Under the pieces are notes generated by a model that did no database searches, was not told the origin of the DNA, and was given only the letters and a program-made list of their open reading frames with translations. This document shows positions 1-37,433 of a DNA stretch of 37,433 nt, in pieces. Within the stretch, counting starts at the first letter, position 1; the number at the start of each line of letters is the position of its first letter. Source of the stretch: a bacterium (GTDB lineage: Bacteria; Chloroflexota; Dormibacteria; UBA8260; Bog-877); the NCBI GenBank assembly GCA_021791345.1, contig JAJYWT010000164.1, positions 1 to 37,433 of the forward strand, written 5' to 3'. Both the position numbers and the translations under genes were made by a program.

Positions 1-114
1 GGCGGGAGCCTGGAGCGCCCCAACACCCGCAAACCGGCCCGCCAGCCCCTGGCGGACGATCTCTGGTCGCACCGCTCCGGGCGCGATCCCTTCCCTGCCC
101 CTACCCGTTACTGA
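1..114 (+). CDS. C-terminal end of an unidentified protein (partial)
   Basis: Frame 1 is open from the window edge to a TGA at 112-114 and gives 37 residues ending in a Pro- and Arg-rich tail (…PFPAPTRY). The stop lies 9 bp from the stop of the convergent endonuclease III gene, a spacing usual for real convergent genes here. The fragment is too short to recognise a family, and it could be a chance open frame in GC-rich DNA. Confidence 0.35.
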   Translation, partial: GGSLERPNTRKPARQPLADDLWSHRSGRDPFPAPTRY

Positions 115-123
115 CCCACGCTC

Positions 124-789
124 CTAGGCAGGGGCCCTGACCGTGCCCACGACCGCCGACGGGCACCAGTTCGCCATCGGGCACAGCTGACAACGCGGAC
201 CCCGGGCCAGGCACACCGCCCGCCCGTGGGCGATGAGACGCAGGCTGAAGTCGGTCCACTCTGAGCGGGGGACCATCCGGCACACCTCGCGTTCGATGCG
301 GACAGGATCCTTGGTGCGCACGATCCCGAGTCGATTCGTGAGACGCATGACATGCGTGTCGACCGGGAATCCCGGCACCCCGAAGCCGACGCCCAGCACC
401 ACGTTGGCGGTCTTGCGCCCAACCCCGGGCAGGCGCAGCAGCTGCTCCATCGCGTTGGGCACCTCACCACCGAACTCCTCGGCGAGCACCCTGCCCATCC
501 CAATCAGGGAACGTGCCTTGGCCCTGAAGAAGCCGGTCGAGTGGATGATCTCCTCGAGCTCGGCGGGCTCGATGGTGGCGTAGTCAGTGGCGGTCCGGCA
601 GCGTTGAAACAGGCGCGGGGTGACCGCATTGACCCGCTCATCGGTCGTCTGGGCCGAGAGGATAGTGGCCACCAGCAGCTGCAGGGGGTCGCTGTGGTGG
701 AGCGCGCAACTCGCGGGGTACAGGACGGCCAGCGCTGCCACCGCAGCCCGCGCCCGCTGGCGGGCGCTCCTGGGCTGACCTGACTCCAT
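124..789 (-). CDS. nth: Endonuclease III (DNA glycosylase/AP lyase)
   Basis: Base-excision repair enzyme that removes oxidised pyrimidines and nicks the resulting abasic site. The 221-residue product has the whole family signature: the helix-hairpin-helix LPGVGRKTAN with catalytic Lys126, the FPVDTHV loop with catalytic Asp144, and a [4Fe-4S] site with Cys193, 200, 203 and 209 in the standard C-x6-C-x2-C-x5-C spacing. The ATG at 789 was chosen because it is followed at once by a family-like N-terminus. A GTG at 819 would add ten residues. No Shine-Dalgarno sequence is visible, and a GAGAAT hexamer (minus strand, 803-798) stands 8 nt before the ATG, so the mRNA may be leaderless. The gene is divergent from the cupredoxin gene at 856. 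Function is secure; only the start is uncertain. Confidence 0.95.
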   Translation of the reverse strand: MESGQPRSARQRARAAVAALAVLYPASCALHHSDPLQLLVATILSAQTTDERVNAVTPRLFQRCRTATDYATIEPAELEEIIHSTGFFRAKARSLIGMGRVLAEEFGGEVPNAMEQLLRLPGVGRKTANVVLGVGFGVPGFPVDTHVMRLTNRLGIVRTKDPVRIEREVCRMVPRSEWTDFSLRLIAHGRAVCLARGPRCQLCPMANWCPSAVVGTVRAPA

Positions 790-843
790 GCGAGGCCATT
801 CTCGCTCGCCCGAGCCCACCGGCGCTCTCGTAGTGCGGCCCGG

Positions 844-849
844 TATCCT
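844..849 (+). promoter_or_regulatory. -10 element of the cupredoxin gene (leaderless start)
   Basis: TATCCT ends exactly 6 nt before the ATG at 856, and no Shine-Dalgarno sequence lies between them. A transcript starting 6-7 nt after the hexamer would begin at or next to the start codon. The same hexamer and spacing recur in front of the MarR gene at 19972. No convincing -35 box is seen. Confidence 0.55.
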
Positions 850-855
850 GGCATC

Positions 856-1350
856 ATGTCGGGTTCCACCATGGCAGCCACCGGCCGGCGGCTGGCCGGC
901 TCACGGCTGGCGATCGGGCTGCTCGCCGTGCTGGTCACCTTCATCGTGGCCGGATGTGGGGCCTTCGGAGATGTCGGCGACCCCACGGATGCGCACATCC
1001 TGACCGCTCCCGGCGCTCCGGTCCAGCAGCGCGACAGCAAGCTGTCCCTGGAGGTGCTGCCCAAGCCCCCGGCGCACCCGGACTACAAGGTGATCATCTA
1101 CCACAACGTCAACACCGTGGGGGAGTTCGTGCCCGAGAGCCTCACCGTCCCGGTGGGGTCCACCGTGGAGTGGATCTGGACCGACCAGTACGACCAGCAC
1201 AACGTCTGGTGGGTGGACCAGGAGTTGGTCAACTCCCCCACCCGCGGTGCCGGGTTCAAATGGGCCGTCAAGTTCCTGGCCCCGGGGGTGTATGACTACT
1301 ACTGCACGCTCCATCCCGGGATGCTCGGACGTGTTGTCGTCACCGGCTAG
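856..1350 (+). CDS. Cupredoxin (blue copper) lipoprotein
   Basis: Predicted membrane-anchored type-1 copper electron carrier of 164 residues. A basic N-terminus and a hydrophobic stretch (18-31) end in a lipobox with Cys34, so the protein should be lipidated and exposed outside the membrane. The plastocyanin-like fold follows from about residue 77. Copper ligands are visible as His115 in the DQHNVWW motif and as Cys150, His153 and Met156 in YYCTLHPGM, the C-x2-H-x2-M arrangement of plastocyanin/amicyanin-type proteins. It is followed 2 nt later by another lipoprotein gene, so the two are probably co-transcribed. A role as electron carrier for the respiratory operon at 3.6-8.7 kb, which lacks a cytochrome c, is possible but is only inference. 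Confidence 0.88.
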   Translation: MSGSTMAATGRRLAGSRLAIGLLAVLVTFIVAGCGAFGDVGDPTDAHILTAPGAPVQQRDSKLSLEVLPKPPAHPDYKVIIYHNVNTVGEFVPESLTVPVGSTVEWIWTDQYDQHNVWWVDQELVNSPTRGAGFKWAVKFLAPGVYDYYCTLHPGMLGRVVVTG

Positions 1351-1351
1351 G

Positions 1352-1762
1352 ATGCGCCGACGGCTCTTGCCGGTCCTGGCGGCGCTGCTGCTGGGTGGCA
1401 GCCTGCTGGCGGCCTGCGCCAGCCCGACCGCCGCCCCGCGGGCCGCGCTCCAGGACTTCCTGGTGGATGTGCATGCCCACTCGGTGGTGTACGCGTACAC
1501 CCTGCTCACCAACTCGGCCGAGGACCGGACTCCGTTCGTCCCCTTCTTCAATTGGGTGAAGTCGAGCCGGTCCAGCTTCAAGATCGTCTCCCTCCATATG
1601 GTGAACGCGGTGGACGCCGAGGCCACGGTCGCCGTCAGCTCTCCAGGAGCTTCAACCCGCTATGTCCAGGTGCAGATGGTGGAGTCGGGCAACGCCGGCG
1701 ACTGGCTGGTGAACGCCCCCTTCGTGACCGAGGGCGACCGAGCCACCAGGCTCTTCGAGTAG
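1352..1762 (+). CDS. Small lipoprotein of unknown function
   Basis: The product is 136 residues. It has a clear type II signal peptide: MRRR start, hydrophobic core, LAAC lipobox with Cys22. The mature part (about residues 30-136) alternates short helices and strands, including VQVQMV and a final GDWLVNAPFV strand, and resembles the NTF2/DUF4878-like fold of small secreted proteins. No catalytic motif is recognisable. The ATG at 1352 lies just after the TAG of the cupredoxin gene. An upstream in-frame start at 1247 would overlap that gene and spoil the signal peptide, so it was rejected. The fold assignment is weak; the lipoprotein call is strong. Confidence 0.8.
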   Translation: MRRRLLPVLAALLLGGSLLAACASPTAAPRAALQDFLVDVHAHSVVYAYTLLTNSAEDRTPFVPFFNWVKSSRSSFKIVSLHMVNAVDAEATVAVSSPGASTRYVQVQMVESGNAGDWLVNAPFVTEGDRATRLFE

Positions 1763-2097
1763 CGAGGCCGACCCGCCCGACGCTGGCCGCCTCCCGGTTC
1801 CTCTTCCGTGCGCCCCGGCCCACCCGGAGTGGACTGGCGCCGCACCCCGGATCGCTCCGGGCGGCAGCCCACTGTCCACCATGTGCGACTTCGCTTCCCC
1901 GGCGGACCCGGACAGTACGCCGGGTGCGCCGCGGACGTTGACCCGGTGGGTGTCTTGGGCCAGAGTGATGGGGTCACCGTGCGGCAGCTGGGGATCGACC
2001 CGGCTCACCTGGGCTGCTCGGTGCCGCGGTCCGACCGCAACCGCATCCGGCAAGCAACGCCCCGGGCGGCGGGTGGGAGCTCGGGTAGACTCGGGCG
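1763..2097. other. Intergenic stretch with no supported gene
   Basis: Open frames run through this GC-rich stretch on both strands, including an upstream extension of the ClC frame from 1881, but their translations look like frame shadows with no motif. No tRNA, terminator or riboswitch core was recognised by eye. At its end TAGACT (2086-2091) may serve as a -10 element for a small reading frame starting at 2098. Confidence 0.5.
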
Positions 2098-2253
2098 GTG
2101 GAGCTGGTCGCCGACCATTCGCTTCTCAGGTGGGAAGCAGCATCTGGCGGGGCAACCGTCGGCTTGAGGAGAGCGGGACGAACACCCTGCCGCAGGCCAG
2201 GCGCACCGGCTTCTCGGGCGACGGTGGCCTCGATCAGCGTTCCGCGTCGATGA
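2098..2253 (+). CDS. Candidate small leader ORF before the ClC gene
   Basis: This is a 51-residue frame opening with GTG at 2098 and reading VELVADHSLLRWEAASGG at its N-terminus, with an Arg-rich remainder. Two things argue that it is real. The -10-like TAGACT (2086-2091) ends exactly 6 nt before the GTG, the spacing seen at several other genes here. Its TGA (2251-2253) also overlaps the ClC ATG (2250-2252) as an ATGA junction, which would couple translation. No family is recognised. It may be a regulatory leader peptide, a small protein or chance. Confidence 0.35.
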   Translation: MELVADHSLLRWEAASGGATVGLRRAGRTPCRRPGAPASRATVASISVPRR

Positions 2254-3578
2254 GACGCTGGCCCCCTCGAAACGTCCCGCCTCCATCTGATCCCCGCGGC
2301 GAGGAGCAGGCCAACGTCCCGGGGCCGCTGCGCGACCTGCCCCCCGCGTTCTGGGGACTGGCCGTGCTCACCGGCATCGGCGCAGGTCTCGGGGCGATCG
2401 TCATGATGGCGGTGCTGCGGTTCATTCAGCACCTGGCCTTCGACTATCACTCCGGCGAGTACTCAGCCGCCGCTGCCGCCCACGGCCCCGGACGGATCGT
2501 GGCCGTGGTGGCAATCGGAGGGCTGGTGACCGGGGTGGGACTCTGGCTGCTCCACCGCTCCGGCAAGGGAACCGGCGGGGAGCCAACCGAAGTCGTCTGG
2601 ACCCATCGCGGCACGATCTCGGTCTCGCGCACCCTGCTGAGCGGCGCGCTCTCGGAGGTGACGGTCGCGCTGGGGGGGTCGATCGGCAGGGAGGCGGCCC
2701 CCCAGCGCACCGGCGCAGCCGCCGGAGCACTGCTCGCGCGCCGGTCCCGGCTGACCGCCGAGCAGAGCGCCCTGCTGATCGCCTGCGGCGCGGGCGCCGG
2801 TCTGGGCGCGGTCTACAACGTGCCCTTCGCGGGTGCGCTCTTCGCCGCCGAGATCTACCTGGGATCGCTCTCGCTCACCGCGGTCGTGCCCGCCCTGCTC
2901 ACCTCCGGAGTCGCCACGGCGGTTTCCTGGCTCACCCTGCCCCGTCACGCGGTCTACTCGATCCCTCATCTGGCGAGCCCGGATCTGGCGATCATGGTTT
3001 TCGCACTCGCGATCGGGCTGCTCGCGGGGCTGGCGTCGGCCGGATACGTCCACCTGATCGGATGGGCCAGCGACCACCGCCCGAGGGGACGCCTCCTGCT
3101 TGTTGAGCCGCTCCTGGCGTTTACCGCGCTCGGCTTGATCGCGGTGAGGTACCCTCTGCTGCTGGGCAACGGCGTCGACCTGGCCCAGTTCGCCTTCACC
3201 GGCTCCGGCGCCACCCTCGCCCTGCTGGCGCTGGCCGGCCTCAAGCCCCTGGTCACCAGCGCCTGCCTGCGCAGTGGGGCCATCGGGGGCCTCTTCACCC
3301 CGACGCTCAGCTTCGGGGCGGCCTTCGGGGCCTTGGGCGGCCATCTGTTCCTCCTGATGGTTCCCGGTGCCATGACTGCCTCGTACGGGATGCTGGGGGC
3401 GGTGGCGCTGCTGGCAGCGGCGATCGAGGCGCCCCTCACCGGAATCGCCATGATGATCGAGCTCACCCACAGCGTGAATCTGGTGGCGCCGATGGTCCTG
3501 GCGGCCGTGGCCGCCACCTTGGTCTCGCGACGATTCGACCTGCGATCGATCTACTCGGCGAGGCTGCCACCGCCATAG
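2250..3578 (+). CDS. ClC-family chloride channel / H+-anion exchanger
   Basis: Polytopic membrane protein of 442 residues from the ATG at 2250, close to the usual bacterial ClC length. The fold-defining motifs are present: GREAAP with the gating Glu148, and GAIGGLFTP (343-351), the anion-pore motif ending in GxFxP. Glu201 in FAAEIYLG sits about where the internal proton glutamate lies in exchangers, which favours H+/anion exchange. The first selectivity motif, usually GSGIP, is replaced by a GGEPTE stretch (109-114), and the usual GREGP reads GREAAP, so ion selectivity may differ from the well-studied chloride proteins. The long open extension back to 1881 has no membrane or family character. 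No Shine-Dalgarno sequence precedes 2250; translation may be coupled to the small frame ending at 2253. Confidence 0.88.
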   Translation: MRRWPPRNVPPPSDPRGEEQANVPGPLRDLPPAFWGLAVLTGIGAGLGAIVMMAVLRFIQHLAFDYHSGEYSAAAAAHGPGRIVAVVAIGGLVTGVGLWLLHRSGKGTGGEPTEVVWTHRGTISVSRTLLSGALSEVTVALGGSIGREAAPQRTGAAAGALLARRSRLTAEQSALLIACGAGAGLGAVYNVPFAGALFAAEIYLGSLSLTAVVPALLTSGVATAVSWLTLPRHAVYSIPHLASPDLAIMVFALAIGLLAGLASAGYVHLIGWASDHRPRGRLLLVEPLLAFTALGLIAVRYPLLLGNGVDLAQFAFTGSGATLALLALAGLKPLVTSACLRSGAIGGLFTPTLSFGAAFGALGGHLFLLMVPGAMTASYGMLGAVALLAAAIEAPLTGIAMMIELTHSVNLVAPMVLAAVAATLVSRRFDLRSIYSARLPPP

Positions 3579-3621
3579 CTCGGCCGCCACCAGCGAGGGC
3601 TCACCCCGACCGCGCTCGGGG

Positions 3622-4092
3622 TCAGGTCTGGGGAGCCACCTCTGGAAGGTCCCCGATCGGCTTGGTGTTCCCGAAGATGTCCTGCTCGGCATCCTCACCA
3701 CCCCCGGCCCGGCCACGGGATGGAAGTCGGTCCGAGCGGCGGTCAGCCAGCCCCATCACGTGGTCGCTGATCCCCTCCCGGCGCAGCACCTCCCAGCCCT
3801 CCTCCAGGGAGAGACCGTTCTCGACCACCACCAGGTCCCCTTCGGTGCGCACGTCCCAGCCGATGTTCTCCAGCCTCCGCAGCACGTCGCTGAGCACCGC
3901 TATCCGTTCGTGGATCAGCTTGCCGGCCGCCGCCAGCCGGACGGAGACCGGCAGATTGGCCGCCGTCGGCCGGTCGGGAAAGCCGAAGGAGTGCATCTCC
4001 AAGTAGGTCTCCATGCCCCGGGAGATCGGCTCGTGGGTCACCTCCGCGAACTCCTCGGAGGCCCGATGGATCGGGCGGAAGACCAGCCTCAC
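3622..4092 (-). CDS. Unknown protein, last gene of the respiratory operon
   Basis: The product is 156 residues with no signal peptide or membrane segment. It has a helical middle (about 45-75, LAAAGKLIHERIAVLSDVLRRLENIGW) followed by a strand pair and a second helix (LSLEEGWEVLRREGI), then a charged, low-complexity tail rich in Arg, Gly and Asp. It has no Cys, so it binds no c-type heme or Fe-S cluster. Its GTG start overlaps the stop of the upstream CydA-like gene (GTGA), which implies coupled translation and a job linked to that complex, for example as a cytoplasmic assembly or regulatory factor. I do not recognise the family. Confidence 0.75.
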   Translation of the reverse strand: MRLVFRPIHRASEEFAEVTHEPISRGMETYLEMHSFGFPDRPTAANLPVSVRLAAAGKLIHERIAVLSDVLRRLENIGWDVRTEGDLVVVENGLSLEEGWEVLRREGISDHVMGLADRRSDRLPSRGRAGGGEDAEQDIFGNTKPIGDLPEVAPQT

Positions 4093-5489
4093 GGGTGGGT
4101 CTCGACCGGCAGGATTACGGAGAAGCCGATGTTGCTGGCGGGGCCTTGGAGCGCCGGCCCGGTCGAGCTCGGGGGCGAGTAGTTCTGCTGTTGGTTGATC
4201 AGCATGTGGTTTGTGATCAGGAACGGTCCCCGGCTGTTCTCGCGGATGAAGCCCATCAGCGCCATGATCAGGGACACCGCAACCCCCACCGCGATCAGGG
4301 AGACCGCCTGGCCCCGCCCGGCGTCACCCCAGCGCAGCTTGCCCCGGCTCACATACTTCAGGTAGATGGTCAGGGCCACGATGCCGACGCCGGTGAAAGC
4401 GACCAGGGCGGTCAGCTTCCAGGGGATCATGGCGCCCCACGGGATCAGCAGACCACCCTGCCAGATCGGCACATTGGCGTTGGCCGCGAAGACGTCCTCA
4501 TAGCTCCACGCCAGCGACGAGGGGGTCGATATCAGCATCCAGGCCCCGAAGGAGAGCACGGTGCAGACCGCCAGCGCCGGCGAGCGGAAACCGCTGGCTC
4601 GCACCCGACGCCAGAGATAGAAGATCCCCACCGTGAAGATCGAGCCCAGCAAGAACACCTGGAACAAAAAGGCCACGCTGAGACCACCCAGCATCATGTC
4701 GTACCAGGAGGCGTAGGCGTGCAGCTGGATCTCCTTGGCGTACTCCCAACCCACCAGCGGCTGGGCGATGGTGAACCCAATCGCGTAGATGAGCCCGTAG
4801 TGGCCCATCCAGTCCAGGTAGGGCCGCACGTCCGGCCGGCGGCCGCTGCGCAGCAGAAGGCGGATCCCAGCGGTCATGGCGATGATCGCCCCCGCCCAGG
4901 CGATGTTGCCCACGAAGCGGTGGATCTCCAGGGGGATCTCGGTGGGATTCATCAGGATGGCGGGCAGGTCGAAGGCGTTGCGCGGGGTCAGCATGTAGGA
5001 GGCGACCATGTTGATCAACAACATCTGCAGCTCCGCGTTGATGAAGAGCAGAATCTCCAGGCCGATGCGAAGCCCCCGCACGCGCCCCAGACGGTCCCAC
5101 CTCGCATAGAGCGGGTAGAGGCAGACGATCTCCCCTACGAAGGCAGCCGCCTCGGCCACCAGCGGCCAGAAGAGCACCCTCTGGATGTCGACCCAGAAGT
5201 GGGACCAAAGCCCGAGGAACAGGATCATGATGGCAAAGATCGCTAGAGAACCTCCCACCGCGAAGGTCGCCCCCAGGGCGGTGACCAGGCCTCGCGAGAA
5301 CCGGTCGTAGCGCTCGCTCTTGCGCTTCCAGCCCACGAAGTCAGAGACCGCCAGGATGATGTATCCCCCCTGCTGCCAGGCGGCGAACTGCACGTGCGCG
5401 AGCATCAGCAGCGCCACCAGAGCGGTCGCCACCCCGGTGGAGATCGGGACCTGGGTGAGCTGGGGTGTGGCGGAGGCTAGCAGTGGCAT
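4089..5489 (-). CDS. CydA-like heme membrane subunit (paralogue 1)
   Basis: The product is 466 residues with about nine membrane segments and resembles cytochrome bd oxidase subunit I. By-eye landmarks match CydA: His32 (heme b595-type ligand, in LAHVQFAAW), Glu113 and Glu120 in the PLVAEAAAFVGE helix (E99/E107 region), a WDRLGRV turn, His190 (heme b558-type, in EIHRFVG), Met265/266 in SWYDMMLGG, and FIRENSRGPF (Glu417), which parallels the GW..ExGRQPW motif. The long quinol-binding Q-loop of E. coli CydA is not evident. It lies 1 nt after the cytochrome b gene and overlaps the unknown gene downstream. No CydB gene is nearby. Homology to CydA is well supported. Whether it reduces oxygen, and from which donor, is unknown. 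Confidence 0.8.
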   Translation of the reverse strand: MPLLASATPQLTQVPISTGVATALVALLMLAHVQFAAWQQGGYIILAVSDFVGWKRKSERYDRFSRGLVTALGATFAVGGSLAIFAIMILFLGLWSHFWVDIQRVLFWPLVAEAAAFVGEIVCLYPLYARWDRLGRVRGLRIGLEILLFINAELQMLLINMVASYMLTPRNAFDLPAILMNPTEIPLEIHRFVGNIAWAGAIIAMTAGIRLLLRSGRRPDVRPYLDWMGHYGLIYAIGFTIAQPLVGWEYAKEIQLHAYASWYDMMLGGLSVAFLFQVFLLGSIFTVGIFYLWRRVRASGFRSPALAVCTVLSFGAWMLISTPSSLAWSYEDVFAANANVPIWQGGLLIPWGAMIPWKLTALVAFTGVGIVALTIYLKYVSRGKLRWGDAGRGQAVSLIAVGVAVSLIMALMGFIRENSRGPFLITNHMLINQQQNYSPPSSTGPALQGPASNIGFSVILPVETHP

Positions 5490-5490
5490 C

Positions 5491-6705
5491 TCAGAGGTTG
5501 AACAGTCGGCCGACGGCCAGCATGGCCTCGAACAGCAGGAACAGGACGGCGAACAGCCCGGGGACCATCACCTCCGGGCGGCGCCAGGGCTGGCGCCCGG
5601 GGGTGCGGTCAAGGAAGGGTACCAGCATGAGCAGGGTGGTACCCAGCCCGGGCACGATGAAGACACCGACCGGGATCATCCAGGCCTGGGGGAACTGCAC
5701 CAGCAGCTGGTCCAGGGGCAGGAAGAACCACTCCGGCGTGGGCACGTAGTTGAGGGCGGCGGGGTTGGCGGCGCGCTCCAGCGGCGCTCCCACCACGATC
5801 GCCATCACGAAGATGATCAGGACCAGGGCGAAGCTGACCACCGCATCCTTGAAGACCTGGGAGGGGAAGAACTCGTCCAAATCGACCGGGACCGCGTAGC
5901 CGGGATCGCTGGGGAGAGCCGGATATGGGGCCTCCGCGGCCGCCATCCGGCGAGCCCGCTCCGCCTCCGTCTCCTCCTCCACCCCCTCGTAGTTGACCCA
6001 GGAGCCATGCTCGCCGTGACGGCGCAGCAGGATCAGGTGTAAGCCGATCATCGGCACCAGCAGCGCCGGTAAGAGCCAGATGTGGATGGCGAAGAACCGG
6101 GTGAGAGTCGCCGGGCCCATCTGTGGCCCGCCCCGGAGGATCTCCTCGATCTGGGTGCCGAAGATCGGAAAGTAGCTGATGATGTGGGTGACGACGGTCG
6201 CGGTCCAGTAAGCGGCCTGGTCCCAGGGGAGCATCGAGCCCGTGATCCCCAGTCCCAGCACCAGCAGGAACAGCACCACCCCGATGATCCAGTTGAGCTC
6301 CCGGGGCTTCTTGTAGGAGCCGCTGACGAAGGTGCGGACCATGTGCAGCCCGATGACGATGAAGAGGATGTAAGCCCCCCACAGGTGCATCCCTCTGACA
6401 ATCGCCGCGAACTCATCGTGATGTTCGATGAAGTTGAGACTCTCCCAGGCCTCGGTGGTCGAGGGCACGTAGGTCCAGAGCAAGAACATCCCGGTCACGA
6501 TCTGGAGGATGATCACGATCAGGGTCGCCGAGCCCAGGGAGTACGCCCAGGCGCCCCGGCGAGGCACCGCCTCATAGAGCAGCTGGTGCATGAGGTCCGT
6601 CACCCCCAGGCGCTCGTCCACCCAACGGTAGGTCGTCGCCATTAGCCCGGAAACCGGCCGCGTGAGCTTGGCCGCTATCGGGCTGCGTTCCAGACCCTGG
6701 GCCAC
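5491..6705 (-). CDS. Cytochrome b of a bc/b6f-type complex (b6 plus subunit IV-like)
   Basis: Integral quinol-oxidising subunit of 404 residues. Two heme pairs are visible: His107/His121 (14 apart) and His208/His223 (15 apart). The 15-residue second spacing is typical of b6-type rather than mitochondrial bc1-type cytochrome b. The C-terminal third carries PEWF (324-327) of the Qo site and three further membrane segments, so b6 and subunit IV regions are joined in one chain, separated by an acidic, Ala-rich linker (about 236-270). The GTG at 6705 directly follows the Rieske stop at 6707 and suits tight operon packing; an ATG at 6642 is an alternative that would leave the heme region intact. 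It probably pairs with the Rieske protein encoded just upstream. Confidence 0.93.
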   Translation of the reverse strand: MAQGLERSPIAAKLTRPVSGLMATTYRWVDERLGVTDLMHQLLYEAVPRRGAWAYSLGSATLIVIILQIVTGMFLLWTYVPSTTEAWESLNFIEHHDEFAAIVRGMHLWGAYILFIVIGLHMVRTFVSGSYKKPRELNWIIGVVLFLLVLGLGITGSMLPWDQAAYWTATVVTHIISYFPIFGTQIEEILRGGPQMGPATLTRFFAIHIWLLPALLVPMIGLHLILLRRHGEHGSWVNYEGVEEETEAERARRMAAAEAPYPALPSDPGYAVPVDLDEFFPSQVFKDAVVSFALVLIIFVMAIVVGAPLERAANPAALNYVPTPEWFFLPLDQLLVQFPQAWMIPVGVFIVPGLGTTLLMLVPFLDRTPGRQPWRRPEVMVPGLFAVLFLLFEAMLAVGRLFNL

Positions 6706-6706
6706 C

Positions 6707-7228
6707 TCACTTGCCCTCGGTGAGAACATTGCGCACGTAGAGGGTGGTCCCAACCAGCTTGTGCTCGTAGCGGAAGAGCGGCTTCGGCGGCGGACCGGCG
6801 ATGTTGGTCCCGTCCATGCTGTACTCCCCGCCGTGACAGGGGCAGAAGAAGACGTTGAGGTTGATGTCCCAGTGGACGTCGCACTGCATGTGGGTGCAGA
6901 CGTTGGAGAGGGTGATCAGCTGCACCTGGTTGTCCAGGTTCAGCTTGACCACGTACACGGTGCGTGGGACGGGCGGGACCTGCCAGGCATCGCCCCCCTG
7001 GTTGAGCATCACCACATAGGCGGTGGGAAGCCCCACCGGCACGTGCTGGATGTCGGCCACCAGAACCCAGGGCTGCTTGAACTTGTAGAACGCCGGGCTC
7101 AGGATCGAGCCCACGATCGGGGCGGCGATCAGGAGCCCGGTCCCGGCCCCGGCCACGTTGATGCCCAGGATCATGAACTTGCGCCGCGACATCCGCCGCT
7201 TGGAGATTGGCAGCTGCGACTCAGCCAT
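6707..7228 (-). CDS. Rieske [2Fe-2S] iron-sulfur protein
   Basis: The product is 173 residues and takes one electron from quinol at the Qo site. The N-terminus has a twin-arginine-like SRRKFM (14-19) and one membrane anchor (about 18-45), as usual for Tat-dependent Rieske proteins. The cluster boxes are CTHMQC (111-116) and CPCHGG (129-134). The ligands are therefore Cys111, His113, Cys129 and His132, and Cys116 with Cys131 would form the stabilising disulfide. The ATG at 7228 overlaps the end of the small membrane protein gene by 8 nt. Its natural acceptor is normally cytochrome c or plastocyanin; neither is encoded in this operon, and a cupredoxin gene lies 5 kb away. Confidence 0.95.
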   Translation of the reverse strand: MAESQLPISKRRMSRRKFMILGINVAGAGTGLLIAAPIVGSILSPAFYKFKQPWVLVADIQHVPVGLPTAYVVMLNQGGDAWQVPPVPRTVYVVKLNLDNQVQLITLSNVCTHMQCDVHWDINLNVFFCPCHGGEYSMDGTNIAGPPPKPLFRYEHKLVGTTLYVRNVLTEGK

Positions 7229-7454
7229 TGCCCTGCACCACGATCAGGATGAGCAAGGACAGGCACAGCCCCCCCAGGAAGAGGAACGTAAAGGCACTAG
7301 CTCCAATCGTGAGCCAGGCCGACATGTGGTCACCGCCCGAGAAGAGCTGCTTGACCCGGCGCAGAGCCATGGTGAGGCCGACGAGCATGATCGCGAAGAA
7401 GCCGGTGATGATGATGCCGAGGTACCAGGCCGACTCGAAATACTGATAGCTCAC
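7221..7454 (-). CDS. Small two-helix membrane protein of the respiratory operon
   Basis: The product is 77 residues with two hydrophobic helices (about 10-30 and 45-73) joined by a short basic loop with RRVKQLF. It has no heme motif and no Cys in a CxxCH context. It overlaps the upstream CydA-like gene by GTGA and the downstream Rieske gene by 8 nt, so it is translated with them and is probably a structural subunit, as small single- or double-helix subunits are in bd and b6f complexes. I cannot assign it to a named family. Confidence 0.8.
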   Translation of the reverse strand: MSYQYFESAWYLGIIITGFFAIMLVGLTMALRRVKQLFSGGDHMSAWLTIGASAFTFLFLGGLCLSLLILIVVQGNG

Positions 7455-8725
7455 GGCAGGATTCCCGGAGGGGCGTCGAAGTTCTGGGCCGACTGGCGGA
7501 GGTTGAGCAGGCAGGCGCTCTGACCGGTAGTCTGATCGATCCCACAGGGTAGCTTCGAATTCTCCTTGATCACCCCCATGTAGATGGAGAGAATCGCTGC
7601 CGCCAGGCCGACGACCACGATGCCACGGGCGGCGGCGGGGCTGATGCGCAGTCGGAGCGTGCCTTCCTCGCGCAGTGAGCGGATGTAGAGCACCAGGTTG
7701 GCGGCGGTGGCGAGGAACGCGATCAAGAGCGCAACGTACCGCAGCAGCACCAGCTGCTGCGGTATCACTGACGCGGGCAGAGCGGCGCCCGCCATCCCCA
7801 AGAGGGCGACCACGGTGAACGTGGCGGCCGGGCCGCTCTCGGCGACCTCCTGGTTGTGACGCCAGAAGACCCAGTTCGCTCCCAGGACGACGACCGCCAG
7901 CAGCACCACCTGGCCCACGAACATCGACCCGGACCCGAAGATGAAGAGGTTGTCGAATGTGCCTGGAGCGGCGGCCTTGATGGTGCCAGCCAGCAGGAAG
8001 CCCGTGATTGGCTGGGCCATCAGGAACACCGTCCCAATCGCGAAGCTGATCCGCGCAGCCCAGCGCTGGTAAATGACCTCAGCCTCGGTCTTGGCGCGGT
8101 GACCCCTCCAGATCGCGACGGCCGCCAAGAACAGTGCCGCCCAGGAGAGCGTTGCCCCCGCGTAGTGGAAGAGCAGCGGCCAGTAACTCGGAGAGAACAT
8201 GGAGTGGGCCGCGCTAATCGCCGTCCCAGGGGTCAGGGCGTAGCTGTCCAGCTGGACGATCATGAAGAGAAACAGGAACTGGATCGTGGAAAACGCGAAC
8301 CCCACCGCGAGGTGAAGCCGGGGGTTCATCTTGTCCCACCGATATATGTAGATGAGTAGCAGCGGGACCCCCACGAAGAAGCTGGCGAAGGCGATCGTCA
8401 GCGGGAGCAGCAGGAGATTCAGCAGGGTGCCGATCAGGCGCCCGTACAGTCCGGTTAGGAAGACCACCGCGAACACCGCCCAGGTCGCCCCAAAGCTGTA
8501 GAGGTACAGGATCGAGTGCGCCAGGGTCTTGGCGTAGCGCAGGCAGCGTTCGTCGCCACCCCGGCGCCTCCCTGCCAGCTCCATGAACGGGGTGATCCCA
8601 GCCGAGCCCAGGACAAAGCCCACCACGGTGATGTGAAGCAGGAAGACGGCCCCGATCGCGATCTCGGCACCGAGGGTGCCGAAGGGCAGTCGTGGTTGTG
8701 GCACCGGGAAAGCTGACAGCAGCAC
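7451..8725 (-). CDS. CydA-like membrane subunit (paralogue 2), first gene of the operon
   Basis: The product is 424 residues from the GTG at 8725 and is highly hydrophobic. It aligns by eye with CydA and with the second CydA-like protein of this operon: His31 (FLLHITVV), the paired segment YRWDKMNPRL, His187 (LLFHYAG), Met268 (GSGSMFVGQ) and GVIKENSK (Glu388), which matches GFIRENSR of the sister. The two Glu residues of the CydA E99/E107 helix have no equivalent here; the matching helix reads PLTIAFASFFVG. The short tail has Cys394 and Cys405, which might form a disulfide. The longer open frame to 9094 runs into holA and was rejected. A GTG at 8704 is an alternative start. The role is inferred: either a heme subunit or a CydB-like structural partner. 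Confidence 0.75.
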   Translation of the reverse strand: MLLSAFPVPQPRLPFGTLGAEIAIGAVFLLHITVVGFVLGSAGITPFMELAGRRRGGDERCLRYAKTLAHSILYLYSFGATWAVFAVVFLTGLYGRLIGTLLNLLLLPLTIAFASFFVGVPLLLIYIYRWDKMNPRLHLAVGFAFSTIQFLFLFMIVQLDSYALTPGTAISAAHSMFSPSYWPLLFHYAGATLSWAALFLAAVAIWRGHRAKTEAEVIYQRWAARISFAIGTVFLMAQPITGFLLAGTIKAAAPGTFDNLFIFGSGSMFVGQVVLLAVVVLGANWVFWRHNQEVAESGPAATFTVVALLGMAGAALPASVIPQQLVLLRYVALLIAFLATAANLVLYIRSLREEGTLRLRISPAAARGIVVVGLAAAILSIYMGVIKENSKLPCGIDQTTGQSACLLNLRQSAQNFDAPPGILP

Positions 8726-8793
8726 TGCGCCACCATGCTGACGGGATGACACCCCCTCTGGCAACTTCCCATCGTGATCAACCCGCCCGGGTC

Positions 8794-8799
8794 GATAAT
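8794..8799 (+). promoter_or_regulatory. -10 element of holA (leaderless start)
   Basis: GATAAT, a near-consensus -10 box, ends exactly 6 nt before the GTG at 8806. This supports 8806 as the true start of holA and a leaderless mRNA. It also leaves room for the divergent respiratory operon promoter in the same interval. Confidence 0.6.
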
Positions 8800-8805
8800 C
8801 GTCTG

Positions 8806-9813
8806 GTGCTAGAACCCCTGGTCCTGATCCACGGGGGCGACTCCTACCTGGTGGGAGCCGCCGCTCAGGAGTTCCGGGACCAGCTCTGCGCCGATCTGAT
8901 CTCAGAGCTGGGGCTGGAGGAGTTCCGATCCGCGACCGACCTGGATGAGATCGAACGCAGCCTGGCCACCCCGCCGTTCCTAGCGGTGCGGCGGGTGGTG
9001 ATGATCTGGGACCCACCGCAGATCGCCCCGCCCAAGAGGCAGGCCACCACGGCAGCCGCCGACTCCCAGCGGAAGCGCGACGGGCAGGAGGCAAGGCTGC
9101 GGGGCCTGCTCCGAACCCTGGCCGCCCGGGCCGAGACCACAGCCGCCTGCGTCGTCGTCAGGCAGGCGCTCCCGCCCTCCTCGGCCGCAGTGAAGGGGAT
9201 CAGGGCCCTGGGAGGCGAGGTAAGGCTGGTGGCCGCCCCCAGGGGGCAGGACGTCACCCGTCACGTCGAGTCCCGGGCGAAGGCTCGGGGGCTGAAGCTT
9301 CCCCCTCAGGCGATCCACCTGTTGACCGATGTGGCCAACCAGGACATGGGCTGGTTGGAAAGCGAGCTCGACAAGCTCGCCCTCTACGCCGCGGATGGGC
9401 ACCCCGTCACGCCCCAGGTCGCCCGCCTCCTGGTCCCGGCCGCCCCGCCGCAGGAGCTCTACCGGCTGACGGACGCCATCTTCGAGGATCCCAGCAGCGT
9501 GGGCCGCCGACTCGATGCCCTCTGGGGCCGTCCCGACGTCCAACCCCAGGTGTTGGTTGGCACCGTGGCGAGGGTCCTGCGTGATCTCATCGCCTACTCG
9601 GATCCCGATCAACGTCCCGCCCTTGAGAACACTCCCGCCTGGCGTCTGCGTAAGCTTGCAGCTCAGAGTTCGCGAGCTGGAGCCTCCCGGCTCCGCCGCT
9701 GGCTGGTGGAGCTGTCCGAGCTGGACTGGCTGACCCGGACCGGCCAGGTGGATGGGCGCGAGGGTGTGGACCTGCTGCTGGCCCGGATGGCCTTCGAGGT
9801 CCAGATCGGCTGA
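8806..9813 (+). CDS. holA: DNA polymerase III delta subunit
   Basis: Clamp-loader subunit that opens the sliding beta clamp. The 335-residue product starts like other HolA proteins with a strand and loop, LVLIHGGDSYLV, followed by helical AAA+-like domains. ANQDMGWLESELDKLALYA (about residues 181-199) matches the conserved HolA region in which a helix of this type links domains II and III. The C-terminal helical domain ends with LDWLTRTGQVDG and DLLLARMAFEV. An upstream ATG at 8746 is in frame, but the GATAAT box 6 nt before the GTG at 8806 and the usual family N-terminus favour 8806. It is convergent with rpsT; holA-rpsT proximity is common in Gram-positive-type genomes and supports the call. 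Confidence 0.9.
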   Translation: MLEPLVLIHGGDSYLVGAAAQEFRDQLCADLISELGLEEFRSATDLDEIERSLATPPFLAVRRVVMIWDPPQIAPPKRQATTAAADSQRKRDGQEARLRGLLRTLAARAETTAACVVVRQALPPSSAAVKGIRALGGEVRLVAAPRGQDVTRHVESRAKARGLKLPPQAIHLLTDVANQDMGWLESELDKLALYAADGHPVTPQVARLLVPAAPPQELYRLTDAIFEDPSSVGRRLDALWGRPDVQPQVLVGTVARVLRDLIAYSDPDQRPALENTPAWRLRKLAAQSSRAGASRLRRWLVELSELDWLTRTGQVDGREGVDLLLARMAFEVQIG

Positions 9814-9828
9814 CCTGACCCAGCCGGA

Positions 9829-10263
9829 TCAGCTGCGCTGCTCAGCGGCTCCCGCGGTTCGCCTGGTCCTGGCGGCTGTCCGCTCGGTCTTGGTGCGGCT
9901 CTTCGCCGCCGCCGTCTTCTTGGAGGCGGCCGCCGGCTTGGACGCCTTGGGAGTCGCCTTGCGCTTCGGACTCGCCTCCGGCGGCGCGGCTGCACGCTCG
10001 GCCCCCACTCGGGCGGCCAGCTTCATCAGCCTCGACTTGCGCCGGGCGGCGTTGCGGCGATGCAGAACCCCGTGCTCGGCGGCCTTGTCGAGAGCCGAGG
10101 TCGCCGCGCCGACTAGATCGGCGGCCCCTTCGGGAGTGGGCTGAAGCACTGACCGCCGGGCCTTGGCGACCGCGGTCCGCACCGCCGATCGGACAGAGCG
10201 GTTCTGGTCGTGCTTACGCTGCGCGGAGCGGATGCGCTTGCGCGCAGAGCTGCTGTTGGCCAA
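9829..10263 (-). CDS. rpsT: 30S ribosomal protein S20 (bS20) with long basic tail
   Basis: 16S rRNA-binding protein of the small subunit. Residues 1-90 show the S20 pattern: MANSSSARKRIRSAQRK at the start, then RSVRSAVRTAVAKAR, and the HGVLHRRNAARRKSRLMKL helix near the end. S20 is usually 85-90 residues. This one has 144, with an added tail of about 50 residues rich in Ala, Lys and Pro that looks disordered and probably contacts rRNA. The start codon is TTG at 10263, supported by GAGGA four nt upstream and by the normal S20 N-terminus MAN. TTG starts on S20 genes are known from other bacteria. A separate promoter is seen at 10335-10343. Confidence 0.93.
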   Translation of the reverse strand: MANSSSARKRIRSAQRKHDQNRSVRSAVRTAVAKARRSVLQPTPEGAADLVGAATSALDKAAEHGVLHRRNAARRKSRLMKLAARVGAERAAAPPEASPKRKATPKASKPAAASKKTAAAKSRTKTERTAARTRRTAGAAEQRS

Positions 10264-10334
10264 TTTATCCTCGCCGGAAGATGGCGCCGCAGGCGCCGAC
10301 TGAAATCCTGCAACTCAAGTGAGGCAGGACTGGC

Positions 10335-10343
10335 AGTATATCA
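10335..10343 (-). promoter_or_regulatory. Extended -10 promoter of rpsT
   Basis: On the minus strand the sequence reads TGATATACT, an extended -10 (TG, one base, TATACT) about 70 nt before the rpsT start. It would give a leader long enough for S20 translational control. No good -35 box is seen, as expected for an extended -10 promoter. Confidence 0.5.
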
Positions 10344-10374
10344 AGCGCAGCCGGGAGCCGCCTCGGCCCCTCGG

Positions 10375-10380
10375 TAGAGT
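10375..10380 (+). promoter_or_regulatory. -10 element of ispE (leaderless start)
   Basis: TAGAGT ends 7 nt before the ATG at 10388, with no Shine-Dalgarno sequence between them. This places the expected transcript start at the start codon. Confidence 0.5.
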
Positions 10381-10387
10381 GAGTCGG

Positions 10388-11269
10388 ATGTTTCGCATCT
10401 GTCCCGCTCCGGCCAAGCTGAACCTGGTCCTGGAGCTCACCGGCCGCCGTCGTGACGGGTACCACCTGCTGGCGGCGGTGTCTCAGACAGTGGGCTGGCA
10501 TGATCTTTTGGGAATCGAGCTTTGCGACTCCGGCGATTCGCCCCGGTGCTCCCTGTGGGTGGCCGGGCCGCACGCCCACGAGGTGCCGAAGGACCAGGAG
10601 AACATCGTGATCCGAGCGGTGGAGTTGCTGCGCCGGGCGGGGCGGGGCTACCCAATCTCCCGGATCGTGCTCGACAAGCGGATTCCGACCCAGAGCGGCC
10701 TGGGAGGAGGATCTGCGGATGCGGCCGCGGTGCTCCGAGTGGCCAGCCGAGATTGCCCGGACCCGGACCTGGCGGCGATGGCGCTGCAGTGTGGCGCCGA
10801 CGTACCCTTCGCTCTTCTGGGTGGCGCTGCCCAAATCAGCGGTGTTGGTGAGCAGCTGACCCCCCTGCCCAGCCTCACCCAGGGGGTCTTCCTGATCACC
10901 ATGCTGGGTGAGGTCTCCACCCGGGCCGCCTACTCGGCCGTCGCGGCGGAGGACTTCAGTAAGGGGGAGCGCGCCGAGGCGGTGGCCCAGGCGCTCCGTC
11001 AGGGGAAGTTGCCCGACCCCAAGCTGCTCGGCAGCTCACTGCTGCCGGCGGCGCTACGGGTGACGCCAGGGCTGGCAGAGCGGCTGGGGCGACTGCGCGC
11101 CGCCACCCCCGAGCTTCACTGGGCCATGACCGGCAGCGGCGGCGCATTCTTCAGTCTGGTCGCGGACCGGGACCAGGCCCAGCGGGCGGTGGCCCGGCTC
11201 TCCACCCTGTACCCGACCCTGCCGCTCAGAGCGACGACGCCCGAGCCGGAGTGGCAGGCAACAGTCTGA
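10388..11269 (+). CDS. ispE: 4-diphosphocytidyl-2-C-methyl-D-erythritol kinase
   Basis: GHMP kinase that phosphorylates CDP-ME in the non-mevalonate isoprenoid pathway. The 293-residue product begins FRICPAPAKLNL with the catalytic Lys10 of the family. It has the ATP-binding loop SGLGGGSADAA (103-113) with Asp111, and the C-terminal GSGGAFFSLV stretch of GHMP kinases. The ATG at 10388 gives the conserved N-terminus; an earlier in-frame start at 10319 does not. The 3' end overlaps murT by 19 nt, so isoprenoid synthesis (the undecaprenyl lipid carrier) and peptidoglycan amidation share one transcript. Confidence 0.93.
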   Translation: MFRICPAPAKLNLVLELTGRRRDGYHLLAAVSQTVGWHDLLGIELCDSGDSPRCSLWVAGPHAHEVPKDQENIVIRAVELLRRAGRGYPISRIVLDKRIPTQSGLGGGSADAAAVLRVASRDCPDPDLAAMALQCGADVPFALLGGAAQISGVGEQLTPLPSLTQGVFLITMLGEVSTRAAYSAVAAEDFSKGERAEAVAQALRQGKLPDPKLLGSSLLPAALRVTPGLAERLGRLRAATPELHWAMTGSGGAFFSLVADRDQAQRAVARLSTLYPTLPLRATTPEPEWQATV

Positions 11270-12654
11270 GGTTCCAGGCGGCGGTTGCCCTCGGCAAGGC
11301 AACCGGTGGGCTGTCTCGGCGCCTCCACATGGGTGGCGGGACCACCCTTCCTGGCGACGTCGCCCGCTGGGTGGACCCGGGGGTGCTTACGACGATGGTG
11401 CGGTCGGTGAGATCGGGCACGGTCTTGGTGACCGGCACCAACGGGAAGACCTCCACAGCCGCCCTGCTCCGCCAGGTTCTGGAGATGGCCGGAGCACGGG
11501 TCGGAGGCAACCCCAGTGGGTCCAACCTGATCTTCGGGCTGACCGCCGCCGCGCTCGGCCTCGCCGACCGAGAAGGCCGGATCGACAGAGACTGGTTGGT
11601 GCTTGAGGTTGACGAGCTGAGCGCGCCGCGGGCGGTGCAGGAGATCCGACCGACCGGCCTGGTGGTGCTCAACGCTTTCCGGGACCAGCTCGATCGCTCC
11701 TTCGAGGTCGACCAGATCGCCCAGCGCCTGACCGCTGCCACCGCCGCGCTGCCCGCCGGGAGCTTCTGGGTGGGCAACGCCGACGACCCCAGGGTGGCGG
11801 CCATGGCCGAGACCGCGGCCATGGCCGGCGCGCAGCGCCTGCTCTTCGGATTGGAGGAGAAGATGGGACATCAGCTGCCGGTGGTTTCGGACGCAGCCGT
11901 GTGCCCCCGCTGCCGCTCTGAGATGGAGTTCCAAGTCGTCTTCTATGCACACTGCGGCACCTACCGCTGCCCAAGCTGCGACTTTGAACGCCCCGAGCCC
12001 CAGTTCCTGGCCAGTGGAGTGCGCCTCTTGGGGCTGGATGCGGTGGAGATGACCATAGGCGGAGCCGACGGATGGGCGATCGAAACCCGGGTCAACCTGG
12101 GCGGACGCTTCAGCGCTGCCAACGCCGCCGCTGCCGCCGCGGCCGCCTGCGCGATCGGGGTCGCGCCGGCCGCGATCGCGGCCGGGCTCGAGGCCTTCCA
12201 TGCAGCCTTCGGACGGTTTCAGATCGTGCCCTGGCAGGGCACCGCGGTCAGACTCATGCTGGCCAAGAACCCCGCCGGCCTTGAGGAGAACCTGGCGGCC
12301 GTGATGGAACTGGATCGCAGCCCGGTCTTGGCCATCGCGCTCAACGACCTGGTCGCGGATGGGCGGGACGTCTCCTGGATCTGGGACGTGAACATGGAGC
12401 GGCTGCTGCGGGGGCGGCCGATCCACGTGGTCGTGTCCGGTCGCCGCGCCCGCGAGCTGGCTCTTCGTCTGGGCTACGCCGGCGTCCCGCGGGAGCTGGT
12501 CACCGTCTGTCCGACCCCCCGCACGGCGCTGGACGCGATCGTCGCCATGGCCACTCCGGGCGTTCCGGTTCCGGCACTGCTGACCTACACCGCCATGCTG
12601 GAGTGGCACCGCTTGCTGACCCGTGCTGCTGCGGCCGCGGGGCGCCAGCCGTGA
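11251..12654 (+). CDS. murT: Lipid II isoglutaminyl synthase, ligase subunit MurT
   Basis: Mur-ligase-like subunit that, with GatD, amidates the D-Glu of the lipid II stem peptide to isoglutamine. The 467-residue product has the ATP loop GTNGKTST (62-69). A Cys4 zinc ribbon is inserted in the central domain: CPRC at 218-221 and CPSC at 240-243, after YAHCGTY. The C-terminal DUF1727 domain has DGRDVSWIWDVNME, where the catalytic Asp of MurT is expected. Start GTG at 11251 lies inside the 3' end of ispE, and the end overlaps gatD as GTGA, the usual coupling for these two subunits. An extra Cys235 lies within the ribbon. Confidence 0.94.
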   Translation: MAGNSLRFQAAVALGKATGGLSRRLHMGGGTTLPGDVARWVDPGVLTTMVRSVRSGTVLVTGTNGKTSTAALLRQVLEMAGARVGGNPSGSNLIFGLTAAALGLADREGRIDRDWLVLEVDELSAPRAVQEIRPTGLVVLNAFRDQLDRSFEVDQIAQRLTAATAALPAGSFWVGNADDPRVAAMAETAAMAGAQRLLFGLEEKMGHQLPVVSDAAVCPRCRSEMEFQVVFYAHCGTYRCPSCDFERPEPQFLASGVRLLGLDAVEMTIGGADGWAIETRVNLGGRFSAANAAAAAAAACAIGVAPAAIAAGLEAFHAAFGRFQIVPWQGTAVRLMLAKNPAGLEENLAAVMELDRSPVLAIALNDLVADGRDVSWIWDVNMERLLRGRPIHVVVSGRRARELALRLGYAGVPRELVTVCPTPRTALDAIVAMATPGVPVPALLTYTAMLEWHRLLTRAAAAAGRQP

Positions 12655-13448
12655 TCGAGCGCAAGCTCCGCCTGGGGCACCTCTACCCCAAGGAGATGAA
12701 CCTCTACGGCGACCGAGGCAACATCCTGGCACTCCTCCGTCGGGCCGAGCTGAGGAGTATCCGTCTGGAGGTCGTCGAGATCGGGCTGGGGGGCGGCTGC
12801 AACCGGCTGATGGATTCGTGTTCTGGCTTCTTCATCGGGGGGGGGCAGGACCTGGACCAGGAGGCGGTCGCCCACGACCTCATCTCCAACAAGGGGGCGG
12901 CGCTCGAGGATGCTGTCCGCCGGGGCAAGCCCTTGCTCGCGGTCTGCGCCGGCTTCCAGCTGCTCGGCACCCACTACCTCACCGCCGGGGGCGTCCGCAT
13001 CCCGGGCCTCGGGCTCCTGCCGCTGCACACGGAGGCGGGCACCCGGCGCCTGGTGGGAAACCTCATGGTGGCCGCCGATCCGCGACTGGGGCTGCGCGAC
13101 CCCATCCTGGTGGGGTTCGAGAACCACAGCGGCCGCACCCTGCTGCACCCGGGGGCCAATCCGCTGGGCAAGGTCCTCCACGGTCGCGGCAACGACGGGG
13201 ACAGCGGCCAGGAGGGCGCCTGGCTGGGTACTGTGGTGGCCACCTATCTGCACGGGCCGCTCCTGCCCAAGAATCCCAGCCTCTCCGATTGGTGGTTGAG
13301 CCAAGCGGCTGGGGGAGCACCCCTGGTAGAGGTGGACGACGCACTCGAGCGCGCCGCCCGAGCCGAGGCGATCGCCCTCACCACCCATCCGCCCAGAGCG
13401 TCAAAGTGGAGGCTCCTCGGAAGGGGCTTGGTCAGAACAGAGAGCTGA
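12651..13448 (+). CDS. gatD: Lipid II isoglutaminyl synthase, glutamine amidotransferase subunit GatD
   Basis: Class I (triad) glutaminase that delivers ammonia to MurT. The 265-residue product opens RLGHLYPKEMNLYGDRGNI, characteristic of GatD. The nucleophile is Cys99 in LLAVCAGFQLLG and the catalytic His is His201 in ATYLHGPLLPKNP; GFENHSGRT (155-163) is also conserved. The GTG start at 12651 overlaps the murT stop and is more credible than the upstream in-frame start at 12603, which lies within murT. The 3' end overlaps the convergent lipoprotein gene by 17 nt. Amidated stem peptides are typical of Actinomycetota and Bacillota walls, so this pair supports a Gram-positive-type cell wall. 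Confidence 0.94.
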   Translation: MIERKLRLGHLYPKEMNLYGDRGNILALLRRAELRSIRLEVVEIGLGGGCNRLMDSCSGFFIGGGQDLDQEAVAHDLISNKGAALEDAVRRGKPLLAVCAGFQLLGTHYLTAGGVRIPGLGLLPLHTEAGTRRLVGNLMVAADPRLGLRDPILVGFENHSGRTLLHPGANPLGKVLHGRGNDGDSGQEGAWLGTVVATYLHGPLLPKNPSLSDWWLSQAAGGAPLVEVDDALERAARAEAIALTTHPPRASKWRLLGRGLVRTES

Positions 13449-14391
13449 GGCCTGCCGCGGACGGGTTGGCTGGGGGCCCGGGCAGCACATGGGTCGGCTT
13501 GGTGATCGCGAAGTGTGAGCCATACCCGGAGAACGTGACGCTCATGTCAACGGTCAGGGTCACACTCCCCTGCGCTCCGGAGAGCGCGGATGACCCGAGC
13601 AAGCCCAGAGCGGCCAGGTTGAGGCTCATCCCGCCGTTCACCGACTCCTGGACCGGCAGGCGCGTGGACCTGGAGATGTAGAAGTCGAGGTGCAGAGGAT
13701 TAAGGTTCACTAGCTCGGCCAGCCCCTGGAGTCCCGCTCCAGCGCCCTCCTGGGGCGCCCTGGCAAGAGCGCCCGCCAGGATCCTCTCCAGGCGGGTGCC
13801 CGAGATCGTGGCCTCTATGTGGTTGACCGCCTTCCCATTCAGATCGGTGGGACCGAGGTTCGAGACCGCGGTTGCGCCCTTGACCGCCTTGGCCAGTGAT
13901 TTCAAAGCCTCTGGCATGCTGGCCCACGATCCGGGAAGTCCGCCATGGATTGAGGCAGGGACGACCCGGTTCCAGGTGGTGCCGTTGAGGCTCAGATACT
14001 CCATCCCGGCAACCTCCCGCACGTCAACCGGGGCTGGCAGCGCCGGTGCGAAGCGATAGGAGGCCTCGTAATCGGAAGGGCTCTGGAACTCCAACCAGCC
14101 GGTGAGGGTCGAGGAGTTGAGCCCCCTCGCCAGCTCTGTCAGCTGCCGCCGGCTGGAGGCGGGCAGGCCGCTGAGTCCGGCCAGGGTCAGCCTGGCCGAG
14201 CCGGTGAAATCGGCCCTGAAGCTGGTGCTGAGCACAGACGAGGTGGCGGAGTCGAGAACCCCGGCGGCGACCGCGGTTCTCGATCTCCCCGCGGGGATGG
14301 ATCCGCAACCCGCCAGCAGCACCAGCGCCAACGCCGCCGCCGCTCCGCCCACAAGTTTGGCTCTGACCACGAAGCTCATGCTAACCCGCAT
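13432..14391 (-). CDS. Lipoprotein of the LolA/LppX-like fold, function unknown
   Basis: The product is 319 residues with a signal peptide and lipobox VLLAGC (Cys29), so it is anchored outside the membrane. The mature part has the pattern of actinobacterial LppX/LprG-type proteins: repeated amphipathic strands, a DVREVAGMEYLSLNG stretch, a central AVNHIEATISGT strand and a final domain ending in FSGYGSHFAITKP. Proteins of this fold carry lipids or lipoglycans. No specific ligand can be read from the sequence. The start could be ATG 14391 or ATG 14379; neither has a clear Shine-Dalgarno sequence. It is divergent from ppk1. Confidence 0.75.
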   Translation of the reverse strand: MRVSMSFVVRAKLVGGAAAALALVLLAGCGSIPAGRSRTAVAAGVLDSATSSVLSTSFRADFTGSARLTLAGLSGLPASSRRQLTELARGLNSSTLTGWLEFQSPSDYEASYRFAPALPAPVDVREVAGMEYLSLNGTTWNRVVPASIHGGLPGSWASMPEALKSLAKAVKGATAVSNLGPTDLNGKAVNHIEATISGTRLERILAGALARAPQEGAGAGLQGLAELVNLNPLHLDFYISRSTRLPVQESVNGGMSLNLAALGLLGSSALSGAQGSVTLTVDMSVTFSGYGSHFAITKPTHVLPGPPANPSAAGLSSLF

Positions 14392-14461
14392 CCCACTGGA
14401 CCGCGCCCGGCCAAGTCGCCCCGCGCCGTCGGCGGCACCTCCTGTGACCAGGACTACGTAG

Positions 14462-14467
14462 TAGCGT
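14462..14467 (+). promoter_or_regulatory. -10 element of ppk1 (leaderless start)
   Basis: TAGCGT ends 7 nt before the GTG at 14475. No Shine-Dalgarno sequence is present, so ppk1 is probably transcribed from its first codon. Confidence 0.4.
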
Positions 14468-14474
14468 AGGCGAG

Positions 14475-16637
14475 GTGGCGGAGCACCCAGCGCGCACGGT
14501 CAAGCGAAGGCGTCGTCTGGAGCATGCCACCAGACCGCGCTCAGGCGACGACTTTCCGGACCCCCTGAAGGATCCCTCCTCATATATCAACCGCGAGCTG
14601 AGCTGGCTTGACTTCAACGCCCGGGTGCTAGCCGAGGCCACCGACCCGCGGGTTCCCGTGCTGGAGAGGATGCGCTTTCTCGCCATCACCGCCAACAACC
14701 TGGACGAGTTCTACATGATCCGGGTGGCCTCGCTCCGGCGTCAGCAGCAGGAGCACTTCGAGGCGACCCACCCCGACCGGATGACCGCCAGCGAGCAGCT
14801 GCTCGCGGTATCCGAGCGCAGCCGCCAGTTGGTGGACGGGCAGCTCACCTGCCTGCGGCAGGAGTTGGTGCCGGCGCTGCAGGCCGAGGGAGTGAGGCTG
14901 CTGCTCGACGGCGACCCTCTCAGCCGCAGCGAGGAGCGCATCTGCGACGAGTTCTTCGAGCGCCAGATCTATCCCCTGCTGACCCCACTCGCCATCGACC
15001 CGGCTCACCCGTTCCCCTACCTCAGCAATCTCTCCCTCTCGATTGCGGTGATCCTGGGGGAGCCGGGGGAGGGCGCTGCCCGCGTGGCCCGGGTCAAGGT
15101 GCCGTCCTCGCTCCCGCGATTCTTCCGGGCTGGTCCGAAGGGCCCCTTCATCCCCGTCGAACGGATCATCGCCGAGCGGCTCAAGCGGCTCTTCCCCGGC
15201 ATGAAGATCACGGGTCACGGGGTGTTCCGGGTCACCCGGGACGCCGACTTCGACGTGGACGAGGACGAGCCCGACCTCCTCTCCGCGATCGAAGAGGAGC
15301 TCAGAGGCCGGCGCTTCGGGGCAGTGGTCCGGGTGGAGACGGTCGGCCACCTCTCCCCAGAGTTGAGCAGCATGCTGGAGGCGGAGCTGGGAATCCCCGA
15401 AGACGAATTCCAGGCCGTGGACGGGCCCCTGGATCTGACCGGGCTCTTCGGAGTGGTCGAGTCCCTGGATCGCCCCGACCTCGCCTATCCGGTCTTCAGC
15501 GGCACCACCCCACCGCGCCTGATCAGCGTCCAGGACCAGGAGCCCGACTTCTTCGCGGTCATTCGCCGCGGTGACCTCCTGGTCCAACACCCCTATGACT
15601 CGTTCGCCGCCACCACTGAGCGCTTCATCGAACAGGCGGCGAGGGATCCCCGGGTGGTGGCCATCAAGCAGACCCTCTATCGCACCAGCGGCGACACCCC
15701 ACTGATCGGAGCCCTCACCCAGGCCGCCGAGGACGGCAAGCAGGTGGTGGTGCTGGTGGAGCTGAAGGCCCGCTTCGACGAGCAGAACAACATCCGCTGG
15801 GCGCGCCAGCTGGAGCAGGTGGGGGCCCATGTGGCCTACGGGGTGCCGGGGCTGAAGACCCATGCCAAGCTGGTGCTGGTGGTGCGCCAGGAGGAGAACG
15901 GGGTCCGCTACTACGCCCACATCGGCACCGGCAACTACAACGCCGCCACCGCTCGGGTCTACACCGACTTCGGCCTCTTCACCACCCGGCCGGAGGTCAC
16001 CGAGGAGGTCGCCGATCTCTTCAATTACCTGACCGGCTACTCCCGAAAGCGCGACTACCAGAGCCTCTGGGTCGCTCCCATCAACGCCATCGAGAAGTTC
16101 GAGGAGCTTCTGGAGCGAGAGCTCGCCCACCGGCGCGCCGGGCGCCCCGCCGGAGTGATGGTGAAGGTGAACGGGATCACCGATGGGCGGGCGATCCGGG
16201 CGATCTACAACGCGGCCCGCCAGGGTCTGCAATTCCGGCTGCTGGCGCGCGGCATCTGCTCGCTCCGTCCTGGCGTGGCCGGCCTCAGCGAGTCGGTCCA
16301 GGTGCACAGCGTGATCGGCCGCTTCCTCGAGCACGGGCGGGTCTTCACCTTCGTCAACGGCGGCAACCCCGAGGTCTACCTGGGCTCCACAGACCTGATG
16401 GGCCGCAATCTCTACCGGCGGGTGGAGTGCGTGGTGCCGCTGATCGACCCGCAGCTGCGTCAGGAGGTGCTCGAGGTGATGGAGCTGATGTGGCAGGACC
16501 GGCGCCAGAGCTGGCAGCTCAACTGCGACGGAGGCTGGTCGCGAGTGGACCCACACTCCACCGAGGTGGGCATCCAGGAACTCCTGATCGCCCGAGCCAA
16601 GCAGCGGCCGATGGGTTGGGACCTGCGGAGCCAATAG
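14475..16637 (+). CDS. ppk1: Polyphosphate kinase 1
   Basis: Reversible synthesis of inorganic polyphosphate from ATP. The 720-residue product has the four-domain PPK1 layout. The N-terminal domain has NRELSWLDFNARVLAEA and RMRFLAITANNLDEFYMIRV; then come the head domain and the two phospholipase-D-like C-terminal domains. The phosphorylated His is His463 in GLKTHAKLVLV. His482 follows in HIGTGNYN, at the same 19-residue spacing as His435/His454 of E. coli PPK1. The end has STDLMGRNLYRRVE. It starts with GTG behind a -10-like box. The PPOX gene follows 16 nt after its stop, so ppk1, the PPOX gene and rpiA may form one operon. Confidence 0.97.
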   Translation: MAEHPARTVKRRRRLEHATRPRSGDDFPDPLKDPSSYINRELSWLDFNARVLAEATDPRVPVLERMRFLAITANNLDEFYMIRVASLRRQQQEHFEATHPDRMTASEQLLAVSERSRQLVDGQLTCLRQELVPALQAEGVRLLLDGDPLSRSEERICDEFFERQIYPLLTPLAIDPAHPFPYLSNLSLSIAVILGEPGEGAARVARVKVPSSLPRFFRAGPKGPFIPVERIIAERLKRLFPGMKITGHGVFRVTRDADFDVDEDEPDLLSAIEEELRGRRFGAVVRVETVGHLSPELSSMLEAELGIPEDEFQAVDGPLDLTGLFGVVESLDRPDLAYPVFSGTTPPRLISVQDQEPDFFAVIRRGDLLVQHPYDSFAATTERFIEQAARDPRVVAIKQTLYRTSGDTPLIGALTQAAEDGKQVVVLVELKARFDEQNNIRWARQLEQVGAHVAYGVPGLKTHAKLVLVVRQEENGVRYYAHIGTGNYNAATARVYTDFGLFTTRPEVTEEVADLFNYLTGYSRKRDYQSLWVAPINAIEKFEELLERELAHRRAGRPAGVMVKVNGITDGRAIRAIYNAARQGLQFRLLARGICSLRPGVAGLSESVQVHSVIGRFLEHGRVFTFVNGGNPEVYLGSTDLMGRNLYRRVECVVPLIDPQLRQEVLEVMELMWQDRRQSWQLNCDGGWSRVDPHSTEVGIQELLIARAKQRPMGWDLRSQ

Positions 16638-16653
16638 GGAGGTGAGCACGAAC

Positions 16654-17058
16654 ATGGAGGAAGCACTGGGATTCCTGCGCGAGCACCACCGCGGCGTGCT
16701 GGCGACCTATCGGAAGGACGCCCGGGTGCAGATGTCGCCGGTGGTGGCGGCGGTCGACGCGAGCTCCCGGGTCGTGATCAGCACCCGGGAAGCGGCGATC
16801 AAGGCGCGGAATCTCCGCCGCGACCCGAGAGCGGGTCTGGTGGTGTTCACGGACCAATTCTTCGGCCCCTGGGTGATGCTCTGGGGGCAGGCCGAGCTGA
16901 TCTCCCTCCCGCAGGCCCTGCCCCTTCTTGAGGAGTACTACCGCCTGGTGGCCGGTGAGCATCCTGACTGGGAGGAGTACCGGCAGGCGATGGTCGACGA
17001 GCGACGGGTGCTCGTGCGCCTCACCGTGACCGATTGGGGTCCGAGGAGGTCGGGGTGA
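16654..17058 (+). CDS. PPOX-class flavin/F420-binding oxidoreductase
   Basis: Small split-barrel protein of 134 residues. The pattern FLREHHRGVLATYRKDARVQMSPV at the start (about residues 7-30), VVISTREAAIKARNLRRDPRAGLVVF in the middle and WVMLWGQAEL near the end is that of the pyridoxamine-phosphate-oxidase-like family, in particular the F420-dependent actinobacterial subgroup (Rv1155-like). The cofactor could be FMN or F420 and the substrate is unknown. GGGAGG at 16637-16642 is an acceptable Shine-Dalgarno sequence for ATG 16654; a GTG at 16642 overlaps that motif and is less likely. The stop overlaps the rpiA start as GTGA. Confidence 0.83.
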   Translation: MEEALGFLREHHRGVLATYRKDARVQMSPVVAAVDASSRVVISTREAAIKARNLRRDPRAGLVVFTDQFFGPWVMLWGQAELISLPQALPLLEEYYRLVAGEHPDWEEYRQAMVDERRVLVRLTVTDWGPRRSG

Positions 17059-17780
17059 CCCCGCCAGGCGTTGGCTCGGAGACATTCGAGGCCGCCATCG
17101 CGGCGGTCGGCCGTTTCGCCGCGGAGCGGATCCGCCCGGGGATGCGCTTGGGGCTGGGGACGGGACGCACCGCCACCGCGTTTCTGGACGCCCTGGAGCC
17201 GCGACTCACCGGGGATCTGCCGCTGGTGGCGGTGTGCACCTCCAAGCGCACCGAGGAGCGCGCAAGGGCGATGGGGATCACCATCCTGGAGTCCACGGAA
17301 GAGCCCCTCGACCTCGATATCGACGGCGCTGATGAGATCGATCCCCAACTGAACCTGATCAAGGGCGCGGGAGGCGCCATGGTGCGAGAGAAGATCGTGG
17401 CCGAGCGCAGCCGCCGTTTCTGGGTGGTGGCCGACTCGGGAAAGCTGGTTGCGCGCCTCGGCGAGCGCCAGCCGCTGCCGCTCGAGGTGCTGCCCTTCGA
17501 TTGGCGCGGCACCGCGGCCAGGGTGAGGGCCGTCAGCGGTGGCACGCCGTGCCTTCGGGGAGGCGACCAGCCGTTCGTGACGGACAACGGCAACTACGTC
17601 CTTGACCTCCAGCTGCCACCCGCCGCCCCGGAGCCCACGCGACTGGCACGCCAGCTGGAGGCGATTCCCGGGGTGCTGGGGCACGGCCTCTTCCTGCAGA
17701 CGGCGACCGCCGCCATCGTCTCCGACGGCCGCTCGGTCGAGGTCCGGGGAGACCTGGACCGCGTGCGCCCGGGGATCTGA
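17055..17780 (+). CDS. rpiA: Ribose 5-phosphate isomerase A
   Basis: Interconverts ribose 5-phosphate and ribulose 5-phosphate in the pentose phosphate pathway. The 241-residue product shows GLGTGRTAT (33-41, phosphate loop), DIDGADEID with Asp90 and Asp93, KGAGGA with Lys103, and REKIVAE with catalytic Glu112. The spacing 90/93/103/112 equals the E. coli active site 81/84/94/103. Start GTG 17055 has GAGGAGG five nt upstream (17043-17049) and overlaps the stop of the PPOX gene, so a TTG at 17034 was rejected. Confidence 0.95.
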   Translation: MTPPGVGSETFEAAIAAVGRFAAERIRPGMRLGLGTGRTATAFLDALEPRLTGDLPLVAVCTSKRTEERARAMGITILESTEEPLDLDIDGADEIDPQLNLIKGAGGAMVREKIVAERSRRFWVVADSGKLVARLGERQPLPLEVLPFDWRGTAARVRAVSGGTPCLRGGDQPFVTDNGNYVLDLQLPPAAPEPTRLARQLEAIPGVLGHGLFLQTATAAIVSDGRSVEVRGDLDRVRPGI

Positions 17781-17794
17781 CGGGGAGGGACGGG

Positions 17795-18307
17795 TCAGGA
17801 GCTGCGGCCCCGACGGCGGTTCAGCCCGATGATCAGGCCCAGTGGGATCACCACTCCCACAAAGCCGGTGAGGACGGCGATCCCGTTGGGGAGGTCCTTG
17901 GGATTGGACATGCCCACATAGGAGAAGAGCGCGGACAGCACCGCGACCACGATCACCACCACGATCGCCACCACCAGCACGAGGTTCTCGTGCTCGACCC
18001 GACTCACCCAGAAGTCGGGCCAGCGATTGCGGATGTAGCGGTAGACGTTGATCGCGGTCAGGCTGTTCAGGATCAGGGCGCTGATCAGCGCACTCACCGC
18101 CACCCCCCAGCGAAAGGCGCCCAGCTGAGAGATCACCCAGGCGGAGAAGTTGACGACCAGCAGCCCGACCGGGGTTGCCAGTCCGATCACCGGCAGGATG
18201 CACGAGTGCCAGTCCTCAGGAAGCGGGATGAAGACCCCGTTCTGGACCGCGCTGCCGCCGCGCCGCAGCCGGCTCACCCTGCCCCTCGTCCTGCCATCGG
18301 CTTTCAC
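17795..18307 (-). CDS. Four-helix membrane protein of unknown function
   Basis: The product is 170 residues. After a basic N-terminal 20 residues come four hydrophobic helices: about 37-59, 67-90, 107-131 and 142-162. The tail GLNRRRGRSS is basic and should be cytoplasmic. The loop between helices 2 and 3 carries RYIRNRWPDFWVSRVEHEN. No transporter or enzyme motif is recognisable. Start GTG 18307 is preceded directly by GAAGGAAG. It converges with rpiA (15 bp apart) and diverges from the MarP-like gene. Function cannot be inferred. Confidence 0.7.
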   Translation of the reverse strand: MKADGRTRGRVSRLRRGGSAVQNGVFIPLPEDWHSCILPVIGLATPVGLLVVNFSAWVISQLGAFRWGVAVSALISALILNSLTAINVYRYIRNRWPDFWVSRVEHENLVLVVAIVVVIVVAVLSALFSYVGMSNPKDLPNGIAVLTGFVGVVIPLGLIIGLNRRRGRSS

Positions 18308-18405
18308 CTTCCTTCTTGCACCCTCCGCATCTGTTCCGGCATTGTGGCCGCGGTCGAGACCGCACGCTTCGGGCCTGACACTCCAGGCATCATGGCAGGA
18401 GGGAT

Positions 18406-19584
18406 ATGGACGTAGTCGACGTGGTGATCATCGTGGCCCTGGCCTACGCGGCGGTGGTGGGCTACCGCCGTGGTCTCACCTACTCCCTGTTCTCCCTCGT
18501 GGGCCTGGTGGTGGGCCTGGTGGTGGGGTCCTGGCTGGCGGCGACCGTTCCCCCCCTCCTCCACCAGTTCTCGGGCACAATCCGGTCAGCGATCGCGATC
18601 GGGCTGGTCCTGGCGGTGGCATTTCTGGGCGACGCCCTGGGCGGTTTGGTGGGAGCCCGGCTGCGGGTCACGACCCTGCGCAGCCACCTGGGGCCCGTCG
18701 ACTCGCTGGCCGGGACCGCCTGGGGGCTGGTGGTGGTGCTTGCGGTGAGCTGGTTCCTGGGCCTGGTCTTCGAACAGGGCCCCATCCAACCGCTTGCCGC
18801 GCAGATCCAAAGCTCCACCATCCTGCGCACCCTCGACCGCAACCTTCCTGAGGGGCCGGCCTGGCTCGGCTACCTCCAGCACGTCTTCAGTGCGGTGCCC
18901 TTTCCGCAGGTGTTCGCCGATCTGGTGCCGCCACTCCCAGGCCCGGTGGCCCTGCCGGGAGACCTGAGTGGCGACGTCGCCATCCGCCGGGACGCCGCGG
19001 AGACCGTGAAGGTGGTGAGCTCGGGCTGCGGCGGCCTGATCGAGGGAAGTGGCTTCCCGGTGGCCCACGACCTGATCATGACCAACGCCCACGTCGTGGC
19101 CGGGACCCACGGCACCACAGTCGCGATCCCCGGGCGACTGGGTTCCCTGCCGGCACGAGTGGTCTTCTTCGACCCCCGCACCGACCTGGCCCTGCTGCTG
19201 GTCCCCGGGCTCGACCTCAACCCGCTCGCCTTCTCTGACAGCGGCTCCCGCGGCACCCAGGGCGCGGTGATCGGGTATCCGGGCGGCGGCAGCGAGCAGG
19301 TGGTGCCCGGAGCGATCCGCGGTGAGATCCAGGCGGTCGGGCGCGACATCTACTCGCAGGGACTGGTCAGCCGCCAGATCTTCGTCCTCGAGGCGAACGT
19401 CATCCCGGGCAACTCCGGAGGACCGTTCGTCAACCTCCAGGGCGAGGTGCTGGGGGTCGTCTTCGCCAAATCGCTGGTGACCAACGACGAGGGCTACGCC
19501 CTCACCGCGCGGGAGATAGCTCCGGATCTGGCCCGAGGGGAGCACGACAGCACCCCGGTGTCGACCGAGAGCTGCGTCGACTAG
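18406..19584 (+). CDS. marP: MarP-like membrane serine protease (CvpA domain plus trypsin-like domain)
   Basis: The product is 392 residues. Residues 1-150 form a CvpA/colicin-V-production-type domain with four membrane helices. A chymotrypsin-like protease domain follows. The catalytic triad is visible as His229 (TNAHVVAG), Asp260 (RTDLALLL) and Ser337 (GNSGGPFVN). This is the layout of mycobacterial MarP, a periplasmic protease needed for acid and oxidative stress resistance through cell-wall hydrolase processing. A strong AGGAGGG Shine-Dalgarno sequence (18397-18403) lies very close to ATG 18406. Two cysteines at the protease N-terminus of MarP form a regulatory disulfide; here only Cys208 (SGCGGLIEG) is seen near that place. 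Confidence 0.88.
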   Translation: MDVVDVVIIVALAYAAVVGYRRGLTYSLFSLVGLVVGLVVGSWLAATVPPLLHQFSGTIRSAIAIGLVLAVAFLGDALGGLVGARLRVTTLRSHLGPVDSLAGTAWGLVVVLAVSWFLGLVFEQGPIQPLAAQIQSSTILRTLDRNLPEGPAWLGYLQHVFSAVPFPQVFADLVPPLPGPVALPGDLSGDVAIRRDAAETVKVVSSGCGGLIEGSGFPVAHDLIMTNAHVVAGTHGTTVAIPGRLGSLPARVVFFDPRTDLALLLVPGLDLNPLAFSDSGSRGTQGAVIGYPGGGSEQVVPGAIRGEIQAVGRDIYSQGLVSRQIFVLEANVIPGNSGGPFVNLQGEVLGVVFAKSLVTNDEGYALTAREIAPDLARGEHDSTPVSTESCVD

Positions 19585-19935
19585 GCGCCGCGCGACGGTC
19601 ATCCCGCCGCGGGTCGCGAGGCAGGGCGGGTTCTCCTGATCCGTCCCGTCAATGGGTGGCATCCATCGATCCCGGAGCCACGGCTCGGCGGCGCTCGGTG
19701 GCAGCCATCCAGACGATGGGTGCGGCCGAGGCCAGGCGCCAGGCCGGGCGCGGACGAGCGCTGACCGACCCGGCCCCGGCCGGATTGCCGAGGACTGGGG
19801 GAAGTGGTTCGGAGCACATGTCCCCCGTGCTGCGCCATGCCGTCAGCCCAGATCCACGAACCGAAGTGGCGACTCCCGTGGTATCGGGTAAGAGGGCGCC
19901 CGGTGCGAGCCGGCCCCATCCCGCTCCCACCCGCC
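19585..19935. other. Intergenic stretch with no supported gene
   Basis: About 350 bp between the protease stop and the MarR promoter. Short open frames on both strands have no motif. Several short inverted repeats occur, including GGGGGA at 19797 pairing with TCCCCC near 19818-19823, but no known RNA family was recognised. It may hold the terminator of the protease gene. Confidence 0.4.
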
Positions 19936-19971
19936 TTGTCATTAGGTTAACTAATTAGGTATCCTAATAAC
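19936..19971 (+). promoter_or_regulatory. Promoter and palindromic operator of the marR-MFS operon
   Basis: An AT-rich island in very GC-rich DNA. The -35 TTGTCA (19936-19941) and -10 TATCCT (19960-19965) are 18 nt apart. The -10 ends 6 nt before ATG 19972, so the mRNA should be leaderless. Two inverted repeats overlay the promoter: ATTAG-GTTAA-CTAAT (19941-19955) and ATTAGG-TAT-CCTAAT (19954-19968). They share the direct repeat ATTAGGT at 13-bp spacing. This is the expected layout for autorepression by a MarR dimer that blocks the -10 region. Confidence 0.82.
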
Positions 19972-20445
19972 ATGACGACGAGGAACCCAACCACAGAGCG
20001 TCCCCCAGAGGGCCTGGAGGTCGCCTCCTCCGAGCTGGGCCAGCGGCTGCCCCTGGTCATGACCCTGCTGGGGCGAAGCCTGCGCCACGCGTACACCCCC
20101 ATCGGGGTCAACCTGGGCCAGTACCCGGTCTTGAACTCCTTGCTCGAGCATCCCGATTCGTCGGTCTCCGAGCTGGCGGCGCGGGAGCGGGTCAAGCTGC
20201 CATCCATGACCGCGGTCGTCCACCAGATGGAGTCGGACGGCCTGGTCGCCAAGCAGGCCGACCTCAGCGACCGCCGCTGCGTGCGGATCAGCCTCACCCC
20301 CAGGGGCCGGGAGGTCGCGGAGGCCGCTCGCCGTGCCCGTGCCAGCTGGTTCGCAGAGCGGCTCGACCACCTGAGCCGTGCTGAGGTCGCCGCCATCAGC
20401 CGCGCCCTGCCAGCGCTCGAGCATCTGGTGCATCTCGACCAATGA
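19972..20445 (+). CDS. MarR-family transcriptional regulator
   Basis: Winged-helix repressor of 157 residues. The DNA-binding part is seen as SVSELAARERVKLPSMTAVVHQMESDGLVAKQ (helix-turn-helix, about 61-92). It is followed by the wing DLSDRRCVRISLTPRGREV (95-113), a signature of MarR proteins, with dimerisation helices at both ends. It probably represses its own operon through the two palindromes just upstream and responds to a small hydrophobic ligand, as many MarR proteins do. Its TGA overlaps the ATG of the MFS transporter gene (ATGA), which suggests control of efflux. The start ATG has no Shine-Dalgarno sequence and appears to be at the 5' end of the mRNA. Confidence 0.93.
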   Translation: MTTRNPTTERPPEGLEVASSELGQRLPLVMTLLGRSLRHAYTPIGVNLGQYPVLNSLLEHPDSSVSELAARERVKLPSMTAVVHQMESDGLVAKQADLSDRRCVRISLTPRGREVAEAARRARASWFAERLDHLSRAEVAAISRALPALEHLVHLDQ

Positions 20446-21728
20446 GGTACAGCCCCAGGGCGGTGACGGGCCGCACCTTCCAGTCGCTGGCAACCAGGAA
20501 CTACCGGCTGTTCTTCAGCGGCCAGCTGGTGTCGGTCACCGGCAGCTGGCTCCAGAGCACCGCCCAGGCGTGGCTGATCCTGGAGCTGACCCACTCCGCC
20601 TTCATGCTCGGCCTGGTGGTCATGGTGCAGTTCCTGCCCAACCTCCTGCTCCAACCCTTCGGGGGCGTGATCGCGGACCGCTTCCCGAAGAGATCCCTGC
20701 TCTACATCACCCAGGGATCGTTTGCGGTCGTGGCCGGGGTCCTAGGGATCACCGTGGGGCTGGGGATCGTGACCGTCTGGGAGGTGTTCCTGGTGGTCGC
20801 GCTCTTCGGCCTGATCAACGTGGTGGACGGCCCGACCCGGCAGGCGTTCGTCCCCGAGATGGTGGGCCAGGATCAGCTGGCCAACGCCGTGGCCCTCAAC
20901 TCCACAGTCTTCAACGGCGCTCGGGTGGTGGGACCGGCAGCCGCCGGCATCCTCATCGCCACCGTGGGCACGGCGCTGTGCTTCGACCTCAACGCGATCT
21001 CCTACCTGGCCGTTCTGCTGGCGCTGTACCTCATGCGCCCGGAGGAGCTGCATCTATTGGAGCGCGCCGGTCGCCGGGTGGCTGGGACCCTTGAGCAGAT
21101 CAAGGAGGGGGCGCGGTACGCCGCCCGCACCCCGGAGGTGGCCCTGGTGATGGTGATGATGCTGGTGGTCGGGACTTTGTCCTACAACTTCTCGGTCATG
21201 ATCCCCGCCCTCGCCAAGGAGGGCCTCCACGCCGGGGCGACCACCTTCGGGCTTCTCAGCGCGGCGCTCGGAGTGGGAGCCCTGGGCGGGGCCCTGGTGG
21301 TCGCCTACTGGGGGCGGGCCACAGTGGCGGTGCTGCTGGCGGGCTGTGCCACCTTCGGTGGGTTCCTGACCCTGGCCGGCCAGGTCGGGACCGTGGTCCC
21401 CGCCATGGCGCTGCTGGTCGCGACCGGCGCGGGGATGATCGTCTACTCCTCGATGTCGAACAGCATCATCCAGCTGTTCACGCCGGCGCCGCTGCGGGGC
21501 CGGGTCATGTCCCTGTACCTGTGGGTCTTCATGGGGACCACCCCGATCGGCAGCCCCATCGCCGGGTTGATCGAGCAGTCGCTGGGCAGCCGGGCCACAA
21601 TGACCATCGCCGGTCTCGCCGCGCTGGCGACGGCGGCCGGGGGGATGGTGTGGTGGGCCAGGCGCAGCCGCCGAGGAGGCAGCTACCCGGCTACCTCTCC
21701 TCCCCTGGCCGAGGCCCCGACCGCGTGA
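20442..21728 (+). CDS. MFS transporter (EntS-like), probable drug or metabolite exporter
   Basis: The product is 428 residues with about twelve membrane helices. The N-terminus FQSLATRNYRLFFSGQLVSVTGSW and GGVIADRFPKRSL (motif A-like loop between helices 2 and 3) are typical of the EntS/MFS_3 subfamily. It carries NVVDGPTRQAFVPEMV and TPAPLRGRVMSLY in the second loop, also conserved in that group. It is translationally coupled to the MarR gene and probably exports the compound sensed by that regulator. Its last 46 nt overlap the convergent fabI gene. The substrate cannot be read from the sequence. Confidence 0.92.
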   Translation: MRYSPRAVTGRTFQSLATRNYRLFFSGQLVSVTGSWLQSTAQAWLILELTHSAFMLGLVVMVQFLPNLLLQPFGGVIADRFPKRSLLYITQGSFAVVAGVLGITVGLGIVTVWEVFLVVALFGLINVVDGPTRQAFVPEMVGQDQLANAVALNSTVFNGARVVGPAAAGILIATVGTALCFDLNAISYLAVLLALYLMRPEELHLLERAGRRVAGTLEQIKEGARYAARTPEVALVMVMMLVVGTLSYNFSVMIPALAKEGLHAGATTFGLLSAALGVGALGGALVVAYWGRATVAVLLAGCATFGGFLTLAGQVGTVVPAMALLVATGAGMIVYSSMSNSIIQLFTPAPLRGRVMSLYLWVFMGTTPIGSPIAGLIEQSLGSRATMTIAGLAALATAAGGMVWWARRSRRGGSYPATSPPLAEAPTA

Positions 21729-22519
21729 AAGCCACCGTCGACATGGATCAGCTCCCCGGTCGTCGCTGAGAAATAATCGGAGAGGAGCGCCACCACCGCC
21801 TTGCCCACCGGGCCGGAGTCCCGCGCGTCCCAGCCCAGCGGCGCCTGCTCCGCGAACACCTCGGGGAACCGGGCGAAACCAGGGATCCCCTTGGCGGCGG
21901 TGGTGAAGATCGGCCCCGCCGAGACCGCGTTGACCCTGATCCCCCGGCTGCCCAGATACTGGGCGAGGTAGCGCACCACCGCTTCCAGGGCGGCCTTCGA
22001 GACCCCCATCCAGTCGTAGCCGGGCCAGGCCTGGGTGGCGTCGAAGTCCAAGGTGACGATGCTGCCGCCGGTATCCGGCATGGCCGGCTCCAGGGCCACC
22101 GCCAGCTGCTTGAGGGAGTAAGCGCTGACTCGCAGCGCCGTGGCGGCCGACTCCCAGGGCGTCTGCAAAAAGGCACCTCCCAGCGCATCGCCTGGGGCGA
22201 AGGCAACCCCGTGCACCACCCCGTCGATCTGCCACCCCCGCTGCTTGATGGTGGCGGCCAGAGCCTCGAAGTCGGCATCCACCGAGACGTCCAGCTCCAG
22301 CACCTCGGCCGGCCGGGGCAGGCGGGCCGAGGTGCGTTCGGTGATCCGGGCCACCCGGCCAAACGAGGTCAGCACGACCTCGGCGCCGTCCTCCTGGGCC
22401 TGCTTGGCCACCGCGAAGGGGATCGAGGCGGGCGAGAGCACGCCGGTGACCAATATCCGCTTGCCACTGAGCAGCATGAGACGCAAGGTTAGCGACTCCA
22501 GCGTCCCCGGACCGGCCAT
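21683..22519 (-). CDS. fabI: Enoyl-ACP reductase, InhA/FabI type
   Basis: NADH-dependent reductase of fatty-acid elongation (type II FAS). The 278-residue product resembles mycobacterial InhA: GKRILVTGVLSPASIPFAVAKQ (cofactor site), VVHGVAFAPG, catalytic Tyr168 and Lys175 in YDWMGVSKAALE (7 apart, as Tyr158/Lys165 of InhA), AGPIFTTAAKGIPGF, and the C-terminal SDYFSATTGELIHVDGG. Start ATG 22519 has GAGAGGAG upstream; the ATG at 22477 would match the InhA N-terminus more closely but lacks a Shine-Dalgarno sequence. The gene diverges from the LCP gene. This protein is the target of isoniazid and triclosan in other bacteria; sensitivity here is unknown. Confidence 0.93.
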   Translation of the reverse strand: MAGPGTLESLTLRLMLLSGKRILVTGVLSPASIPFAVAKQAQEDGAEVVLTSFGRVARITERTSARLPRPAEVLELDVSVDADFEALAATIKQRGWQIDGVVHGVAFAPGDALGGAFLQTPWESAATALRVSAYSLKQLAVALEPAMPDTGGSIVTLDFDATQAWPGYDWMGVSKAALEAVVRYLAQYLGSRGIRVNAVSAGPIFTTAAKGIPGFARFPEVFAEQAPLGWDARDSGPVGKAVVALLSDYFSATTGELIHVDGGFHAVGASARGGEVAG

Positions 22520-22550
22520 CGCGGCTCAGGCTCCTCTCAGCCGGGCAGGT

Positions 22551-22556
22551 TACACT
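22551..22556 (+). promoter_or_regulatory. -10 element of the LCP gene
   Basis: TACACT lies 9 nt before ATG 22566 and no Shine-Dalgarno sequence is present. A transcript would have a leader of about 0-3 nt. Confidence 0.45.
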
Positions 22557-22565
22557 TGGCCGCAC

Positions 22566-23624
22566 ATGGCTGCCGGGACCAAGCCAAGGCGCCGTCGCGC
22601 CGGGCTTTCGACCCACCGTTACTCCCACCGCTCGTCTTTCAGCTGGGGCCGGCACCGGACGCTGCTGGCGTTCCTGGTGGTGCTGGGCTTCGTCGTGTCT
22701 GGAGCCAGCGGAGTGGTCGCCTACTTCCTGCCGGCGGTGGCCACGGCGATCCGGGTGACCGGGCAGTCCACCTTGGGTAAGGGGTCCAACAGCCCGAAAC
22801 TGAACGGCGTCACCGCCCCGCCGCCACCGGGGCAGCCGTTCACGGTGCTCCTTTTGGGCTCGGACAACGACACCAAGTTCGTGGCCGGAGCGGTCTTGAC
22901 CCAGACCATGATTCTGGTGCGGGTGGATCCTGCCACCCATCACGCGGTGATGCTGTCCATCCCCCGCGACCTCTGGGTGCCGATAGCGAGCGGGGGCAGC
23001 GCCAAGATTGATGCCGCCTACGAGCTGGGGGGCGCCAAGGACGCGGTGCAGACGGTGGAGAGTGACTTCAACGTGCCTGTCAACTACTGGGCCTGGATCG
23101 GACTGGGTGGGCTGGTGGACCTGGTCAACCAGCTGGGCGGGGTGGACGCCATCGCCCAGATGCCGGTGCTCGACGTCCAGTACCCGTATGACCTCACCGG
23201 CAAGAACCCCTACGCCAACCAGCGGATCGCGATCCTGCCCGGGCCCCAGCGGCTGGACGGGGTGAACGCGCTGACCTACGTGCGGTCCCGCCACGGCGCC
23301 CTGCTCGAGGACATCGCCCGCAACCAGAAGCAGCAGGAACTGCTGGTGGACATCAAGGACGCCGCCAAGCACATGAGCATCGCCGACATCCCCCGGATCG
23401 CCTCCGCGCTGGGCGACGAGGTCCGCACCAACATGTCGCTGACCCAGGTCGCGTCGATCGCCGGGCTGGCGCGGGACTTCAGCAATGGCGCGGTCAAGGA
23501 GATCGTGATGCTGCCCCCCGACTACAGCAGTGGTACCGAGCAGTCCGGGACCTCCACCGAGCAGGTCCTGCTCCCCAACTGGAGCGCGATCAACGCCGTG
23601 GTCCAGCAGAACTTCCCATCATGA
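22566..23624 (+). CDS. LytR-CpsA-Psr (LCP) family cell-wall transferase
   Basis: The product is 352 residues. A very basic cytoplasmic N-terminus (1-30) precedes one membrane helix (about 34-56), and the LCP domain is extracellular from about residue 92. The LCP landmarks are visible: FTVLLLGSDND, TQTMILVRVDPATHHAVMLSIPRDLWVPI, GGVDAI with following strands, and the Arg-rich NALTYVRSRH…IARNQKQQELL stretch whose Arg residues bind the polyprenyl pyrophosphate. LCP enzymes attach polymers such as teichoic acids or arabinogalactan to peptidoglycan. The ATG at 22566 was chosen over an upstream in-frame start (22140) that lies inside fabI on the opposite strand. The stop overlaps the start of the next gene (ATGA). 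Confidence 0.93.
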   Translation: MAAGTKPRRRRAGLSTHRYSHRSSFSWGRHRTLLAFLVVLGFVVSGASGVVAYFLPAVATAIRVTGQSTLGKGSNSPKLNGVTAPPPPGQPFTVLLLGSDNDTKFVAGAVLTQTMILVRVDPATHHAVMLSIPRDLWVPIASGGSAKIDAAYELGGAKDAVQTVESDFNVPVNYWAWIGLGGLVDLVNQLGGVDAIAQMPVLDVQYPYDLTGKNPYANQRIAILPGPQRLDGVNALTYVRSRHGALLEDIARNQKQQELLVDIKDAAKHMSIADIPRIASALGDEVRTNMSLTQVASIAGLARDFSNGAVKEIVMLPPDYSSGTEQSGTSTEQVLLPNWSAINAVVQQNFPS

Positions 23625-24649
23625 GCGCGCGTCAACTGCTGGCGGCACTCGCCACGGTGGCGCTGATGGCGGTCTTCGGGCTGGTCGTGTACTCGGTGCT
23701 CGGCACCCTCCAGACCAAGACCACCACCACGGCGGACCCGACCCAGGAGCAGGCGCTGGTGGCGCTGCCGGGCACCGTGGTGCTGGTTCAGAACGGGTCC
23801 ATCTACAGCCTGCACGGGCTCGCCTTCACCAAATTGGCAACCCCTTCCGGGAACTGGTACCAGGTGGCCCCCGGGCCCAACGGCGACCTCCTGGCAGTCG
23901 ACAAGGGCAACGGCTACAGTGACCTGTATCTGCTCAGCCCGAGCGGGCAGGTGCTGCGGCGGTTGCTCCAGGAGAGCTCCCCCTACTACTTCCAGAACCA
24001 CTTCGTGTTCTACCCGCGCATGAGCGCGAACGGCCAGAGCGTCTTCTACGCCTACAACTGGATCGACCCCTCGGCCGACTACAACGTCGACTTCGAGATC
24101 CAGTCGGTGCCGATGGCAGACCCCGGGGCATCGCCAACCCAGTGGAGCATCCCCAACAACTACACCGGGGGGGACGTCTCCCCGATCCCGACCGCCAACG
24201 GCGGTCTGCTCTACACCAGCTTCGACGTCAGCAGCAGCAACGACAGCTACCCCTATTCCCAGCTCACCTATGTGAGCTCCCCCGAGGGCAACCCCGTCTA
24301 CCTCACGACGCCCGCCCAGAACTGCTCAGAGCCGGCACTCAACCCGGCCGGCAATGAGGTCGCCATGGTCTGCGTGAACAATCGCCTGCAGCGCGACACT
24401 CTGGAGGTGGCAAGCTGGAACGGGACCAGCCTGGGCACCCCCACGATCCTCTCCCAGGGCCCGATGGCAGCCTCTCCCTGCTGGTCCCCCACGGGCAATA
24501 GCCTGCTCTTCATGAACGTCCCATCGCGTGGGGACCCCTTCCAGCTCTACTGGATCCCCCGAGCGGCCAGCGCCAAGCCGGGTGCCCCCCAACAGGTCAC
24601 CCAGAACCTCTCGCTCAACGCGCTCTCGACCCCGGTGTGGGAGTCCTGA
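23621..24649 (+). CDS. Membrane-anchored TolB/PD40-like beta-propeller protein
   Basis: The product is 342 residues. One N-terminal hydrophobic helix (8-28) acts as an uncleaved anchor or signal. Repeats of the PD40/TolB type follow: VAPGPNGDLLAVDKGNGYSD, YPRMSANGQSVFYAYNW, SEPALNPAGNEVAMVCVNN and SPCWSPTGNSLLFMNVPS each show the motif with a Pro or Ser, a Gly turn and a hydrophobic strand. Such propellers bind proteins or glycans and are not enzymes. Coupling to the LCP gene by ATGA suggests a partner role in wall-polymer attachment; this is inference from context. Confidence 0.75.
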   Translation: MSARQLLAALATVALMAVFGLVVYSVLGTLQTKTTTTADPTQEQALVALPGTVVLVQNGSIYSLHGLAFTKLATPSGNWYQVAPGPNGDLLAVDKGNGYSDLYLLSPSGQVLRRLLQESSPYYFQNHFVFYPRMSANGQSVFYAYNWIDPSADYNVDFEIQSVPMADPGASPTQWSIPNNYTGGDVSPIPTANGGLLYTSFDVSSSNDSYPYSQLTYVSSPEGNPVYLTTPAQNCSEPALNPAGNEVAMVCVNNRLQRDTLEVASWNGTSLGTPTILSQGPMAASPCWSPTGNSLLFMNVPSRGDPFQLYWIPRAASAKPGAPQQVTQNLSLNALSTPVWES

Positions 24650-24662
24650 ACCGGCGCTGGTC

Positions 24663-27263
24663 TCAGGCGGGGGGATGACCCGGCTGCCACGGCTGGCAGA
24701 GCTCTTCGATCAGGAGGGCGACCAGCGCCGTCCAGCCGGTCTGGTGGGACGCGCCCTGGCCGCTCCCGTCATCACCGTTGAAGTACTCGTGGAACAGCAG
24801 GCAGTCGTTCCAGGAGGGGTCCTCCTGGAATTTGGCGTTGGCGCCGAACACCGGCCGCCTCCCTGAGGAGTCGCGCCGGAAGATGGCGACCGTCCGCTGG
24901 GCCACCTCATCGGCGATGCGGCCGAGGGTCATGGGGACGCCGCCCCGTCCTGGGAATTCGTGGGTGAAGTTGTCGCCCAGTCCCGCCCCCAAGAGCCGGA
25001 GCGCCTGGATCAGTAGGTAACCGGTGGGCAGCCAGACCGGACCCCGCCAGTTGGAATTGCCACCCATGATGCGCTCGTCGGAGGCCCCCGGCTCGTATCG
25101 CACCGGCGGCATGCCCCCCACCAGCTGAGACTGAAACGGCTCCTCCAGATGGACTCTGGAGAGTGATCGCAGCCCATGGTCGGAGAGAAACTCCCGCTCG
25201 TCGAGAAGACGGTCCAGCAGCTGGTGGAGGCGGTTCGGACTGACCAGCGAGAGACAGGCGTAGGGATCCTCACCGGCGGGCTGGTAGTGGAAGGCCTGGC
25301 TTTGCAGGGACCGCTCCAGGTAGCTCGAGACCCTGGGGAGCCGCTCCAGGCTGTGACGGTGCACCACCTCAGTCGCGGCGAGCGGCATCAGCCCGACCAG
25401 GCTGCGCACCCGCATCACCTCGGACCGCCCGTCAGCAAGCTGGAGGCGGTCGTAGTAGAACCCCTCCTCGGGGTTCCAAAGCCCGGGCTGGCCGTCCCTC
25501 CCGTTGAGCGCCATGGCGATGTGGGCGAAGTGCTTGAAGAAACGCAGCGCCATGTCCTCGTACTGGGGCTCCTCGATCGCCAGCTCCGAGGCGATGCGGA
25601 ACATCTTGATCGCGAACATCCCTACCCAGGCGGTGGCGTCCGCCTCCAAGATCTGCGCCCCCTCGGGCAGGTGGCTGCGATCGACCGCGGATATGTTGTC
25701 CAGCCCCAGGAAGCCACCGGAGAAGATGTCGTGGGCGCTGACGTCGCGGCGGTTCACCCACCAGCCGTAGTTGAAGAGCAGGGCCAGGAACGCCCGCTCC
25801 AAGAAGGCCCGGTCCGGGGTCCCGGTGCGATTGCGGTCCCGAACGTAGATCTGCCAGACCGCCATCGCGTGGACGGGCGGGTTGGAGTCGGAGAAGCTCC
25901 ACTCGTAAGCCGGGAGCTGGCCGTCCTCACGCAGGTAGCGCGGCTTCAGCAATAGCATCACCTGCTGCTTGGCGAGCGCCGCGTCGATCGGCTCCAGGGC
26001 AAGCGCGTGGAAGGCCAGATCCCAAGAGGCGAACCACGGGTACTCCCAGCTGTCCGGCATGACGATGACGTCCTCCGCCTCCAACCCCCGCCACGTCGAG
26101 TTCCTGCCAACCTGGCGCTGAGGTGGAGGAGGCGGATACCCGGGGTCTCCGTCCAGCCATCGGGCGACCCCGTACGCGTAGTACTGCTGGGACCAGACGA
26201 GCCCGGCATACGCTTGGCGCTGGATCAGAGCCGCCTCCGGGTCGCACCCCTTCGGACTGACCGAGGAGTAGAAGCGGTCGGCCTCCTCCCGCCGCTGCCG
26301 GCAGACTGCGTCGACCTCGGTGGGCCCGTCCTTCTGGGTCAAGGTCCAACGCACGCTCTCCGATGCGCCGGCGGGGAGTTGGAATTGAAAGTGAGCCGCT
26401 GCCTTGGTTCCCTTGAGGCTGGGGTTGCAGCTCCCGGGGTCGCCGCTCAGGACCGCCTTGGCGATGGACCCCTTGGGAAAGGGGCTGCGCCCCGGGCAGT
26501 TGTAGAGCGCCTCGTTGTCGGTTTCGTTGTCGCAGAGGAGCCAGTGGAACTGGCCCTCCACCTCCACGTGATATCCGTCCAGCAGAGGATGTTCCACCTG
26601 GAGGCGCCGGCCGGAGGCGACCAGCTGGGGCGGAGTGTCCGGGGGATCGGACCAGCTCCAGGTGTTGCGGAACCAGAACTGCGGCAGAAGATGCAGCTCT
26701 CTCGACTCCTGGCTGCGGTTGTGCACGGTGATCCGGCACACCAGCTCTCCCGGGCCTGCCTTGGCGTACTCGACCTCCACATCAAAGTAACGGTCGCGGT
26801 CGAAGATTCCCAGGTCCAGCAGCTTGATCTCGGGGCCGGGCGCCTGGTTGCGTTCGCGCAGCTCCTGATATGGAAACGCGTCGAACGGATAGCGGTAGAG
26901 TGCGCGCAGATAGCTGCTGTCGGGCAGGGCGTCCAGGTAGTGCCAGTACTCCTTGACGTCCTCGCCATGGTTGCCCTCAGCGTTGGTGAGCCCGAAGAAG
27001 CGCTCCTTCAGGCACTCGTCCTGGCCGTTCCAGAAAGCCGGCGCGGCGCACAGGAGCTGGCGGTCGTCGGAGACCCCCACGATCCCGTCCTCCCCCCAGC
27101 GGTAGGTTCGCAGCGCCGCGTGTTCGAAGGGGAAGTAGGCCCAGGCATCACCATCGGCGCTGTAGTCCTCCCGCACCGTCCCCCACTGGCGCAGGGATAG
27201 GTACGGCCCCCAGCTTGGTCGCGCTGGGGCGCCCCCATCCTCTTCGCCGGTGAGCCTCGACAC
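24663..27263 (-). CDS. GH63-like glucosidase (MGH1-type (alpha/alpha)6 glycosidase)
   Basis: Large glycoside hydrolase of 866 residues, probably cytoplasmic as no signal peptide is present. The N-terminal domain reads WGPYLSLRQWGTVREDYS with GDAWAYFPFEHAALRTYRWGEDG, typical of bacterial proteins annotated as glucosidase/mannosylglycerate hydrolase-like. The C-terminal (alpha/alpha)6 part contains GGNSNWRGPVWLPTGYL, EYFNGDDG and HQTGWTALVA, conserved in GH63. Likely substrates are alpha-glucosides such as glucosylglycerate-type solutes or sucrose-like sugars, but this cannot be fixed here. Start GTG 27263 is chosen because GAGAAT (27275-27270, minus strand) ends 6 nt before it. The longer frame to 27380 would run into the Fur operator. 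Confidence 0.83.
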   Translation of the reverse strand: MSRLTGEEDGGAPARPSWGPYLSLRQWGTVREDYSADGDAWAYFPFEHAALRTYRWGEDGIVGVSDDRQLLCAAPAFWNGQDECLKERFFGLTNAEGNHGEDVKEYWHYLDALPDSSYLRALYRYPFDAFPYQELRERNQAPGPEIKLLDLGIFDRDRYFDVEVEYAKAGPGELVCRITVHNRSQESRELHLLPQFWFRNTWSWSDPPDTPPQLVASGRRLQVEHPLLDGYHVEVEGQFHWLLCDNETDNEALYNCPGRSPFPKGSIAKAVLSGDPGSCNPSLKGTKAAAHFQFQLPAGASESVRWTLTQKDGPTEVDAVCRQRREEADRFYSSVSPKGCDPEAALIQRQAYAGLVWSQQYYAYGVARWLDGDPGYPPPPPQRQVGRNSTWRGLEAEDVIVMPDSWEYPWFASWDLAFHALALEPIDAALAKQQVMLLLKPRYLREDGQLPAYEWSFSDSNPPVHAMAVWQIYVRDRNRTGTPDRAFLERAFLALLFNYGWWVNRRDVSAHDIFSGGFLGLDNISAVDRSHLPEGAQILEADATAWVGMFAIKMFRIASELAIEEPQYEDMALRFFKHFAHIAMALNGRDGQPGLWNPEEGFYYDRLQLADGRSEVMRVRSLVGLMPLAATEVVHRHSLERLPRVSSYLERSLQSQAFHYQPAGEDPYACLSLVSPNRLHQLLDRLLDEREFLSDHGLRSLSRVHLEEPFQSQLVGGMPPVRYEPGASDERIMGGNSNWRGPVWLPTGYLLIQALRLLGAGLGDNFTHEFPGRGGVPMTLGRIADEVAQRTVAIFRRDSSGRRPVFGANAKFQEDPSWNDCLLFHEYFNGDDGSGQGASHQTGWTALVALLIEELCQPWQPGHPPA

Positions 27264-27347
27264 CGGGGCATTCTCGCAAATGGACCGACCCACGAGGCCG
27301 ACCGCCAGCCGGCTGCGGGTCCACGCCCAGCCGGCTGCGGATCTCAA

Positions 27348-27380
27348 TGCGCAACCCACTTGCACAAATTGGTTGCGCAA
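27348..27380 (+). promoter_or_regulatory. Operator upstream of the Fur-family gene
   Basis: A perfect 9-bp inverted repeat, TGCGCAACC (27348-27356) and GGTTGCGCA (27371-27379), with a 14-nt spacer. Within it the 7-mer TGCRCAA occurs three times at exact 13-bp intervals (27348, 27361, 27374). It sits just before the -10 box of the Fur-like gene and within 120 bp of the divergent glucosidase start. Fur/Zur/Nur dimers bind such repeats, so this is the likely metal-responsive operator. Confidence 0.75.
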
Positions 27381-27382
27381 TG

Positions 27383-27388
27383 TATGCT
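27383..27388 (+). promoter_or_regulatory. -10 element of the Fur-family gene (leaderless start)
   Basis: TATGCT ends 6 nt before ATG 27395, with no Shine-Dalgarno sequence. The operator half-sites directly upstream would overlap the -35 region, which suits repression. Confidence 0.6.
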
Positions 27389-27394
27389 GGGTCC

Positions 27395-27844
27395 ATGGGA
27401 AGGAGGCCGAAGATCGGAGCGGCGCTGAAGGACCTGATGATCGTCCGTGGCCATCACACCTGGAGCCTCGAGGAGCTCCGCAGCGAGCTGGCGGCCACCG
27501 GGCTGAGAGCCGACTTCTCGTCGGTGTTTCGGGCCATGGCCAGGCTCGAGATGGAGGGCCAGGTCCGCCGGGTGGAGTTCGACGATGGGCGCACTCACTA
27601 CGAGATGACGACCGAGCACCACGACCACCTCCGCTGTTCCGTCTGCGGAGAGGTGGCGGCCGTCCCCTGCGGCCCGATTGCGGCGGCGATCGCCCAGATG
27701 GAGAACCTGACCGGGTTCGCGATCTCCGACCATCGGCTCGTGCTCACGGGAACGTGCCTGCGCTGCCAGCAGGAGCACCGCGCTGAGCCGACCCGCGTCA
27801 GGGCTCCCGCTGTGGCGAGCCGGCTGGTGGGAGTTCAGCCGTGA
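27395..27844 (+). CDS. Fur-family metalloregulator (Fur/Zur/Nur type)
   Basis: The product is 149 residues. A winged helix spans 8-70 (SLEELRSELAATGLRADFSSVFRAMARLE with FDDGRTHYE as the wing). The metal-binding dimer domain follows. HHDH (75-78) matches the conserved regulatory-site histidines. The structural zinc site is CSVC (81-84) plus CLRC (121-124). The metal sensed cannot be read directly; co-transcription with a Ni/Co-type transporter suggests nickel, cobalt or zinc rather than iron. Start ATG 27395 is supported by the -10 box; an upstream frame from 27347 would include the operator. The stop overlaps the transporter start as GTGA. Confidence 0.92.
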   Translation: MGRRPKIGAALKDLMIVRGHHTWSLEELRSELAATGLRADFSSVFRAMARLEMEGQVRRVEFDDGRTHYEMTTEHHDHLRCSVCGEVAAVPCGPIAAAIAQMENLTGFAISDHRLVLTGTCLRCQQEHRAEPTRVRAPAVASRLVGVQP

Positions 27845-28773
27845 TTGGGGCCGTGATCAACCTTTGGAACCCGGTCCACGTAGCCGGCTTGGCGATCCTG
27901 ATAACCGCGCTACTCCTGGGCATGGTGCACGGGATCACCCCCGACGAGCACACCTGGCCGATCACCTTCAGCTATGCGATCGGCAGCTATTCGACCAAGA
28001 AGGGGCTGCGGGCCGGACTCATTTTCTCGGCCGCCTTCACCCTCCAGCGAGCCCTGGCCAGTGAGCTCGCCTATCTCGGGTTCAGCCGGATTCTGACCTA
28101 CGGGGATGCCGACTACGGCATCTACCTGGTGGTGGGCGCGGTGATGATCTGGGCTGGGCTCCTCATCGTGCGCAAGGGGCGCCTCCCCTTCCATTTCCAT
28201 CTCCACATCCCCGGGCTGCGCCGTGAGCATGAGGCGGCAACCCCGGGGGCGACCGGGAGCGGCGAGTCGCCGGCCTGGGTCCAGGACCCGCGGCCATGGA
28301 TGCCGGCTCTGCACGGCTTCATCGCCGGGTGGGGCTTTGGCGCCTTCGCCATCATCATCTACACGGTGCTGGCCCCGGCCATGCCGTCGGCCGCCCTGGG
28401 TTGGGTCCCGGGAGCGATGTTCGGGGTGGGCACAACCCTGGTCCAGGTGCTCGCCGGGGCGATCTTCGGGAGGATCGCGGCACGCCGCGGGCTCACCCCG
28501 GAGGCGATTCGCCAGGTGGCGCTCACCGTGGCCGGGCGGACGCTCACCTGGGGTGGAGCGGCGTTCGTGCTGGGCGGGGCGTTCGGCTTGGCCTTCCCCC
28601 AGATCGCGAGCCTGAGCGTCGAGACCGGGATTCACGTCCACAATCTGGATCAGCTGGGCCTGCCCATCTTCCTGGTGATGTTCGCGGTGGTCGGGATCGG
28701 AGTGACGACCATGGTCCGGGAGACCCGGGCCTGGACCAAGAGGCTCCAGGCCGCCGCATCGACGTCGCCCTAA
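27841..28773 (+). CDS. Probable metal (Ni/Co) transporter, NicO-like
   Basis: Membrane protein of 310 residues with about seven helices. Two His-containing repeats mark it: LLGMVHGITPDEHTWPITFSYAIGS in the first half (His30, Asp34, His36) and LHGFIAGWGFGAFAI in the second. They recall the HxxxxD and H-rich helix motifs of nickel/cobalt permeases (NiCoT/NicO/RcnA). A cytoplasmic loop is rich in His (FHFHLHIPGLRREHE, about 119-133), as in metal exporters. It is translated with a Fur-family regulator. Direction of transport and metal are not certain; uptake or efflux of Ni, Co or Zn are the options. Confidence 0.75.
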   Translation: MIGAVINLWNPVHVAGLAILITALLLGMVHGITPDEHTWPITFSYAIGSYSTKKGLRAGLIFSAAFTLQRALASELAYLGFSRILTYGDADYGIYLVVGAVMIWAGLLIVRKGRLPFHFHLHIPGLRREHEAATPGATGSGESPAWVQDPRPWMPALHGFIAGWGFGAFAIIIYTVLAPAMPSAALGWVPGAMFGVGTTLVQVLAGAIFGRIAARRGLTPEAIRQVALTVAGRTLTWGGAAFVLGGAFGLAFPQIASLSVETGIHVHNLDQLGLPIFLVMFAVVGIGVTTMVRETRAWTKRLQAAASTSP

Positions 28774-28848
28774 CCTCTCCCACCCACCATCCAAACGGGT
28801 TGGTGGCGAAGTGGCTGGGAGCGAAGCCTCTGCCTGTTCGGGCTCCCC

Positions 28849-30366
28849 TCAGTCCCCCGCCGGCCCAGGCAGTACGGGAGTGGCGCGGGAGGACTGGTTG
28901 GGAGCTACGACCGGGGTTGGTTCCGCCCCGGCCGCATTTGGCCCTGGAGCGCCAGGACGCTCCCGGGGCAGCTCCACCCGGAAGGTGGCCCCCCCGCCAG
29001 GTGTGGGCGAGTGGCGAATCGACCCGCCGTGGGAGGCGACGATCGCGGCCACGATCGCCAGGCCCAACCCGGCCCCACCTCGGGATCTGCCTCGCGCCTT
29101 GTCGAGCCTCACAAACCGCTCAAAGATCCGGTCCTGCGCCTGGGCTGGTATCCCAGGGCCATGGTCCTGGACCTCGACCACCCCGCGGTCGTCCTCCTCA
29201 GTGACCGTGACCTCAATCTCGGTGTGATCGGGGGTGTGGACCACCGCATTACGCACCAGATTGGTCACCACCTGGCGCAGCCGCGCCTCGTCGCCGTCGA
29301 CCACCACCGGAGTGGCGGCTCGGACCGTGATGGGGTGGTTGCGGTCCGCCACCAACTGATCGGCCGCACACTCGACCGCGATCTGGGAGAGGTCCACCGG
29401 CCGGATCTCCAGCGGCCGGCCCTCGTCCAATCTCGCCAGCAGCAGCAGGTCGTCGACCAGCTTGGCCATGCGGATGGACTCGCTCTCGATCCGCTGCATC
29501 GCCTTGCCCAGGTCTTCAGGGTTGGAGGCGGCTCCACGACGGAAGAGCTCGGCGTACCCTCTGATCGAGCTCAGCGGGGTCCGCAGCTCGTGGGACGCGT
29601 CGGCCACGAACTGGCGCAGCCGGTCCTCCGAGGCCATGCGAGCCTCGAACGCCTGCTCGATCTGGCTCAGCATCTCGTTAAGGCTGACGCCCAGCTGCCC
29701 GACCTCCGTGCGCTGGTCAGTGGACTCCACCCGCTGCGAGAGGTCGCCCGCGGCGATCTTCTGGGCCGTGTCTCGGATGCGACGCAGTGGGCTCAGCCCC
29801 AACTGAACCGTCCACCAGGCCCCGGCTCCCAGAATCACCACGATCGCTGCGCTCACCAAGACCTCCAGCAGGCGCACCTGGGCCAGCGTCGCGTCCACGC
29901 CGCTCAGGGGCTCGGCGAAGACCAGGATGCTCGGGGGCAGACCCAGGCCGGAGTCCACCGGAGGGGTGACCGGCACCGCCAGGACCTGGTAGGAGCCGGC
30001 TCCGGAGACGGCCGGGACGGTGGCCTCCACCGCGTGTGAGGAGGCCGCGGCGAGAAGCCGTGAGGAGATCCTTGGTGCCGGTGCCGAACGCCCGAAGTAG
30101 GTTGCCCCGTAGGCGCCCCCGCTGTCAGCACGCACCAATTCCGCGAAGCTCCCGACCGGTACGTACACCCCAAAGCAGCGGTTGGTGCTGGTCTCGAGCT
30201 CATGCAGCAGACAGGAGTAGACCGAGCCTGACGAGTCGTTGAGCTGGGTGTCGACCTGCTGGGTCAGTGAACCCTGCAGGGTGAGGTAGGTGACCGCGTC
30301 AATGGCCGCGAGCCCGATCGCCACCAGACACACCAGGCCCAGCATGAGGCGGAGCCTTAGCGACAC
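28849..30366 (-). CDS. Sensor histidine kinase (HAMP-HisKA-HATPase)
   Basis: Membrane sensor of 505 residues. Two membrane helices (about 7-30 and 167-190) enclose an extracellular domain of about 135 residues. HAMP follows (190-242). The phosphorylated His259 is in FVADASHELRTPLSSIRGY. The ATP domain has the N box with Asn373 (NLVRNAVVHTP), the G1 box DHGPGIP (401-407) and the G2 box GGAGLGLAIV (430-439). The last 35 residues are Pro/Ala-rich. The order is PrrB/MprB/TcrY-like. It starts with GTG 2 nt after the response regulator stop, so the two form an operon. Two extracellular cysteines (52 and 64) could form a redox-sensitive disulfide. The stimulus is unknown. Confidence 0.95.
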   Translation of the reverse strand: MSLRLRLMLGLVCLVAIGLAAIDAVTYLTLQGSLTQQVDTQLNDSSGSVYSCLLHELETSTNRCFGVYVPVGSFAELVRADSGGAYGATYFGRSAPAPRISSRLLAAASSHAVEATVPAVSGAGSYQVLAVPVTPPVDSGLGLPPSILVFAEPLSGVDATLAQVRLLEVLVSAAIVVILGAGAWWTVQLGLSPLRRIRDTAQKIAAGDLSQRVESTDQRTEVGQLGVSLNEMLSQIEQAFEARMASEDRLRQFVADASHELRTPLSSIRGYAELFRRGAASNPEDLGKAMQRIESESIRMAKLVDDLLLLARLDEGRPLEIRPVDLSQIAVECAADQLVADRNHPITVRAATPVVVDGDEARLRQVVTNLVRNAVVHTPDHTEIEVTVTEEDDRGVVEVQDHGPGIPAQAQDRIFERFVRLDKARGRSRGGAGLGLAIVAAIVASHGGSIRHSPTPGGGATFRVELPRERPGAPGPNAAGAEPTPVVAPNQSSRATPVLPGPAGD

Positions 30367-30368
30367 GG

Positions 30369-31061
<693 letters not shown>

Positions 31062-31261
31062 AGCGCCTCCAATCTTGCTGCCGCCACCTGAGAGTTGCCT
31101 GTGCGCACCCTGAGACCACGTGGGGAATGGTCGCTCATTGCACCGCGTCACGAGCGACGCAAGTCCCACCAAGCTCCCAGACTCGTCTCAGCCTTTCCAA
31201 AGCTGGGGATGAGATCGTGGTCCTTGCTGGCCGCCGCCGGCCATTCAACCCTCCCTCCCCG

Positions 31262-31289
31262 CAGCGGCCCGGCACAGGCCGGGCCGCTG
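31262..31289. terminator. Long perfect GC hairpin between the regulator gene and tRNA-Ala
   Basis: Twelve-base-pair perfect stem, CAGCGGCCCGGC (31262-31273) and its complement (31278-31289), around an ACAG tetraloop. No T-run follows on either strand, so it is not a classical intrinsic terminator, but in this GC-rich genome it may still stop or stabilise transcripts. The rest of 31062-31446 holds no gene I can support. Confidence 0.45.
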
Positions 31290-31446
31290 TATCCGGGGCC
31301 GGACCTCCCTCCAGGTCAACACTGGCACCTGATAGTCTTGGAGTTCGGATCAGAGCCATACACGACTGTGGGCAGGCGCTCAAGGTTGGGGGGCCGTCGT
31401 GACCCCAATCGACAGCCCCACCAGTCTGGTCGCAGGTTCGATCTCA

Positions 31447-31518
31447 GGGGCCGTGGCGCAGCGGCAGCGCGCTTCCTTGGCATGGAAGAGGTCGAGGGTT
31501 CGATTCCCTCCGGCTCCA
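31447..31518 (+). tRNA. tRNA-Ala (anticodon GGC)
   Basis: Complete cloverleaf. Acceptor arms are 31447-31453 and 31511-31517 with the G3:U70 pair that identifies alanine tRNAs. D stem is GCGC/GCGC, anticodon stem CTTCC/GGAAG with loop TTGGCAT (anticodon GGC at 31479-31481), and T arm GAGGG/CCCTC with loop TTCGATT. A73 is at 31518 and the next bases are CG, so CCA is not encoded and must be added. Accessory genes begin directly downstream. Confidence 0.95.
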
Positions 31519-31530
31519 CGCCGTGCGTCT

Positions 31531-31656
31531 TGCTCGCATCCTCGACATGATGGATGACGGCCGGGTGATGCGTTCCTCGTCGCCCAAGCTAGGCGGTCTG
31601 GGGTCGTGGAGTAAGAGATGTAGCACGGTGGCCCGGTGATCACCACGATGCGAGCA
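31531..31656. repeat. 10-bp perfect inverted repeat pair after tRNA-Ala
   Basis: TGCTCGCATC at 31531-31540 is exactly complementary to GATGCGAGCA at 31647-31656, with 106 bp between. No reading frame inside is convincing. It might be a remnant of a mobile element end or part of the toxin-antitoxin control region. It could also be chance. Confidence 0.3.
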
Positions 31657-31702
31657 TCGATCTCTGTAGTACGGTATCTGGTCCCGATCAGAGGATCGCG
31701 TT

Positions 31703-31956
31703 ATGGCGATCACGGCTAGCGAGGCGCGTCGACAGCTGTTCCCGTTGTCGAACAGGTCAACGACGATCGTACCGCGATCGAGATCACATCCAAGCGCGGC
31801 AACGCTGTGCTGATGTCCCTGGCCGAGTACGAGGCGCTTCAGGAGACCGCCTACCTGCTCCGGTCGCCCACGAACGCTCGCCGGCTGCTGGAGTCACTGG
31901 CGCAAGCGCAGGCGGGTGAACTGATCGGGCATCCACTCGACACCGCCGACGAGTGA
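31703..31956 (+). pseudogene. yefM: YefM/Phd-type antitoxin, broken by a frameshift
   Basis: The first frame reads MAITASEARRQLFPL and then runs out of family and stops at 31811-31813 (36 codons). If one base is restored at about 31748, the second frame continues as VEQVNDDRTAIEITSKRGNAVLMSLAEYEALQETAYLL and on to the stop at 31954-31956, a complete YefM of about 84 residues. AGAGGA lies before the ATG. The YoeB gene overlaps the end as GTGA, the standard order. The lesion is a single-base loss that separates the N-terminal DNA-binding strand from the rest. A sequencing error cannot be excluded, but nearby genes are also decayed. Confidence 0.85.
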
Positions 31957-32213
31957 GGCTGGCCCTTACGCCGCGTGGGTGGGAGGACTACGCCCACTGG
32001 CAAATCGCCGACCGGCAGAAACCCGAACGGATCAACCGCCTGATCGGCGAGGCGCTGCGCGATCCGGCGGCGGGCATCGGGAAGGCCGAGTCTCTCAAGC
32101 AGACGCTCGCCGAACTATGGTCACGACGGATCGACGACGAGCACCGACTCGTCTACCAAGTTACGGGTGACGACCTGATCGTGCACCAAGCGCGCTACCA
32201 CTGTGGAAAGTAA
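31953..32213 (+). CDS. yoeB: YoeB-family mRNA interferase toxin, catalytic Tyr replaced
   Basis: Ribosome-dependent RNase of the RelE superfamily, 86 residues, colinear with E. coli YoeB. The family features are RLALTPRGWEDYAHWQ, RINRLI, GIGKAESLK (Glu46), WSRRIDDEHRLVY (Arg65) and RYHCGK at the end. The conserved pair His83-Tyr84 reads His83-Cys84 here (CAC TGT), so the C-terminal tyrosine used in catalysis is lost. With the antitoxin gene broken just upstream, a weakened toxin would explain how the cell tolerates it. It starts with GTG inside the antitoxin stop. The frame itself is intact. Confidence 0.88.
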   Translation: MRLALTPRGWEDYAHWQIADRQKPERINRLIGEALRDPAAGIGKAESLKQTLAELWSRRIDDEHRLVYQVTGDDLIVHQARYHCGK

Positions 32214-32224
32214 CCGAGCCCTCC

Positions 32225-32630
32225 ATGTCGTCTGATCCTTCGCTGACTCGGCGGATCTATGACCTCTGTCACCTGACGGCGACTTTCGTGTGCGCTATGG
32301 AGCCGTGGGCTGCGAGTAGTTCGAGACGGACCTGTTCGACAGTGATCCCGCACTCTTAAGCCAGGTCGCGCAGAGGCTCGCGCCACTGGTGCCGGACCGT
32401 ATCGACGCCCTTGCGGGCCTGGAGCTCGGCGGCGTGGCGCTGGCCACCGTGCTCTCGCTTGCCACTGGAGTCCCGGCACTGGTCGTCCGCAAGCAGGCCA
32501 AGGCGTATGGCACCAGCCGGACTGGCCGAGGACGGCGAGGTGGCCGGCAAACGACTGCTGGTGGTCGAGGACGCCGTCACCTCGGCCGGGCAGATCGGGC
32601 TTTCAGTCAACGACCTGCGTGACGCCGCAC
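32225..32630 (+). pseudogene. pyrE: Decayed orotate phosphoribosyltransferase (pyrE) copy
   Basis: Three frames must be joined to read a PyrE-like sequence. Segment 1 from ATG 32225 reads SLTRRIYDLCHLT. After loss of one base near 32279 the frame continues DFRVRYGAVGCE, meets a TAG at 32317-32319 where Tyr is expected, then reads FETDLFDSDPALLSQVAQRLAPLVPDRIDALAGLELGGVALATVLSLATGVPALVVRKQAKAYGTS (given here only as the visible course). An extra base near 32520 shifts it to GEVAGKRLLVVEDAVTSAGQI, the PRPP-binding loop. The remaining C-terminus has diverged or is lost. Three lesions make an error in one read unlikely; this is a true pseudogene. Confidence 0.85.
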
Positions 32631-32840
32631 CCGAGCTGACGCAGCGCCAATGGCCTGTGGCGCCTCGGCCCACACGAACCGTTCACTGGCGGGAGTTGGA
32701 GGCGAGTGCGACGTCGGGCAGCTTTGGCCGGAGAAACGTTGCAGTCCAGCGTTGGGTGGGATCCGCGAGGCTACCCGTGCGACCCGAACCGTGGGTTGCC
32801 GGTCGGCCCACAGCATGATCTCGCTAGGAACATGGCCACT

Positions 32841-33410
32841 TCATCCCCCGGCTCCAGTCGGCCGGTACCGCAGGGCGACCGCTCCCGACCCGAACTCTGT
32901 ACGATTCAGGAGTTTGAGACAGATGCGCTCGCGCAGTCCGGCGAGCAGCGTCGGCCCGTGTCCCGCCAAGACCGGGTGCACGAGAAATTCGTACTCGTCG
33001 ACCAGTCCCAGATCCGCCAACGCCAGAGGAAGCGTCACACCACCCACGAGCAGGCCTTTCCCTGGCTCCTGCTTGAGACGGCGAACCGCTTCTCCTATGT
33101 CGCCCCGGACCAGTTCGGCCCTCCAATCGACTGCGCTCACCGTACTCGACACGACATACTTCTTCGCCCGGTCGATGGTCTCGGCGAAGAGGATGTCCGC
33201 CTCGCCCATCCAGGCGGGCCACGTATCCGTGGTCGGGCGCCGCCACGCCGACTCCATCATCGCGTAAGTGATCCGGCCGAACAGCAACGCATCAGCTTCT
33301 TGCAACTGGGCCGTCCAGTAGCGCATCGACTCCTCATCCGGGACGATTCCCGCCTCGTGATGGCAACAGCCGTCGAGGGTGATGTTGATCGCGTATCGAA
33401 GTGGTCTCAT
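32841..33410 (-). CDS. RibD C-terminal / dihydrofolate-reductase-like reductase
   Basis: NADPH-dependent reductase fold of 189 residues. The pattern is YAINITLDGCC at the start, DALLFGRITYAMMESAW (cofactor loop region), KYVVSSTV, GKGLLVGGVTLPLALADLGLVDEYEFLVHPVLAGHGPTLL, seen in two pieces here, and a final strand ALRYRPT. This is typical of stand-alone RibD_C proteins common in soil bacteria; the substrate is usually unknown. The ATG at 33410 has GGAG seven nt upstream. It lies in the accessory stretch, opposite to its decayed neighbours, and appears intact. Confidence 0.87.
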   Translation of the reverse strand: MRPLRYAINITLDGCCHHEAGIVPDEESMRYWTAQLQEADALLFGRITYAMMESAWRRPTTDTWPAWMGEADILFAETIDRAKKYVVSSTVSAVDWRAELVRGDIGEAVRRLKQEPGKGLLVGGVTLPLALADLGLVDEYEFLVHPVLAGHGPTLLAGLRERICLKLLNRTEFGSGAVALRYRPTGAGG

Positions 33411-34028
33411 CTGCCTGCTCCGCTCAGGTGGGCGACATTTCGGCTACTGCCAGTTCCTTCTCTCATGGGATAGCAGGCACGGTTCGCCGCGTGCCGACTT
33501 TGGGATTGATGATCCACCGGATCGTTGCGGACGGGTGTTGGCATAGATCCGCTGTCACAAATGCAACCCGACCAGCTTCGAGAGAGGCGCCGGATGAACC
33601 GGGGCAAGCAGCGCATCGGCAGCTGACTCACCAAGTGGCGCTCCCTGCCAGCCAGAGCTTAGCGGTCACCAGACCATCAGAAATCCAGCGTACGAAGTCT
33701 CGTGGCCTCGCCACCCAAGCGAATGCCGGGCGTCGGGAACGGGAGTGCCGGAACGCCACCGTAGCATTCCTCGCCAATTGCATGAGCGAGCGATACAGGA
33801 CGGTGGAGCTCAACGCCCTTGCCGAGGCGATCGTGGAGGCCAAGGACGCGGCGGCGCGAAGTAGACGCTGGCCTGCCAGTCATGCTCCTCCCGCTCAGGA
33901 CCTACGCCGACATCGCCGCATCCGCTCCCCTCCGGCGACAGCCGGAGGGGGATATCCTACTTCTTGCTGGGCGACCATGAGTCTTTGACACCTGTCATCG
34001 ACGCTCCTTGCCAAGGCGACTCTCAACC
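33411..34028. other. Non-coding or decayed stretch with a strong hairpin
   Basis: About 620 bp without a gene I can support. One frame (around 33700-33860) looks protein-like in composition and may be a decayed remnant, but no family was recognised. A perfect 10-bp hairpin, CCCCTCCGGC (33927-33936), GACA loop, GCCGGAGGGG (33941-33950), stands near the end; no T-run follows. TTGACA at 33985-33990 is a consensus -35 box, but a matching -10 before 34029 is not clear. Confidence 0.5.
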
Positions 34029-34730
34029 ATGACCCGAATCTCGCGCGTTGGCGACGTCAGGCGCCTCGACCTCGGGTACTTCATACGCCCGGCGACCGAG
34101 ACCGGCACCGGACACTCCCGGGTCGAGCCAGTCTACGGCTACCTCGTAGTTCACCCCGAGCTCACGGTCATCTTCGACACCGGGATCGGTGCCGCTGACC
34201 CCGAAACCGAGGAGCACTACCGGCCGCACCGCCGACCGCTTGAGATGGCCTGCTCAGACGTGGGATGCAGCGTCGAGGCGATCGACATGGTGATCAACAG
34301 CCACCTGCACTTTGACCACTGCGGCGCGAACCCGGCGCTCCCCGGTCGGAGGATCGTCGTCCAAGCGGCGGAGCTGGAAGCAGCAGGCGCGGAGACCTAC
34401 ACCTTCTCGGCGCTGGTCGATTTCGACGGCGCGATCTACGATACGGTCAAAGGGGAAGCTGAGGTCGCCGATGGCCTTCTGGTTGTGCCCACCCCCGGCC
34501 ACAGTCCTGGGCACCAGTCCCTTCTCGTCCAGGCCCAAGACGGCACCCTCCTCATCGCCGGGCAGGCGACGGACTTCGCCTCGGAGTACGGGAGCGCGCA
34601 GCTCGCGCGTCGCGCGTCCCTCGAGGTTGGCCGCCCCGTCGGAATGTGGCCCGACTGGCTCGACCGCATCGAGCGGTTCGACCCCGCCCGGGTCGTCTTC
34701 GCCCACGACCGCGCCACCCTGGCGCGCTGA
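34029..34730 (+). CDS. Metallo-beta-lactamase-fold hydrolase, AHL-lactonase-like
   Basis: The product is 233 residues. The metal motif SHLHFDHCG supplies His92, His94, Asp96 and His97. TPGHSPGHQ supplies a further His (His158 or His162), and FAHD near the end gives the last ligand. YGYLVVHPELTVIFDTGIG (about 37-55) is the usual first strand region of the N-acyl-homoserine-lactonase family. Where many relatives have an Asp that bridges the metals, this protein has Gln in LLIAGQATD, also seen in some family members as far as I recall. The substrate may be a lactone, but other esters or thioesters are possible. ATG 34029 is preferred over a TTG at 34008. Confidence 0.85.
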   Translation: MTRISRVGDVRRLDLGYFIRPATETGTGHSRVEPVYGYLVVHPELTVIFDTGIGAADPETEEHYRPHRRPLEMACSDVGCSVEAIDMVINSHLHFDHCGANPALPGRRIVVQAAELEAAGAETYTFSALVDFDGAIYDTVKGEAEVADGLLVVPTPGHSPGHQSLLVQAQDGTLLIAGQATDFASEYGSAQLARRASLEVGRPVGMWPDWLDRIERFDPARVVFAHDRATLAR

Positions 34731-34827
34731 CAGGGCTGGTCGACGGCGGGGAGAGTTGTCCAGGGGAAGACGCCGCTATCTCTCCCGGGATGGCGGTGAT
34801 GAGGGCCCCGCATGTCGGTCCAGGTGA

Positions 34828-35388
34828 TGTGGGAGTTTCGATCGGCTGGACGCCGCCGGGAATACCTCCGGCGCCTGGGTGGTGTGGACGTGGGCTCCGG
34901 GGCGGAGCGATGTCGGGTTCATCACCGGCCATCAGGCCCAGGAGGCGGCGGTCCATCACTGGGACGCGTGCGAGGCGGACGGCGAGCAGCTCACCGCCGC
35001 ACCGGAGCTGGCGGCGGATGCAGTGGATGAATTCCTCGCCTTCTCGATCTCCAGTGACGCCGATCCTGCGGATCCCCCTCGGCCGCCGCTGGGCGGATCC
35101 CTGATCCTCGCCTGCAGCGATGCTCCTCAGGCATGGACGCTATCGAACGGCCTCCATCCCGGCACCGTGGCAGTCCAAGCGGGCGTGAACGGCAAGTTCC
35201 CGGTGCTCAGGGCGACGGCCTGGGAGCTGCTCCTGTGGCTGTATCGCAGGGTCGAGCTCGACCTGGGGGAGGTGCCAACGGGTCTGCCGGATCGGCTCCG
35301 CGCCCTCTGCTTCACGGACCGAAGCGCACTGAGCGGGCTGGCGTTCGCCTCTTGTCCCTCGTCCATGCCACCGCCGGACGACCACTGA
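34828..35388 (+). pseudogene. Mycothiol-dependent maleylpyruvate isomerase family, N-terminus lost
   Basis: The frame is open from just after a TGA at 34825-34827; the first usable start is GTG 34879, giving 169 residues. The visible part, FITGHQAQEAAVHHWDACEADG followed by LAADAVDEFLAF and WELLLWLYRRVELDLGEVP, is the second half of a DinB-like/MDMPI protein. The motif E-x3-H carries two of the three metal ligands. The first His lies in the N-terminal helix of complete members, roughly 100 residues that are missing here. Other frames upstream do not supply it. It is therefore probably inactive. It hints that the organism, or the donor, makes mycothiol or a related thiol. Confidence 0.7.
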
Positions 35389-35554
35389 GCAACGGGCGGC
35401 GTCGGTGGGCTCCAGAGCACCTGAGCGGGCAACAGCCCGTCTCGCACCGGCCGGGACCGAATCCGCCGAGACCGCATTGGACCCTGGCGCCTGGTACGGC
35501 CGACACCCAGGCTCAGGCTTGCGACCTGAGGACCCAACTCAACCGAAGACAGTT

Positions 35555-35580
35555 GGGAGCGGCTGTAGCCAGCCGCTCCC
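35555..35580 (-). terminator. Hairpin directly after the DUF2892 gene
   Basis: Perfect 10-bp stem GGGAGCGGCT / AGCCGCTCCC around a 6-nt loop, starting 7 nt past the stop of the minus-strand gene ending at 35587. The place fits a terminator, although no clear U-run follows. Confidence 0.5.
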
Positions 35581-35586
35581 GGTGTC

Positions 35587-35802
35587 TCAGCGGCTGGTGG
35601 CGCTGCCCTTGATCGGCGCCCGCAGGACCGGAGCGATGAGGCAAACGTTGGTCGCCCCGACCGCCACGAACAGCAGTCCCACCAAGCCCAGGACCAGACC
35701 GAGAACCCCACCGAGATCGATGCCGACCCCGATCAGGACCAGCCCGGCCACGATCCTGACACCGCGTCCAAGCCCTGTCGCCATGAATCTTGCCACTGCC
35801 AT
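35587..35802 (-). CDS. DUF2892 (YgaP-like) small membrane protein
   Basis: The product is 71 residues with two membrane helices separated by a Gly-rich turn: GRGVRIVAGLVLIGVGIDL and GLVLGLVGLLFVAVGATNVCLIAPVL. The arrangement and the Cys near the end of helix 2 match DUF2892, often found as a membrane anchor fused to or beside rhodanese domains. No rhodanese is encoded here. The ATG at 35802 has GGAGG eight nt upstream; the TTG at 35817 overlaps that Shine-Dalgarno sequence and was rejected. Function unknown. Confidence 0.8.
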   Translation of the reverse strand: MAVARFMATGLGRGVRIVAGLVLIGVGIDLGGVLGLVLGLVGLLFVAVGATNVCLIAPVLRAPIKGSATSR

Positions 35803-35937
35803 TTGCGCGTCCTCCAAATCGGATTGCCTCTACTCACTTGGACGCAGCCGGGGCGCAGAAGGATGCAGCCGAAGTCCACCCCCCGGCGAGGAGACCTCCA
35901 GCAGGTGACCTGACCGGGTGCCACAGGGCCGGCCCGG

Positions 35938-36441
35938 TCAGCTCGGGGGCGTGGCGCCCGCGAAGGCCCGGCGGAGTTTGTCGCGGGTGGCCTGAAGATG
36001 CTCTGGAATGACCTTCACGTCGGCGAGCACCGGCATGAAGTTCGTGTCACCCGACCACCTGGGAACCAGGTGGAAGTGGAGGTGCTGGTCCACCCCGGCT
36101 CCGGCGATGCGGCCCTGGTTCCAGCCCCCATTGAAGCCGTCGCAGCCCAGCTCCTGTCGGAGCACCGCGGTCGCGAACTGCAACTCGCGGGCCACGTCCA
36201 CCATCTCGGCGGGGTCCAACCTCGCGAGGTCGCCCCCATGGCTGCGAGGTGCGACCAGGAGGTGCCCGGGGTTGTAGGGGTAGCGGTTGAGAAGGCTGAC
36301 GGCAGCGCCCGCGCGATGGACCACCAGATCCCCATCGTCGTTTCGGGGATCGCCAGCCGAGCAGAGAAAGCAGCCCCCCTGGGACTGGTCGTCCACACCA
36401 TCGATGTAGGTCATCCGCCAGGGCGCCCAGAGAGCTTTCAT
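35938..36441 (-). CDS. HIT-family nucleotide hydrolase/phosphorylase (Ap4A type)
   Basis: The product is 167 residues. It begins MKALWAPWRMTYIDG and has a zinc-type CFLC (24-27), as in actinobacterial Ap4A phosphorylases (Rv2613c-like). The histidine triad is DQHLHFHLVPRWSGDTNF with His120, His122 and His124. It should cleave diadenosine tetraphosphate or related nucleotides. The ATG at 36441 has GAGGA just upstream and gives the conserved N-terminus; the longer frame to 36624 adds an unrelated N-terminus that overlaps the bS22 gene. It is divergent from bS22. Confidence 0.92.
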   Translation of the reverse strand: MKALWAPWRMTYIDGVDDQSQGGCFLCSAGDPRNDDGDLVVHRAGAAVSLLNRYPYNPGHLLVAPRSHGGDLARLDPAEMVDVARELQFATAVLRQELGCDGFNGGWNQGRIAGAGVDQHLHFHLVPRWSGDTNFMPVLADVKVIPEHLQATRDKLRRAFAGATPPS

Positions 36442-36573
36442 ACTCGTCCTCGAATTCACTTCCCAATTGACGCGCCCGTTCTCGGACCCGTAGACTACGC
36501 GGGTACCAGGGTAAGGGAACTCCTTGTCTCTGCCCCCCACCCGCCTGCGGGCGTATTCGAGGTTTGCTTCTTC

Positions 36574-36669
36574 GTGGGTTCTGTGATCAAAAAGCGGCGC
36601 AAGAAGATGCGCAAGCACAAGCACAAGAAGATGCTGAAGAGAACCCGCTGGAAGCGTCGTAGCGCCTGA
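36574..36669 (+). CDS. Small ribosomal protein bS22 (AURKAIP1/COX24 domain)
   Basis: Thirty-one residues, half of them Lys or Arg: begins VGSVIKKRRKKMRKHKHKK and ends RTRWKRRSA. This is nearly the same plan as the mycobacterial bS22 protein (GSVIKKRRKRM…KKHRKLLR.TR.QRRK), which sits in the small subunit near the decoding region. The GTG at 36574 gives the conserved start; a GAGG lies 11 nt upstream. It lies between the HIT gene and a tRNA gene. Such short genes are often missed. It is well supported by its sequence in spite of its size. Confidence 0.9.
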   Translation: MGSVIKKRRKKMRKHKHKKMLKRTRWKRRSA

Positions 36670-36705
36670 GGGCGTCTGACCGGAAGCTCGCTGGGCGCGG
36701 TCTTC

Positions 36706-36711
36706 TATACT
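36706..36711 (+). promoter_or_regulatory. -10 element of tRNA-Ala(CGC)
   Basis: TATACT, a near-consensus -10, lies 10 nt before the 5' end of the tRNA at 36722. It also sits in the loop of an 8-bp inverted repeat (CTGGGCGC 36691-36698, GCGCCCAG 36715-36722), perhaps a terminator of the bS22 transcript. No clear -35. Confidence 0.6.
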
Positions 36712-36721
36712 GAGGCGCCCA

Positions 36722-36797
36722 GGGGCGATAGCTCAGCTGGAAGAGCGCTGCCCTCGCACGGCAGAGGTCAGGGGTTCGAATCCCCTTCGCTCCACCA
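36722..36797 (+). tRNA. tRNA-Ala (anticodon CGC)
   Basis: Acceptor 36722-36728 pairs with 36787-36793, again with the G3:U70 alanine identity pair. Anticodon stem CTGCC/GGCAG, loop CTCGCAC (anticodon CGC at 36755-36757), T arm AGGGG/CCCCT with loop TTCGAAT. A73 at 36794 is followed by an encoded CCA (36795-36797), unlike the GGC alanine tRNA at 31447. Confidence 0.96.
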
Positions 36798-37363
36798 CTT
36801 GGCCACGGTGGCGACCTCGCCCCTCTGAGGCTCGCATACCCGGGCCCGGCGGCGACCGCCCCTAGGCGGGGTGCTCGGTCACGCAGCCGGCGACCCGCGG
36901 TGGAGCGCCACAGCGGCGCGACCGGGGTTCCGGTGGCGCTTCACGCCACCTCTGGGGATCCCGCATGCTCCTTCAACTTCACAGTCGGCAGAACCGGGAG
37001 GGCTCACCAGGAGCCACGGGGCCGCGGTGCCGAGTGGCCACATTGACGTAGTGGTCGACCGCTCCTCGGTCGGGTGGCTCGCCATGAGCCCTCGTTCCTG
37101 ATCCCAGTCACCGCCCCCCCCCCACCGTGGCCCGAGGATCTTGCCGGCATGCCTTCCGCCGTCACAAGCCTCGGTCCGGCCCTCAAAGTTCGCGGCCCTC
37201 GGGCACCGGCCCTCCCAAAGTGGCGAAGTTGTCATGCGCGCCCGGGGGACCACTCGGCCGGCCCACCCGACGCATCTCGGGATGTGGACTCCCGCATCGC
37301 GCCGTTTCTGGGAGCGCCGTTCCGTGGGAGAGGCGGAGACCGGCCTTTAGCTGCGCCCGGCTC
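36798..37363. other. Terminal stretch without a supported gene
   Basis: Open frames on both strands lack any family pattern. Visible features are a hairpin GGTGGCG/CGCCACC (36932-36950, CTTCA loop), smaller inverted repeats, and a run of about ten C at 37110-37119. No RNase P, tmRNA or SRP RNA core motif was seen. Confidence 0.45.
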
Positions 37364-37433
37364 TCACCGTGCCTCAGTGTCGGCGGTGGGAGACTCGGTG
37401 CGCGGGTCGGTCAGTGCGCCGCTGGGACGGGGA
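37364..37433 (-). CDS. Possible C-terminal end of an unidentified protein (partial)
   Basis: Reading in from the window edge on the minus strand, one frame gives PRPSGALTDPRTESPTADTEAR before a TGA at 37366-37364. The composition (Pro, Thr, acidic) resembles a disordered protein tail. It is too short to identify and could be chance. Confidence 0.25.
   Translation of the reverse strand, partial: PRPSGALTDPRTESPTADTEAR

Follow-up and report, generated by a model that had tools for sequence, protein, structure and literature searches.

Characterized cytochromes bd are, to our knowledge, quinol oxidases that bypass complex III. Within the 37,433-nucleotide stretch of DNA analyzed here (the window), genes for two CydA-like proteins share an operon with those for a Rieske protein and a cytochrome b, which raises the question of how electrons would reach the CydA pair. 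The original prediction, made from the sequence, offered two answers: electron flow from Rieske to a CydA-type site, or a CydA-type complex that has a quinol site itself. With moderate confidence, we favor a cytochrome-c-free III-IV module in which electrons would pass from quinol through b/Rieske and a cupredoxin to a CydAA'-type O2 reductase.

The operon predicted at positions 3622-8725 of the minus strand stands: its six genes, encoding CydA2, a 77-aa protein, Rieske, cytochrome b, CydA1 and a 156-aa protein, overlap or touch, and gene-neighborhood reading found their order unbroken in all 13 close loci. The genomes compared are drafts. CydA1 matches were found in 52 genomes of the class, and among the 42 whose loci were read, 35 have the core order CydA2-Rieske-cytochrome b-CydA1 (in four of these a contig end cuts CydA1); the other seven are contig-end fragments compatible with that order. 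The core order also occurs in three genomes of the same phylum outside the class, and the neighborhood survey suggested as a check on the prediction therefore finds the genes linked beyond close relatives. The 77-aa hydrophobic protein (7221..7454, minus strand), in which two helices can be seen by eye, and the 156-aa protein (3622..4092, minus strand), the start of which overlaps the end of CydA1, occupy the same slots in 13 of 13 close loci, the latter also in some distant ones. The former reached the cut-off of no Pfam family and gave no profile match in several distant loci (L077-L081, L104, L106), and the latter matched nothing in Pfam or NCBIfam. Promoter and terminator scans of positions 1-9000 returned nothing above shuffled sequences, and no paper on this operon was among the matches listed from the open-license literature. 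The Rfam matches consisted of two tRNAs only.

The features expected of complex III are present. The Rieske iron-sulfur protein (6707..7228, minus strand; Pfam PF00355, 1.8e-08) carries the 2Fe-2S motifs CTHMQC and CPCHGG, whose Cys and His are conserved in 38-39 of 39 aligned sequences. The b6-type cytochrome b (5491..6753, minus strand, start codon uncertain; PF00033, 3.6e-47) has a subunit-IV-like C-terminal part, the Qo motif PEWF and four heme His, which are found in 40 of 41 rows, with one gap. Its best NCBIfam model is cytochrome b6 (NF002990, 2.5e-65, below the curated cut-off), and no Cys stands at the place expected for heme ci. A cytochrome c1 or f subunit is missing in that no CxxCH protein is encoded in the operon, as originally noted, or elsewhere in the window. 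In 17 close genomes (a set that excludes G240, whose cytochrome b is similar to theirs but which has no CydA1 match), the only strong PF00033 match is the cytochrome b of the operon, and so it probably also feeds the heme-copper oxidase.

Profile and fold comparisons settle the identity of both large proteins, neither of which falls outside the CydA fold and family; an hhalign comparison of CydA2 with the single E. coli CydA gave a probability of 2.8, and one of CydA1 with CydB gave nothing. CydA1 (466 aa; 4089..5489, minus strand), the proposed catalytic subunit, has H32, E113, E120, H190, E417 and R420 matching E. coli H19, E99, E107, H186, E445 and R448, whereas CydA2 (424 aa; 7451..8725, minus strand) retains the H19, H186 and, mostly, E445 positions without E99 or E107. 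In E. coli, H19, E99, H186 and E445 serve the hemes and O2 site. In an alignment from which three rows of 330 aa or less had been dropped, with three rows reassigned to CydA2 and four solo genes kept separate, the CydA1 columns at H19, E99 and H186 are conserved in 38 of 38 rows each and E445 in 37 of 37, with one gap; the corresponding CydA2 counts are 39/39 (H19), 0/39 (E99), 38/39 (H186) and 32/38 (E445). Before this tree-based regrouping, the E99 column held E in 41 of the 46 rows called CydA1 by profile. The Met393 column, the second ligand of heme b558 in E. coli, is varied in both paralogs (Met in 3 of 38 CydA1 rows, in a weakly aligned region), which leaves the heme content uncertain. 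The CydA1 and CydA2 sequences separate into two supported groups, the inner clades of one mirroring those of the other, on a tree that has a long E. coli branch (3.41), seven open forks and only a midpoint root and that includes no named OR-N references. The paralogs are encoded together without CydB, in agreement with the original reading of the operon, and the CydB family PF02322 was matched in one of the 17 close genomes.

The predicted structure places helices 271-298 and 304-320 where the Q-loop would be, judged by the E. coli layout. No equivalent of E. coli K252 and E257, the Q-loop residues of the quinol oxidase, is seen in the alignment; that region is weakly aligned. Because the Q-loop is replaced in the model, it is less likely that a CydA-type complex oxidizes quinol at a site of its own, the alternative originally suggested.

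The other suggestion, electron flow from Rieske to a CydA-type site, fits because the quinol site appears to be lost, but it overlooked a gene outside the operon that probably encodes the likeliest carrier. This is a cupredoxin lipoprotein of the plastocyanin/azurin family (856..1350, plus strand; PF00127, 7.3e-09, over the cut-off), with an H-C-H-M site intact by eye; its distance to CydA1 is 2.7 kb here and 0.9-10.8 kb in relatives. Of the 17 close genomes, 12 encode a cupredoxin on the contig that carries the operon, as found in nine by an orthologue profile or tblastn and in three by PF00127 only, and in the remaining five the contig ends before one could appear; none was found linked in most of the other clades read. 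Adjoining the cupredoxin is a small lipoprotein (1352..1762, plus strand, start inferred) with no Pfam match, for which a query that also gave many chance matches found counterparts beside the cupredoxin in L002, L003, L010, L013 and, weakly, L012. In related operons the gene following CydA1 varies: a cupredoxin is fused to CydA1 in P0069 and directly after it in L096, a cytochrome c holds that place in L084, a cupredoxin that has lost all four copper ligands follows in L080, and L083 has a solute-binding protein and no carrier. Among the distant sequences that the CydA1 profile matched weakly are fusions of CydA with cytochrome c (P0134-P0147, E 5e-12 to 7e-7).

Carriers and oxidases were counted in the genomes of relatives, not in the window's own. 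Family searches of the 17 close genomes found cupredoxin and COX1 in all 17, CydB in one and cytochrome c (PF00034/PF13442) in one, and the cytochrome c assembly family PF01578 in none; taken as sequence matches, the cytochrome c counts would argue against a cytochrome c donor. Across the class, cytochrome c was found in 27 of 52 operon genomes versus 50 of 58 others. Seven of the 52 CydA1-positive genomes showed neither cytochrome c nor cupredoxin (G218, G220, G221, G223, G229, G222, which has a weak COX1 match only, and G249, a 1.7-Mb bin), a count that could miss carriers belonging to families other than those searched. We accordingly abandoned the idea of cupredoxin as a universal donor and, because of these seven, leave direct Rieske-to-CydA transfer open. 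The idea of a sole oxidase was also dropped, as COX1 is present in 99 of 110 class genomes and in all 17 close ones. Fe(II) oxidation was considered and set aside; a Dormibacterota bin recovered from acid mine drainage reportedly has a caa3-type oxidase and no Fe(II)-oxidation genes (PMC8357290).

In the route that we favor, the operon would encode complex III, consisting of the b6-type cytochrome b and Rieske, and beside it a CydAA'-like pair, from the bd superfamily, in which the quinol site is lost. Quinol would be oxidized at the b/Rieske Qo site, Rieske would hand electrons to the membrane-anchored cupredoxin, and the cupredoxin would feed the CydA pair. We infer that O2 would be reduced at CydA1, paired with CydA2 as a degenerate partner in CydB's place, possibly within a physical complex. 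Cupredoxin would replace cytochrome c in the window's lineage, and the same pool may also feed a separate CuA-type heme-copper oxidase. Only tentatively can a broader version be put forward: Rieske would supply a bd-family O2 reductase with electrons without cytochrome c, using cupredoxin in the lineage of the window, and genomes with neither carrier would rely on direct transfer within a single complex.

Transfer could instead be direct, with b, Rieske, CydA1 and CydA2 forming one fixed complex in which the Rieske head passes electrons to a CydA heme with no mobile carrier in between and the cupredoxin serves the heme-copper oxidase only. The tight, fixed gene order, the position of the cupredoxin gene outside the operon, and the five genomes G218, G220, G221, G223 and G229, which keep the operon without a cytochrome c, cupredoxin or COX1 match, are consistent with such a complex. 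However, a carrier gene directly after CydA1, or fused to it, in some related operons would be hard to explain if no carrier were needed, those five genomes could have carriers from families other than those searched, and the predicted structures are of single chains; we regard this arrangement as unlikely.

More improbable still is that the CydA pair does not reduce O2 and acts in an alternative-complex-III-like manner or takes part in reverse electron flow, along the lines suggested for bd-like proteins in nitrite oxidizers. Conserved residues are no proof of substrate, but wherever a CydA1 row has a residue at the E99, H19 and E445 positions, it is the conserved one, as expected of an O2 site. 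Nor do we give much credence to a quinol-oxidizing pair, like the archaeal CydAA' that Murali et al. reportedly identified in 2021 as a quinol oxidase, merely co-transcribed with a b/Rieske complex serving the heme-copper oxidase. The single strong cytochrome b of the close genomes, with its probable second role, would suit this very doubtful reading; the two helices in place of the Q-loop, the lack of K252 and E257 counterparts (where the alignment is weak) and the persistence of the fixed order in genomes without a COX1 match argue against it.

If the cupredoxin route is correct, a bd-family enzyme would sit behind complex III, the Q-cycle would be coupled to that enzyme, and copper would take the place of cytochrome c. 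The window's close relatives seem to respire without c-type cytochromes, yet retain a heme-copper oxidase. The b/Rieske-CydA core is constant across lineages, but what comes after CydA1 differs (a cupredoxin, a cytochrome c, a fused cupredoxin or no carrier), so that the donor serving non-quinol CydA families can be tested directly.

The coupling of Rieske to CydA, presented in the original prediction as possibly unusual, has a precedent, which we compare here by published description. Nitrospira moscoviensis likewise encodes a Rieske/cytochrome b pair (CIII_1) in the same genomic region as two CydA-like proteins, bd-like_1 and bd-like_2, for which a III-IV supercomplex was proposed (PMC6606698); that region additionally includes several c-type cytochromes together with an alternative NXR gamma subunit, whereas the window has six packed genes, no CxxCH and a cupredoxin nearby. 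The OR-N type CydAA' of Nitrospinota and Nitrospirales similarly comprises paired CydA paralogs thought to work together and not as a quinol oxidase, but its donor is thought to be cytochrome c (PMC10839748, PMC12342949), which the window's close relatives nearly lack. A bd-like oxidase encoded in Nitrospina, Nitrospira and anammox clusters shares the retained heme b ligands, membrane helices in place of the Q-loop, the absence of quinol residues and cupredoxin-like genes in the cluster; it differs in its 14 predicted helices and NXR cluster, and the available text describes no Rieske/cytochrome b coupling (PMC3578206). A review on III-IV supercomplexes makes, in its accessible portion, no mention of cupredoxin, plastocyanin, halocyanin or sulfocyanin (PMC8361435). 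The CydA-cytochrome c fusions (P0130; P0134-P0147) provide CydA with its own electron-accepting domain, containing heme c, whereas the domain fused in P0069 is a cupredoxin and the window's carrier is a separate gene. The combination of Rieske/cytochrome b with two bd-like oxidases and cytochromes c in a single region is thus already known from Nitrospira; what is new here is the compact, copper-linked form.

Six minus-strand genes that overlap or abut one another (8725 to 3622) encode, in order, CydA2 (7451..8725), a 77-aa hydrophobic protein, a Rieske protein, a b6-type cytochrome b, CydA1 (4089..5489) and a 156-aa protein, confirming by gene content, order and ends the original prediction of a Rieske/cytochrome b module joined to two CydA-like paralogues. 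Cytochrome b, Rieske and CydA2 had Pfam matches above cut-off; the CydA1 sequence alone had none, and a profile of its family matched solved CydA chains. Named protein matches were mostly from Dormibacteria. None of the window ORFs of at least 60 aa contains a CxxCH motif. Elsewhere, the window encodes an MGH1-like/GH63 glycosidase (24663-27380), a protein with a metallo-beta-lactamase fold (34008-34730) and two tRNA-Ala genes with anticodons GGC (31447-31519) and CGC (36722-36797).

All six genes keep this order in 13/13 close loci. Within the class of G003 (the Dormiibacterota genome of locus L003; its phylum is presumably Chloroflexota), 52/110 genomes had CydA1 matches. Operon loci were inspected in 42 of these 52, and 35 showed the order CydA2-Rieske-cytochrome b-CydA1, with CydA1 cut by a contig end in four (G223, G215, G116 and G252); the other seven are contig-end fragments, none contradicting the core order. 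The 77-aa and 156-aa genes were undetected in some distant loci. A sample of the same phylum gave CydA1 matches in 21/201 genomes, an identical core order in three genomes outside the class (G186, G097 and G094), and four loci (L088-L091) with a CydA-like gene lacking b/Rieske. In the class of G094, CydA matched at E <=1e-20 in 6/29 genomes, two of which hold the pair. A phylogenetic tree split CydA1 and CydA2 into two groups (support 95/90 and 99/98), with the copies from G186, G097 and G094 basal in each and mirrored clades within both. Profile search had made the upstream copies of these three genomes CydA1-like; the tree groups them with CydA2.

We aligned 38 CydA1 and 39 CydA2 sequences (assigned by tree) with four solo CydA proteins and E. 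coli CydA, whose numbering and presumed residue roles served as reference; many rows are close relatives and thus not independent in the following counts. The H19 position was kept in all CydA1 and CydA2 rows, and H186 in 38/38 and 38/39, respectively. E99 was kept in 38/38 CydA1 rows (41/46 when grouped by profile instead) and E107 in 27/38; neither occurred in CydA2. E445 was kept in 37/37 CydA1 (one gap) and 32/38 CydA2 rows, and R448 in 36/36 CydA1 rows (two gaps). Positions Met393, K252 and E257 were not conserved, in a weakly aligned part. The predicted CydA1 structure has helices 271-298 and 304-320 at what we take to be the Q-loop place of E. coli CydA. Together, these residues and helices suggest a catalytic role for CydA1, with CydA2 as its degenerate partner, in an enzyme that is not fed by quinol in the usual way. 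CydA1 matches in G058, G067, G139 and others were split near residue 215-220 of the window protein, as if by an insertion of roughly 20-35 residues.

The interpretation in the original prediction, a single complex passing electrons from Rieske to a CydA-type site, is partly supported; it had missed a cupredoxin lipoprotein at 856-1350 on the plus strand (PF00127, 7.3e-09), with its H-C-H-M site intact by eye in the alignment. A small lipoprotein without Pfam match (1352-1762) adjoins it, likewise in several relatives. Among 17 close genomes (G001-G013 and G236-G239; CydA1 at least 63% identical over the best stretch), the operon shares its contig with a cupredoxin in 12, where CydA1 and the cupredoxin lie 0.9 to 10.8 kb apart; orthologue search identified nine of these cupredoxins, and PF00127 alone those of G001, G005 and G008. 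In the other five, the contig stops 1.8 to 8.0 kb past CydA1. Near the cupredoxin of locus L002 lies a second, divergent b6-like cytochrome b (19466-20185; PF00033, 7.9e-12); the 21 kb of this locus gave no further Rieske match.

Farther away, one supported clade includes protein P0069, a CydA1 fused with an intact cupredoxin; locus L096, where an intact cupredoxin gene adjoins CydA1; and L080 (G049), where each of the four copper ligands is replaced in the cupredoxin directly after CydA1 (5325-5870; H to D, C to S, H to N, M to E). A cytochrome c gene adjoins CydA1 in L084 and lies one gene further in L082; L083 has no carrier gene next to CydA1, and searches of the remaining distant Dormibacteria loci gave no linked cupredoxin.

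Family searches of draft genomes found both cytochrome c and cupredoxin in 27 of the 52 CydA1-positive genomes, cupredoxin only in 18 and neither in seven; cytochrome c occurred in 50/58 class genomes without a CydA1 match. All 17 close genomes have cupredoxin and COX1 (haem-copper oxidase subunit I), one has cytochrome c (G237), one CydB (G007), and none the cytochrome c assembly family PF01578. Each has one strong PF00033 match, the operon's (E 3e-45 or better), and most a second, weak one, in L002 the b6-like protein. From this inventory, cupredoxin is the one carrier, among the families searched, that could link the operon's Rieske with an oxidase in close genomes. One close genome's oxidase locus (L110, about 3246-5652) encodes COX1 together with a subunit II that lacks CxxCH and whose ligands look CuA-like by eye; since that genome lacks cytochrome c and assembly matches, this oxidase seems to need another donor.

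On balance we lean towards a route in which quinol would give electrons to b/Rieske, the Rieske side would pass them to cupredoxin, and cupredoxin would feed a CydAA' O2 reductase. Possible archaeal parallels involve halocyanin or sulfocyanin. The strongest rival, direct Rieske-to-CydA transfer, appears rather unlikely. A natural test case for transfer without a carrier is offered by G218, G220, G221, G223 and G229 (loci L092-L095 and L124), which have the operon (a fragment in G220) and CydB, and whose drafts, possibly incomplete, gave no cytochrome c, cupredoxin or COX1 match; they speak against cupredoxin as universal donor. The other two of the seven genomes with neither carrier matched, G222 and G249, are less clear-cut.

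Non-quinol CydA families are already described, and OR-N CydAA' is thought to take electrons from cytochrome c (PMC10839748, PMC12342949). Besides several cytochromes c, one N. moscoviensis region encodes a Rieske/cytochrome b pair and two bd-like oxidases, and a III-IV supercomplex has been proposed there (PMC6606698). In Nitrospina-type bd-like oxidases, membrane helices replace the Q-loop and cupredoxin-like genes lie nearby (PMC3578206). Given these precedents, the operon is a variant of a kind already described. It is compact and copper-linked, roughly half of the class genomes carry it, and the close relatives that have it are nearly devoid of cytochrome c.
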